This document shows, piece by piece, positions 1-64,000 of a stretch of DNA of 64,000 bases. The notes beneath the pieces were generated by a model. The model did not search any database. It was not told where the DNA came from and saw only the letters and a program-made list of their open reading frames with translations. The first letter of the stretch is position 1. Each line of letters starts with the position of its first letter. The stretch lies in the NCBI GenBank assembly GCA_033239005.1, contig BSQZ01000028.1, positions 4,082,501-4,146,500 on the forward strand. The letters are read 5' to 3'. This stretch comes from Lamellibrachia satsuma. Lineage: Eukaryota; Annelida; Polychaeta; Sabellida; Siboglinidae. The translations under genes and the position numbers were made by a program.

Positions 1-50
1 TAGAGCTTGAGTCATCTGTGTTTCTGTTTCATCACCTCAAAGTATGCTTT

Positions 51-309
51 AATGGCTGCTAGTTCCTGTGGAAGGTCATCGTCCTTTAATGGCTGCTAGT
101 TCCTGTGGAAGGTCGTCGTCCTTTAATGGCTGCTAGTTCCTGTGGAAGGTCATCGTCCTTTAATGGCTGCTAGTTCTTGTGGAAGGTCGTCGTCCTTTAA
201 TGGCTGCTAGTTCTTGTGGAAGGTCATCGTCCTTTAATGGCTGCTAGTTCCTGTGGAAGGTCGTCGTCCTTTAATGGCTGCTAGTTCTTGTGGAAGGTCA
301 TCGTCCTTT
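51..309. repeat. 37-bp minisatellite, 7 units
   Basis: Seven head-to-tail copies of a 37-bp unit beginning aatggctgctagtt start at 51, 88, 125, 162, 199, 236 and 273. Copies differ mainly at a C/T and an A/G position. The unit length is not a multiple of three. The array overlaps the 3' end of the last recognisable exon of the minus-strand gene next to it, so it shifts that reading frame at each copy. Confidence 0.95.
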
Positions 310-1292
310 AGCTTCTTCTTTAAAGCTACTTCCTCAAATGGTTCAGCCCAGGGTGAAAAGTAATTTAATACTTTGTCTGATGATTTCACAAAAACTACAT
401 ACAAAAGTTGCTCGAGCGAGGGATCATGTTGCAGTAGATACAAGGTAGGTTTGGTTTTTCACAAAATTAAGTTGAAATGAAACTAGCAAAGAAATCAAAT
501 TGACAAAGCACCTTTAACCTGTTCACTGTAGCCTGTTGCTTTCAGCTCAGAGTTTTGACAAATACCTTTCTCTGCATTTCAGCTTTGCTTTTGGACACAA
601 AGTCCAATCTCCTCTTGATTCTGGTATGACGTGGAGATATCAATCCTTTTCTCAAAGATGGTTTCACAGGTTCATTGGTTTGACTATAGACAGATACTTC
701 CGTAGTATCTGATGGTACAAATACTCCACGACACAGAGTATTGAAGTTCTGGAATTCGTTTTCATTCAATGGATGTCTGTATTTGTCCAGTGTTTTACAC
801 AGCTTCTGGATCTAGTACTTATATGAAGAAAGATCTTTCAAAGCTGTGATGGTATGTGATGTCACACGGTTATATTCAGTGAACAAAAACAAACCGTGCC
901 CATTCAAGAGTTTTTCGTCAATATTAGGCAAGGTGACAAAATTGTCCATTCCAAATTCCACATCATTGCATTTAAACTCCCATTTGTCAGCAAAACAAAC
1001 AGAAATGCACATAGAGGGTTAATGATATGGATTTTAACTGGGTTTGTCAGTTGACTAATAAAATCACTACTGTACTGGACATGCTTAACTTACTGAACAA
1101 AAAGGTTTGTTATTTAACCCCCCATGACAAGACAAAACCAATCAGCTGATAGTATCATATTATTTATAATCGTTGTTACATTTAAATAAAATGTATAAAT
1201 ACTACAATCTACAAGTCTAGCACTGCGTCCTTTCTCAGCACTGTGTCTTTTCCCAGGATTTGCGAACAACTCCAGGGTTGGCTTCGCCAAAC
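234..1292 (-). CDS. Unrecognised spliced gene, four candidate exons (3' part)
   Basis: Four open segments follow each other on the minus strand: about 1292-1205 (after the acceptor-like ctcacag), 1012-812, 809-567 (ending in a GTATTTG donor) and 443-234. Their composition is protein-like: FVTLPNIDEKLLNGHG in the second, a basic stretch RHTRIKRRLDF in the third, and DDLPQELAAIK in the last, which runs into the 37-bp array. I recognise no domain. This is likely a host gene or an old element gene rather than chance, because the segments are closely spaced and collinear, but the exact splice sites are uncertain. The ending inside the repeat suggests a frame disturbed by array expansion. Confidence 0.35.
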
Positions 1293-1302
1293 CTGTGAGC
1301 AC

Positions 1303-3032
1303 TAATAAATGTTAGTTTATTATATTGTACACAAACATCATAATATTACTAATCAATGTAATCATTGACATCAATTAAAAATGTCATCTAAAACATCACA
1401 CACCAATATTGTGCAAAGCATTTAAACTGAAAATGAATGCATATGCATAATTTAACCTGATTACAAAATTAATGTGATAACTTAATAGTGGCAGGGTAGC
1501 TCAATTGTTTGGTTCTTGCCTTGTTATATTGGATTTAAAACCTTGGCTTTGACAGAACAAAAGATCAGATGGGTTAGTGCAATATTGTTAAGTCCTTTCT
1601 TTCAGACATATAACATTTAGTGATTAATAAAATGTATTGCCCATATCAGCTGATCTTTAAAAACATTGGGTTAGTGTATTGATGTTTATGTCAATTGCAA
1701 GAGATGTACACATGATTCCTCGTTGAACATGATTCCTCAAACATTTTTACTGAGATTATCTCAGTCAATGTCCGATTAATTGGGAATATTATCAAAGAGG
1801 CAACGCACGCTTTGTTGTTGTTGACAAACGAACGAGGTCAAGAGCATTCGCTCTGCGTGTGCGCTCACTGATCGAACCAACGGGAGCACCTGCTATTGTC
1901 ACAAGATAGCTACAGGACGGTTTTGTTGACACATAGAACCTTTATCTCAAGAGCCATTATTGGTTAATTTTGAAGTACAGAAGGAATTCCCATACCATAT
2001 ATGGAAACTAGATATGATGGGCATTCCAGGCGTACCAAATATGACCACCTTTCATAGAGGGATATCCCTGAAAATGCCGCTGGAACTTGTGCGATTTATC
2101 GCTTTTGTTTTACGAATTAATGCGTGAACTGCTACATACCTTTTCTAAAGATGTTATAAAAGGCATTAAATATTAATATAATAAAAAACCGTTGCAAATC
2201 GGTAGAAAAGACATTAAAGTGTCAGTTGGTGACAAAAAGTAAAAATCCTCAAAAATCAGTGTTGAAGACATATACAGCGATTTCTCAAATTAAAATTTCT
2301 ACATATCCGACTCATTTCGTAAGGATTCGTCACATATACATGTACAATTATGGAATAGATGATGGATTAACAATACTTCGCTATAATCTGATTGACTGAC
2401 TACTTGTCAATGTGTAATCATGCAAGTGCAGATTAACTTTATTATTTCATGTATGCAGGACCTGCCAACCTGATGCTGTCACTGACACGACCATATACCT
2501 GGAAATGAAGTTATATCGACAGTTTTGTTCATCATCTTGTTGCATAGTCACATTATATTATTCTTTGTGTTGTTGACGTTAATTACCGTTTATATTAATT
2601 ACCGCTTGTCATACGGGTTAACTGGAGGAATCCATGTCCCACACCCCTATTATAGTGTACGTCATGTTAGTCTTAAATAGTATCACAATTAAAAAAAGGG
2701 AAAATACAACATATTCACTTATCCAAGAGCCTCTTGTTAAGTAACGTAGCAAAAACACAATTTGCCAAAAAATTAAAGGTCTGATAAATTCAACACTTTG
2801 TACATATTTGAGAATTAGAGGGTTGTGTAATAACTAATGATTTCATTATCTTTTGTTTGGCTTATCATGTCTGGTAGCCAAGTTTATGTAGGAACTACCA
2901 TTCTCTCCAAACTTCTTAACAAAAACATTCTAGCCATGTGATCATGAAAACTCGTATTTTATTCAGTATCATACATTATGTGTTATATCATGATGTACAG
3001 TTCACAGTAGCCCGCTTCTGGTGGCCAACAGG
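1303..3032. other. Gene-free AT-rich interval
   Basis: No open reading frame with protein-like composition and no recognisable repeat is visible. A stretch near 1490-1570 vaguely resembles a decayed tRNA-type promoter but is too degraded to call. Confidence 0.6.
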
Positions 3033-3186
3033 TAGCCCTCTTCTGGTAGCCCTCTTCTGGTAGCTCTCTTCTGGTAGCCCTCTTCTGGTAGCCCTCTTCT
3101 GGTAGCCCTCTTCTGGTAGCTCTCTTCTGGTAGCCCTCTTCTGGTAGCTCTCTTCTGGTAGCCCTCTTCTGGTAGCCCTCTTCTGG
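3033..3186. repeat. 14-bp minisatellite, 11 units
   Basis: Eleven copies of tagccctcttctgg, some with tagctc, run without interruption. Open frames across it on the minus strand are products of the repeat, not genes. It ends 34 bp left of the terminal inverted repeat of the transposon at 3220. Confidence 0.95.
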
Positions 3187-3739
3187 TAGCCCTCTACTTG
3201 GGAATGAGGAAACTGTAAGCCCAGCAAACAATTGAACGTTACGTGAACGTTACGAGAATGTTACCTAGAACGTACGATAACGTTACCATGTAACGTTACA
3301 ATAACGTCAAAACGGAAAGTTTTGTATTCGTTATTATAACGTTACCTGATAACGTTACATGTTAACCTTCAGAGAACCTTCGGAAAACCCTTATTTAGAA
3401 AGTAAAAACAGTACACATATATGCAGTTTTTTCAGTTTTGTTTATTTCTTCATTGATTCTATACATTCTACACAGAAATCAAAAATCAATCATCGTTGTC
3501 CTGCTGCTCTGCCTGCCTTTGCTGCTATTGACACCTTGCCTTGTCCAACCTTGCCTGGAAAAAACATAAACTGAAATTTTAAATACAAGAACCCACATCT
3601 GTATGTTAAGCCTCCTAATCTGCATATTTTATATATTATGTAAAATCTGCATCATACAATTGGACGGCATGAAATGGTCAGGCGACATGAAATGAACACC
3701 TCACTATGATCGACCCATACTTCCACTTAAATGCCTTGT

Positions 3740-5058
3740 CTACAAGGAATAAACACCATTATGATGTTGTTCCTGTGACTGAGCTCTGAATGTTTGATCT
3801 GTTCTTAATGTCAAATTATTTGTTTCTTGGTATGTTACCTTCTTCAGCCACACACCTTTCTGTGTACATCGTTCACACCCATAGTACCCAGAATACTGTT
3901 TGACTGCTTTTATCATTGCTCTGGCAGGAGCATCACACACGATGCATCGAAGCCTCACTTCGATATTTCTGTTGTACTGCATTCCATGTTGTAAAAGTTC
4001 ACCTAAATCTTGAATGGCATCATGAAGAAATTCCAAGCTGGTTGGTTTAATGGGGGGCAGCCGTGGCCTAGTGGTTAAGGTGTTGGACTCTAAATTCAAG
4101 GGTTGTGAGTTCAAGACCCACACTGGTCACGGTTCGTTTTCGAAGCTTAGGCAATTTCGTTTACCCTACTTTGCCTCAGTCTACTCAGCTGTAAATGAGT
4201 ACAAACACTGTTTGGGAGGTACCTGCGATGGACTAGTGTCCTGTCCAGGAGAGTCAGTATAGCTGCACTCTAAGGTGCTTCGCACTATAGAAACCAGGTT
4301 TAAGCACTGGCCATATAAGCCTTCATGGCTTCCTAAGGCGTAATGCCTGGGGGATGACTTACTGGTTTAATGTCACCAAAAGTCAGGGCAATTGGAAAAA
4401 CTGTCATCGGTTTCAAATGAATTGCACACAGAATAGGCCATACTGATTTTTTTGTGCTTTTAAAAATTGGTAGGCCATCAATATTAAGAGAAATTTCAAT
4501 GCTGTTAATATCGCTCACTACATCTGTTGGGTATCTGCAAAGGAACTTTGTTATTTCCTCTTGGAAAGGAAAATATATATACTCCATGCCTGACTTTCTT
4601 AGTATCGTTACATTTTGGGGAGTCTGTAGTAATGTTCTTGCTGTTGCAGGGAGATCACCATGGCCATTTCTTTTCAGTATTTTAAGAAGATCATCAAGAG
4701 CAGTATGTTTAATCAAATGACGGTTTGCCCAGCATGCAATATACTCTTTGAGAGAAGCACCATTTTCGTTCTCTTCGTCTTCATCTTCTGATTCAATTAT
4801 ATTGTCATTACACTCATTAATGATGTCCCAAACATCCTCATCTGTATCACTAGCTGCATCAGTACCATGGCTGCTCAACTCTTCTGCACAACAAGGTTCA
4901 GCAATTGCAGGCTGTGGTTCTCCACCTTCACTATGGAAATCATTAATTCCTGATTGTTCACAGAGGGTACATGATTTTTGCTTATATAAAGACATTAGAC
5001 AATGTCCACAAGGCTTCACCTCCTGTAGTTGCATAATCTGTCTTGGAAAGGAAAGCAT
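3740..5058 (-). pseudogene. tnp2-like (CMC/EnSpm-type) transposase, split and truncated
   Basis: Reading on the minus strand from 5058, the protein has an N-terminal Cys-rich patch (CGHC, CTLCEQ), a long acidic region, then the conserved core NIDGLPIFKSTKKSVWPIL and ALTFGDIKP. After a 310-bp SINE the same frame family resumes with TSLEFLHDAIQDLGELL, the motif CDAPARA and GYYGCERCTQKG. This DG...CDAPARA...GCERC series is characteristic of animal relatives of tnp2 transposases. The reading ends after LRTDQTFR...EQHHNG, well before the usual C-terminal catalytic part, so the coding region is internally deleted. Function today: none expected. Assignment to CMC/EnSpm is moderate; a neighbouring DDE family is the alternative. 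Confidence 0.65.
4053..4362 (+). mobile_element. tRNA-derived SINE with 10-bp target duplication
   Basis: A tRNA-like head carries an A-box-like tggcctagtggttaagg and a B-box-like gagttcaagaccc, followed by a non-tRNA body (gatggactagtgtcctgtcc) and a 3' tail. The 10-bp sequence tggtttaatg occurs at 4043-4052 and again at 4363-4372, an exact target-site duplication. The insertion interrupts a transposase open reading frame, so the SINE is younger than the DNA transposon around it. Confidence 0.85.
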
Positions 5059-6072
5059 GCAATGTCATAAAATATTTGACTATCAGGCTATCTGATGACA
5101 ATACAACTACACAAGTGTGCGCACTTTGTGCTTTTGTATTAAAAAACATACAAAACTTTGTTGATCTCGATGCTTGTAAACAATTATTTGTGTTAAATTC
5201 ATATAAAAAAATCGGAAGTAAAAAAAATCATAAATCAATGATTTAAATCAAACAACCCTGTCTATAGCCATTCCTGTCTTTCAGGAGATCCGTTAAGTGA
5301 CGGATAATACATTATTGACAGAGCAATTTTCCAGCATTTGACAGATTTCCATCAATTAACAAAGAATTGCTAAGAAGAACCATACTAAAATCTAGCTGAC
5401 CATTATGTATTATGAAGAATCACAAGTTTGTAATATTTTTAGATTTAATGCACAATTACCTTAGCACCTGACGAAACTTGCAATGTCCGACTCAACAAAG
5501 CTACGCATAATCCAGAGTAAGTTTCGTATTTTATTAAAAGGATTTTGATTTGTATTAAAAAGAATGCTTTACTCAATTACTTCTTAAAAATAAGTTTCAA
5601 CATTTATGTGTATGTATTTCAGACAAACGTTTATAGAATTATCATTATGAATAAAAAATAAAATTTGAAAATAACATTTCCTCACATGGCCATAACGTTC
5701 ACTAACGTCATGAGAACGTTATGCAATTTTTTTAAAGTACGTTTGGACTAAACTGGAAACTATAAGTTTTGATAATAACATTTCATCACGGTAGCTTTAT
5801 ATAGATACATGAAAATGAATTCATATTTAAAATATGTTGTTAACGTTATTATAACGTTATGTAAACGTTTTTAATAACATGTTACCCTGTAACCCACATA
5901 TAACCTTCAGGTAACGTTAATATTACGTTACCTGTTTGCTGGGAGATTGTATTTTGGTGACAATATGTTTATATAGTTTGCTTTTTGGAAAATTAACTTT
6001 ATATTTTGTGTGCTAATTTCACTTATTATCTGTGATTTCTATGAATAAATGTTCATTCGTAAGTCATGTCAT

Positions 6073-6740
6073 TCACAGTTTCATCAGATTTAGTCTTCTT
6101 GGTAGTCTCGTCAAGAAATACTCTGGGCACAGGCACCTTCGATGACATTCTGTGAGTTTACGAAGCATTTCATCTACCAACTTGACATCATATGTTACTT
6201 TTTCATAATGTAGTCCACATGGTGTCCACACAACAAAATAACCCCACTGCATTTCACACATTGCCATCTGTAGTTGGATCTAGTGATAGTGAGGGTGATT
6301 TGTCTTCAGTTTTAACATACATGGCATTTTGTTTGAAACGAGATGAGACAGGCAAAGTTGCTTTCCAGTAAGTATTTCATCACATTTATTGGGATCAGTG
6401 CCCTTAAGTGACATTGGGAATTTAATTTAAATGACTTCCTTTGTGTCAGATAGTCAAACAAAGGTCAAACAGTATGTCATCTGGTGATGCACCGGTTACT
6501 GGATACTGCCTGTTTATCCACATCCCAGTATCGGCTACCTGGAAGCCTGCAATTTCTTCGTCTTTGACCGAAATGCCTCCCGAGCCAAAACCTCACTTAC
6601 AGTGCCTTGTAACATAGGAGCAGATTGAACAGGCTTTCCCTACAGTTGTTCATTCACCAAATTGTGGAATCGGCCTTCAGTTTTACAACAATATGTGGTT
6701 TTAGCATTGGATGCTGTAACCCGAACCGTCTGTCATTGTA
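6073..6740 (-). pseudogene. YqaJ-type exonuclease domain, degraded
   Basis: Minus-strand translation gives, in order, an ITASNAKT-like motif near 6700, GASPDD near 6490 (the family's GASPDG motif with a metal-binding Asp), NKCDEILTGKQLCLSHLVSN, TNHPHYH, an in-frame TAG, then QMAMCEMQWGYFVVWTP (family pattern QLxxxxxxWxDFVVWTP). The spacing matches YqaJ/lambda-exonuclease-like proteins carried by many animal mobile elements. Several stops and frame changes show it is dead. There is no methionine start; boundaries are those of recognisable similarity. Confidence 0.6.
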
Positions 6741-7319
6741 CCTCATGGTGTTCCACTGGCTAATAGTTACCATGACAGGCCCAGACACACCTGATATTTA
6801 ATCACCTCCCTGTGTTCAGGTGACAATACAAAATCATTGTATTTATATCATGCTGAGTCTTAATGGCAGAACCCTGAGCTCGTTTGCTAAATGAAAACGC
6901 AAAGAGTAATTGTTGGTAAAGGTCATTTACTAAGTGTACCAATCGTAGAAAAATACCTTTATATCGATGACATAGCTTAATCGATAACACATGGTCATCG
7001 AAAAACACAGATAGTAAATGACAAATTAAAATTAGCAAAGGTGGGGACAGTCATTTGTCCCAAGAAGCCTCCAGTAATAGAGGCCCCCACCCCACCCCAG
7101 GGCTCTGCCAAAAAATAGGCTACTCTGTGAAATGTACCACAATACAACATATGCCACCGCATTTAATAAGTGGCTGAATATATTGTACCCAACAATATTG
7201 GCATGTTATATATGTATTCAAAACAACAGCACATAAATGAAACACAACAGCACATTAATGAGAACTTCATTATTAATGATCTCGGAAATCAAATATGATC
7301 GTGCTGCATATAAAGGAGG
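6741..7319. other. No gene recognised
   Basis: A short C-rich run (ccccaccccacccc near 7085-7100) is the only notable feature. No protein-like frame is visible. Confidence 0.55.
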
Positions 7320-7409
7320 CCAGCTATGCTGCAACCTCCATCCCAAACAGCTTGGACATGTAATGAGTTAGTTGGAATAATGAACAAGATGCCACATAAG
7401 TTTGAACTA

Positions 7410-8170
7410 GGCATGCCATATTGGCAAGAAACAAGAATCACAATGCATAAAATGAATGCCAGCCATGCTGCATCATCCACCCCAGGCAAAAAAAAATGTA
7501 AATTAACTTTAAATGTGACACATTAGGGACTGGTCATTCGTTGTATGGGTATATGAATAGAACGTTGAAAACGCTAGCTTGAACTAGGTGCCAGACTGGG
7601 ACCGGTCGTGCTCCAGAGGACAGGAGAAAGCATGCCACATTGGCAAGGAAAAGGCATCACAATGCATAGAATGAATGCCAGCCATGCTGCATCATCCACC
7701 CCAAGCAAAACAATGCAAATCCACTATAAAATGTGATACATTAGGAACTGTTAATTTGTTGTATGGGTATGAATAAAACGTTGAAAAAGCTAGCTTGGAC
7801 TAGGTGCCAGGCATTGGCAAGAAACAAGCATCACAATGCAGAATGAATGCCAGCCATGCTGAATCATCCACTCCAGGCAAAACAATGCAAATTCACTTTA
7901 AAATGTGAAACATTAGGAATTGTTCATTCATTGTATAAATAGAATAAAATAAAACGTTGAAAAGCTAGCTTGAACTAGGTGCCAGACTGAGACCGGTCGT
8001 GCTCCAGAGGACTGGAGAAAGCATGCCACATTGGCAAGAAACAAGCATTACAATGCAAAGAATGAATGCCAGCCATGCTGCATCATACACTCCACACAAA
8101 ACAATGCAGTCACCTGAAAATGTGGCACATCAGGGACTGTTCATTCGTAACATGGGTATACGAATATAAT
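7410..8170. repeat. Long direct repeats at 3' end of the retroelement (4 copies)
   Basis: The motif atgccagccatgctg recurs near 7456, 7677, 7847 and 8066, with matching flanks (cacattggcaagaaacaag before it; ttcattcgttgtatgggta and aaaacgttgaaaa after it). Period is about 220 bp for two intervals and 170 bp for one, which lacks an internal segment (accggtcgtgctccagagga). The last copy overlaps the recombinase 3' end. These may be the 3' terminal repeats that DIRS/Ngaro elements use in place of LTRs. Confidence 0.75.
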
Positions 8171-9089
8171 GTTTAAAGGCTATAGATTTCCACCTGCCCA
8201 TTGACTGGATTTGCGCTTCACTCATCCCCATATCAGCTGCTGTGGTAGCTGCACCTATTCTGAAACTGTGGGCTTTATATTTACTAGGATCCAAACCTGC
8301 CCACTGTAAAGCTTTACTCAGATATTGACAAAAGTAATTCCTAGATACCGGGGATGCATTCGCAAATGCAAACAGTGGGCCCTTATACGGGCCACGCACC
8401 TTTAAAAACTGTGAAAGCGAATGCACTGGACAGTATCTGTCTTTTGTTGGTAGAATCGATACGGTAACTGGGCGTCCAGAAGCGTTGTGCTTGAATTGCG
8501 ACATGACTAACAAAATACCTGTATCAGAAATGGACACATCTCCCAACTGTACCACAGAGTCACATTTCTTACGAGAATGAACAGTTATTTCACCTATTCG
8601 GAGAAATGCGTGAAATGCCAACAAAAACATACTTTGCAGCATATGGCGCAAATAGGCAGAGGAGACAATAAAGAGGGTTGAATCAACAATTTTGTGTAGG
8701 ACAGCAGGACTAATCGGAAGACGAGTGTCGGGTTTACCCGACAGTTTCTGAGCTCCTGCTAATAGCTTCTTGATTACAAAATGCTGGGCCGGATCGGGCA
8801 TACCAGCTAGTTTGTGAACATATGACAGGGCAGACATGTATGTAAACAATGTCGTCGGAGCATAGTGCTTAGCGTATAACTGTGATATAAAGGCAGCTAA
8901 AACACCAGTCGGTGCAGGAAAAATAGGGCTAGTTGGAAAATTAGCCTTACTGAAGTCTGCATAAGATGTTACAGCTCTTCTGTAGGCTTGCTTAGTACCC
9001 TCTGATAATGCTGCATTAAGAAGGTGTACCATTACTGGTGCCAGGGCTGGAGTGATGCAGGAAGTTGGGCTGGCTGTGCTTGGAGCCAT
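8130..9089 (-). CDS. Tyrosine recombinase of DIRS/Ngaro-like element
   Basis: A 319-residue open frame carries the catalytic signature of the lambda-integrase family: a first Arg in AFLRIGEI, HSFRIGAATTAA supplying the H-x-x-R pair, and GRWKSIAFKHYIR supplying the nucleophilic Tyr. An N-terminal core-binding region precedes it (about residues 20-110, TKQAYRRAVTSYADF). The role is integration of the cDNA circle into the genome in place of a DDE integrase. The frame starts within the last 58 bases of the RT/RNase H frame, the compact overlap usual in these elements. No disabling mutation is visible, so the protein could still be functional. Confidence 0.9.
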   Translation of the reverse strand: MAPSTASPTSCITPALAPVMVHLLNAALSEGTKQAYRRAVTSYADFSKANFPTSPIFPAPTGVLAAFISQLYAKHYAPTTLFTYMSALSYVHKLAGMPDPAQHFVIKKLLAGAQKLSGKPDTRLPISPAVLHKIVDSTLFIVSSAYLRHMLQSMFLLAFHAFLRIGEITVHSRKKCDSVVQLGDVSISDTGILLVMSQFKHNASGRPVTVSILPTKDRYCPVHSLSQFLKVRGPYKGPLFAFANASPVSRNYFCQYLSKALQWAGLDPSKYKAHSFRIGAATTAADMGMSEAQIQSMGRWKSIAFKHYIRIPMLRMNSP

Positions 9090-10776
9090 GGTGCAGTCTG
9101 CCGTGCTATTCCCTCCTGAAACCGTGACAGTTTATCGGCAATGATATTAGTCTTCCCTGGTATATGTTTCGCCTTAAAATAGACATTAAATTTCATGGCG
9201 GCCACGACCAACCTTCTGATCAAACGCATAAGGTGAGAATTCTTCGCTGACTGCTTATTGATCACTTCTACCACTGCTTGATTATCAGTAAGGAATAAGA
9301 CTGAATGGTTTGCCATATACCTCCCCCATAACTCCAATGCTGCTACAATAGGATACAATTCCAGCACTGCAATGTTGTAATCTTGCCAAATAATAGGAAA
9401 TACACCATTAAACCACCGTGAACCAAAAACTGCGGCAAATCCCTGAGTAGATGCAGCATCTGTGTACAGCTTAATGGATTCTGAAGAAATCCATTTACTG
9501 TTGATAAGCATTGTCACGCCATTGTAAGAAGACAGAAAGCAATGCCATGCGGCTAAGTCGGCACGGGCTTCACTGTTCAACCTGACATGGTGGCTAGGTT
9601 TAGAAATACCAATGGTAAGGTTAATGAGGCGGCGAAGAAAGGCTCTCCCAGGTGATATTACTCTGCAGGCAAAATTTAGCAGACCAATGACAGATTGCAG
9701 TTGCCGCAATGAAATAGAGCGGCATTTACGTATGCCCTCAATGGCTGACTGCATCTTCTCTACCTTATCACCAGGAAGACGCGCCTCCCATTTGACAGTG
9801 TCAAGCTCAATGCCATGTACAGTAATGCATGTAGATGGCCGACATGTCTTCTGATGTTTTATAGGAATTGATAGTTCCTCAGCAAGGACAATGAATTTGT
9901 TGAGATCATGGAAGCATGTCAATGAGTTGGGAAGACCAATGAAAATGAAATCGTCCAAAATATGTGAAACAGCCAAGGCGCCACGGGTCTGTACTATCCA
10001 TTGTAGTGCACAGGACAACCTTTCAAAGATACGACACGATTCAGCACAGCCCATGGGCAGACATCTGTCATAGTAAAATTGTGACTCCCAGGTGAAACCA
10101 AATAGATGATAACACGATGGGTGATTGGGGATGATACGAAATGCATCCTCAATGTCAGTCTTACCGATTAATGCCCCCGACCGAAGTGACTAACCAGGGA
10201 AATAACATGGTCTAAAGTCTCATAGTGTACCATGGTGAATTCCTTTGGAATATATTCATTAACAGAGCTTCCCACAGGATACAAGAGGTTGTGGATAATA
10301 CGGAATTCATTTGGTTCTTTCTTGGGCATCACACCAAGTGGGGATGATTGATAATTATGAAATGGTGGTGCAACGAAAGGATCAGCTATGCGTCCAATGT
10401 GAAGTTCTTTCGACAGCTTCCTTTCTACTATGTCTGTATGATGTGATATTGATGGGTGGTTATAAGAGAAGCGTAGAGAAGGGGTTCCATGGTAGTTAAT
10501 CCTGAATCCTTTTCTAAAACCGTCAAGGAGAAAAGCAGCTTCTGTTTGATCATAGCCGATCAATGCTTGCTGTAACGCATCAGGGTTTATTGGGGTTGGG
10601 AGTGTTACGTTGGCGACAAGAACTGGCAGGATGGGGGGCTTGGCACTTTGAGCACACATGCTTGTAATGGCATGGTCTGGATGTGCATTTGTTGTTGCGC
10701 TGGTACATCCAGCAGTAACCGGCTGGAAAGGGCTGGGAGGGACGGGTTGGTTTGTTGGGAATAGTGGCTGGAGCAC
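9032..10776 (-). pseudogene. Reverse transcriptase / RNase H of DIRS-like element, one frameshift
   Basis: The N-terminal part (10776-10168) contains finger motifs SPLGVMPKKEPNEFRIIHNL. The palm follows as KTDIEDAFRIIPNHP, then the catalytic ILDDFIFIG (the YxDD box). RNase H follows with LYTDAASTQG, AVLELYPIVAALELWG, LTDNQAVV and HIPGKTNIIADKLSR. The two parts are in different frames: the break lies in a run of five C (10174-10178, plus strand), where one more base would restore continuity. Everything downstream is open to 9032. This is either a single inactivating deletion or, less likely, a recoding site. The N-terminal part overlaps the end of the Gag-like gene. Confidence 0.88.
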
Positions 10777-11734
10777 GACCTATCCCCATCTGGACTTGTC
10801 TAGTGTACATACACCGGAAGAATAAGTCCCACCTAGGCTGGTCCCAAGGGAAGTTCATAGGGTTTGATTGCCTAAATGAGCGAAATTGTTCGTCATACTG
10901 CCGCCAATCAAACGGTGGCCCCTTTTGGGCAATATCACGAACAACCTCACAGTACTTAAACATACCAGGGGCTACTTCCGGAAATCGCTGAGTGTACACA
11001 GCTCCAAACACCAAGAAGGCAGAAGTCCACTGGTCAATGGTGGAAATCTGCCTTCCTTTACTCTGGGGCATGACGGAGATAATTTGCTGAGAGGAACCTG
11101 TTGACACAGTTAATTGCTGTGGTTGCACCTTATTGACTAATTCAAAAAAATCTACATATTCGTTAGCCCAGATTTTGGACCGTAAGCGGTCGGACAGATC
11201 AGCCCCCAGTTCGGTAGTGTGCAGGGGTAGAGATTGGGGTGTGGTCTGCTCACCAACATCACCACGTAGCAGAGAGTTGATAGCCCCTGCCACCGCACCG
11301 TCCATCTGATCGTCAGCGCTGCTGGTCAGTGGATGCCCTGTCAAAGGCACCTGCGTGACAACATCCGTTGCTGGCAGCACAGGCAGCTGGTCCCTGGTGC
11401 CTGGAGATGCAGAGCGGTCTTCGCGGAGTTGTCGGAGAACCTCGCGTGTGACCTGAGCGATGATCGCAGTCGTCTGATGTACACCCTCGGTCGAACCACC
11501 AGGTTGAGTAGAGGGTAGTGGCCCAGTCACAGGATTCCCCATATCATCAGGACGTCCCGCTGCAGCACTGACGACTCGGCGACGCCTTGGCAGTGGTGTC
11601 AATGCTAGTGCCGTCTCAGCAGGGCGTTTCTTCTGGGCTGCTCGGCGCTGCGATGGCGGTCTGGTCGCTGAATCTCGGGTGGTGGACGGTCGTCGAGGTG
11701 GCATACTACAACATGGGATGCAAAAGCCAGACAC
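10580..11734 (-). CDS. Gag-like protein with Cys-rich C-terminus
   Basis: A 384-residue frame; the methionine at 11704 (MPPRRPSTTRDS) is the likelier start because the first ten residues are atypical. The N-terminus is basic and Pro/Arg-rich. A central region (DQWTSAFLVFGAVYTQRFP, WDQPRWDLFFRCMYTR) matches the core of DIRS/Ngaro-associated ORF1 proteins. The C-terminus has a zinc-knuckle-like series, CWMYQRNNKC, CHYKHVCSKC and HPASSC. It probably coats element RNA in cytoplasmic particles. It overlaps the RT frame by about 200 bp in another frame. No stop or frameshift is seen. Confidence 0.75.
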   Translation of the reverse strand: MSGFCIPCCSMPPRRPSTTRDSATRPPSQRRAAQKKRPAETALALTPLPRRRRVVSAAAGRPDDMGNPVTGPLPSTQPGGSTEGVHQTTAIIAQVTREVLRQLREDRSASPGTRDQLPVLPATDVVTQVPLTGHPLTSSADDQMDGAVAGAINSLLRGDVGEQTTPQSLPLHTTELGADLSDRLRSKIWANEYVDFFELVNKVQPQQLTVSTGSSQQIISVMPQSKGRQISTIDQWTSAFLVFGAVYTQRFPEVAPGMFKYCEVVRDIAQKGPPFDWRQYDEQFRSFRQSNPMNFPWDQPRWDLFFRCMYTRQVQMGIGRAPATIPNKPTRPSQPFPAGYCWMYQRNNKCTSRPCHYKHVCSKCQAPHPASSCRQRNTPNPNKP

Positions 11735-11759
11735 TGCATCCAGACTGCAACAATCATGC

Positions 11760-12170
11760 CATTACAGTGTGATAACTGGTGCAGTAACCCACAGAGACAC
11801 CACTCTGATCTGCTCACACGGCCAAACCAGTGGTACCAAAATATGCAATCATAACCGGTACAGAGATACTGCTCTGAAATTGCTGATACAGAAGGCATAA
11901 CTAATGGCATGATTGTGTAAATAGCAAATGTGCAATACTTACAGGACAGAGGTACTACTCCGACACTGTTCGCATGAACACATGTATAAACAAGCACCAA
12001 ACCGTTGCAATCATAACTGGTACAGAGATACTGCTCTGAGATTGCTGGTGCAAAACACATATGAATGGCATATGTGAACAAACAAAACACCAAACCGTTG
12101 CAATCATAATTATTACAGAGATACTGCCCTAAGATTGCTGGTGCAAACAGGTGTCATAAAACTGGAAATG
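11760..12170. repeat. Imperfect direct repeats between SGNH and Gag genes
   Basis: The segment caaaccgttgcaatcataa followed by cagagatactgctctgagat and tgctggtgca occurs three times clearly (from about 11840, 11998 and 12090) with a weaker copy from about 11765. It sits in the leader between the SGNH gene and Gag. Function is unknown; it may be part of an internal promoter region. Confidence 0.65.
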
Positions 12171-12348
12171 TCAACCATAAACATGACATAAACATGTAAT
12201 AGTAAACAAATACATTACATACTACTGAATTAAGGTTTTAACGGACATTATCGTGATCGATAATAACCAGGTGCATAAGGCGAAATAGTAAAATAACAGT
12301 CTACTAACGTTGACCATTGTGCACACATTAGCATCGGGCAGCAGCAAA

Positions 12349-12954
12349 CTAGGCTGCACCCCTGATGCTACGGAAATATTTACGCATGCCAGCTTCATTG
12401 AGATGCACCCCCATCCTATCAAAGTATTGCTCCCAGTTGGCGTGCATGCCTCGGTGCCGCCAATAATGGATATGGGGTAGATCTTTAGTCAAAGCCTCGA
12501 TCGAACGGTTGACCGAGAATCTGGCGTTATTGAAGTCGGCACACGTAGGTTTACAACGCCGGCCGTGGGGCCGAAACGTCACCACACGTGGAAGTATCTG
12601 GCATATCAACACTTCCGCAACCGAATCGACTGCTGCTACAAACTTAGCACATTCAACAATGCGAGCAGCAAGAGTAGCTGGTAGAACGTTATCACGAGAC
12701 AAATCGTTCGTACCGATATCGATGATGACAACCCGTGGAGCTAGCTCGCGAACAAGTGGGATTTCGTGAAATAGTTTACTCAAAGTGAGGCCCCCAATGC
12801 CATGGTAAAAAACATGTTTATACTGTGCCTGAAGTCCCAAGTCTGCATCAAAATCATGTCTAGGACTGCGGACATATTCACATAAGCGGCGAACAAAGCT
12901 ATGACCAATAATTAAGAGGTCAGAATCGCCATCAGCAGAAAGAACATCCATCAT
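12349..12954 (-). CDS. SGNH-family hydrolase-like ORF of the retroelement
   Basis: I take the methionine at 12954, because the truncated second copy of this gene (25502) starts at the same MMD and the extra upstream residues are hydrophobic and not shared. About 200 residues. SGNH blocks: GHSFVRR (GDS-like, nucleophilic Ser), GIGGLTLSKL, IDIGTNDLSRD (GTND block) and DRMGVHLNEAGMRKY (Asp-x-x-His). All catalytic residues are present. Some Ngaro-type and CR1-type retroelements carry SGNH esterase-like genes of unknown role. Here it lies 5' of Gag, at the front of the element. Not membrane-anchored if the later start is right. Confidence 0.8.
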   Translation of the reverse strand: MMDVLSADGDSDLLIIGHSFVRRLCEYVRSPRHDFDADLGLQAQYKHVFYHGIGGLTLSKLFHEIPLVRELAPRVVIIDIGTNDLSRDNVLPATLAARIVECAKFVAAVDSVAEVLICQILPRVVTFRPHGRRCKPTCADFNNARFSVNRSIEALTKDLPHIHYWRHRGMHANWEQYFDRMGVHLNEAGMRKYFRSIRGAA

Positions 12955-13507
12955 GTAAGCAACTGTCGTTAGGAAATTCAAAATGGCGGAGAAAACGAAG
13001 ACAAAGGAAGGAGGGAAAACAACGTGCAACTTAATGAAGTATAGGCAAGGGCTATAAAGCAATACAAGCGTATCAATTATTGAACCGTACTGTACTGGTA
13101 ATCCCAGGCAGAAAAATAGTAATATAAAAAAAAACAATGCCAACCTTTACCTTTTCTCGAAAGAAAAACTTCCAATCCGCTGTGACATAGGACACGTCCG
13201 GCTTTGATTAAATCAGCAGCAGAAAGGGACGAGGTAGTGTAGCCTCGTTATGGTTTACGCATCGCGCAATGCGGACCGGTTCACGTGCAGCAACCCGGTA
13301 CTTTATAACTAATAACAATTTCAATCAATCACATTTTCACCTCACATTATACAAATACTATTTTAACATGCGTAAAAATATTAATTTAATGGTCAACAGC
13401 TACGGCCACATGTTCACAGAATATCTTGAAAGGGACACAATACAATCATCCAGGTAACTCTTTGGGATGACATCACTGTGTAGTGGTTGAGGTCTGTCAT
13501 CTTACTG

Positions 13508-13655
13508 CTTGACACTATCCACTGCTTTCTTGACACTACCCACTGTTTCTTGACACTACCCACTGTTTCTTGACACTACCCACTGCTTTCTTGACACTAC
13601 CCACTGCTTTCTTGACACTACCCGCTGCTTTCTTGACACTACCTACTGTTTCTTG
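13508..13655. repeat. 21-22-bp minisatellite, about 7 units
   Basis: Copies of cttgacactacccactgctt, some with one T fewer, run head to tail. Confidence 0.9.
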
Positions 13656-13719
13656 GACTAATAAATCACATGGGTTATTTTTGTCAGGGTTGACTAAATT
13701 ACTTCAATTTTTTACTGGT

Positions 13720-13840
13720 AAAAAGTAATTTTACTTTTACTTTTACTCAAGTAGATTTTAGGCTAAGTACTTTGTAAAAAAAAGTACTTGAGTAAAAAGT
13801 TGAGTCAAAAGTACTTGATGTAAAAGTAGAAGTAAAAGTA
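13720..13840. repeat. Imperfect palindrome, MITE-like terminal sequence
   Basis: acttttactcaagta on the left is mirrored by gtacttgagtaaaaagt on the right, and the outer ttacttttacttttac by gtaaaagtagaagtaaaa. This gives a foldback of about 120 bp. It resembles ends of hAT-type non-autonomous elements, but no target duplication is visible. Confidence 0.5.
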
Positions 13841-14160
13841 CAACACTTAGAAATAATCATGAGTAATATATAAATTACACAGCTTGTATCTGGCAACTGT
13901 TTTGCAACCACTCTGTCTATAACAAAGTGTTCCTACACAGCCTTAGCTGGTTAATCGATCTGCCACCCTTGAACATGGTGCTCACTTGGATACTTGGAAA
14001 ATGACATTATCATTAGTGAGAGCTTACAACATGAAAACATTTCAGTTAAATACAAACATTAATTAATGATGAGGCACAATCTGTATACGTACGTGTGATT
14101 GTATCTGAGTAGCTAGAGGGTCAGTCCAGTCTGACGTTTCCTCTGCTTCAGGGATTGTGA

Positions 14161-14282
<122 letters not shown>

Positions 14283-14436
14283 CATATTTGTACATGTGTA
14301 ATTATACAGGAATTACAGCGGTATATAACGTTCACACACTCTTCCCAAATGTGACATATCTGACAATACCAAAAAACCACTGCTAAAAACTATCAACTAT
14401 TGTAGAACAACTGCACAGAATGCAATAAAGTTCACT

Positions 14437-15567
14437 AAATATACACTCAGTCCTGCACAGAATGTTAATGATGATGAACTCGCTCGTTGTCTACTCGTGG
14501 GCCGTAGAGACGGGCACATGCTCTGATGAGTTGGATGGCAGAGTGGTCGCCACCCTCCTACTCTTCCCAGTACCCAAAGATCCTTTGCTGCAAGTCGACA
14601 AAGACCTTCCTCTGGTGCCTCCACAACTTTCCCTCGGACACCAGCCGCACCTGGACAGGGATTATACTTGACTCGTTGTGCAGCAATGCCACCAGCATGT
14701 ACAAGTTCCTGCCAGCACGACCCCAGGTGCTGAGGCACGTGTGCCAGCCCTCAAGGTCGTTATTCGTGCGCACGGACTGGAAGTACACACACAACATGCT
14801 GGTGCGGCTGATGTACTGTAGAAGCGCAGTCGGCATGGCTGTTGCTTCTTGTTCCAGTCGTCAGAAGATGGGTGTGATGTGTTGTGCAGGCAGAAAGCAC
14901 GACGCCATGACCTTCTGCAGGAACTTGAAAGTATTGTCGTCACTGGCATATGCAACTTGCAGTCCGCACTCCTGGATGCGCCTCCAGATGGCCTGGGTAA
15001 AATGGAAGGCGCATCCCTTCAACTCCACGGCTGGAAAGACGACACATGCAGCGTCCTCGAAATCAAGGACCATTCGTTCAATCCGTCGACGTGGCAGCAT
15101 GGCACACAGTTCTCTAAACACTGCTACATAATCAGTCTTGCGGTGGCATGACATGACTGATCTAAAAGGATGTTCGTCGGCCTGTTTCTTGGACACGTGG
15201 GAAATTGCCGCAACAATATCCATCCAAGACTCAGTTGGTGGACGTGTTCTCTCGGCCCTGGCAAGAAAGTCACTCCTTCTTGGCGGACATTGGCTCGACA
15301 GTTCACTGTCTTCGATCGAAGTGTACAACGCCAGGTAGTACATTGTCTGGTACGTCGTTTGACGGTATAGGAATACCCTACTGTATCAAAAAGTTTATCT
15401 CTTCCTCTGATTGCCGTCTTATTGACGATCTTGTTGTTCACAACACTGACACTCACATCCACTCGATCTGGGTTGGCGATTGACGATTCCTGGAGATTGT
15501 CTGGTCTTGGTGGCACTGGGAAATCAAGATCCATAAAGCCATCATCAATATCCATTGGAATGGACAT
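14437..15567 (-). pseudogene. FLYWCH zinc finger plus MULE transposase, frameshifted
   Basis: Minus-strand reading begins at 15567 with an acidic N-terminus and a FLYWCH-type finger (KLFDTVGYSYTVKRRTRQ, TWRCTLR, VNCRANV, H-x-H). In another frame follow YVAVFRELCAMLPRRR, VLDFEDAACVVFPAVELKGC and FHFTQAIWRRIQ, the DDE core of Mutator-like transposases. In a third comes SVRTNNDLEGWHTCLSTWG, the conserved C-terminal motif. At least two frameshifts separate these parts. Domain order and spacing equal the common animal FLYWCH-MULE protein. The function would have been cut-and-paste transposition; it is inactive now. Confidence 0.8.
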
Positions 15568-15602
15568 GGCTGACTGATCCCCTGTGGTGGAGTGTTTGGT
15601 AG

Positions 15603-15618
15603 CATGACGTACGTCATG
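15603..15618. other. 16-bp perfect palindrome containing two CRE-like cores
   Basis: catgacgtacgtcatg reads the same on both strands and contains tgacgt twice in inverted orientation. It sits between the MULE remnant and the 18-bp minisatellite. A regulatory role is only speculative. Confidence 0.4.
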
Positions 15619-15627
15619 TTCAGTGGC

Positions 15628-15830
15628 GGAGTTGGCGATCTGGGTGGAGTTGGCGATCTGGGTGGAGTTGGCGATTTGGGTGGAGTTGAAGATCTGGGTG
15701 GAGTTGGCGATCTGGCTGGAGTTGACGATCTGGCTGGAGTTGACGATCTGGCTGGAGTTGGCGATCTGGCTGGAGTTGGCGATCTGGCTGGAGTTGACGA
15801 TCTGGGTGGAGTTGGCGATCTGGGTGGAGG
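15628..15830. repeat. 18-bp minisatellite, about 11 units
   Basis: Copies of ggcgatctgggtggagtt, with variants ggctgg and gacgat. Because 18 is divisible by three, all frames stay open, which explains the repetitive frames on both strands. Confidence 0.93.
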
Positions 15831-15849
15831 TGTGGAGATGATGGCATAA

Positions 15850-16102
15850 TTACTTCCAGAGATATATTATATGACAGTCAATAAAATAAGCTGAATACAA
15901 CGGTAAAAATCTTATATGGCTAATGATTCCAGAGATATTCTTCCAAATGTGAAATACGGCTGCACATGGTTTAAAAACTGGCCGTCATAGTTATGTTTGT
16001 GAGAAAACCTTTCATAACTATCAAACTACTTACTAATTAGAAGTTTCCATAACCATTATATATATATGTTTTGTCTGAATACAACAATCAAAATATTTTG
16101 AT
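15850..16102. other. Flank left of the viral block, no gene
   Basis: AT-rich DNA without repeats or frames. Similarity between the two viral units stops at 16103, so this is the probable host side of the left junction. Confidence 0.5.
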
Positions 16103-16230
16103 GCTAGCCTACCTGGGGGTGCACTACTGCATAGCATATAAGTATATATAAGATGTGTAGTGCATCCCTCCGGAGGGATGCACTACTGCATAGCAGTATA
16201 TGTATATAAAAGATGTGCTTCACCACATGG
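16103..16230. repeat. Unit A terminal region: duplicated TATA-rich block around a 30-bp palindrome
   Basis: Bases 16103-16157 match 20133-20187 of unit B with one mismatch. The piece gcactactgcatagca, followed by an AT-rich TATA stretch and aagatgtg, then occurs a second time (16180-16218). The two copies are joined by a perfect 30-bp palindrome at 16157-16186 centred on ccctccggaggg. Unit B has only one copy and no palindrome. TATA-like strings on the plus strand might promote an antisense transcript, but no convincing plus-strand gene is seen. Confidence 0.8.
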
Positions 16231-16522
16231 TAAACCATATCTCTCCTACTCTAATCTTACTCCTACCATATATTTTTTTTTCTGTCGGGGCGAGCAGGCC
16301 TCCGCAGTGCCTACTTTACGAGTACATATTGTTAGTAAAGTTCAATAATAATCCTGCTCTAACTTTCGCTCTACCTGCTGCAATTATGCTAGTACTACAC
16401 TCTTCTAGCAGACTTTCTAACTTAGCAATGCCATACAAACATGTTACTTTAGTTCTTTCTGCTTTAGCTATAATGTCATTGCAGTCTTGAATGAGTTCTT
16501 GCTGTTGTTGCGCCAGTGTTAG

Positions 16523-18199
16523 TCAATCGCAATCAATGTCATCATCCATTTCTTCGGTGCAGATCAAATCCATCGTGCTGATCTCTTCTTGGAAGTCTTC
16601 CTGCTCTTCGTTGCGGAAGTCCAGTTGTCTTTTCGGAGCTTCCTTCTTTGGCGCATCCGGTGCTGGTCGTTTGGTGCCTGTTGGTGCTGGTGTTTTTGTT
16701 GCTTTCGTGATGAAGTCACGGAATTCATCCTCGTCTGAACTGTGTTCTTTTGGTATGTCTGGTGTTACGTGATGTGCCCACAACACCTGCCACATGGCTG
16801 GATTCAGTTGTCGTTTTGTGAGTTTCAAGAATGGAGCCGGCTTTAGGAACTTGTATTCAATCATGCGCGATTGAAATGCGCTTCGCTCAGTACTGCCACC
16901 CTGCGAGTAGAATGGGTAGTTTGCCGTAACAATTATTGGCAGTCTTGGCACCCTGGCACTTGGTTTGTTTTTCACAGCGACGTCAGTTGGAGTGCCTTCT
17001 GCTAGCTTTTTGAAGGTCTGCAACGTCTCTGGAGTGAAAACCGGCTCTTCGATTAGTGCAATACTGGCATTCGCCAGTTCCATGAATGGGAACGATGTCG
17101 TTCCCTGTTTGGTGGCATTATATTTAAACAATGCCACCACACTTCTTGCTATGTCGCTCTTTCCCGAGTTTGGTACGCTGTGCAGAAACATCAAGTTCAG
17201 CTTTGGTCGTGCTTTCAAAATGATGGTCCACACGTCGTCTGTGAACATTTGTGTGTTCACTTCATGCAGTTGGCAGAGTATGCTCAGCGTTTGGATGCTT
17301 TCGTCGACCGATAGGTATTTCGTGTCTTCTGTGAACTTGAGCCAATTCATGGTCAACATCCTGTGTCGGAAAGTATGTTGTATCTCAAGTGTCCGATCCA
17401 TTGCGAACACCTTTAACAGCGTACTTTCGAACATAGGATGTACCAAGGCACGCTCAAAGTTGTCTGCGCTAGGTGCATTCACCGCTCCTTGCATTAACTC
17501 TTCCCGTGTGTGGTACTGATGAGTTGTCACTTGCCATTTCAAGTAACGGAACAGGCTCATGTTCTTGCCCGAGGTCAGCTTCAAGATAGGCTCTTTTTTG
17601 TCGTCTACTGTTTCTGCATCCTGGTCGAACCGCTCCCTTCGCGTGGGAATATCCGGCTTTGGCACATGTTTTCCCAGAACGAGCGATTGGAACCTGTCCA
17701 TCATCGGATTAGTAGATAACATCCAGGTCGTGCGTGGTTCCTTGGCCAGGTAGTTTGCCCAGCTGGCTGGGAAGCGTGTCTGCTGACTGGGAGGCACGTT
17801 GCCACTGTTTCCCGCGATTTCTTTGTGTTGAGCTGTTGCCGACATCCATATTTTGTCGCAGCCTGGACGCGTCTGGTGCACGTAAGTTACGTGAAAGTGA
17901 TTGTACCTGTTCCAGTACTTGGATTCACTGCATTCATTTGGTGCATGGTACACCACATGTGCGTCGCGTCTGTCGACGAATTGACAGAATTTCTTGGCAG
18001 CCGAATATACGGATATGGTTCCGTCATCCATCAGGTCTGCGTCTGGCTGAAGTATCCAGTCTTTGTCGCTGTACTTTATCTGGGTGTTTTCGGTTGCATG
18101 TTTGCTTTTTTCAAGTGCCTCATATGCAAGAGTGCAGTTGACATCCCATGTCTCATGCCTACGGGTCCTTGACATAGTGCAGTCTGGTCCCGTGACCAC
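16523..18199 (-). CDS. Parvovirus-like NS (rolling-hairpin initiator/SF3 helicase), unit A
   Basis: A 558-residue open frame. It has an HUH nickase motif HFH at residues 101-103 with a candidate active Tyr at about 150 (SWANYLAKEP). The SF3 helicase carries VPNSGKS (Walker A, residues 342-348), SIALIEEP (Walker B, 379-386) and IIVTANYP (sensor/Walker C, 422-429). The first Walker A glycine, kept in unit B, is Ser here. The C-terminus is Lys/Pro-rich then acidic. Comparison with unit B shows homology starts only at Trp18; the first 17 residues are VP-coding sequence read in a shifted frame after a 259-bp deletion. It would nick and unwind viral ends. The frame is intact, but the authentic start and splice acceptor are gone. 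Confidence 0.88.
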   Translation of the reverse strand: MVTGPDCTMSRTRRHETWDVNCTLAYEALEKSKHATENTQIKYSDKDWILQPDADLMDDGTISVYSAAKKFCQFVDRRDAHVVYHAPNECSESKYWNRYNHFHVTYVHQTRPGCDKIWMSATAQHKEIAGNSGNVPPSQQTRFPASWANYLAKEPRTTWMLSTNPMMDRFQSLVLGKHVPKPDIPTRRERFDQDAETVDDKKEPILKLTSGKNMSLFRYLKWQVTTHQYHTREELMQGAVNAPSADNFERALVHPMFESTLLKVFAMDRTLEIQHTFRHRMLTMNWLKFTEDTKYLSVDESIQTLSILCQLHEVNTQMFTDDVWTIILKARPKLNLMFLHSVPNSGKSDIARSVVALFKYNATKQGTTSFPFMELANASIALIEEPVFTPETLQTFKKLAEGTPTDVAVKNKPSARVPRLPIIVTANYPFYSQGGSTERSAFQSRMIEYKFLKPAPFLKLTKRQLNPAMWQVLWAHHVTPDIPKEHSSDEDEFRDFITKATKTPAPTGTKRPAPDAPKKEAPKRQLDFRNEEQEDFQEEISTMDLICTEEMDDDIDCD

Positions 18200-19785
18200 A
18201 GGTCTGATGTTTGGTGTGTGTCATCACGTGGTACGTGCCATCCGACGTATTGTGGATTGCCAGACATTGTTTCTATCTGGATTGTGCTTTCGTACACTAC
18301 AATGCATACCCACAGTTGTTTTGTCGGTTCATTTGTTGCCGTTAGCATTGGAGGTATTTCTAAGTATGCTATTGGCGGTGGTTCTGATGGCTCCATTGGC
18401 ATTTGTGTTAAGCAGCTACTACCTGGAATTGGTGTGTCTGCGCTACTTGCTCGTATTTGTGCTGCCTCGTATGTGCCTCCTGTGTGTTTTGATATTGACA
18501 CGCCTGTCCCGTTTGGTGCTCAGTTGTACGTGTCCATTACGTTTGACCCAATTTCTATGGGAATTCCTTTCCATATGTTTAGCGGTATTCCCACGCAGCA
18601 CTCGTCGCCCCCCATTGCGAACGATTTGTTGTTAAACCAGAACGGATTTTTGTTTAGCCACGTGTATGCCCATGTGTCACCCGAGTAGATGAAGTTTAAG
18701 TTGTCAGTGTTCCAAATGGACATGAAGTTATCCATGGAAATGCCAGATGCTGCCGAGTCCCCGTTTAAGGATGTTTGGTGTGACAGCCACTTTCGTGGAA
18801 TTATCCGCGTTTGTGATATGGCTCTCAGTGTCCCTTCTCTGTCTGTTGGTATGTTTTGTGTCATGTTTGTGTTTGGCAAGTCTTTGTGAGTGAAGTGGCT
18901 CTGTATGAAGAAGTTGTGTTTGGTGTCTACGTAGCCGATGAAGTAAGGTCTAGTGTTTATCGCTAAACTGGTCGACACTGCCCCGCCTACTTGTTGTACT
19001 GTGTCAGTTAGCGGAATCAGGTTTGTTAGTTTGAACCCTGCCGATTGTACTCTCCATGCTGTTGACGCCATTAAGTGTGTTTCTATTTCTGCCCGTGTCA
19101 TTGACGTGTTCAGATAGTGATATGGTAAGATACTACCTGCATGATTGAATTGTAGTTTACCGTATTTGTTGTCTTTGTAGTCTGTTAGTGGTATGTAGTC
19201 TACAGTGTTGTAGTCGGTAGTGTCTGTTGTTATGTAGTGTTGAAATGTTCTGTTGAAATGCAGTGTTCTAATGCCTGCTGTATCGCCGTCATTAGCTTTT
19301 GTATCACCCGGTATAACCACTCCTGAAATAACCCCGGACGGACCCACGGCTGGCTCGCCTGGGTTGTCCATGACATATGGTGTGAGATTGCCACGTAAGT
19401 TGTAGTCTCGTTTGTTATTGTAATCTTGCGGATGATTACTTTCTGATTCTGCGATGTGTTTAGCGCGTTTGTTTGCTGCGTCTTGTTGTTCGCTTTCCTG
19501 TTGTCGTTTTTCACCTCTTCTAAGCATTGAATCGCTAGCATATCCTGTTAATTTGTCTGCGTATGTTTTCCCGCGTATTATTCCTGCTATTAATGACCCG
19601 GATGTTGATTGTGTTTCATGTAAACAGTAAATTAGTTCTTCGTCTGCTAGTTCTGTTGGTATATCTGGATCACCATATTGTCTATCATGTGTCCTACAAC
19701 ATTCATCAACGTCTCCTACTGCTGTTTGACTAAAGTCCCAGGTTCCCGGCCCACAGTAGTTATGCCCAGGAAAGTGTAAAGGCAT
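18151..19785 (-). pseudogene. Parvovirus-like capsid protein VP with PLA2 domain, unit A
   Basis: The first ATG at 19785 gives MPLHFPGHNYCGPGT. HNYCGPG (residues 8-14) is the calcium loop and THDRQY (32-37) holds the catalytic His-Asp of the parvoviral phospholipase A2, used to leave endosomes. The rest is a capsid-type protein (WRVQSAGFKLTNLIPL, FMSIWNTDNLNFIYSGDTW). The frame stops at 18520 with TGA where unit B has TGG (Trp). It then continues open as KHTGGTYEAAQ and SCLTQMPMEP up to PVGMR at 18151, where a deletion fuses it to NS. So there is one nonsense mutation and a lost C-terminal tail. Confidence 0.87.
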
Positions 19786-19794
19786 AGTACTCAC

Positions 19795-19843
19795 CGTTCA
19801 GCGCCTTCTGCATCAGCAGATTCCGTTCCCGCATTTCTTCCAT
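19795..19843 (-). CDS. Predicted leader exon for spliced NS mRNA
   Basis: The ATG at 19843 opens 16 codons (starting MEEMRERNLL) plus one base, then meets a consensus 5' splice site g|gtgagt at 19794-19789. Joining this phase-1 end to an acceptor of the type seen at 22130 in unit B would continue in the NS frame with Asp-Asn-Gly. The VP start at 19785 lies a few bases downstream, inside the would-be intron and in another frame. Unspliced RNA would therefore favour VP and spliced RNA NS. In unit A the acceptor is deleted, and in unit B the leader is missing, so the pairing is inferred across units. Confidence 0.5.
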
Positions 19844-19901
19844 CTCTTCTGATTGGTTCGTGAGCGAGCTCCCGACTGGCCTTTGTCCTCTGTACAGCCT
19901 G

Positions 19902-19908
19902 TTATATA
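19902..19908 (-). promoter_or_regulatory. TATA box of the viral VP/NS promoter
   Basis: tatataa on the minus strand, about 60 bases before the leader ATG and about 105 bases inside the terminal hairpin. Position and orientation fit a promoter for the VP/NS transcription unit. Confidence 0.55.
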
Positions 19909-20011
19909 CTCGTCTATGCGTGTTCTCATTGGTTGATCTAAGCTTGGTGTTCATTGGCCAGTGGGAGTGTTGAGTGACACATGTCATTGTGTTTCATCCT
20001 CCAATGAATAC

Positions 20012-20131
20012 ACCTTACTTTCTTAGGAGGCGGTCGCAGTGCAGTAAGCAGCCCCCAGTTGCACATCATCGCTATCTACAACTAGCTGGGATGCGTTACT
20101 GCACTGCGACCGCCTCCTAAGAAAGTAAGGT
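20012..20131. repeat. Parvoviral terminal hairpin at the junction of units A and B
   Basis: Arms 20012-20047 and 20096-20131 are perfect 36-bp reverse complements (left arm begins accttactttcttaggagg). The 48-bp centre holds a weaker inner stem (cccagttg against caactagctggg) around a short loop, giving a branched foldback of about 120 nt. It lies exactly between unit B's NS 3' end and unit A's VP promoter. Palindromic telomeres are the replication origins of parvoviruses, and head-to-tail concatemers share one at each junction. Confidence 0.93.
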
Positions 20132-20132
20132 T

Positions 20133-20190
20133 GCTAGCCTACCCGGGGGTGCACTACTGCATAGCATATAAGTATATATAAGATGTGCTT
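20133..20190. promoter_or_regulatory. Hairpin-adjacent TATA-rich terminal sequence, unit B
   Basis: Begins gctagcctacccgggggtgc and contains catataagtatatataag. It matches 16103-16157 of unit A except for one base. It is palindrome-rich in TA, so it could serve either strand. Its role (telomere flank, antisense promoter or 3' processing) is not known. Confidence 0.5.
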
Positions 20191-20221
20191 CACTATTTGG
20201 CAAAGCCACATCTTCGCCTAC

Positions 20222-20227
20222 TTTATT
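20222..20227 (-). terminator. Polyadenylation signal AATAAA downstream of NS, unit B
   Basis: AATAAA on the minus strand about 165 bases after the NS stop and before the terminal hairpin. The corresponding unit A bases are mutated. Confidence 0.6.
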
Positions 20228-20392
20228 CTAACTCTATCTATGCCCCCCACCTTTTTTTTCCTGTCAAATGACGCAGCCTTTGCAGTTCCTATTCTACATG
20301 TTGTTAACATAATTTTCTAATAACATAACTCTAATTCTATCTATACCATATTGTTCATCAATGTTCACATTGGTCATCTCATGCTCATCTAG

Positions 20393-22129
20393 TCACGGCA
20401 TGTCGGCGATGTCCTCACTGCACAGAATGTCAATGTCATTGACTTCTTCATCTGTGTCGCTCTGACAAATATTCTCGACTTCATCCATGAAGGCCAGTTT
20501 TTTTTTTTTGCTTCTTGGCCGGCGCTGCTTTTTGCCGTGCAACTGGTGTTTTGCGTTTTGGTGCCTGTGTTGTTGGTGTCTTGTATTTTTTGGTGGCCAT
20601 GTTTAGGTACTCGCGAAATTCGCCCTCGTCCGAGCTCGATTCCTTTTGCACGTCTGGTGAAATCTTGTGCGCCCACAAGTACTGCCACATGGCCGGATTG
20701 AGCTGTTTCTTTCGTCATTTTGGAAATGGAGCCGGTACATTGAGCTTGTAGTGGATCATTCTGGATTTGAATGCGTCTCGTTCGGTTGCCCCACCTTAGC
20801 TGTAGAAAGGATAGTTTGCCGTGATTAGGATTGGCAATCGTGGCACTCGTGCGCTTCCTTTGTTTTTCACGCTGACGTCAGTGGGAGTGCCTTCTGCCAG
20901 CTTTTTGAAAGTTTGCAGTGTTTCATTGGTGAAGACGGGTTCTTCAATTAGTGCGACGCTGGCATGTGCGAGTTCCATGAATGGGAACGATGTGATGCCT
21001 TGTATGGTCGCGTTGTATTTGAATAGCGCGATCACACTGCGTGCAATGAACGATTTGCCCGAGTTAGGCACCCCCTCGAGGAACATCAGGTTTTGTTTCG
21101 GCTTGGTCTTGTTCATTATCGTCCACATGTCGTCTATGAATGTTGTCATGCAGATCCCGTGTAGGTCGCACCACAGCCAGAGTGTTTGCATGGATTCGTC
21201 GACCGTCAAGTATGATGTGTCTTCGGTGAATCGCAGCCAATTTGTCTTGAGTAGTCTGTGCCGGAAGGAGTGTTGTATTTCCAAGGTCCAGTCCATCGCG
21301 AAGACCTTTTGCAGTGTGCTGTCAAACATTGGATGGACCAATGCTCTGTCGAAGTTATCCCCGTTGGATGCCGTGATACTGCCCTGCATTAGGTCCTCGC
21401 GAGTATGGTAGTTTCGTCTCACCACTTGCCATTTCAGGTACTTGAATAACGACATGTGTTTGCCGTTGACGAGTTGGAGGACTGGTTCTTTCTTGCTGTC
21501 GGTCTCTGTTTGTGGAGTGAAGCGCTCACTGCGTGTCGGTAGGTCCTCTTTGGGTACGTACTCGGCGAAGGTCTGTTCTTGGAATCTTGTCATCAGCGGA
21601 TTTTTGCTGAGCAGCCAGGTCGTACGCGGCTTCTGTGACAAGTAATTCGCCCACCTGGCTGGGTATCTTGTTTGTTGGCTTGGTGGGATGTTTCCAGTGC
21701 TTTTAGCCATCTCTTTGTGTTGAGCCGTCACATTCATCCATAACTTATCGCAGCCAGTGCGAGTTTGGCTGACATAAGTTAGGTGGAAGTGATTGTACTT
21801 GTTCCAGAATTTCTTTTCTGAACATTCATTTGGTGCGTGGTAGATGACGTTTACGTCACGTCTGTCGACAAATTGGCACAGTTTTGCCGCGGCTGATTTC
21901 ACTCTAATGCCATCGTCGTCTTGTAGGAAGTCGTCCGATGTTATGGACCAGTGGCTGCCGTTGTACTTTATTTGTTCGTTTGCGTTGGTTACTTTGCTCT
22001 CTTCAATGTGGTCGTACGCCTGGGCGGTCGTACGATCCCACAGTGGGTTTTGTTCGATGGGTATGTTGAGTTGGAATTGGTCCGGTGTTAGCCAAGGATA
22101 CACCATTTGATACATGATGACCCCGTTGT
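20393..22129 (-). pseudogene. Parvovirus-like NS, unit B
   Basis: Homology with unit A runs from DRTTAQAYDHIEESK to the acidic C-terminus. HFHLTY carries the HUH pair, GVPNSGKS is a canonical Walker A, SVALIEEP is Walker B and ILITANYP the sensor. The frame is open to 20796, where TAA replaces the Gln of unit A's YSQGG. An in-frame TGA follows near 20719. A shift in the A-run at 20498-20509 diverts the end; correcting for it, the acidic tail ends at 20393. An acceptor tttcag|ac lies at 22130, so residues before Asp-Asn-Gly-Val are intronic. Confidence 0.88.
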
Positions 22130-22212
22130 CTGAAATCATATAATTTCTATTATTTTTCGTATATCGTTTTTAATATCACATAGGCTTGTACTAATGGGTA
22201 CATAGTACTTAC
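22130..22212 (-). other. Predicted 83-bp intron before NS, unit B
   Basis: Donor g|gtaagt at 22213/22212 and acceptor atgatttcag|ac at 22130/22129 bracket an AT-rich stretch with stops in all frames. The donor lies just after the VP stop codon. Unit A has lost this intron through its 259-bp deletion. The acceptor's phase matches the leader exon at 19795-19843. Confidence 0.55.
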
Positions 22213-22245
22213 CACTTTGGTTACTCGTCTTTTAGCTGCAACAGA

Positions 22246-23670
22246 TTAACGCATGTATGCAGGATTGGTGCCAGTAGCAGCATCATTTAGTGCATAGTTA
22301 CGCATTCCTACTGGACATTGACAGAGTGTTGTTCTGTCTTTTGACCACATGTCTGACCAGTGTGTGTGTTTGTTTTTGGTACGTTCCACCCGATGTATTG
22401 TGGATTGCCTGACATTGTTTCTATCTGTATCGTGCATTCGTAGACGACAGTGCACACCCAAAGTGATTTTGTCGGTTCATTTGATACCGTTAACATTGGC
22501 GGTATTTCAATGTATGCAATCGGCGGTGCCTCTTATGGCTCCATTGGCATTTGTGTGAGGCAGCTTCTTCCCAGCGTTGGTGTGTTTTTGTTTGTGGTTA
22601 CATTTGCGGCTTCATACGTGCCTCCTGAGTGTTTGCTCCAACTGGTTCCTTTTGCATTAGGAGCCCAGTTGTATGTTTGCATTACGTTTGAGCCTATCTC
22701 AACAGGGATGCCTTTCCATATGTTGAGTGGTGTCCCGTTATACGCTTCGTCATGTCCATACGCAAACGACATTCCATTGAACCAGAATGGATTACTGTTC
22801 ATCCATGTGTATTGCCAGGTATCACCTGCATACACAAAGTTCAGGTTGTCTGTATTCCATATGGACATGAAGTTTTCCATTGGGAGGTATGATTTGGGCT
22901 GGTCTACATCTATGTTAGTTTGGTATTTTAGCCAACCTCTGCTGACTATACGTGTCTGCTGTAGGCCCCATAGCATGCCCTGTGGTCTGTTGCGTGGTAT
23001 GTTTAGTTTCATGTTACCGTTTGGCAAGTCACCGTGAATGAAGTGACTTTGCTTGAAATAGTTGTGTTTGCTGTCTACGTAGCCTGAAGTATGGTCTAGT
23101 GTTAAGTGCTAAGTCCGTAGTGACTGTGCCTCCTACTTGTTGTACTGTGTCTGTTAGTGGGATTACATTTGTGAGTTTAAATCCACAGGATTGCACTCTC
23201 CACGAAGTAGCCCCCATCAAGTGTGTTTCAATTTCTGCCTGTGTCATGGAAGCATTTAGGAAATTGTATGGGACAGTGCAGCCGGAGTGGTTGAATTTGA
23301 GTTTACCGTATTTGCCATCTTTGTAGTCCATTAGTGGGATGTAGTCAACCGAGTTGTAGCTTCCTTCGTCTGGTGTTATGTAGTGTTGCATTGTTCTGTT
23401 GAAATGTAATGTTCTAATGCCAGCAGTGTCGCCATGATTCGCCTTAGTATCTCCAGGCACCACTGTCCCGGATATGATACCGGATGGACCAACAGCTGGT
23501 TCACCTGTATCCATTTCGCCTCCCGCGTTGTTGTTATTTTGGTCGTGCGTATCCGCTTTCGATGCAGTATATTTGGCGCGTTTTTCGGCAGCCTGCTGTT
23601 GTGTGATTTCGTGTTGTCGTTTCTGTGCTCTGCGTAGCATTGAATTGCTTGCATACCCTGTTAGTTTGTC
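22246..23670 (-). pseudogene. Parvovirus-like capsid protein VP, unit B, 5'-truncated
   Basis: Homology starts at DKLTGYASNSMLRR and continues through LHFNRTMQHYITPDEGSY, SWRVQSCGFKLTNVIPL and MENFMSIWNTDNLNFVYAGD. Defects: a frameshift near 23083 (after NTRPYF), a TAA at 22533 where unit A has Ser (after MPMEP), and a frameshift near 22360. Correcting for these, the protein ends with GTNPAYMR at 22246. The phospholipase motif present in unit A is absent because the unit is cut at 23670. This unit shows the VP C-terminal tail that unit A lost. Confidence 0.85.
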
Positions 23671-23689
23671 TACTTCTTTTTTTTCTTTA

Positions 23690-24177
23690 TTACACTGCCT
23701 TGCTTGAGTCGTCAGATGGCACAAGGTTTTCGTCCTCACTAGCAGCCTCCAGCAGAGCTAGTTTGCTGCTGCTGGTACTCTGTGGACGGTCCCCTTCATC
23801 GCTGATTGCCAGCATGACAGATCGCTCTGTCAGACTTTCCGACAACAACGAAACAGTGCCCGTAGCTGCCACTGGGTTCAATGCCAATTTTCGTTTCTCT
23901 CTTGCCGCCCGTAGCTGCACTGCATTCCTGAGTTGCCTGGCCGGGCCATACCAGTAACGCGTAGCATGTTCATAATGTTTGATGTGATGTTCCTGGGATC
24001 ATGTTCGCCACGTTCCACTCTCCTGTACAATGATTGCACGTCATCCAATTGCATATTGACAATTCTTTCAACAATTTCCGGCACATATTTGTAGGTTTTC
24101 TTCTCGTTTTTCCGACATGCTGACCAGTTCATGATTTGTCTGTGGCACATCCTCTGGTACCTGATAGAAGGAAACAA
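23690..24177 (-). CDS. Unrecognised gene fragment right of the viral block
   Basis: A segment from 24177 (YVPEIVERIVNMQLDDVQ, SLYRRVERGEHDPRN) follows an acceptor-like ctatcag. A second segment in another frame (QLRAAREKRKLAL) ends in a Ser/Asp-rich tail at 23690. The two overlap near 23930, indicating a frameshift or unseen intron. I know no family for it. It may be host sequence into which the virus integrated, or another element that truncated unit B. Confidence 0.35.
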
Positions 24178-24970
24178 ATAATATAATAAGTTCAGATGAT
24201 TATCTGTTTTTGTACCACATCATTTAAGTTATCACACCAAACAAAACAGTTACTCTGCCAGATGTCCAGTGAATGTTTTTAGGAGTGCCTTGCCTTCTGC
24301 TTCTCGTGCACAGTTTTGTCTTCCTAAATTCATAACAAGAAATAAAATGTATATTTACAGTCACTTTTAGGCACAATGCAAAACGTGTGTATTTGTGTGA
24401 TTTTCTAGTCTCTAGCACCATAACACATTTCATATTGTCTGTACAATGTATCAGTGATTCCTCTGTATATGTACAGTATTTTGCACAATACCCAGGACTG
24501 TCCTTCCGGCCATCACCGAAAAAGCATATTGATAACCCAGTGTTTTGAATCGATATTTGAGGGCAAGGCTCATTGAACTGATGTTTCTAAGAACCAGGGG
24601 ATTTTACCAGATTTAAAGAAAGGCACAACACACATGAAAATAAAAACAAACATCATTTCTATATATCTACCCACCAAAGAAGACAAAGCACTTATCTACT
24701 TACTCATCATCATCTGAGAACTCATATTCAAACTCATATTCACTGACATCACTGTCATTAGCTCCACTCCCACAGCACTGCTGAAACTGCTTCTTTGGCG
24801 AGGCAGCTCAGTCGTCCACTGGCCGTGATGGTGCAAATGATGGGCTGAAATGAGAAAATTGGTCATCGACATTATTCCCTCAATATTGCTATTTGTCAGA
24901 AACGTCTTAGATTATAAATAAAATGTACAAAACAATTTACATTTACCACAATGTTATCACAATGTAATCA
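24178..24970. other. Mostly non-coding; one possible small acidic exon
   Basis: Minus strand about 24790-24706 reads NDSDVSEYEFEYEFSDDD and ends at a GTAAGT donor. It could be an upstream exon of the fragment at 23690-24177. Nothing else is recognised. Confidence 0.3.
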
Positions 24971-24974
24971 CATA

Positions 24975-25912
24975 TCATTAAGATGCACCCCAAAGCTACC
25001 AAACTATTGCTCTCAGTTGGTGTGGATGCCCCGGTGCTGCCAATAATGGATATGGGGTAGATCCTTAGTCAAAGCCTCCATCGAACGGTTGACTGAGAAT
25101 CTGGCGTTATTGAAGTCAGCCGCCCAGGCGGCCGAACCGTCAACACACGCAGAAGTATCTGGCATATCAACACTTCCGCAGCCGAATCGACTTAGCACAT
25201 TCAACAATGCGAGCAGCAAGAGTAGCTGGTAGAAGGTTATCACGAGACAAATCGTTCGTACCGATATCGATGATGACAACCCGTGGAGCTAGCTCGCGAA
25301 CAAGTGGGATTTCGTGAAATAGTTTACTCAGGGTGAGGCCCCTAATGCTGTGGTAAAAAACATGTTTATACTGTGTCTGAATTCCCAAGTCTGCATCACA
25401 ATCATGTCTAGGACTGTGAACATATTCACACAAGTGACAAACAAAGGTGTGACCAATAATTAAGAGGTCAGAATCTCCGTCGGCAGAACAACCATCCATC
25501 ATTTACGCAACTGTCTTTTGCAAATTCAAAATGGCAGAGCAAAGGAAGGAAACCAACATTCAAATTAATCAAGTATAGGCAAGTGCTATAAAGCAATAAA
25601 AGCGTATCAGTTACTGAACCGTACTGTACAAGTAATCCCAGACAGAAAATAGTAATATAGAAAACAATGCCAACCTTTACTTTTTCTCAAAAGAAAAACT
25701 TCCAATCTGCTGTGACAAAGGACACGTCTGGCTTCAATGAAATCAGCAGCAGAAAGGGACGAGGTAGTGTAGCCACATTGTGATTTATGGTTGTATCGCG
25801 GATTGCGGACTGGTGGTACTCGTGCAGCAACCCAGTACTGTATAACTAATATCAATATCAATGAATCAGTTTATACAAATACTATTTTAACTTGCGTAAA
25901 AATATTCATTTG
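24975..25912 (-). pseudogene. Second, 5'-end-only copy of the SGNH retroelement
   Basis: Minus-strand sequence from about 25912 to 24975 aligns with 13390-12349. From MMDGCSADGDSDLLIIGH at 25502 it keeps the blocks LTLSKLFHEIPLVREL and IDIGTNDLSRD. It then has a small internal deletion (after CAKS) and a frame change before NNARFSVNRSMEALTKDL, and lacks the Asp-His block. The nucleophile block reads GHTF instead of GHSF, so the serine is lost. Gag, RT and recombinase are absent. Confidence 0.8.
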
Positions 25913-25915
25913 GCA

Positions 25916-27043
25916 TTTACTGAAATTCCGGGACATTTGATCTCCCACATGGGAGACCAGGAGATTTGATGAATTTCCAGGAGTCTCACAGCACATCTGG
26001 GAAACTTAACATGTATGCCACAGAGAAAGCAGATTCTCAAAATCTCATATCCCCTAAGGAATGTGTGGGTATATGAAACCAGTGTATTCACCAGACTCGG
26101 CAGGAAATGTCTTTCTAATTAGCTTGACAGCGCATGACGTTAGAGGGACTTTTCTGCCCAGTTAGGTCCAATACTGTCGGACCAGCTGCTTATAAGCAAC
26201 ATATCTGTACCTTCTGAAAAGACACTTAATTGTAGTTATTACCTGGCAGAAGACATAAATGTTTTCATTTCTCTTTAAGTGTCTTGAATATACAATCTTA
26301 ATGACATTAAAGAACTTGAAAGGAGAGTGGAAGCTTTCCGCCAAAGACACTGTTACTAAGTATTAGGGCTACCCCACCCAAGGCCAATATGACCGATGAA
26401 GCTACATCTGATGTGAACATGTTGTTCACAGAGGAAATACTCCTACAACACTCAGCCCTGAGTTAGACGTATCATACAGCAAAGCCTCAACAATACAAAA
26501 TGATTGCTTGTGGTTATCTTTTATATCTTTTTAATGGCGTCAGTACTAAGAATAATCATGATTCCCACCATGATCCCAGCCCTCAGCCCTGTGGGAGCAG
26601 ACTGGAATGACTGGAGATATAGACTAGACAGTGTTATGAACTGGCTAAATGGTCAACTAGTGACTAACATTTACATATAAAACAAAGCAGAGCATCATTA
26701 TTTCTTCCACCCCCACCCCCAGCCGTCAGCCCCAGCTGAGCAGACAGGAGAAACAAACAATCGGTGTTGTACAGTACCTAAAATGTTATTGATTCACTGA
26801 CTAATTGACATAATTGTTTTAAATCCTTGTTGTCAGATAATAATAGTACGTTACATGTCTGATTCTCTGGATAATAATAACCGTCCATCTGTGCTTGTGA
26901 GACATATTTGTGAATAACGACACTAACTGTCAATATAATCATGTCTGAAATGCTTGTGAACATTATAGTGAAACTATATCTTTGTATCTTTATATTTGAA
27001 AATAATAAATGCTTTGATATTGTACTTACTCATTCATTGGATG
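25916..27043. other. No gene recognised
   Basis: Low-complexity, AT-rich DNA with a CCCCACCC-rich patch near 26708; no protein-like frame. Confidence 0.55.
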
Positions 27044-27142
27044 TGTTCATACCCACCAGGACAGTATGTTCATACCCATCAGGACAGTACTGTTCATACC
27101 CATCAGGACAATACTGTTCATACCCACCAGGACAGTGCTGCT
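27044..27142. repeat. 23-24-bp minisatellite, 4 units
   Basis: Copies of ttcatacccatcaggacagt with one to three variable bases start near 27046, 27069, 27093 and 27117. Confidence 0.9.
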
Positions 27143-28490
27143 TGTACTGATGATATGTGGTCTGCAGTACATGGACATCTAAACACACCGAGGCAGCACT
27201 TGGGTGTTGGATGATGCAGTGGAGAACAAATCTGTGTCGTAATTTGAAGTCATCTCTTGTATCTTGCTTATCGCATTGCAGCACACACACTGAGCTTTGT
27301 TTGGCATGCTCTCACATCTATCACATGTACACCTGTGAAATCACAATTGTTTTGAAAATGGCATGTTCTAAATAGTTATAAACTTGCAATTTTGTTTTGA
27401 AAAATGTTTTTTCGAAATTTGTTTTGTGTACAGTATAAAAGGAAATGGTCCTCCTCTTCCTGCCTCCGTCCTGGTCCTTCGCAGTGTAGGCGAAATTGAC
27501 AGGCTCCCGCATCGACATCTTCTGTCATTTCCCCAAGCATTGTAATCAGTTTGACAGCTGCTGAAAAGATGATAAAGTCAGTGAAAACAAAATGAATAGA
27601 CACTGTCGGAATACACTTACCTACTTAAAATGGAATGTGCACCACTTGTTTTCTATCTTAAGGCGACACAATATGGTGAAATCAATTATTGTTATTTCTT
27701 ATCACAGCTTTCTGAATTTTTAGCACAGTATTAAGTATATTTTTATTTTTTTGGACCCCCTTTTGACCCTTATCATGGTGGCCATTTTGAATTTGAATGG
27801 TATCAGCTGAAATCCTACATCTTGATAATGGGCTGGCCAAATCCACTGTAACTTTGTGTGCACATAACTAAGATACACCTGCATGTTATAACTTCGAGTT
27901 TTTGTTGATTGCTTTTGTAGTTTTTTTTTTTACGATTTTATAAAATTCTTGTTACAAAACATCAAAATGAAATATGAACATTTTGTAATGTAGAATTGTT
28001 GTCTTATAATATTTTTTTCAATTTCTTGACGCTATAACATGCTGACCAATCTTGTGGTGAATCACTGAAAATTTCAAAGGATTTGGTTGGAAAATAGCCA
28101 AGATGTACCCAATAAGAGAAGCCAGTTCAGCTGGAAATAATTGTAATGGAGAAAAACAACGTCAAAGTTTGAGAACATTTCAACATTGAATTGTGTAACA
28201 AAAAATAGACACAGTGTCCTGAAATTACACACAGACATTCTCCAATGTATGTTCTATCTGAAAAGGTAAAGTAGAAGAAAATAGACTGAAAAATAAAAAA
28301 TATTATGAAACATATACTTTGTGAAACACAAATAAGAATTATTTTCAAAAACGTCACTATGGATATAATGTTCACTGCTAATATAATGTTCACTGTTGAC
28401 TGTCTGCTTGAGCCTAAAATGCCCCGTCAGCATAGTCGGATGATGCAGATTCTGCCGCCTTCGTTCATGCAAGGTGTCGAGCCTGCTGAG
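27143..28490. other. No gene recognised
   Basis: AT-rich DNA; short frames here lack protein-like composition. Confidence 0.5.
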
Positions 28491-28499
28491 CCTATCGAG

Positions 28500-29961
28500 T
28501 TGCTGTTGTAGCCTCATGCTTAGCCTGGCGCTTAGCCTGGCGCTTAGCCTGACTAAGTCCGTCTTCTCTGCAGATGCCAGCAGGTGGACTCCTGACAGCA
28601 CCTGCATCACGTCACACTGATTCTTCATCGTCACTTCGACACCAGCGTTGAATTCTGATACCGCGTTGCACGTTGCAGAGACAATACACTCCAGGCCGAC
28701 AAAGCTAATCTTGGGGCACTTGTTCCAGATGACCGAGTGCACGGTTTCATTATTGTTTTGTGTTTCCCCGAGCTTGCAGCGTTCCAGCAGGTCCACGTGT
28801 GCCAGTCGGGTGTACACGCCCCTGACGTGTTCTGCGACGTCGGATGAGAGTGGCGTGCCCACATTCGTCCGATGTGCTCCTGGCTCCTGCCCGGTGGCAA
28901 GCGCCTTCTGGTAGAAGCACCAACTGTCAGCTCCCACCGGGCAGTGGTCGTGTTGGGGCTTCTCATCAGTGGAGATGGTGTGGTCAAATGTTGCAAGTAT
29001 AGCATCCCGCATCCCGTTGATGTCTTTGGGGTGAGCACGCACAGCCTTGCCGTAGTAGGCTGTCAACTTGTTGATGGTTGCCTGGGTAAGTTTCCCAAAG
29101 CCCCGAGGGTGATGCCAGCCTTCTTCCCCGATGCTGCTAACTTGCGAAGGGCCGTGCTGAGTCGTTTGGCGACGTGGTTGATGCACTCCGCCTTCTCTGC
29201 CTCCACGTCGCCGTACACACGCAAGTTGGTGAGGTGGTTGAATGTCCTGGCATCTCCGTCGCCGAGCATGGTCGTGCAGCGAAAGTTGCGGTTCATGGAG
29301 CGGGTCCACAGCAACTCCGCAGCCTTCATCTCTATGCCGCCGGACGTCCCCCTGTAGTTCCTGTTGCACTGTGGCCATGCCGCCGTGTCAAGTGCTTGCG
29401 TAAGCACAACGCTGGCAATAGAGCGACATGACCTGAAGGTCGATCACACGGCCTGTGAATACTTCCACAACACAGACGCGTGTCATCCACAACCCATCAA
29501 AACTGACGATCAAGTTGATGGTGTCATCTTCTCCAATCGATGGGTCTATGTCACGGTAGACACGATGGACAACGTCAGCTGCATTGTCGAGCATCCGTGT
29601 CACGACAACCTTGTTTGCGTCAAATGATGTGTGCATGCTTGGTGAAGGAAGTGTGCGTCAGTGGCTTCATATCAAGGAAGCAGCACAACTTGACCAGCCC
29701 AGCATGGCCAACACCCATGTCCATTGATGCAGCTACTACCTGTTGCAAAACGATGAACGGCGCATTCCCTGCAGTTGACCCCTTGATGCGGTCGGACGTG
29801 AGGGTGGAGTTCAGCACAGCTCCATACTCTGTGCAACAAGTCTCCGTTGCAGCGACGAGGCCGAGTAGGTGGTCAACGACACGGATCACCAACGATGCTG
29901 CTGATATAACTAGCCATTGTTGTGGCATCGAGCTAAAACATGCGCATAACATCAATTGCAA
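28500..29961 (-). pseudogene. Mutator-like transposase-domain protein, frameshifted
   Basis: In minus-strand order: MDMGVGHAGLVKLCCFLDM (29961-29620 frame), RMLDNAADVVHRVYRDID and INLIVSFDGLWMTRV (29636-29388), GGIEMKAAELLWTRSM with TTMLGDGDARTFNHL and INHVAKRLSTALRKL (29407-29063), then KLTQATINKLTAYYGKAVR, HCPVGADSWCFYQKALA, ERCKLGETQNNNETVHS and WNKCPKISFVG. This is the full motif series of the widespread invertebrate Mutator-like transposase domain, with SFDG, LGDGD and NE as DDE candidates. At least three frame changes break it. The last frame continues past the domain through a short repeated ARLSARLS stretch. Confidence 0.8.
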
Positions 29962-30766
29962 GGGTAATTCTAGACTAGCCTACCTGCCTGTACCAATAGT
30001 GAATTGGTAATTCCATTCAGTGATACACAATTACCATTGCCATTAGGCTGGTAGTGTTATTTTTGAGTATGACATGGCAACATATTCATAGTCATAGTCT
30101 AGTTACATGAGCCACTTATAATTCGATGAAAAAATCACGAAATGGTATTTTTTCAGCCCAAAATAAAAATTGAATAATACCTGACTGGCAGGAGGCTGTC
30201 GTGTGTCGCGCATATCACTATCCGAGTTGGAGACAAAGGGTCCGACAGTTCCCTTACTCGGCACAGTCCGTGCAAGCCGAAGTTGCAGTCGTCTACGCTG
30301 GACCAGTCTATCCAATCATTGCACTAGATCGGCAGGTTGGGTTCGGGTGATAGGTGTAGATTGGGGGGTCATTCTAACCGAAATAAGTCGGAAACAGCTG
30401 AAGATTTTAGATGCACCGACATTACGAAAGCGATTTCGACGTACCTTTCCAGATTTCTTCTTCGTGATTAGCCTTGAAACCGGCCAGAACGTATTATCTG
30501 CTGGTTTCTGCTGCTGATGGCATTGCTCCTTTGCAAAAACCGGATAATTTGGCTGTGATAAACGTTTAAAGTCAATGACAATTCTGCGAGTCTGCTGGGT
30601 TATGGGTGCAGCCATTGGTATGCTATGATTGGTTGAGCACATCACAATGGTGGTGGCACGGAACGTTGCCTCTAGCAGCAGCTGGTAATGTGACCAGCTG
30701 GTGTCCACCAGTGCTTGTTGGGCTGGTCTAGTAGGTGGGAGCTGACCCAGCTCATGCGTCTTCTGC
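29962..30766. other. Unassigned; one basic open segment
   Basis: Minus-strand frames 30708-30316 and 30315-30103 are basic (QRRRLQLRLARTVPSKGTVG) and could be parts of one exon ending at a cag|gtatta donor near 30180. No family is recognised and coding is doubtful. Confidence 0.3.
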
Positions 30767-30898
30767 GAATAATGCGAAATTTCCCTGGCTCTTTCTTTGG
30801 GATGAGACCTAAGGGTGAAACAACCAAATTAGGAAATGGCGGAGCTGAAAGGGGCCTGCAACACAACAGTTCCTTGTGAATCATTTCTGATGCGATAG
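30767..30898 (-). pseudogene. RT scrap at left edge of the duplication
   Basis: Encodes SEMIHKELLCCRPLS and SPLGLIPKKEPGKFRII, identical to the RT finger region of units 1 and 2, then jumps directly into the start of unit 1. Confidence 0.85.
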
Positions 30899-31186
30899 AC
30901 AAATTACAGTAGGATATAATATATATATATATCAAGTCATAAACACAACTCAGTATGTAAGACAAGTGGTCTACCTTTTCTCTGTGATAAATTCAAAGTG
31001 AGAAGATGTAATGGCAACACGTCTTTATATACACAGAAATTGTCACATGACTTGGCTTGCCGTGTATTACCGTAAACCTCAAATTTAGGAGTTGGGCGGC
31101 TGCCCACATAAAAGTCATTTGATGTGCATCATAATGTCATATTTGTACAGTCGATTACAAAACGTAAAATACATTATTATATTTGT

Positions 31187-31717
31187 TTATCTTGATAGAA
31201 TATATTGACACTGCAGGTCAAGCTGTGTAAAACAAACCACATAGAATTTCAGTTCTTCCTGGTCACTGTCACTGAGGTCGCTGAAGCCTCCCAGTGCACG
31301 TTTCAGCAGTGCCCTGTCGTCTTGACATAGGTACAACATGAAATCCGGCAAGAGTACCTTATCAGATACCTCGTCTTCTCCATAGGCAATTTGGAGCAGG
31401 GTGCAACGACATAGCCGTGGAGGCACCTGATGCAACAACCCAACAGTGTGGCAAAGAAGACGACCAATTTGAATGAACTTCTCATCTACCCTTGATCGGT
31501 GTAGCGGCAGATACGGAATGGCATAATCTTCACCGGTGAAGTAGATCCAGAAAACTTCTGCCCAAGTCATTGTCAGAAATTCCTTTGTTAACCCTCCGAA
31601 GTCCAGGCCATCTTCTCCGATAAACGAAACTTTCAACCACTTTGTTAGAACTGTTGGGGAGTCATACACGTAGAAATGTGGAACAGGCTGAGGGAAACCT
31701 GTCAAAAGACGACGCAA
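31187..31717 (-). pseudogene. HECT-domain fragment, unit 1
   Basis: Contains KVSFIGEDGLDFGGLTKEFL, the conserved GE-x-G-x-D-x-GGL-x-x-EF motif of the HECT N-lobe, followed by IGRLLCHTVGLL and PPRLCRCTLLQ. It stops after about 125 further residues at DLQCQYILSR, without a C-lobe or its catalytic Cys. Its N-terminus is fused to retroelement sequence (RRLLTGFPQPVPHFYV) where units 2 and 3 have a longer HECT-type start. It lacks one Lys codon present in the other units. Alone it could not form a thioester, so an E3 function is unlikely. Confidence 0.7.
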
Positions 31718-31774
31718 TCTTCTTGGTCAAAACTGGTAATCATCAGGATGAACAGAAATAATTCGGAACGCCGA

Positions 31775-32567
31775 CTATATCTGCTTTAGCAATAAATCAT
31801 CCCTGGCCACTGACGTTAACAAGGAAATAAGATAATCATAATTCTCATACGACACAGAGCAGCATTCTTTTGGTATTCCAAAATTAACTGAATTCCCTTT
31901 CGGAAAGGACAGATCATGAATAATGCGAAACTTCCCTGGCTCTTTCTTTGGGATGAGACCTAAGGGTGAAACAACCAAATTAGGAAATGGCGGAGCTGAA
32001 AGGGGCCTGCAACACAACAGTTCCTTGTGAATCATTTCTGATGCGATAGACAGGTTAGCTATAATTGAAGGGTGATTACTTGGCACTGGTCTGTCAGTTA
32101 GGTCCCCATGGAATGGAATGCGGAAACCTACTGAAAAACCCCCACATATTTCCTGCACTAATCCGTGGTCAAAGCTACTTTCACTTAGGAGCCTGTACAG
32201 CTGATGCGTAAAGGTGTTGGGAGCCTGGGGTGGACGTTGGGGCTGGGCTGAATGTTTTGCTGTATAATGTGCTGCTGCATGGACACCGCTGCATAGACAC
32301 CGCTGCATGGACACCACTGCATGGACACCGCTGCATGGACACCGCTGCATGGACACCGCTGCATGTGGGACAGCTGTGAATGTAGGGACACTTTGGGTTT
32401 CTGCACTGACCCTGGGAAGCGAAGGAGTAGCAGTAGGGACAGCTGGCAAGAAAGGGCTGTTTCTTGGGAAAGGGCTGTCTCCTCACTGGGAAGATGGGAC
32501 TCTGGACAGCAGTAGACTGGCAGGTGACGAAAGAGAACAGTTCTTGATGTAGTTTATACCAAGGCAT
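31775..32567 (-). pseudogene. DIRS-like Gag C-terminus / RT N-terminus, unit 1
   Basis: One frame (32567-32181) has a zinc-knuckle-like CPYCYSFASQGQCRNPKCPYIH. An overlapping frame (32449-31775) carries PFHGDLTDRPVPSNHPSI, SPLGLIPKKEPGKFRIIHDLSFPKG and SYENYDYLISLL, the RT fingers of a DIRS-type element. It breaks at a stop where the palm KxDIxSAFR would begin. SAFRIISVHPDDYQF follows with another stop, then comes the HECT junction. The catalytic YxDD and everything after it are absent. A 14-bp array expands the linker inside both frames. Confidence 0.78.
32274..32357. repeat. 14-bp array inside unit 1 Gag/RT
   Basis: Six copies of gctgcatggacacc, with minor variants. Unit 2 has a single copy at the equivalent place (around 34770), so this array expanded after the duplication. 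Confidence 0.9.
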
Positions 32568-33084
32568 GGAATTATGTGCCTGCAGCGTGCGGAAATTTCT
32601 GTTTAACTTTTAACCCACTTTTTGCTACAAAGGTCACCTGAAACCTCTCCGTGTCGAGGTCAAAATTCTACGATTTATGTTCCACCGAATAGTGGGTTAA
32701 CCGTCGTACGAACGAATGACCTAACACTTTTATGTCGAACATTTCCTAGATCGAATTATCTCAAAAGCGGTTAAACAAACGATTAGGATGCAATCTAATC
32801 GCAAATTACAGTAGGATATAATATATATATCAAGTCATAAACACAACTCGGTATGTAAGACAAGTGGTCTACCTTTTTTCTGTGATAAATTTGAAGTGGG
32901 AAGATGTAATGGCGACACGTCTTTATATACACAGAAATTGTCACATGACTTGGCTTGCCGTGTATTACCGTAAACCTCAAATTTAGGAGTTGGGCGGCTG
33001 CCCACATAAAAGTCATTTGATGTGCATCATAATGTCATATTTGTACAGTCGATTACAAAACGTAAAATACATTATTATATTTGT

Positions 33085-33846
33085 TTATCTTGATAGAATA
33101 TATTGACACTGCAGGTCAAGCTGTGTAAAACAATCCACATAGAATTTCAGTTCTTCCTGGTCACTGTCACTGAGGTCGCTGAAGCCTCCCAGTGCACGTT
33201 TCAGCAGTGCCCTGTCGTCTTGACATAGGTACAACATGAAATCCGGCAAGAGTACCTTATCAGATACCTCGTCTTCTCCATAGGCAATTTGGAGCAGGGT
33301 GCAACGACATAGCCGTGGAGGCACCTGATGCAACAACCCAACAGTGTGGCAAAGAAGACGACCAATTTGAATGAACTTCTTCTCATCTACCCTTGATCGG
33401 TGTAGCGGCAGATACGGAATGGCATAATCTTCACCGGTGAAGTAGGTCCAGAAAACTTCTGCCCAAGTCATTGTTAGAAATTCCTTTGTTAACCCTCCGA
33501 AGTCCAGGCCATCTTCTCCGATAAACGAAACTTTCAACCACTTTGTCAGAACTGTTGGGGAGTCATACACATGTAGAAATGTGGACAGTATGTCATTCCT
33601 GTGAAGAATGACTTCTTCTTCCGTGTATTGAACAAGATCTGCGACTGATTGAAAGGCTGAAACAGTAGCCAATGAAATGGGTACATTCCTAGTCAAAGCG
33701 AGACATGTCAGCTCGATACGATTATTTTGCATAGCTAGTGAAATTTTTTCTGCCCAAACTGTAGGGTGGGTCTTACAGAGTAAAAATATATTGAACGTTT
33801 TTCTGTCAGACCCCCATTTCCATGTAACAAACAAAATGGCTACCAT
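33085..33846 (-). CDS. HECT N-lobe protein fragment, unit 2
   Basis: A 253-residue frame beginning MVAILFVTWKWGSDRK. It includes NRIELTCLALTRNVPISLA, VQYTEEEVILHRNDIL, then the HECT motif GEDGLDFGGLTKEFL and SRVDEKKFIQIGRLL. It ends DLQCQYILSR, with no C-lobe catalytic Cys. Nearly identical to the frame at 35511-36281. It may be a 3' portion of a host HECT-type ligase copied with element DNA, or a domain carried by the element. Whether it is expressed is unknown; the frame is undisrupted. Confidence 0.6.
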   Translation of the reverse strand: MVAILFVTWKWGSDRKTFNIFLLCKTHPTVWAEKISLAMQNNRIELTCLALTRNVPISLATVSAFQSVADLVQYTEEEVILHRNDILSTFLHVYDSPTVLTKWLKVSFIGEDGLDFGGLTKEFLTMTWAEVFWTYFTGEDYAIPYLPLHRSRVDEKKFIQIGRLLCHTVGLLHQVPPRLCRCTLLQIAYGEDEVSDKVLLPDFMLYLCQDDRALLKRALGGFSDLSDSDQEELKFYVDCFTQLDLQCQYILSR

Positions 33847-34019
33847 TTTGAACAGATATTAGCAAATTGAAAGTCATTCTTCAGCCCATAGTTCATCTTC
33901 TTGTTGTGGGTGCATCTCTGCCACTGGACCATGTGTTGTCCAATTGTGGTTTACACAGGTTCAGTTTAGGACATTTACAAAAATACAACAACAAAAACAT
34001 GCTCATTAAAGAAAATTGA

Positions 34020-34210
34020 TCTTCACCGGTGAAGTAGGTCCAGAAAACTTCTGCCCAAGTCATTGTCAGAAATTCCTTTGTTAACCCTCCGAAGTCCAGG
34101 CCATCTTCTCCGTTAAACGAAACTTTCAACCACTTTGTTAGAACTGTTGGGGAGTCATACACGTAGAAATGTGGAACAGGCTGAGGGAAACCTGTCAAAA
34201 GACGACGCAA
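34020..34210 (-). pseudogene. Partial HECT fragment fused to retroelement, unit 2
   Basis: Repeats the unit 1 junction (RRLLTGFPQPVPHFYV then YDSPTVLTKWLKVSF) but is cut after FWTYFTGED by the duplication spacer at about 34018. The motif reads SFNGEDGLDFGG here. Confidence 0.75.
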
Positions 34211-34289
34211 TCTTCTTGGTCAAAACTGGTAATCATCAGGATGAACAGAAATAATTCGGAACGCCGACTATATCTGCTTTAGCAATAAA

Positions 34290-34991
34290 TCATCCCTGGC
34301 CCACTGACGTTAACAAGGAAATAAGATAATCATAATTCTCATACGACACAGAGCAGCATTCTTTTGGTATTCCAAAATTAACTGAATTCCCTTTCGGAAA
34401 GGACAGATCATGAATAATGCAAAACTTCCCTGGCTCTTTCTTTGGGATGAGACCTAAGGGTGAAACAACCAAATTAGGAAATGGCGGAGCTGAAAGGGGC
34501 CTGCAACACAACAGTTCCTTGTGAATCATTTCTGATGCGATAGACAGGTTAGCTATAATTGAAGGGTGATTACTTGGCACTGGTCTGTCAGTTAGGTCCC
34601 CATGGAATGGAATGCGGAAACCTACTGAAAAACCCCCACATATTTCCTGCACTAATCCGTGGTCGTATCTACTTTCACTTAGGAGCCTGTACAGCTGATG
34701 CGTAAAGGTGTTGGGAGCCTGGGGTGGACGTTGGGGCTGGGCTGAATGTTTTGCTGTATAATGTGCTGCTGCATGGACACCGCTGCATGTGGGACAGCTG
34801 TGAATGTAGGGACACTTTGGGTTTCTGCACTGACCCTGGGAAGCGAAGGAGTAGCAGTAGGGACAGTTGGCAAGAAAGGGCTGTTTCTTGGGAAAGGGCC
34901 GTCTCCTCACTGGGAAGATGGGACTCTGGACATCAGTAGACTGGCAGGTGACGAAAGAGAACAGTTCTTGATGTAGTTTATACCAAGGCAT
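34290..34991 (-). pseudogene. DIRS-like Gag C-terminus / RT N-terminus, unit 2
   Basis: Here Gag and RT parts read in one 233-residue frame: VTCQSTDVQSPIFPVRR, CPYCYSFASQGQCRNPKCPYIH, then GGFSVGFRIPFHGDL and SPLGLIPKKEPGKF up to YLISLLTSVGQG. The single frame depends on having only one copy of the 14-bp repeat, so it may preserve the original linker. RT is truncated before the catalytic Asp residues. Confidence 0.78.
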
Positions 34992-35510
34992 GGAATTATG
35001 TGCCTGCAGCGTGCGGAAATTTCTGTTTAACTTTTAACCCGCTTTTCGCTACAAAGGTCACCTGAAACCTCTCCGTGTCGAGGTCGAAATCCAACGATTT
35101 ATGTTCCACCGAATAGTGGGTTAACCGTCGTACGAACGAATGACCTAACACTTTTATGTAGAACATTTCCTAGATCGAATTATCTCAAAAGCGGTTAAAC
35201 AAAGGATTAGGATGCAATCTAATCGCAAATTACAGTAGGATATAATATATATATATCAAGTCATAAACACAACTCAGTATGTAAGACAAGTGGTCTACCT
35301 TTTCTCTGTGATAAATTCGAAGTGGGAAGATGTAATGGCGACACGTCTTTATATACACAGAAATTGTCACATGACTTGGCTTGCCGTGTATTACCATAAA
35401 CCTCAAATTTAGGAGTTGGGCGGCTGCCCACATAAAAGTCATTTGATGTGCATCATAATGTCATATTTGTACAGTCGATTACAAAACGTAAAATACATTA
35501 TTATATTTGT

Positions 35511-36281
35511 TTATCTTGATAGAATATATTGACACTGCAGGTCAAGCTGTGTAAAACAATCCACATAGAATTTCAGTTCTTCCTGGTCACTGTCACTGAG
35601 GTCGCTGAAGCCTCCCAGTTCACATTTCAGCAGTGCCCTGTCGTCTTGACATAGGTACAACATGAAATCCGGCAAGAGTACCTTATCAGATACCTCGTCT
35701 TCTCCATAGGCAATTTGGAGCAGGGTGCAACGACATAGCCGTGGAGGCACCTGATGCAACAACCCAACAGTGTGGCAAAGAAGACGACCAATTTGAATGA
35801 ACTTCTTCTCATCTACCCTTGATCTGTGTAGCGGCAGATACGGAATGGCATAGTCTTCACCGGTGAAGTAGGTCCAGAAAACTTCTGCCCAAGTCATTGT
35901 CAGAAATTCCTTTGTTAACCCTCCGAAGTCCAGGCCATCTTCTCCGATAAACGAAACTTTCAACCACTTTGTTAGGACTGTTGGGGAGTCATACACATGT
36001 AGAAATGTGGACGGTATGTCATTCCTGTGAAGAATGACTTCTTCTTCCGTGTATTGAACAAGATCTGCGACTGAGTGAAAGGCTGAAACAGTAGCCAATG
36101 AAATGGATACATTCCTAGTCAAAGTGAGACATGGCAGCTCGATACGATTATTTTGCATAGCTAGTGCAATTTTTTCTGCCCAAACTGTAGGGTGGCTCTT
36201 ACAGAGTAAAAATATGTTGAACGTTTTTCTGTCAGACCCCCATTTCCATGTAACAAACAAAATGGCCACCATTTTGAACAA
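35511..36281 (-). CDS. HECT N-lobe protein fragment, unit 3
   Basis: A 256-residue frame starting MFKMVAILFVTWKWGSD, nearly identical to unit 2's, with substitutions such as CELGGFSDLS for RALGGFSDLS. It has the same N-lobe motif (GEDGLDFGGL), the same end at DLQCQYILSR and again no catalytic C-lobe. Conservation of an open frame between two copies may only reflect recent duplication. Confidence 0.6.
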   Translation of the reverse strand: MFKMVAILFVTWKWGSDRKTFNIFLLCKSHPTVWAEKIALAMQNNRIELPCLTLTRNVSISLATVSAFHSVADLVQYTEEEVILHRNDIPSTFLHVYDSPTVLTKWLKVSFIGEDGLDFGGLTKEFLTMTWAEVFWTYFTGEDYAIPYLPLHRSRVDEKKFIQIGRLLCHTVGLLHQVPPRLCRCTLLQIAYGEDEVSDKVLLPDFMLYLCQDDRALLKCELGGFSDLSDSDQEELKFYVDCFTQLDLQCQYILSR

Positions 36282-36440
36282 ATATTAGCAAATTGAAAGT
36301 CATTTTTAAGCCCATAGTTCATCTTCTTGTTGTGGGTGCATCTCTGCCACTGGACCATGTGTTGTCCAATTGTGGTTTACACAGGTTCAGTTTAGGACAG
36401 TTACAAAAATGCAACAACAAAAACATGCTCATTAAAGAAA

Positions 36441-37180
36441 AGCTTCATAAAGTGCTTTACTTTCAGTACTAGCATAATTATCTTATTCTTATACATATAT
36501 TATTAACACTTTATCACAAATGTTTTGATGTTAGTATATATATTCGTATATTTATTTGTGTAATTTATTCTATAATAATACTTAATAAATAAGCGTCATC
36601 TCTTACTTGTACCTAAATGAATATATTTAAATACATTAATTTCAATTGTTTACTCCCGCCATATCCTACTGATCCTGTGCTCAGTCCATTCGGTGCTTCC
36701 TGCCACCATCCCGATCCTACATAGTTTCGGGCAGCATCTGAAATATTAACATAATATTGTAACTTCTCTGAAGAAATTCAATTGTTAACATTTAGTAAAC
36801 TTTATGCAGGTGGCTTGATATCATGACAGCATGGCGAGGGATAAGGACAGCGAAAGTTGTCTTCTGATGCAGAGGCATAGCCAGGGTTTTGAAAAGGAGG
36901 ACCCAGCTGAAAAACGAGGTGATGACTGAAAGAGAGTGCCTGGTGGTCCAACCCTGGCTACACCGTGTCATCTTTCCACAAATGTGACTGCTCATGACAT
37001 CCGTGATTCTCATAAGTATAAACAAATATTAGAGGGAGAAATAAAGTAAAAGCAGTGCTAATTAAACATGTTGAAATAAATGATCGCTTACTGAAAATTA
37101 CTTCCCAGGGCATCTGAAACAAACAATTTTCAAGACCAGCTAAAAGGCTACTAGCCTAGAAGAGCTGAAGAAGATGTATG

Positions 37181-37249
<69 letters not shown>

Positions 37250-37860
37250 CTATGAAAGCATTATAGGCATCATTGATACAAACACTTCAAAAAGCATGTG
37301 TACATAAAGATTTGAAATAAATAATCCTTGACCAGGTAGCCAAAGGAAATAACTTTTTTTCTGGTGGTCATCTTCTTACGAGTGTCATCATCACATTCAA
37401 ATGTCCATAGGTCTATTCACTCGAGCCAGGCGCATGTCTTCAGGTCGAATTCTGCAAGGCGACAAATGTCCTTGGGTTACCATCATATGGCTTTTCAATA
37501 AAGCTTCCGAGAAGACGAATGCAGGTAATGAAATAAAGTCAAAGCAATGTAAGTTAACCAGACGTCTTGATACAAACGTGTCTTAAATAAATAGAGTTAT
37601 GAAGCCCACTGCACTGCTCACACAGGAAGAAATTCTGTTGCTAAGCAGTCTGGGTGGTGGTTGAGCGAAGAAGCCTCCTTGTATGCTGTGTCGTTCTTGT
37701 CTGGTGCTGAGCTGGGTTGCTCTAGTCGTTTGCTGCAGGACACCGGACAGCAAAACCTGAGGGTCTGCATTGAGGTCTGAGGCGCTGTAGGTGTCGCACA
37801 GGCAAAGGAAATGTAGGCGAGAGGGCCGAGCAGGTGAGATGGATGTTGACTCATGAGGGT
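36441..37860. other. No gene; contains a (TA)n tract at 37172-37246
   Basis: AT-rich DNA, with a microsatellite of about 70 bp of TA/TG at 37172-37246. No protein-like frame of note. Confidence 0.55.
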
Positions 37861-38045
37861 AACTGGTGGTGCTGGCGACTCCATCTCTCCGTGTGCCTCT
37901 TTAATGACATCTAGTGCGGTTGGAGTATCGGTATAGACACACTCGATCTGTGGAAAAAACAAATGCAATTAAAGACATGTTCAAATGACTATCAACCGGG
38001 TTCATGACACAACATGGTGTGTATAGTATGTGTCGTAGTGTCACG

Positions 38046-38530
38046 CTAGTATTGTGTGGACCATCTGGCATTCATCGTACTGGCGACCTGTCTCAACATG
38101 TCAACGACCGTACTGTTAGGTGGTGCTTCATAATCTGATTCATTGATAGACCATTGCATAACGTGTACGACTGCATGTATTACATGACGCTCAATGTTCG
38201 TGTCTACTGCATTCGTGAGTTCGTGATTGTCGATAATGTCAACACTTTGACTGGCTAGCGCCTCTGACACTCGCGAGATAATTCTGCACATTGTTGACTG
38301 ATGCACCTGGAAATAGCCCATGTCTCCTAATGTCACTTGAAATGTCACTTGAAATGATCCAGTTGCATAAAATGAAAGTGCTAACAGAACCTGTACATGC
38401 GCAGAAATAACAAAATGTCTCCTAGTAGGAGGAGCAAGATCAAGATAATTATGTCCAAAACTGTTGCCTTTCTAAATCTTCTAATGAATTGTTCCTCGTC
38501 AAAGAGACGAAACAGATCTTCACGGTCACG
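38046..38530 (-). pseudogene. Harbinger transposase N-terminal fragment, array unit 1
   Basis: Encodes, across a frameshift, LFDEEQFIRRFRKATVLD, then LALSFYATGSFQVT and LGDMGYFQVHQSTMCRIISRVSEAL. This is the helix-turn-helix region before the DDE domain of PIF/Harbinger transposases. The DDE domain is absent; the frame ends RRVASTMNARW-like. The motif TFQVTLGDM here carries a short 12-bp duplication. Confidence 0.75.
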
Positions 38531-38955
38531 CAGTAAATGCTGCACCCGAATCGCCTGAATCCGCTCTCTACTACACTACTCTACTTCTATATGATGTATG
38601 AACTGTTGTATTTCTATAGCTACACTACATTGTATATCTTCACTAATAATGGCTACATAATGGACCTACACAAACCAATACTTATACTTGGATATATTAA
38701 CTATGTGTACATCATATTATAATAATACACTTCTACTAATTTTATATTATTGCTACAATTGAATAACAGCATAAATTGAACAATAATTCTCTTCTACTAT
38801 TCCTACATGATGAACTTCTATTACTATATTGTAATTATAATAAATACATAGAATGTTATATTAAAGTGTTACATTACTTCTAAGAATACATATACAGTGT
38901 ATATATTAACATCTATATTTCTGTGTAATAAAAAAAAAGTTATGTAAAGACTATT

Positions 38956-39414
38956 TTATTTTAGCTGTTCCACTGCCGTTAGTATGTCAAATCTCCAATT
39001 GACAATGTCCTGTTTCAGACTCCAGTGGTTCACCACATCAGCCAGAATGTTTTTTGGTGGTTTCCCCGATCGCCGACTTTCAATGTTTATAAAAAGCGCA
39101 AGTTCACAATCTATGGCCTGTTCCATTTCTTGCCATTCTCGCTCGGCTATGAACGACTTCGTTGTTGTTGGTGGCGCTGACTGTGGCAATTGATTCCAGC
39201 AGCATACCTTCATGGCGGTAGAATTACAATTACACGTTAAATCACCACGCTGTTCAGATTGATGAGGAGAGAAATTGTTTCGGGAGTAACACACGTGGGA
39301 TAAACTTTGGGTTGGTGCCGGCGACTCCATCTCTCCGTGTGCCTCTTTAATGGCATCTAGTGCAGTTGGAGTATCGGTATAGACACATTCGATCTGTTGA
39401 AAAAACAAATGCAA
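38956..39414 (-). pseudogene. Exon-like pieces, array unit 2
   Basis: IECVYTDTPTALDAIKEAHG and, further on, KSFIAEREWQEMEQAIDCEL with SGKPPKNILADVVNHWSLK. Both recur in every array unit and in copies at 54.7 and 59.5 kb. The second piece looks like the end of a Harbinger accessory (Myb/SANT or MADF-like) protein but I cannot identify the domain firmly. Confidence 0.45.
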
Positions 39415-39491
39415 TTAAAGACATGTTCAAATCACTATCCACCGTGTTCATGACGCAACATGGTGTGTATAGTATGTGTCGTAGTGTCACG

Positions 39492-39970
39492 CTAGTATTG
39501 TGTGGACCATCTGGCATTCATCGTACTGGCGACCCGTCTCAACATGTCAACGACCGTACTGTTAGGTGGTGCTTCATAATCTGATTCATTGATAGACCAT
39601 TGCATGACGTGTACGACTGCATGTATTACATGATGCTCAATGTTCATGTCTACTGCATTCGTGAGTTCGTGATTGTCGATAATGTCAACACTTTGACGGG
39701 CTAGCGCCTCTGACACTCGCCAGATAATTCTGCACATTGTTGACTGATGCACCTGGAAATAGCCCATGTCTCCTAATGTCACTTGAAATGATCCAGTTGC
39801 ATAAAATGAAAGTGCTAACAGAACCTGTACATGCGCAGAAATAACAAAATGTCTCCTAGTAGGAGGAACAAGATCAAGATAATTATGTCCAAAACTGTTG
39901 CCTTTCTAAATCTTCTAATGAATTGTTCCTCGTCAAAGAGACGAAACAGATCTTCACGGTCACGCAGTAA
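39492..39970 (-). pseudogene. Harbinger transposase N-terminal fragment, array unit 2
   Basis: Same content as the first array unit (LGDMGYFQVHQSTMCRIIWR) with a few substitutions; no DDE domain. Confidence 0.75.
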
Positions 39971-40388
39971 ATGCTGCACCCGAATCGCCTGAATCCGCTC
40001 TCTACTACACTACTCTACTTCTATATGATGTATGAACTGTTGTATTTCTATAGCTACACTACATTGTATATCTTCACTAATAATGGCTACATAATGGACC
40101 TACACAAACCAATACTTATACTTGGATATATTAACTATGTGTACATCATATTATAATAATACACTTCTACTAATTTGATATTATTGCTACAATTGAATAA
40201 CAGCATAAATTGAACAATAATTCTCTTCTACTATTCCTACATGATGAACTTCTATTACTATATTGTAATTATAATAAATACATAGAATGTTATATTAAAG
40301 TGTTACATTACTTCTAAGAATACATATACAGTGTATATATTAACGTCTATATTTCTGTATAATAAAAAAAAGTAATGTAAAGACTATT

Positions 40389-40646
40389 TTATTTTAGCTG
40401 TTCCACTGCCGTTAGTATGTCAAATCTCCAATTGACAATGTCCTGTTTCAGACTCCAGTGGTTCACCACATCAGCCAGAATGTTTTTTGGTGGTTTCCCC
40501 GATCGCCGACTTTCAATGTTTATAAAAAGCGCAAGTTCACAATCTATGGCCTGTTCCATTTCTTGCCATTCTCGCTCGGCTATGAACGACTTCGTTGTTG
40601 TTGGTGGCGCTGACTGTGGCAATTGATTCCAGCAGCATACCTTCAT
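40389..40646 (-). pseudogene. Exon-like piece, array unit 3
   Basis: Identical in protein sequence to the corresponding 38956-39213 piece (KVCCWNQLPQSAPPTTTKSF onward). Confidence 0.45.
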
Positions 40647-40924
40647 GGCGGTAGAATTACAATTACACGTTAAATCACCACGCTGTTCAGATTGATGAGG
40701 AGAGAAATTGTTTCAGGAGTAACACACATGGGATAAACTTTGGGGTGGTGCCGGCGACTCCATCTCTCCGTGTGCCTTTTTAATGGCATCTAGTGTGGTT
40801 GGAGTATCGGTATAGACACATTCGATCTGTGGAAAAAACAAATGCAATTAAAGACATGTTCAAATCACTATCCACCGTGTTCATGACGCAACATGGTGTG
40901 TATAGTATGTGTCGTAGTGTCATG

Positions 40925-41415
40925 CTAGTATTGTGTGGACCATCTGGCATTCATCGTACTGGCGACCCGTCTCAACATGTCAACGACCATACTGTTAGGT
41001 GGTGCTTCATAATCTGATTCATTGATAGGCCATTGCATAACGCGTACGACTGCATGTATTACATGACGCTCAATGTTCATGTCTACTGCATTCGTGAGTT
41101 CGTGATTGTCGATAATGTCAACACTTTGACTGGCTAGCGCCTCTGACACTCGCCAGATAATTCTGCACATTGTTGACTGATGCACCTGGAAATAGCCCAT
41201 GTCTCCTAATGTCACTTGAAATGTCACTTGAAATGATCCAGTTGCATAAAATGAAAGTGCTAACAGAACCTGTACATGCGCAGAAATAACAAAATGTCTC
41301 CTAGTAGGAGGAGCAAGATCAAGATAATTATGTCCAAAACTGTTGCCTTTCTAAATCTTCTAATGAATTGTTCCTCGTCAAAGAGACGAAACAGATCTTC
41401 ACGGTCACGCAGTAA
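40925..41415 (-). pseudogene. Harbinger transposase N-terminal fragment, array unit 3
   Basis: Third array copy of the same fragment, again followed on its 5' side by the AT-rich block instead of a transposase start. Confidence 0.75.
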
Positions 41416-41832
41416 ATGCTGCACCCGAATCGCCTGAATCCGCTCTCTACTACACTACTCTACTTCTATATGATGTATGAACTGTTGTATTTCTATAGCT
41501 ACACTACATTGTATATCTTCACTAATAATGGCTACATAATGGACCTACACAAACCAATACTTATACTTGGATATATTAACTATGTGTACATCATATTATA
41601 ATAATACACTTCTACTAATTTGATATTATTGCTACAATTGAATAACAGCATAAATTGAACAATAATTCTCTTCTACTATTCCTACATGATGAACTTCTAT
41701 TACTATATTGTAATTATAATAAATACATAGAATGTTATATTAAAGTGTTACATTACTTCTAAGAATACATATACAGTGTATATATTAACGTCTATATTTC
41801 TGTGTAATAAAAAAAGTTATGTAAAGACTATT

Positions 41833-42375
41833 TTATTTTAGCTGTTCCACTGCCGTTAGTATGTCAAATCTCCAATTGACAATGTCCTGCTTCAGACTCC
41901 AGTGGTTCACCACATCTGCCAGAATGTTTTTTGGTGGTTTCCCCGATCGCCGACTTTCAATGTTTATAAAGTGCGCAAGTTCACAATCTATGGCCTGCTC
42001 CATTTCTTGCCATTCTCGCTCGGCTATTAATGACTTCGTTGTTGTTGGTGGCGCTGATGGTGGCGATTGATTCCAGCAGCATACCTTCATGGCGGTAGAA
42101 TCACCACGCTGTTCAGATTGACGAGGAGAGCGTGCTGATTCCACGTGTAATTGTTTCGGGAGTATCACACGTGGGATAAACTTTAGTATTGGTGCCGGCG
42201 ACTCCATCTCTCCGTATGCCTTTTTAATGGAGTATCGGTATAGACACACTCGATCTGTGGAAAAAACAAATGCAATTAAAGACATGTTCAAATCACTTTC
42301 CACCGTGTTCATGACACAACATGGTGTGTATGACATCGCCTCGTCGCATCTGACTTGTCCAATCACAAGTAACAC
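41833..42375 (-). pseudogene. Exon-like piece, last partial array unit
   Basis: Carries REWQEMEQAIDCELAHFINI and SGKPPKNILADVV, with a variant upstream part (VESARSPRQSEQRGDSTAMK) also found at 54.9 kb. It is therefore closer to the dispersed copy than to the inner array units. Confidence 0.45.
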
Positions 42376-42520
42376 GCGTCAAAAAAATACATCCTACTAG
42401 GTTGACAGATGATGACAATTTTCATCTAATAAAACTTTTTCATGAGCATGAAAGTTTGTGGAATGTAAGTTCTGCGAATTACCACCAAAAAAAGAAGAAA
42501 AAAAAGAGCACCGCCAGACA

Positions 42521-43066
42521 GCGTTGCGGGCTGTGTCCACCGCATTGCAGACTGTGTCCACCGCATTGCAGGCTGTGTCCACCGCATTGCGGGCTGTGTC
42601 CACCGCATTGCGGGCTGTGTCCACCGCATTGCGGGCTGTGTCCACCGCATTGCGGGCTGTGTCCACCACATTGCGGGCTGTGTCCACCGCATTGCGGGCT
42701 GTGTCCACCGCATTGCGGGCTGTGTCCACCGCATTGCAGGCTGTGTCCACCGCATTGCGGGCTGTGTCCACCGCATTGCAGGCTGTGTCCACCGCATTGC
42801 GGGCTGTGTCCACCGCATTGCGGGCTGTGTCCACCGCATTGCGGGCTGTGTCCACCGCATTGCGGGCTGTGTCCACCGCATTGCGGGCTGTGTCCACCGC
42901 ATTGCGGGCTGTGTCCACCGCATTGCGGGCTGTGTCCACCGCATTGCGGGCTGTGTCCACCGCATTGCGGGCTGTGTCCACCGCATTGCGGGCTGTGTCC
43001 ACCGCATTGCGGGCTGTGTCCACCGCATTGCGGGCTGTGTCCACCGCATTGCGGGCTGTGTCCACC
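42521..43066. repeat. 21-bp minisatellite, 26 units
   Basis: Twenty-six head-to-tail copies of gcattgcgggctgtgtccacc (written as 20 plus one base) with rare A/G changes. The length is divisible by three and no stop falls in several frames. This produces four long repetitive open frames (two per strand), none with a start context or unique domain. Confidence 0.97.
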
Positions 43067-43678
43067 GCATTGCAGGCCAAATGTGACAAGACAAGACTTG
43101 GACCAGAACATGTTCTGTTTTTATTATAACATTATTTTTATTATTTATATGTGAATATTATAATTTAAAAATCAAAATAATGGAAAACACTGACATTTCC
43201 CTACTTATTGTATATATAGCATTTGTTATTAAATTTCATCTTATTTATAAAACATGAGATTGTTGATGTGGATTGACATGGTTGTTTGAAATGAGATAAT
43301 GCACATTAATGTAGTTGTGTGATCAGTGCAAGTATATTAATCATTGTGTTGTCATTATTTCCTACATTAAAATAAGTACAAATTATCCCATTAACCCTTT
43401 AGACCCCACATATTATATAAACACATGCTGTATTTCCCCACTGATTCTAGCAAAACTTAGTGAAATAGGGGTGTGTTCCGTTTTTGAGCTATAACTTTTT
43501 ACAACTTCATTTCTTACAATTGCAAGTGAGATTTATTTTAAAGGAAATTGAACTGCCTTTCAGATGAGTCCAATTATGTTGTTGTACTGTACAATTATGT
43601 TGACCATATTTGGCTTTGAATATACCTACAACTTTTTTGACTGTTTCTCCACTATCGTTCATTTCTTCACTAGCATTC

Positions 43679-44350
43679 ACTGCTGTACTAGTGTTCATTT
43701 CTTCACTAGCATTCACTGCTGTACTAGTGTTCATTTCTTCACTAGCATTCACTGCTGTACTAGTGTTCATTTCTTCACTAGCATTCACTGCTGTACTAGT
43801 GTTCATTTCTTCACTAGCATTCACTGCTGTACTAGTGTTCATTTCTTCACTAGCATTCACTGCTGTACTAGTGTTCATTTCTTCACTAGCATTCACTGCT
43901 GTAGTAGTGTTCATTTCTTCACTAGCATTCACTGCTGTACTAGTGTTAATTTCTTCACTAGCATTCAGTTGTACTAGTGTTCATTTCTGCACTAACATTC
44001 ACTGCTGTACTAGTCTTAATTTCTTCACTAGCATTCAGTTGTACTAGTGTTCATTTCTGCACTAACATTCACTGCTGTACTAGTGTTCATTTCTTCACTA
44101 GCATTCAGTTGTACTAGTGTTCATTTCTGCACTAACATTCACTGCTGTACTAGTGTTCATTTCTTCACTAGCATTCAGTTGTACTAGTGTTCATTTCTGC
44201 ACTAACATTCACTGCTGTACTAGTGTTCATTTCTTCACTAGCATTCAGTTGTACTAGTGTTCATTACTGCACTAACATTCACTGCTGTACTAGTGTTCAT
44301 TTCTTCACTAGCATTCAGTTGTACTAGTGTTCATTACTGCACTAACATTC
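43679..44350. repeat. 36-bp minisatellite passing into a 70-bp higher-order array
   Basis: From 43679 a 36-bp unit (actgctgtactagtgttcat then ttcttcactagcattc) repeats about eight times. From about 43970 it alternates with a 34-bp variant (agttgtactagtgttcattt then ctgcactaacattc), forming a 70-bp composite repeated about five times. It lies inside the piggyBac, between the left TIR and the transposase 3' end. Confidence 0.93.
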
Positions 44351-44436
44351 ACTCACTCATGGAATTGCCTAAAACAAATTCCAACTTTGCATAAGTATGC
44401 CTTCCACTTGCAGCTACCAAAGCTGGTTTCTACAAA

Positions 44437-46105
44437 TCAACCGGCACTGGTCTTTCGTTTGTGACGAGCACACATCTGGCACACCCTCTTGTGACCTTCG
44501 AATCGCACAAGAGGGTGATCCTGAACTATGTCATCGGAAACTGTGTAGGCGGCCACGAGTTTCTCTACAGCAGGCGGAGCTCGAGTGACCCGACCAGCAT
44601 CAAAGTTATCCACGAAGTTGTGGATTAACTTCAGCTTGAAGGTCCTAAGGGCGAACTTCCTCTTGTTGCGGGGCAGCGGCTGGTTGGTCAGCTTCCACAA
44701 GATGAAAGCGTTGATGACGCCGATGTTGAAGAGTCCCCAAAACAGATACTTCCACCACCAACGTCCTGATCGGCCGACATTGTAGTAGGACCGGAATTGG
44801 TCCAGTCGGTCCACACCGCCCATCAGTTGGTTGTAGTTGCGAATGCATGTGGGGGTCGACAGCACAATCTGCTGACGATTCCGTCGTACCTGGATGTTTT
44901 CGTCATCACCAGCATTGTTCGTTGCAATCATGCAGACGTCACGTTTGTCATGCCACTTGCAGACCATCACACTACTGTCCTCTCTTGTCCACTTCACAGA
45001 TTGTCCCTGGGGCATATATGCTAATGCAAGCGTCTTCGGGAACTCCTTCCTTGTTGAGTGTGTTGTGCCACACATGTAAGTATCTGACTGCAGCAGGTCC
45101 TCTGCAAGGTGGACCGACGTGAAATAGTTGTCTGCGTAGAGGTGGTGGTGACGCAGCAAGTACTTTGTCATCAGTTTCATGACGACTTTGTAGCCACGGT
45201 CCATGTTGACATCGTCATTGCCAGATGCACCAGTGTACACCATGAATGCAATACAGTAGCCTGTGATAGCGTCACAGAGGCACCACAATTTAATCCCCCA
45301 CTTGACTGATTTCTTCGGAAGATACTGTTTCCATGACAGTCGGCCATCAAAACGAATCATGGCCTCGTCGTCTGACAGATTCTTTGACGGACCCGAACCA
45401 GCAACCAAAGTTTGCCTCACACAAAGTGATCATTGGTCGTAGTTTGGCGAGCTTGTCTTGCGGATCTTCCTCAGCTGTGATCGAGCAGTGGAAATACTGG
45501 CTGAGTTTCTCGTATCTTTTCCTGGGCATTATGCCCGAGACAAATGGGTCATTCAGCGCCGGATCGGATGACCAGTAGTCTTTGTATTCCGGCAACACCT
45601 TGATGCCCATCTCCAGATTGATACCAACAGCAGTCGTTGAATGCCAGTTTGGATCAGAAGTCGCGTACATGCCATGCGCTGCATCTTGCGGAAGTTGTGA
45701 CTTCACTGTCGCATTCACATTTGTTGACTCTGCCAACTTGACGAAGAAGTCGTCGCCAAACATCTGCGAGAAGAACGCAGCTGGCTCACTGTTTGGCGGA
45801 AGTCTGTCAGTTGGTCCTGTTGGCTCCGTAAACTTGTGGACCACTGGAGGAGGAGCATCTTCTGTTTGCACCCAACCTGGTTCCAACACCAATCTTTCAT
45901 TGCCAGCACGTCCCCTGCCACGACCCTGTCCCCTGCCTCGACCGCGTCCCCTGCCACGACCCTGTCCCCTGCCTCGACCGCGTCCCCTGCCTCGACCTCG
46001 TATGATGGGAGAATCACCAACATCATCAACCTCTGTATCCGAATCAGTCATGTCTGGTCTTTCCGGCACGTAGTCATCGCCTGACGCTTCATCACCGCTA
46101 GAGGG
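44437..46105 (-). pseudogene. piggyBac transposase, main exon with one frameshift
   Basis: Starts after an acceptor (tagtag|ccc at 46106) with SSGDEASGDDYVPERP, then an Arg-Gly repeat (about 28 residues). DPNWHSTTAVGINLEMGIK and MPRKRYEKLSQYFH lead to a frame change near 45400. The second frame holds NLSDDEAMIRFDGRLSWKQY (first Asp), LYADNYFTSVHLA (second Asp) and NQLMGGVDRLDQF (third Asp), so all three DDD residues are kept. The C-terminal Cys/His-rich segment VCQMCARHKRK ends at 44437. It catalyses excision and TTAA-targeted insertion. The Arg-Gly tract is probably a lineage-specific expansion. Confidence 0.88.
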
Positions 46106-46723
46106 CTACTAATGAAAGACAACAGATATAGCAATAATAAATATTATAAATCAACACATAATATGTGTTTCCATGGATTTTCACAGCTGCAAATGAAAAC
46201 CAATAACATATAGATCGATAGTAATTACGATGTAGCTTCTTTTTTCTAGCCATACACATGCCAATTGATCTACAGCTATAACCTATACTATTTTTTACAT
46301 TTTTCAAAATTTTTAGAAAAAGACAAAATCAGATAATAATATAGTACTGTAAACAAGTTGCTTATAAGGCCAGATACACATATAAATTTGTGTGAGTGTC
46401 CTTGGGCCTAAGGTCTGTGACGACCCCTCCCAACAAAGCAAGACCAGCTTCATTGTCACATCGACATTGTCAGTAACTGAGTAAAACTAACCTCACGTTT
46501 CCCTTCAAATAAATCATACATATCCCTAGATAATGACTATAATTTTGCAACACACGTCACACAAAATGTTTGATTATTTAGTTCGCAGTAACACAGAACA
46601 CAGTTGGGTCAGTGGGCTTGCATGGTGGGGTCACAACCTATGGTCGTGCCCATTGTTGCGATACCTAACATGCTAGCATCACTCATTTTCGCTCACGACT
46701 GCTTCATAAAAGAAATGTTTTAC

Positions 46724-46828
46724 CTCCACATCCAAGTCAGATTTATCCTGATCCAATTCGCTTTCAGCATCACTTTCTTCTAACATCGCCGAAACTTGCT
46801 CCACCGTGAATCTTCTTGCAGACGCCAT
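46724..46828 (-). CDS. piggyBac transposase first exon
   Basis: MASARRFTVEQVSAMLEESD begins at the ATG 46828, a typical piggyBac N-terminus. It ends in GTGGAG|GTAAAA at 46723. It is in phase 0 with the exon starting at 46105, giving an intron of 618 bp. Confidence 0.75.
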
Positions 46829-47289
46829 TTTTAAATGTCCAACTTTTGTTTTACCACTCACTTTCAAATACCGTTTTCTCAAAAATTTTCAATGGGAACA
46901 TGTGCTGGAAAAGCCCACAATGCATTGCTAAAAGCCTAGCAGACAAAGCCACATATAAATCAAAACAGTCCAGGAGGTGCCGCCACTTCCAGACTGGTCT
47001 TAACCAGCTGGCCGTCTATGGCCGACTTGGGGGCTATTGGGTTAAGTAATTTAAATAGTAGAAACCTATACATCTATTTTAAATATTAATATTGTTTTTG
47101 CAGTGAACATGGCAAAACAACGGACTCGCATGCTGTACAACCCTGAAATCTCACTACTGACACCAAATTATCTGTTTTTATTATTAAACATACAAAAAAC
47201 TGCAAAAATAATGTTATAGTAAATATATACTAAAATGAGATGCATAATAATGAAAAGTAGAACATATTTAAGGGGGTATATGTATTCCA

Positions 47290-48028
47290 TAGTACATGTG
47301 TACTACTTTGTAGCATAATCGCAAAATTCATCACGAATCTCACTTGCTCACCCTTGGTTTCTGTTGCCTCGCTGCTGAACAAGATTTCGGCAACGTGGTT
47401 GAGAGAGGTCATGGTAAGAATGACTGCTGGTGTAAGATGCATCCTTCTTCGACAAAAGAAAATTGTGCAACACAATGCATGCGTTTGTTAGAATTGTGCA
47501 TTTGCTTGGTGCCGAATGCCAAACACATTCACTGACACTCTGTGGGCTCTACTCAGTCTATAATTATTAATCCGTTCCTGATCAGTGAGGACTTTGGCTG
47601 GGTATGGCTTCATTAAGAATAGGTTCAAAGGAAATGCCTCATCACCTATGATGACGAATGGAATATCATTCACCCTACCTGGCAGAGGTTGCGGTGGTGG
47701 AATGTGGAAGGTATTATGCTCTACAGCTGATGCAATTTGGGCATCACAAGCTCGGCCATTTGACCCGACATCAACGAGAATGAATTTGTAATTAGCATCA
47801 ACCACAGCTAACAAAACAATGCTGCAAAACTGCTCAAAGCTGTGGTAGGGTAAACCACTCTGGGCTGGTGCACGAATTTGGTATGTGTTTGCCATCCATC
47901 GCTCTAATGCAGTTCGGGTACTGCCATCTGTCATTGAATTCCTCTGCAATGGCTCGGCATTCTTCTGTATTCATCATGGGTACCTGTAACAGCAGTGATA
48001 TTACAAATACACACTTTACCACATGCAT
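47290..48028 (-). pseudogene. Harbinger (DDE_Tnp_4) transposase, frameshifted
   Basis: YPNCIRAMDGKHI (first Asp) is followed by a one-base frame change. Then come IRAPAQSGLPYHSFEQFCSI, LLAVVDANYKFILVDVGSNG (second Asp), VIIGDEAFPLNLFLMKPYP (third acidic) and NNYRLSRAHRVSVNVFG. Another frame holds the C-terminal TIFFCRRRMHLTPAVIL. The N-terminal helix-turn-helix is missing at this locus, although fragments of just that part occur at 38-42 kb. Inactive. Confidence 0.82.
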
Positions 48029-48046
48029 TAATATGTCACTTTTCAG

Positions 48047-48313
48047 GATGTCAGTGTCAATGACGCAAGCATAATACCACCAGCATCAACATCAGCATCA
48101 ATATTAACACAGGATCGTGCATCACTGGAATTACCAGAGATGAACCCACCCAGCAAATGCAAGCAGGAGGACATTCTTATGGAAAATGCAGGAAATGCAT
48201 TGTCTACCATTAACACTTACATAGCAGCAAAGCCAGCCAGAGCAGAAGACAGCTGCTTACTTACATTTGCCAAGCATTTGGCGAATGAGCTAGATGCGAT
48301 TCGCAGTGACTGA
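48047..48313 (+). CDS. Last exon of a Harbinger accessory (Myb/SANT-like) protein
   Basis: Begins after an acceptor tttcag|gatgtc and reads 88 codons to TGA at 48311-48313. There is no ATG start, as expected of an internal 3' exon. Motifs: LELPEMNPPSKCKQEDILME and CLLTFAKHLANELDAIRSD, which resembles the C-terminal helix of accessory proteins in two-gene Harbinger elements. It is one of the few plus-strand coding pieces in the window, running away from the transposase at 47290-48028. Confidence 0.5.
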   Translation, partial: DVSVNDASIIPPASTSASILTQDRASLELPEMNPPSKCKQEDILMENAGNALSTINTYIAAKPARAEDSCLLTFAKHLANELDAIRSD

Positions 48314-48324
48314 CTGCGGAAGCA

Positions 48325-48440
48325 AGTCCAGGGGCAGGTCCTACAGTTGGTGCTAGTCCAGGGGCAGGTCCTACAGTTGGTGCTAGTCCAGGGGCAGGTC
48401 CTACAGTTGGTGCTAGTCCAGGGGCAGGTCCTACAGTGAC
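48325..48440. repeat. 30-bp minisatellite, about 4 units
   Basis: Copies of agtccaggggcaggtcctac plus agttggtgct follow directly on the stop codon of the exon at 48047-48313. Confidence 0.93.
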
Positions 48441-48671
48441 TCAGGGTCTCAAAAAGAGCTGCTCGTAAAAGTACACATTAATTAAGAAATTTTAGCTGAA
48501 GTGTGATTTCTACATTGGTACTCATTTGCCTGCATCTACACGGGTCTCCCTTCCACACACATCCTCTCGGCAAACTCGACACTGCAGGACAATCACTTCC
48601 CCATGAGGAATGGTGACCACTTCACTTGTCTCTGCATCCATCGCTCTCTCTCTCTCTCTTCCACACCAGTA

Positions 48672-50325
48672 TCACCAGCGGGAGCAAAAGACATACTCCT
48701 CGCTGTCCCAACAACAACCTTCATTGCTGTCTGACTCTGTTCCACGCTCTAATTGTATCCATCGCAGAGCCAGCTGCCAATCATCTTTGGATGGCCCCAC
48801 TGGTTCCATCGACCTCTCAGCGATAGCACGAAGGACGTTACGCCCCAGGATTACTGGAGATTTTACCCTCCTACTTGCAGAATTGCTCCCTGTGTCTGTC
48901 TTCACAAAGAAACTGGCCATCAGTGTTTGTCCAAATATGGTAATCAGTACATCCAGGTACCCCTCAATTGGTACATCAAGGTCATTCACCCACACTATTT
49001 TAAGGAACGTACCGACACTCTGCAATCCGTTCACCAAACCAGTGACATGCTCGTAATAGAATGAAGAGGGTATCAACAAGGTCTCGGCACCAGTGTCTAG
49101 CACACAAACCACTGGGACTCCACCAATCTCTATTTCTGCAGTGGGACTCTTTGCGAACAACTCCAAAAGCTTCCCCCTAGACAACACTTGATCTACCACT
49201 ACATTTGCCTGGGCACATATGCAACGGCCTCCACCAGTTTGCCCACTGGAGTGGACAGGACTAGTTTTTCGAACTAGCCATTGGTCGAGTTGACCCTTTA
49301 GCACGCCCTTGTTCGGGGCCCTCTCCTCGCACCCTTGTCTCTTTTCCTTGGGCAATCATGGATGAAATGCCCCTGCTCCCTACAAAAAAAAAACAGGAAC
49401 TATCGCGGGGATTGGGCCTGGTTGATGGAGCAAATCGAGGTCGGACAGCACGAACTGATGGCAAACGGTCTAGTACTGCCTGTAACTGGTGAGCAGTTTG
49501 ATTGTGCTGCGCCATCAGCTGCACCATTTGTGCATGCAGCTGCTGCTGTGTCTGCAACATCTGTGAGACCAAAGGGTCTGTGGAAACAGGGTCTCTCTCT
49601 CGCCTGCGGGGACCGATACCTGATCAACCAGGTATTCGTCCTGGTCCACCTCTGCCCCTCGCATTGTGTGATGGCATTCATCATGCTCACGCAATAGATG
49701 GATAGCCTCATCACGCATGTGGTGAAAGGATTTATTTGTAGAGTTCAGAGCAATCCGCCTCAGCTCCTGACGAACAGATTGCTCGCGGACGCCCAGGACA
49801 AATTGCTCCTTCAGCGCATTGTCCCGCAGTAAGGCCAAAGCTTGACCCTCAGCTTCAGTGGTCGCTGCCTTCTCCATGCGACTGTGCAGCCGCATGAGTA
49901 CTCGGCTGTAATCTGCCAGAGTCTCCCCGTCTAGGTGCATTCGGGCATGGAATGCTGTGCTCAGTGGTGGCACCGTTTCGGGCTGCCCGAATCGCAATTG
50001 GAGCAAGGTGACCAATGCTTTGTAGTCGTGCCGCACCGCGTCATGATGGCACAACACTTCTTCCCGAGCACACCCTCCCAGGTGGTCGAGGATCGCCATT
50101 GCTCGATCTATATTCTGCACTCCCGCCTGGCAGAGCGTACACATCAAACTCTTGCAGCCATTCAGCTACTGTAGGGTCCCCAACCTTCCTTGGATACCCC
50201 ATGAATTTATCCAACTTCATAGTAGGGACTGGAGGGACCCTCAGCCCTTGTAGGGCTCCAGCTAGCGTTGCCGCCAAGACAGCATTTGACTGGGCGATCA
50301 TCTCTGCAATTCGCTCATCGGCCAT
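48672..50325 (-). pseudogene. Retrotransposon Gag and aspartic protease (Ty3/Gypsy-like), broken
   Basis: From 50325 (MADERIAEMIAQSNAVLAAT) the frame gives KLDKFMGYPRKVGDPTVAEW, then shifts. The 50147-49515 frame has RAMAILDHLGGCAREEVL, RFGQPETVPPLSTAFHAR and LADYSRVLMRLHSRM (Gag capsid). The 49572-49261 frame is Gln-rich with a poor Cys region. The last frame (49355-48672) holds VVCVLDTGAETLLIPSSF, the DTGA protease box, and VILGRNVLR. RT, RNase H and integrase are absent. The order Gag-protease, the long LTR and the primer site beside it fit an LTR element. At least two frame changes inactivate it. Confidence 0.78.
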
Positions 50326-50640
50326 ATTGCAAGGAAATTGTGAAATAGATAGATGTCAACTCCCAGAGAGGGGGTACAGTAAGCCCACCAACTTAGAATA
50401 TCAGACAATGTTAAATAACCCTCACCATCTGACAAGTATGGTTATGTACAAACACAAAATATACACAATCTGACACTGTATTGACAATTGTAAGCACCAC
50501 TCATTCAATATAGCAAGTAAAATTAAACAAAACCAATCCAATGGACGCTAACAAGAATTATTCAGTATAATCCCACCCTCACCCGACTGTGTGGCAGGAT
50601 CTCCATTCCATGCGTGTCGATCCTTGTGGGATGATCCCGC

Positions 50641-50651
50641 TTTTGGCACCA
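50641..50651 (-). promoter_or_regulatory. Primer binding site of the LTR element
   Basis: On the minus strand tggtgccaaaagcgggat follows two bases after the LTR end (gtgaca). TGG-starting primer sites pair with tRNA 3' CCA ends. The cognate tRNA cannot be named from this alone. Confidence 0.6.
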
Positions 50652-50653
50652 GT

Positions 50654-52472
50654 TGTCACGAGACGACTTGACACGTAGGAGGGGTTCCCTTGTTGTTAGC
50701 AAGATCCCGGAAGGAGAACATACTGATGCCTCTTGAACAGTTTATTCAAGTCTTATTTAAGACCCTGTAACAATGATTTACAGTGAAGTATATTTATACA
50801 CGACCACAACACAAGCCAGTCCTCACTTCTAAAACAACACATGAACAATAACAGAGAATCCGTAGTACATCAATCCAATAACCTACAGTGGCCATCAGCC
50901 TACATGCATCTGTGTTACACAAGACAGTAGTCTATGAATCACTATCGGCTCTCAATGACAATGTATATGCAGTATAGCTAAGCCAGGTATTAACGGAATA
51001 GTAAATCATAACAAGATATCCTCCGTAGGACATAATCGCAATAATGGGGTAAACCAGGTATAATAGCAATAACTATACACATTAAGCTTCTCTTGCTCTG
51101 TTATTCACATAGTATCCACCAGTAATAGTTAAACTATCCATTGTCAATATGGTAACCCAGCCAGGCCACAATAATCTAGCCAACCAAAGACACTGTCATA
51201 CTTGGTAATACATAATCTCATAGGTATTATTTACTCAATATTGCATACCTGCCCACAGTGCGCTGAGCCCATAACAATGACTACCTGTGTACAACAATAC
51301 ATACCTGCCCACAGTCCGCTGAGCCCATAACAATGACTACCTGCGTACAACAATACATACCTGCCCACAGTCCGCTGAGCCCACAACAGTGACTACCTGC
51401 GTACAACAATACATACCTGCCCACAGTCCGCTGAGCCCACAACAGTGACTACCTGCGTACAACAATACATACCTGCCCACAGTCCGCTGAGCCCACAACA
51501 GTGACTACCTGTGTATAACAATACATACCTGCCCACAGTCCACTGAGCCCATAACAATGACTACCTGTGTACAACAATACATACCTGCCCACAGTCCACT
51601 GAGCCCATAACAATGACTACCTGTGTACAACAATACATACCTGCCCACAGACCGCTGAGCCCATAACAGTGACTACCTGCATACAACAATACATCCTTAA
51701 TTACATATAACCCAATGCTCTGATGAAAGCACAACTAAAACTTAGTTATGGCTCATAAGTTGGTGATACATTAACAAGATGGCTACCTCCTCTGTACTAG
51801 ACTGCCACTTCAATTAAGCAGGTCAAAATACCAGTCAACACGCGTTGTGTTGATGGCACAGCCACACTAACATCAAGTCGACACCTGGCACAAATAATTT
51901 AGGAAGCCCCCCTTCAAGTGTTCATACAGATTAGGTAGGACCATATCGTAAACACCACAGACAGGGTTAACACACAAGGTAAGCAAAACAACAGTCTTCA
52001 ATATCCGATATACATTCGTTGTCACCTGGGACAGACTAACATAAACAGTTCACAAATCAGGCCTTGCACAATAATACAGACTAGAATTAATAATGCATAG
52101 ACTGCCATCTATATCCAGCTTAATTAAGACCAACGTGTGTCGCTAATCATTTAAACTTCTAACTGCAACGGATTCACTTATTTCTGATCAAATGAACATG
52201 CTATGAGCAATACTATATAGTAGTAACCACATCACAAATATAATCCTGTAGGAACTTGGTACTCACCAATAATAATTCTCGATGCACGATAATATAAACC
52301 CTTGCTGCAAACCACGTGTCCTCTCTCTCTCTCTTCCCCAATCTGTGCTTTTCTCACACTCTCATTCAAATTCAAGATTACTACACGATGACTTATTAAG
52401 TATGATAGTGAAAGTGTGTATACAGTGAGCTGAACTGACATTCCTATAACCGTATCCATTGCTTGACTGACA
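50654..52472 (-). repeat. Putative long LTR (tgtca...tgaca)
   Basis: The plus-strand left edge tgtcacgag is fixed by the primer site. The right edge tgaca at 52468-52472 is inferred from the inverted terminal pentamer only, with no second copy to check. At about 1.8 kb it is long for an LTR, partly because of a 56-bp array inside. Confidence 0.45.
51244..51691. repeat. 56-bp minisatellite inside the LTR, 8 units
   Basis: Eight copies of a 56-bp unit beginning catacctgcccacagtccgc, starting at 51244 and 51300 and continuing. They vary at cataacaatg/cacaacagtg and tgtgta/tgcgta. Confidence 0.93.
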
Positions 52473-52792
52473 TGTATATAGACTAAAATTTAAACAATTA
52501 GAAGAAAATATTTATGTTAAAAAATGGGATTACATCTGCTGCGTAGTACGTAGAGTAAAACGGTTACCAAGCATATCACCACCTATTGGCTGGTGCCAAA
52601 GACCACTAATGCCAGCCATGGTCACTCAGCGGAACCACCGCATTGACCAACCATGACAGTAATGTTACACGATGATGAAAACAGATTTATTTGTGTATGT
52701 AATTCAGAACTTAAAACACCTGTTCAGTACTAGTACTAGTTTAGAACTTGTGCGTCCAGGAATGCCATTTGATGTCAACTGTTTCAGGACTC

Positions 52793-54435
52793 ATCAGACT
52801 CTGACGGCGGCATGACATCAGACTCTGACGGCGGCATGACATCAGAGTCGCTGTCTGATTCCCTTTCTGATGATTTTCCTAGTGTTTCATCTGTGTCATT
52901 GATTCTTGTTCTCTTTGCCGAACCCAGCATGCCAAAGTCTCTCATCTATTTTCAGCTTCCGCCTTGTCGTCATGTCTGCAGTCAGGGCCGAGTCAATTAT
53001 TTCAACTCGTTCATTACCTGCCCAGACTCTGTCATTCGCTTTGATGATAAGCAGGTCTTCCATCATGGAGTGGCTCATTGACAGTCGTCGGTCGGTTAGC
53101 ATAGCAGAGAGGAAACTGAACCCAGCCTCAACGGTGCTGTTGCTGAGGCCGATGGCTACGATCAGTTCCACTAGAAGGCAGATGTTGGTGAATTCTCCCC
53201 TTCTGTATGTGAGAATTCTCTCTCACAACTTGCCTGCCTTCTTCACAACCTTGTAGTAGAAATTTACTGTCATCTTCAGGGTTTTCCACTCTCTCTTCAA
53301 TTTGCTACTATCGTAGCTGCTCACAGCCAAGGTTGTCGAAAAGTGCTCTGCTAAAGCATCGGTACTCTCCAGCTCAGACGATGCATCGTTTTGCCAGTGA
53401 GCTGGATTTGTCCAGTGCATGTTTTGGTAGATGGGGCTGTTGAGTGACATGAACCTATTGTCGGCGCATTCGTCCAGGATGGCTTTCAGAAGGCTTGCAG
53501 CAGCTAGAAAACAGACATCTCTCAGCTTGTTGAGGATCCCAATCAACTTGGCATTCTGAGGCCTATTCACCTGGTTAGCAACCGCATTTTCGATCGCCTG
53601 CATCAAGGGAATCCAGTTGTTCCTCTGGTGGTTGACAAACCGAGTCCCGTGAACCTTTGGGAATGTGTACACTTGTACACCGAGTGCCTCTGCTGTGCAG
53701 TTAAACTGTCTGGAACTCCCCTACCTGTTTCATCAGGTAGAAGATTGTCACCATCGTGTCCTTGACTTGGGGGAAATCCGTGTTTTTCAGAAGACTGTCC
53801 TTTATAGCCAGCTCAAGATGATGTGACACACAGTGGATGGACATAAACCATGGCTGGCCGTCTTCCCTCATTCTTGTCAGCAAGCCATTGTAAATTCCTG
53901 TGTTAACTGCTGCACCATCTGCCGTTGCTGACACTTGTAGCTTGGTGTAACGCTGTAGCTTGGTGTAACGCTGTAGCTTGGTGTAACGCTGTTCCGAGAT
54001 AGCCACCTTCGTTGCAAAAACATCGTCAATGGCCACCTTTAAGTTCTCCGCATTTGCATCTCCATATGCATCCATGTCCTGCAGTGCAACAGTGAAGTAC
54101 ACTGGCTTCCCGTCTTTCACTGTGCGGACAAGCACAAGCTCCTTCTCATTGCCAGTTTTCCTGGCTTGTCATCCATCACTAAGGATAGAAAATGCCAACG
54201 TTGAGAGATGGGTGGACATCTCTGACCTTACTGCATCTGCAATGACGTGTACAAATTCACGAGCTTTGTTGCTGCTGTCAGTGCCGTCTATCAGTTTTAC
54301 TCCGTTCGCCTTCTGCGCTCTCACTAGAGTTCTGAAGGTAGATAGAGGCTGCCCATCAATCGCTAACAAGTAGGCCGAGTTCAGCATCTTCTTGTACGCC
54401 TCCTCGGCCTGCTGGTGTAGAGCGTCGTCAATCAT
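52793..54435 (-). pseudogene. hAT-family transposase (ZNF862/ZBED-like), broken
   Basis: From 54435: LAIDGQPLSTFRTLVRAQKA and FVHVIADAVRSEMSTHLS. After a stop near 54168 come VYFTVALQDMDAYGDANAEN, ATADGAAVNTGIYNGLLTRM and IHCVSHHLELAIKDSLL (core with catalytic Asp region). Then KVHGTRFVNHQRNNWIPLM (53672 frame) and finally STVEAGFSFLSAMLTDRRLS, the C-terminal dimerisation motif. At least three breaks are seen. A 21-bp duplication gives a triple RYTKLQ near 53950. The 3' end has two copies of catgacatcagactctgacg (about 52793-52850). Confidence 0.8.
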
Positions 54436-54689
54436 TGGCTGCCTATCGCCACTGCCGCCGCTGAAGTAGATGGCACAGCGCAGTTATATCGGCTTCATCA
54501 ACTGTCGCAGTTTCAACATCCACCTCAAGAAGTTGTATATGCAACTCTGTACAAATAGTTTGTGCCCAATAACAAACATCAACAGTTGCTATTCAGTTAA
54601 TTAACAGGGATATTATGCTTAAATTTAATGATGGTTTCAGTAGACGTTCTCGAGATAAACTAAACGGTAAAACCCCTTTCACATAATAA

Positions 54690-55957
54690 CAGAATGTTTA
54701 TCGGTGGTTTCCCCGATCGCCAGCTTTCAATGTTTATAAAGTGCACAAGTTCACAATCTATGGCCTGCTCCATTTCTTGCCATTCTCGCTCGGCTATGAA
54801 CGACTTCGTTGTTGTTGGTGGCACTGATGGTGGCGATTGATTCCAGCAGCATACCTTCATGGCGGTAGAATCACCACGCTGTTCAGATTGACGAGGAGAG
54901 CGTGGTGATTCCACGTGTAATTGTTTCGGGAGTATCACACATGGGATAAACTTTATGGTTGGTGCCGGCGACTCCATCTCTCCGTGTGCCTCTTTAATGG
55001 CATCTAGTGCAGTTGGAGTATCGGTATAGACACATTCGATCTGTGGAAAAAACAAATCACTATCCACCACTCTTTGCGCTGACTGTGGCAATTGATTCCA
55101 GCAGCATACCTTCATGGCGGTAGAATTACAATTACACGTTAAATCACCACGCTGTTCAGATTGATGAGGAGAGAAATTGTTTCAGGAGTAACACACGTGG
55201 GATTAACTTTGGGGTGGTGCCGGCGACTCCATCTCTCCGTGTGCCTCTTTAATGGCATCTAGTGCAGTTGGAGTATCGGTATAGACACATTCGATCTGTG
55301 GAAAAAACAAATGCAATTAAAGACATGTTCAAATCACTATCCACCAGGTTCATGACACAACATGGTGTGTATAGTATGTGTCGTAGTGTCACGCTAGTAT
55401 TGTGTGGACCATCTGGCATTCATCGTACTGGCGACCCGTCTCAACATGTCAACGACCGTACTGTTAGGTGGTGCTTCATAATCTGATTCATTGATAGACC
55501 ATTGCATAACGCGTTCGATTGCATGTATTACGTGATGCACAATGTTTGTGTCTACTGCAGTCATGAGTTGGTGATTGTCGATAATGTAAACATTTTGACG
55601 GGCTAGCGCCTCTGACACTCGCCAGATAATCCTGCACATTGTTGACTGATGCACCTGGAAATAGCCCATGTCTCCTAATGTCACTTGAAATGATCCAGTT
55701 GCATAAAATGAAAGTGCTAACAGAACCTGTACATGCGTCAAAATAACAAAATGTCTCCTAGTAGGAGGAGCAAGATCAAGATAATTATGTCCAAAACTGT
55801 TGCCTTTCTAAATCTTCTAATGAATTGTTCCTCGTCAAAGAGACGAAACATATCTTGACGGTCACGCACTAAATGCTGCACCCGAATCTGCTCTTTGAGT
55901 TGCGGCACATCACGCACATCATTGAGGTCATCAGATGCATAAATTTTCAAATCTACA
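54690..55957 (-). pseudogene. Dispersed copies of the Harbinger-derived unit
   Basis: Two partial units are abutted: 54690-55073 (REWQEMEQAIDCELVHFINI, ECVYTDTPTALDAIKEAHG) and 55077-55957. The second keeps a more natural transposase 5' part than the array at 38-42 kb: NDVRDVPQLKEQIRVQHLVR, RLFDEEQFIRRFRKATVLD, then a one-base frame change near 55795 and LALSFYATGSFQVTLGDMG. The DDE domain is absent. This copy shows what preceded the AT-rich block inserted in the array units. Confidence 0.75.
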
Positions 55958-55959
55958 AA

Positions 55960-56513
55960 GAAACTCCGTACAGTTGGTGGTAGGACATGTCTTCTGAGGA
56001 CGTGGTACTGTAAGAAGTTGGTTTAGATGATTCTACCAAATGGTCTAGTTTTGTAAGAGCAATCTGCTTTTTGATGGCTAGAATGTCCATCTTGAGCTCC
56101 TCGTCCATCTACTTCATTTTCTTCTCCTCACGCTTCATGTTGACAATGTCCTGTTCTGCAGATGTAATTGGCACTGACTGAACAGGCAATCCACGTCGAA
56201 CAACTTTGGGACCAGATGTTGGGACATTAGTCTGGACAGCTCCGTCAGTCGCCCAGGTCATGGCTGGGCCTCCGGAAGCACTCATAATATAGGCACTACT
56301 TAAGTTGCAGGTTTTAGACATAGCCATAGGTGCTATGATGTCGCAGGGAACGGAGGGACAAAGGGCCCGAAATTGAAACCTGGCACCAGCTATAGTCACT
56401 ACCGGCAATACAATGGCATTGACCATTCCAGGTACATCTACAGAGCCGGTATATGTAATGGTTGGTTGTGGGTTCTGTTGATGGCGAAGTAGACGCAAAA
56501 TCTCAGCCATCAC
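55960..56513 (-). pseudogene. Harbinger accessory-type protein end with internal stop
   Basis: From 56513 MMAEILRLLRHQQNPQPTIT continues to ITSAEQDIVNMKREEKKMK, then TAG at about 56109. In the same frame comes MDEELKMDILAIKKQIALTK and LDHLVESSKPTSYSTTSSED to a stop at about 55961. The Lys/Glu-rich helix after the stop resembles the C-terminal coiled coil of Harbinger accessory proteins. It directly precedes the transposase fragment at 55957, consistent with a two-gene element. Confidence 0.5.
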
Positions 56514-57651
56514 TGAATCCCGATTGTTGTCCCGGAATCTCTACGGAGACGGAGGTGGAGAGAATCTGTTAAAACTGCCACTTGACAAGCTTGAAGCGCG
56601 AGAACATGGCCGTTTGCTTGAGCCCCCGGCTCAACCAGAAGGCTAGGGCTATCTGTTGACATTGCTGGAGGGGAGCGGTGTTTTCGGGAGGCTCTGGCTC
56701 TTGTACTATCGACGATGCCAGTCCAGACTTTGTCGGTCCACTCAGAACAAACATCAGACTTGTGGTCGACTGCACAACCGTGACAAGAGCAACACTAATT
56801 CAGGCCGGGCATTTCCAGTCATGATGTGTCGCGTATAAAAAGTGTGGCCAACAATGACCAAAACAGTCCATAAGTAAAAAGCAACCTTATAAGCTGTAAG
56901 AGATCAGTAGGAGTGGTGGGACGGTGCAGGGATAGGTCAACGTTTTGTTATTTTTTTTCGCGAGCATCTTTGGCGTAGCCCAGGTGTATTGCACTTAATT
57001 AATTAATGACTCTTTTCAACGGCTCTTATCTTTAATAATCAACATTTACATCAGTTACTTCACTGTTTAAATGTGGACATGATGTGAACAATCACAAGAG
57101 TTCATTCATAGTTTGACGTTTACTTCTGTCTGAGTGTCATCACATCCACTGACTGTCCACATTTACTGATTAGAGTTAATACTTTGCATTTACATTACGT
57201 CTACATTTAGAGTTCATTCACTGTTTGGCATTTTAAGTTTACATCTGTGAGTGTCATCGCGTCCACATTCAAAGGTCTTTCGGTGCCTGGCGTTTGGTAG
57301 CCGCACACTTCCTGAAGACATGGCACTGCAAAAGCAGCGTCAAGTCGCCCGGAGCCTCTGCACTGTCTGACATTGCTGCCCTGATGCAACCGTCCAACGA
57401 ACTGGCTTTGTCAGGTTTTCGCTTCTTGGCCTCTCATGTTCATCGGCTTCCAGTTTTCGCTTGGGTTGCAGTCTGTCACTTGATGTCTGCATCTGTTTCT
57501 CAGCTTCCAGGTATGCACGTAGCACTGTCTCGCCCCTTGTGCATACAACAGCATTGACTTCGGGATTGCATCATGGACAACTCACTGTGGTTCCACCGAT
57601 GCCTCTCGTAGATTTTCCACAACAAGCTGGCTGTTGATGGAAAATCCTTAC
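56514..57651. other. No gene recognised
   Basis: Short frames only; none with an identifiable motif. Confidence 0.5.
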
Positions 57652-59256
57652 TCAACTGTGGCCTGACCATGCAGTAGAATCAGCAGCTTCTTGGTGACAG
57701 GCCACAGCTTCCCGAAGTGATTGGAACCTTTTATTCGGATGGATATAAATGTGTCCAGCACATTGTAGAGAGGCTGCATAGGGTACGTCGCCAGGTTTCA
57801 CCAAGTGGAACCTGTTAGTAACAATGTCAGACATCGTTTCTGAAGCCAGAATATCAAATGTATGGTCCACAGAAAATGTGAACACTGCATACGGAGAGGC
57901 GATCCCGGTTTTTGAAGTCGTAGTAGGCTTGCTGTGTATAGACAACATGCTTGGCCACATCAGACATATTCTTATCCATCTGGTTGGTGACACGGGCACA
58001 AGCCATGTGCACCTTGCGCAGCCTTGTCGCCGTGATCCTGCAAGGTTTGCCTTGGCCATCGCGAATGACGATGCTGTCATGACGGAATGCGTCCGTGAAG
58101 GTGTTGGACATCTGGCTGACTTGCAACCGTTTTCCAGCGACCATGCAAAAGAACGTGTCTTCCCTGTGTGCCTGTTCACCACTGAGCTGTGTACGGCGTC
58201 GAAGGCATCCATCAGTCTCATTGTCACAGTTTGGCCGAGCCAAAGGCAGCTGACGTTTTCTGCGAGTGAACGTGAAAGATCGCTGACGATCGCTGGGCAT
58301 TGGTGTGTACAACCTGGAGCATTATGAAGTCACGAACAGGAGTGAACTGCAGCAGCCTCGCTTATCTGGCGGCTTCGCCTCGGTGCGCTGACAGGTCGTC
58401 CAGAAGACACACTGCCTGTCGGACCCTCGACAGCGTTTCAAACCGATAGGACTTGAACTAAGGTGGCAGTAATGACGTCTTCTCGTATTCGGTGACATTG
58501 TTGCAAGATGTTGCTTCTCAGACCAAGCATCCACTGACCAATTCTTTCTTCGGCATTGCAACAAAATTCGCTGGGCAGGCTTTTCAGTACCTGCCTAACG
58601 TACATGAATGCACATTTCAAACCACACAGCGTGATCTTCACGGTAGCAAGCTTAGTGGAAGCATGTGTCGTTGCCTAATAGCCATTTTCCTGGGACATCT
58701 GTGCATAGTTCTTGAGCGAAGCAATGTGCCCTCCCAGCGCTTCTATGAAACGCACCATGTAAGTTGCATACAGCCCAGCCATCACCAGCGACAGCCCAGC
58801 CATCACCAGCGACAGCCCAGCCATCACCAGCGACAGCCCAGTCATCACCAGCGACAGCCCACCGGAATTGATGGTTTGTAACCAGCCGAAGAACGACTTC
58901 ACGAATCTTCTGGCCGTTTTGTCAATGCATAAGATAGCATCCTTTGGCAATTCGTGCGTTGCCAGTTGGTGAATATCCAGACGACGATATTGTTTCTGGC
59001 ACTGCATGCAGCATTTCGGGCGGGAAGTGTAGTGCAAGATAGTGGGGTCGCAAAGTCGCATCAGACAAACTGCGTGCTGTTGCATTCTTCTTCTCTCTCT
59101 GACGACAAGAACAGCTGGCGTGTGATCAACGAACGTCAGTAGCAACTGATGGCTGTCAGTCATTATATCACCATTCATCGTCTTGTAACATAATTCGTTG
59201 TGGTTGTGCATCTGGATAAACCTCTGATTGTGTGTGGCCTTGTCACATGTTGACAC
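57652..59256 (-). pseudogene. Unclassified element ORF, possibly recombinase-related
   Basis: The frame 59256-58675 has Cys/His pairs (CCMQCQKQYRRLDIHQL) and KSFFGWLQTINSGG, then a 7-residue repeat LSLVMAG coded by a 21-bp array, then MVRFIEALGGHIASLKN. Frames further on (58641-58322, 58312-57854) give VLKSLPSEFCCNAEERIGQW and CRITATRLRKVHMACARVT with HVVYTQQAYYDFKNR. The T-R-L-R-K...H...Y pattern is loosely like the R...Y end of tyrosine-recombinase relatives, but this is only a suggestion. Several frame changes exist. I do not recognise the family. Confidence 0.3.
58773..58862. repeat. 21-bp minisatellite, 4 units
   Basis: Copies of agccatcaccagcgacagcc plus one base, in frame with the minus-strand ORF, where each encodes LSLVMAG. 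Confidence 0.9.
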
Positions 59257-59399
59257 TATAACCTATTGTTATGTTACGTCAGATTTTACCATACAGCAAA
59301 TCAGCAGTTGCAATAAAAACTACAACCTTTCTTATATTTTTTACAAGTTCTTAATTGTCACACCTTAAAACTAATTTTTAGGTGTCAGTTAACACCCAC

Positions 59400-60095
59400 A
59401 ACCATGAATCTCCTATTGACAATGTCCTGTTTCAGACTCCAGTTTTTTTTGGTGGTTTCACCAATCGCTAACTTTCAATGTTTATAAAGTGCGCAAGTTC
59501 ACAATCTATGGCCTGCTCCATTTCTTGCCATTCTCGCTCGGCTATGAATGACTTCGTTGTTGTTGGTGGCACTGATGGTGGCGATTGATTCCAGCAGCAT
59601 ACCTTCATGGCGGTAGTATCACCACTTTGTTCAGATTGATGAGGAGAGCATGGTGATTCCACGTGTAATTGTTTCAGGAGTAACACACGTGGGATAAACT
59701 TTGGGGTGGTGCCGGCGACACCATCTCTCCGTGTGCCTTTTTAATGGCATCTAGTGTGGTTGGAGTATCGGTATAGACACATTCGATCTGTGGAAAAAAC
59801 AAATGCAATTAAAGACATGTTCAAATCACTATCCACCGGGTTCATGACGCAACATGGTGTGTATAGTATGTGTCGTAGTGTCACGACAGTATTGTGTGGA
59901 CCATCTGGCATTCATCGTACTGGCGACCCGTCTCAACATGTCAATGACCATACTGTTAGGTGGTGCTTCATAATCTGATTCATCGATAGACCATTGCATA
60001 ACACGTTCGATTGCATGTATTACATGATGCACAATGTTCGTGTCTACTGCAGTCACAAGTTGGTGATTGTCGATAATGTCAAAGGCTCTGTCCAC
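59400..60095 (-). pseudogene. Dispersed Harbinger-derived unit, right-hand copy
   Basis: Contains REWQEMEQAIDCELAHFINI, then, with the intervening exon-like piece, HQLVTAVDTNIVHHVIHAIE and DYEAPPNSMVIDMLRRVAST. Similarity to the other units ends at about 60085, where it joins a Thr/Ser-rich frame (60247-60053). Confidence 0.75.
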
Positions 60096-60297
60096 GATGT
60101 TATGTCTGCACTGATATTACGGGCTGTCTCTGTGACATTGGAATCGCTAGATGTCGACGATATTATGGTCGATTCGGGAGATAAAATAGGAGCTGTCTCG
60201 GTAAAGTATACTGTGTCGTGTTCCGTCAAATGTATGGCGTCATGCACTGTTCTATGAAGTCATAGTTGTCACTTGTCACCTGCAAAGATGACCGTCG

Positions 60298-60960
60298 TTA
60301 CGCCTCCAACACTTTGACATCCGTCAACGCATAGTTCACAAAGGACCGACTTCTGGATTTCCTTATCTTTACCTGTACACTCAAACCACACATCATGGAC
60401 AAAGCTTGATACTTCTCATCATCGGTTTTGAGACGTTCAAACATGTTAGCGTCGAAAGATACAAGTTGTTGCATTACTTCATTAAACGCCGTCGTCCACT
60501 GGTCATTTGTGCCATCGCTCAACAACAGACGGGTGGAAAAGCGAAAGTTGGGTGAACTTTGCCATCCATGCTCCATACATTCGTAACCTCCGGACACTTC
60601 CTTCACAGCTTTCTTACAATAATGACAAGATGCATATGTTACATTTCGCCTCCAACTATATGCACCAATAGTGACCGGTCGTAAAACATATTCTCCGAAA
60701 CTCAACTGTGGGAGTTTCGGGCAATGTCCAACATCTGTTGTGGCATGTCCAGCATCTGTTGTGCCATGTCCAACGTCTGTTGTGCCATGTCCAACGTCTG
60801 TTGTGCCATGTCCAACGTCTGTTGTGCCATGTCCAATGTCTGTTGTGCCATGTCCAACATCTGTTGTGCCATGCTTTTGGACTTGTTGAATGTGCTGGAA
60901 CACGGGTGGATTGAGTGTTTTGGACACTCCCAAGGCATATGTACCCGTACCCACAACCAC
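60298..60960 (-). CDS. RPA large-subunit C-terminal-like (OB-fold/zinc) domain with 7-aa repeats
   Basis: A 220-residue frame. Residues 38-86 are seven GHGTTDV-type repeats coded by a 21-bp array. The rest matches the RPA1 C-terminal single-strand-DNA-binding family: TYASCHYCKKAVKEVSGGYE (CxxC), CMEHGW (Cys/His ligands), SSPNFRFSTRLLLSDGTND, QWTTAFNEVMQQL and LSMMCGLSVQVKIRKSR. Such domains occur in host RPA1 and in RPA-like genes of Helitrons. Here it stands alone, without the other OB folds, and ends at TDVKVLEA. The frame is intact. Helitron origin is plausible but no Rep/helicase is in the window. Confidence 0.6.
   Translation of the reverse strand: MVVGTGTYALGVSKTLNPPVFQHIQQVQKHGTTDVGHGTTDIGHGTTDVGHGTTDVGHGTTDVGHGTTDAGHATTDVGHCPKLPQLSFGEYVLRPVTIGAYSWRRNVTYASCHYCKKAVKEVSGGYECMEHGWQSSPNFRFSTRLLLSDGTNDQWTTAFNEVMQQLVSFDANMFERLKTDDEKYQALSMMCGLSVQVKIRKSRSRSFVNYALTDVKVLEA
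60724..60870. repeat. 21-bp minisatellite in the RPA-like frame, 7 units
   Basis: The motif atgtcca recurs every 21 bp from 60724 to 60850, within atgtccaacgtctgttgtgc. In-frame expansion encodes the GTTDVGH repeats. Confidence 0.93.
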
Positions 60961-61642
60961 AGCAGCCCTACGGATAATCCCCTCAGATAAGAGTTATTTG
61001 GTGTAAGCACCAATGACATTTGACTACTGCAATGAGTGGCAGCTAATAAAAATGCTAACCAACTCTTAGGAAACCGCCAAATAAGCAAGAACAACCACAT
61101 ATATATATATATATCATATGATTACCGTTGTGCACTTTCCGTCGGCTGCTGACATTACGAACCTCTATACAAGTTGACCACATGGTCCCACAGGAGATGT
61201 TTTCCATTGTTCTAGACACATGTAAAATAATGATGACATGTATGTTATATGTTGCTCAAGAATAAATATGTAAAGCGAGGAATGACATGTTGTTGCTGTT
61301 GTTAATTATGGTAATTTAATACATATTTGGCCTGGCCATTGTCACTCCAACTGAATACACAGGGCACAGCTTACCAACCTATCAGGCATAACAATTGAAA
61401 CATAGCAAATTTGAAATAAATATTATAAATAGCTTACTCAAAGAATAGTACATGAGTATTAGGTCTTGCCATACATGTATAGTGGCAATATTAGTATCAT
61501 TTGTATATTATATGTAGTCTTACCATGAAAAAACATAATAGATAATATCTACCCACATATACCGAGATCCTCCTGTCTTTGAGGTGGATAGATTGTTGCG
61601 AACGGTCTTTATGAGATGTGGTGTATGTGACAGAAAGAAGAT
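60961..61642. other. No gene recognised
   Basis: AT-rich DNA with a short TA tract at 61099-61116. Confidence 0.5.
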
Positions 61643-62015
61643 ATCCCTCTCCGGAGCATAGAGATTCAGGGTCTCGTAGCATGGTCCCTCTCTGGAGCAT
61701 AGAGAATCAGGGTCTTGTAGCATGGTCCCTCTCCGGAGCATAGAGATTCAGGGTCTCGTAGCATGGTCCCTCTCCGGAGCATAGAGATTCAGGGTCTCGT
61801 AGCATGGTCCCTCTCCGGAGCATAGAGATTCAGGGTCTTGTAGCATGGTCCCTCTCCGGAGCATAGAGATTCAGGGTCTTGTAGCATGGTCCCTCTCTGG
61901 AGCATAGAGAATCAGGGTCTTGTAGCATGGTCCCTCTCCGGAGCATAGAGATTCGGGGTCTTGTAGCATAGTCCCTCTCCGGAGCATAGAGATTCGGGGT
62001 CTTGTAGCATAGTTC
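61643..62015. repeat. 41-bp minisatellite, about 9 units
   Basis: Copies of a 41-bp unit, ccctctccggagcatagaga then ttcagggtctcgtagcatggt, with C/T variants. Short minus-strand frames across it are artefacts. Confidence 0.93.
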
Positions 62016-62047
62016 GGTATCAAACCAAGCACTTAGCTATATATGTA

Positions 62048-63232
62048 CTACATATAAACACATACGTTGAGTGCACACTGTGTCTCAAGGACAGCTCTCC
62101 AGAAGGTCTGAAACAGGTAGGAGGAAGTGGCAGCTTTCGTGGGGAAATAGCCAAGGCTGATCTTGAGATGCGAACTTATCCCAACGACCATGAATACTAA
62201 CACTTGACTTGCCAGGTCCTCCTCTGTTGGTGATTCCGATGTCCAGTCAGAATGGTTCACAAATCCAGTTACGTCCCCCGTGACGCGATTGTGAACAAGG
62301 TCAGACTTGATGGCCATCTCATCCTGAAGGAGGACGACCCCTCGCTGATGTGACTTCAGGCTTGCTGTAGCCTTCCTCACTTCATCGATGACATCACTGT
62401 TGAGGGTGGATGGCATTCATGTAGTCCTTCAGTGTCGATTCACCTGGCAGCTTCAATGCACCAGTCTGTCGCAGGGTGTTGTACGCGGAAGGACTCTGTG
62501 AATGGATCAGAATGGCAAACCCGATCAACATTGGGTGCCATCTCATCCCTCCTATCTGCCTCCTGGAAGCCTTGGTTTGTTCAGACCAGAACATCTTCAG
62601 GAAGGGGTCTGAAATATTCTGGTTGATGATGACATCTTTTAGTGACTGATGAAGAGAATGATTGACTGGCACACATTCTGTGGCCAATCTCTTGATAGTC
62701 ACCTCTTTCTCCTTCTTCATCTGCCTCACTGTCCTCTAGTCCTGCTGTCTCAGAGTGCTACAACAAGCCGATCTTTGGCAACCTTCTGCAGTGGTGTTCT
62801 AGGCGAAAGAAGATGACCCTGGCGTGAACGTTCAAATTTCTTTTGAAGAAGTCGGTTGATTTTGATGCACTCTTCACACACAGGTCCGTCATCCACTTGT
62901 CCGAGGCAGCAAGAGGAGCGCACAGTCGAGGAGTGGATCATTTGCCCATCCATAAAACTGCACAGTACATGTCGATAGTACGTACAGTTCACTGAGGGAA
63001 GAGGTGCAAAAGCCTGTAGTTCTTCTGTCGTCACTCCTTCACATCCTTTCAACTTGTGAAGGCGATGAAGAAAATTGGAAATTTTCACCTTCTTCACATT
63101 GAAGAAGCCAGGCAGAGGTATCTGGTTCATTGTAACTGTCACCTCAACAAACTTGGCAATGAAATAATAACATCTGAAGGTATGATTAGTATATAACATG
63201 ATTAATCTTAAACCATGCTTAGAAAAAGACAT
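62048..63232 (-). pseudogene. P-element/THAP9-type transposase, RNase H part
   Basis: From the 63232 frame: KISNFLHRLHKLKGCEGVTT and CEECIKINRLLQKKFER (coiled segment). The 62729 frame gives FWSEQTKASRRQIGGMRWHP and SAYNTLRQTGALKLPGESTL. The 62416 frame gives RGVVLLQDEMAIKSDLVHNR and TGDVTGFVNHSDW, with the catalytic Asp of the P/THAP9 RNase H-like domain in QDEM. The three parts are collinear in different frames; introns or frameshifts separate them. The GTP-binding insertion and later catalytic residues are not found to the left, where a minisatellite begins, so the gene is 3'-truncated. Confidence 0.72.
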
Positions 63233-63253
63233 GAACTCTGTTTATTCTTACGG

Positions 63254-63370
63254 GCTCTTTTCAAGGTGCAGTAGCAGGACTCCCTACACTTTTTAAAGGT
63301 AAAAACTTGCTTGGCAAGCTTCCACACTTGAGTTTCCGACCACTTCCTGGTTTTGTTTTAATAACAGAAA
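63254..63370 (-). CDS. Linker exon following the THAP domain
   Basis: Reads KTKPGSGRKLKCGSLPSKFL and ends at a cc|gtaaga donor near 63253. The pattern RKLKxGxxPSxF is usual just after THAP domains. The left splice boundary (upstream in the gene) is approximate. Confidence 0.45.
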
Positions 63371-63932
63371 TCCATATAACTTTTTCAAACAGCTTTTGGC
63401 ACAAAAAACTACATATAGTACAAAAGTTGTATTTGTGCATTGCCACGGTATTGTCTAAACAACCAGAAATTAGATACAAATAGAATAGTATATTAAAAAA
63501 GATTAACTAGTGTGACACAGAGGTAACTTGTTGTAAGCACAAGAAATATTTCACTTTCAAATACCAGACGAAAATGTACGCAACTATTCATAATAATAAC
63601 CCCCAGAAAGTCGAACTGGCATATTCTCTCAAGTATAGCATAAACGGGCCCCGCCAGTAGGTATACACAGGACGGGTATCCACACCATTAAGCTGTAGAA
63701 AGTATACACACTGGGTCAGTGCTGCCTGCAGTGGTTTACCCAAAGTAGACAACAGTCTGTCATTGATGACATGTAATGGATGATGCCGATGGGATACCGG
63801 CATCGGTTTCACTCGCAGTTGCGGACCATACTTATCAAGTATATTTATACATATAAATAAGTAACTTCTCTGTCTAATTTACTACACCCATAAGCTTATA
63901 TAGTATGCCAAAATATAGTAAAATAAACTTAC
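63371..63932. other. Probable introns of the THAP transposase gene
   Basis: AT-rich sequence between candidate exons. A frame at 63812-63588 (HHPLHVINDRLLSTLGKPLQ) has no recognised match. Confidence 0.35.
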
Positions 63933-64000
63933 CATGTGGAACGAAACAGCTCTCGTCAAAGTGACGGAAGCAGATGAATGCCTTGTCTGGTACGAAGCCT
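63933..64000 (-). CDS. THAP zinc-finger exon, cut by the window edge
   Basis: Minus strand GFVPDKAFICFRHFDESCF then VPH, followed by the splice donor g|gtaagt at 63932. The C-x-x-H plus CF arrangement is the second half of a C2CH THAP finger, which binds DNA at the ends of P-type elements. The first half lies beyond base 64000. Position and strand fit the N-terminus of the P/THAP9-type gene to its left. Confidence 0.6.

What the first reader, a model, noticed from the sequence alone, without database searches (positions are those of the whole stretch)
16103..23670. Two parvovirus-like genomes integrated head to tail
Two complete sets of VP plus NS lie on one strand in the order VP-NS-hairpin... 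read as unit B, hairpin, unit A. Seen directly: HUH, Walker A/B and sensor motifs in both NS proteins, a phospholipase A2 motif in VP-A, and collinear homology across both units. Known: parvoviruses replicate through head-to-tail and other concatemers. Inference: a dimeric replication intermediate, or two related viruses joined in one event, entered the germline.
Basis: partly seen in the sequence, partly recalled or inferred. Interest (0 to 1): 0.92.

Follow-up and report, generated by a model that had tools for sequence, protein, structure and literature searches.

The report
Reverse-order endogenous parvoviruses in tandem
A marine animal genome, probably a tubeworm's, carries long one-way rows of inherited parvoviruses whose two main genes stand in the reverse of the usual order, and the pair in this window are two damaged members of that family.

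Summary
The window holds two incomplete endogenous parvovirus units, head to tail on the minus strand: A 16102-20131, B 20132 to about 23682. NS is parvoviral by Pfam, sequence and fold; VP-A has a phospholipase A2 domain and a weak, below-cutoff capsid match. Unit B lost its 5' hairpin and PLA2 domain; A has a nonsense codon in VP and lacks the VP/NS junction.

Two things matter more. (1) The unit runs hairpin-VP-NS-hairpin, whereas a review read here puts NS left and VP right in all parvoviruses. A lone copy (C16, NS end truncated) has inverted repeats on both sides. 18 of 18 donors found follow a 49-nt leader and precede the VP start; 24 of 24 scored junctions have an acceptor 14 nt before the NS start, in phase. 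VP is thus predicted to be an intron of NS; no RNA was seen. (2) The genome has 63 NS matches. One 78-kb locus has 72 viral pieces, all on one strand, with synonymous sites mostly saturated, yet many open frames and 10 of 11 terminal palindromes perfect.

A replication dimer is rejected. Best reading: diverged viruses accumulated in one orientation beside resident copies, plus local duplication. Host: probably Lamellibrachia.

The parts
16102..20131 (-). Unit A, 5'-hairpin-VP-NS-3' terminus, about 4.03 kb
   Evidence: Both units end in the same 56-nt terminus, 98% identical; 5' hairpin at 20012-20131
20132..23682 (-). Unit B, 5'-truncated VP then NS and 3' terminus
   Evidence: Local match to VP-A begins at 23682; 3' terminus 20132-20187
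20012..20131 (.). 5' telomere hairpin of unit A: arms 20012-20047 and 20096-20131 (36 of 36) plus an inner imperfect stem
   Evidence: related sequence near C1, C50 and C31 units
16102..16157 (.). 3' terminal repeat of unit A, same as 20132-20187 of unit B
   Evidence: shorter, weaker matches at C1, C31 and C50
16157..16186 (.). 30-nt palindrome inside a partly duplicated 3' terminus
   Evidence: Sequence; fold; second partial terminus 16175-16234
16523..18220 (-). NS-A, 565-codon open frame: HUH motif, SF3 helicase; native start missing; Ser in place of the first P-loop Gly
   Evidence: model pLDDT 73.2, fold matches AAV Rep68 and parvoviral NS1
18520..19797 (-). VP-A with PLA2 domain at its N-terminus, ends at a nonsense codon 18520-18522
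18076..18519 (-). Continuation of VP-A in the same frame behind the stop; its last part departs from the VP of P0026
19795..19843 (-). 49-nt leader exon, 5' splice site at 19794, VP ATG at 19783-19785 (predicted)
19900..19909 (-). TATA box starting 115 nt upstream of the splice donor; three CCAAT within 260 nt
20796..22169 (-). NS-B, main open part (457 codons)
20389..20877 (-). NS-B C-terminal part in another frame
   Evidence: P0012 residues 294-335
22150..22240 (-). Small ORF between VP and NS in unit B, partly preserved (28 codons; approximate ends)
22533..23108 (-). VP-B C-terminal half
23029..23682 (-). VP-B N-terminal half without PLA2, other frame

Best explanation
The two units are damaged members of a family of endogenous parvoviruses in an annelid (probably Lamellibrachia). 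The family's genome order is hairpin - promoter - short leader exon - VP (with PLA2) - small ORF - NS - hairpin, all on one strand. One promoter lies upstream of VP. Unspliced RNA would give VP; splicing the leader to a site just behind the VP stop would give a protein of about 50 aa; splicing to a site 14 nt before the NS start would give NS, so VP is an intron of NS. NS would nick and unwind terminal hairpins as parvoviral NS1/Rep does. Head-to-tail rows arose mainly because already diverged viruses integrated one after another, in one direction, beside resident copies, helped by local duplication. Shown here: order, termini, splice-site geometry, copy number, orientation, open frames, purifying selection. 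Inferred: that splicing happens, that NS nicks these hairpins, that resident telomeres act as landing site.
For: Order and termini: the lone C16 unit has 127-nt inverted repeats, 100% identical, on the two sides of VP-NS. Of 23 non-overlapping palindromes within 900 nt of viral pieces, none lies in a gene; at C31 there are 11, of which 8 lie between an NS end and a VP and 3 between an NS end and an NS fragment. 10 of the 11 are perfect, 1 mismatch in 595 arm positions; over all 23, 15 perfect and 14 mismatches in 1172. Transcription unit: 18 of 18 donors found have a 49-nt, phase-1 leader and a TATA box 109-127 nt upstream; CCAAT in 13 of 18. 24 of 24 junctions with a recognised NS ATG have an acceptor 14 nt upstream, so 49+14 is in frame; 23 of 24 keep a small ORF of 32-37 codons. 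The L. satsuma gene model P0003 begins with the 16-residue leader of the C16 unit, followed by NS. Second clade: the N-terminal extension of P0009 reads a VP C-terminus (P0029) in another frame, score 241.6 against at most 27.7 in 30 shuffles. Multiplicity: 63 NS and 58 VP matches; at C31 all 72 pieces are on one strand, and VP-to-NS gaps are 131-134 nt in 15 of 20. Selection: one NS pair has 36 synonymous and 3 nonsynonymous differences; of 389 NS pairs only 11 have unsaturated synonymous sites. VP has dN/dS well below 1. PLA2 Ca-loop in 14 of 14 and catalytic His-Asp in 13 of 14 VP copies with an N-terminus. Homology: Pfam, PDB profile hits to NS1 and Rep, to AAV VP1 over the PLA2 region and weakly to penaeid capsids; fold matches.
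Against: No RNA was seen, and whether the P0003 model rests on RNA is unknown. The C16 copy lacks the last part of NS (matches 1-487 of 545), and its repeat there resembles its 5' telomere, so it is not an undamaged genome. Physical neighbours at C31 are on average closer relatives (Mantel r 0.34, 3 of 5000 permutations as high, 18 NS pieces; neighbour p-distance 0.30 against 0.38 overall), as duplication would give. Two neighbouring C31 units share one rearrangement, and C19 holds a near-identical repeated stretch, so duplication is real. Perfect palindromes could be kept by conversion between arms. Truncations occur at both ends of units, without the one-sided pattern a nick-primed model predicts. 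VP synonymous divergence is lower than that of NS (closest 22 pairs dS 0.02-1.16), and two close VP pairs have dN/dS near 0.35-0.4. Same-strand order alone does not prove site-specific integration. The VP fold is unproven: the model failed (pLDDT 31.6). No relative was confirmed in viral contigs.
Confidence: 0.7

Rival explanations
1. The rows grew by tandem duplication and unequal exchange from one or a few insertions, and divergence happened in the genome.
For: Neighbours are somewhat closer than random; duplicated units at C31 and C19; NS and VP distances disagree for some units (NS 0.32, VP 0.07), as exchange within an array would also give.
Against: Only 11 of 389 NS pairs have unsaturated synonymous sites, while many frames are open and C31 palindromes have 1 mismatch in 595 arm positions; neutral in-place divergence of that depth would break both. 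The row mixes lineages whose NS proteins differ at 62-64% of positions between neighbours at both its edges.
Confidence: 0.25
2. The host keeps the copies, as antiviral proteins or as a one-strand source of antisense small RNAs (piRNA-cluster-like), and this selection explains orientation and open frames.
For: Uniform strand at C31 and purifying selection. Endogenous IHHNV clusters called piRNA-like are in print for shrimp (PMC9357335, passages).
Against: TATA box, leader, both splice acceptors, small ORF, PLA2 residues and terminal hairpins are kept, which looks like selection on a whole virus rather than on one gene. The shrimp clusters are scrambled in reading direction, unlike this. A small-RNA role would not keep frames open.
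Confidence: 0.12
3. A parvoviral replication dimer, or two viruses joined before entry, integrated here in one event.
For: Clean junction at 20131/20132 with the unit A hairpin at the joint.
Against: Units only about 70% identical; the same arrangement recurs at other loci with more units.
Confidence: 0.08
4. The true unit is the usual NS-VP, and VP-NS is only the phase in which a concatemer is read.
For: In a long row the phase is arbitrary; the C16 copy has a truncated NS end.
Against: None of 23 palindromes lies in a VP-to-NS gap or a gene; the lone C16 copy is bounded by inverted repeats as VP-NS and the lone C1 copy has a relative of the window hairpin before VP and a weak terminal match after NS; VP-NS gap near 133 nt, NS-VP gap -14 to 1170 at C31; leader and acceptors in phase across VP.
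Confidence: 0.03

Closest known systems
Parvoviridae, Hamaparvovirinae and Metalloincertoparvovirus (IHHNV/PstDNV, chapparvoviruses, PmMDV)
   Same: About 4 kb, one coding strand, NS1 with HUH and SF3 domains, capsid stretch with weak matches to IHHNV_capsid (below Pfam's cutoff), PmMDV 6wh3, and capsids 9nek and 3n7x, terminal hairpins
   Different: VP precedes NS; VP keeps PLA2, which the penaeid genera and PmMDV lack (PMC11357303, passages)
Chapparvovirus splicing (NS-NP-VP)
   Same: One conserved upstream promoter, large introns, small extra ORFs (PMC6631224, passages)
   Different: There VP is reached by splicing over upstream genes; here the geometry is the mirror: NS would be reached by splicing over VP
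Adeno-associated virus Rep68 and site-specific integration at AAVS1
   Same: NS model matches Rep68-AAVS1 complex chains best (9bc5, E 7.8e-15); integration driven by a hairpin-binding nickase is the proposed analogy (recalled)
   Different: Here the proposed target is the resident viral telomere; not tested
Endogenous IHHNV clusters of Penaeus monodon
   Same: Clusters of parvoviral copies in a marine invertebrate
   Different: Those are scrambled in order and direction (PMC9357335, passages); here units are ordered, same-strand and partly open
Parvovirus-related sequences in annelids (Francois et al. 2016)
   Same: Two annelids reported with parvovirus-related sequences; the study made Lamellibrachia transcriptomes (PMC5013282, passages and section 5)
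   Different: No gene-order or array description of annelid copies in the parts read

Membership tests
Parvoviridae | NS1 with HUH endonuclease and SF3 helicase | tested here: met
   Parvo_NS1 3.9e-10, above cutoff; invariant H108, F109, H110, N156, Y157 and most P-loop residues in 9 sequences; fold matches Rep68/NS1
Parvoviridae | Palindromic hairpin termini | tested here: met
   Window hairpin 36 of 36; C16 189 of 189; 11 palindromes at C31; inverted repeats at both sides of C16
Parvoviridae | Genome about 4-6 kb | tested here: met
   Unit A 4030 nt with an internal deletion
Parvoviridae | NS in the left half, VP in the right half | tested here: not met
   VP precedes NS at the window, C16, lone C1, C21, C19, C50 and C31 units in which both were found; rule from PMC11357303 section 5 and a passage of PMC12298888
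Parvoviridae | Jelly-roll T=1 capsid of ssDNA virions | tested here: inconclusive
   Weak matches to parvoviral capsids; VP model failed; virions not testable
Hamaparvovirinae | No PLA2 in VP (stated in the passage for the genera Hepan- and Penstylhamaparvovirus) | tested here: not met
   Phospholip_A2_4 3.3e-7 in VP-A, 1.4e-12 in P0027
Hamaparvovirinae | NS and VP on the same strand | tested here: met
Densovirinae | Ambisense NS and VP (stated by PMC11357303 section 5) | tested here: not met
   Same strand
Endogenous viral element | Embedded in host chromosome | tested here: met
   Window is G000:C28:4082501-4146500; other read copies lie in contigs of 0.67-34.6 Mb
Site-specific integration system | Defined target nicked by the viral protein | not tested
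   Needs junctions across species; genome DNA searches with the hairpin did not complete

The most novel reading that the evidence does not exclude
A deep-branching parvovirus lineage of annelids with mirror-image genome order, VP being an intron of NS, lives partly as chromosomal rows: incoming viruses use the hairpin telomeres of resident copies as an orientation-fixed landing site, so one locus has recorded many successive infections, and some copies are young enough to show both main frames open.
Probability: 0.3. Interest if true: 0.92.

Novelty: new variant of a known kind. Interest (0 to 1): 0.76.

Why it matters
Gene order NS-then-VP is treated as a family rule in the reviews read here. 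A lineage with the order and the splicing logic reversed, with signs of it in two host clades, would change what defines the family and suggests modular rearrangement deep in its history. The 78-kb one-strand row of diverged but often open copies offers a natural record for asking how parvoviruses integrate and whether resident copies attract new ones.

Tried and rejected
Replication dimer: rejected on identity. Canonical NS-VP read out of phase: rejected on lone copies and on palindrome and splice positions. Relatives in viral contigs: four scans, none confirmed by tblastn. A profile search of the protein set returned 28 proteins, all of this family and none named as an exogenous virus, so no tree with exogenous NS1 was made; the subfamily is left open. 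VP structure: model useless. Polyadenylation: AATAAA/ATTAAA within 330 nt behind 12 of 25 NS ends (background 0.35 per 330 nt), none of them among the 8 of the window's lineage; not used as support. Host identity: only through two L. satsuma proteins 99.4% and 98.8% identical to copies here. Literature: no VP-first parvovirus seen in the listings (CC-licensed PMC only; listings, not full reading); one search looked for the host genome. Window flank frames: only one weak Pfam hit, zf-C4 0.037, below cutoff.

Limits of the counts. The donor scan needs GTRWGT, at most 4 nt, ATGCC and a VP-like start; at least two further units (C31 left edge, C50) show leader and donor by eye but a changed VP start. 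The acceptor count sets aside 10 of 34 rows without a recognised NS ATG, some being second pieces of a counted unit; small ORFs there are as short as 25-28 codons. dN/dS used 29 NS pieces, 5 with internal stops, whose stop codons were skipped. The 20 VP and 20 NS blocks come from merging neighbouring pieces of one kind, so their alternation is by construction; three NS blocks of 3.0-3.4 kb hold more than one NS copy. The palindrome finder needs an exact 11-base seed, so decayed palindromes may be missed. In one search I had pooled only ten perfect palindromes that I picked; one search replaces that with all 23 non-overlapping ones, 14 mismatches in 1172. Not every match was read (e.g. a VP piece at C1:21.50 Mb). 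Proteins put on 'one contig' are so placed by equal contig length only.
Full report
What is in the window. Bases 16102-23682 hold two parvovirus-like units on the minus strand. In coding direction: VP-B, NS-B, hairpin, VP-A, NS-A. NS-A is open for 565 codons and NS-B for 457 before a frame change; both match Parvo_NS1. NS-A, and the profile of its family, match parvoviral NS1 and AAV Rep in the PDB. NS-A is modelled (pLDDT 73.2) with best fold matches to AAV Rep68. Of the 50 viral fold matches listed, one is a papillomavirus E1, three carry no name, and the rest are named as parvo- or densoviruses or belong to them by recall of the name. VP-A starts with a PLA2 domain (3.3e-7) and has a weak IHHNV_capsid match below Pfam's cutoff (0.012). 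The units are about 70% identical in DNA, and their NS proteins 66%.

They are not complete. Unit B's VP is recognisable only from 23682 inward, so PLA2, leader, promoter and 5' hairpin are gone, and VP and NS are each split over two frames. Unit A has a nonsense codon in VP at 18520-18522 and is about 250 nt shorter at the VP/NS junction. NS-A, though open, lacks its own start and has Ser at the first P-loop position, where relatives have Gly almost without exception.

The family in this genome. The window is G000:C28:4082501-4146500 of a 735-Mb assembly with 63 NS matches on nine contigs and 58 VP matches. I read 25 stretches. At C31 a 78-kb stretch has 72 NS and VP pieces, all on the minus strand. 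Merging neighbouring pieces of one kind gives 20 VP and 20 NS blocks; that they alternate is by construction, and three NS blocks hold more than one NS copy. VP-to-NS gaps are 131-134 nt in 15 of 20 (range 104-184), NS-to-VP gaps -14 to 1170 in 19. C50, C19 and one C1 locus have shorter same-strand rows; C16 and another C1 locus have lone units. By my tally, at least 11 NS and 8 VP copies are open over their length, and at least four units have both open; no copy is singled out.

Gene order. The lone C16 unit lies between inverted repeats (127 nt at 100%) with VP before NS; its NS lacks the last part (1-487 of 545), and the repeat there resembles its 5' telomere, so it is a damaged copy. The lone C1 unit has a relative of the window's 5' hairpin upstream of VP (81% over 108 columns) and a weaker match to the 3' terminus after NS (79% over 53). 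I then listed every non-overlapping palindrome within 900 nt of a viral piece: 23, none inside a gene. Of the 11 at C31, 8 lie between an NS end and a VP, and 3 between an NS end and an NS fragment. In another host clade the extension of P0009 upstream of NS reads a VP C-terminus in another frame, ending at the last residue of P0029 (score 241.6; 30 shuffles at most 27.7). A review states that all parvoviruses have NS left and VP right (PMC11357303, section 5 read); another says the same of the two halves, 'often' so divided (PMC12298888, passages). I saw no VP-first parvovirus in the listings.

Expression logic. Upstream of VP stand a TATA box and, in 13 of 18, CCAAT boxes, then a leader ATG, 49 nt, a 5' splice site, and the VP ATG 0-4 nt behind it: 18 of 18 donors found. 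Behind the VP stop are two acceptors. One opens a small ORF of 32-37 codons (23 of 24), the other lies exactly 14 nt before the NS ATG (24 of 24), both in phase with the leader. An annotated L. satsuma protein, P0003, begins with the 16-residue C16 leader followed by NS. So VP is predicted to be an intron of NS. This is geometry and an annotation model, not RNA.

How the rows arose. Of 389 NS pairs compared, only 11 have unsaturated synonymous sites, and one of these has 36 synonymous against 3 nonsynonymous differences. VP is also under purifying selection but less saturated (closest 22 pairs dS 0.02-1.16; dN/dS mostly 0.05-0.16, two pairs 0.35-0.4). At C31 10 of 11 palindromes are perfect, with 1 mismatch in 595 arm positions; over all 23 there are 14 in 1172. 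Neutral divergence in place would have broken both frames and palindromes, so the divergence is older than the integrations, or selection and conversion are at work. Against a pure serial-integration story: neighbours are closer than random, duplicated units exist at C31 and C19, and truncations occur at both ends. NS and VP distances agree overall (rho 0.87) but disagree sharply for some units (0.32 against 0.07), so modules have been exchanged. I therefore favour serial, orientation-fixed integration of diverged viruses plus local duplication, at about 0.6 for that part, and 0.9 for the gene order.

Host. Two L. satsuma proteins match C16 and C50 copies at 99.4% and 98.8%, so the host is Lamellibrachia or close. 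Proteins listed with one contig length of 835,705 include five NS entries and one VP; one, P0019, joins parts of two NS copies in one gene model, which fits a same-strand row there too. Parvovirus-related sequences in annelids were already reported (PMC5013282, passages and section 5 read).

Scores. A parvovirus by its NS protein and termini, but failing the gene-order rule, and neither hama- nor densovirus by the stated traits. Novel as a variant; the mechanism of row growth is open.

Noticed in passing
16157-16186 and 16175-16234: The 3' terminus of unit A is partly duplicated around a 30-nt palindrome; short related termini at C50 and the C31 left edge match on the opposite strand (39 and 34 nt), which may be flip/flop orientation of a telomere.
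   Followed up: partly
15124-15849 and 14861-15385, minus: FLYWCH zinc-finger-like and MULE-transposase-like frames (both below Pfam cutoff) with an 18-bp tandem repeat beside the viral left end.
   Followed up: no
8130-13146, minus: Retroelement remains with reverse transcriptase/RNase H-like matches, a phage-integrase-type recombinase and a GDSL hydrolase frame.
   Followed up: no
44437-45429, minus: DDE_Tnp_1_7 transposase, E 1.5e-53.
   Followed up: no
28254-29387, minus: Frame with a weak Mutator-like transposase match below cutoff.
   Followed up: no
42524-43077, 43657-44353, 51244-51694, 61644-62010: Minisatellite arrays with units of 21, 70, 56 and 41 bp.
   Followed up: no
4057-4131, plus: tRNA-like sequence with CTA anticodon (ARAGORN calls it Pyl; Rfam tRNA 36 bits); in an animal more likely a tRNA-derived repeat.
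   Followed up: no
C24 copies (L024-L026) and C140 (L027): Short, broken NS pieces, on different strands at two C24 places, perhaps the oldest insertions.
   Followed up: no
proteins P0004, P0005, P0007-P0009, P0011, P0014, P0015, P0017, P0018, P0021: An eleven-row NS clade from unnamed sources; P0005 and P0015 share a contig length, which hints at rows in another host.
   Followed up: partly
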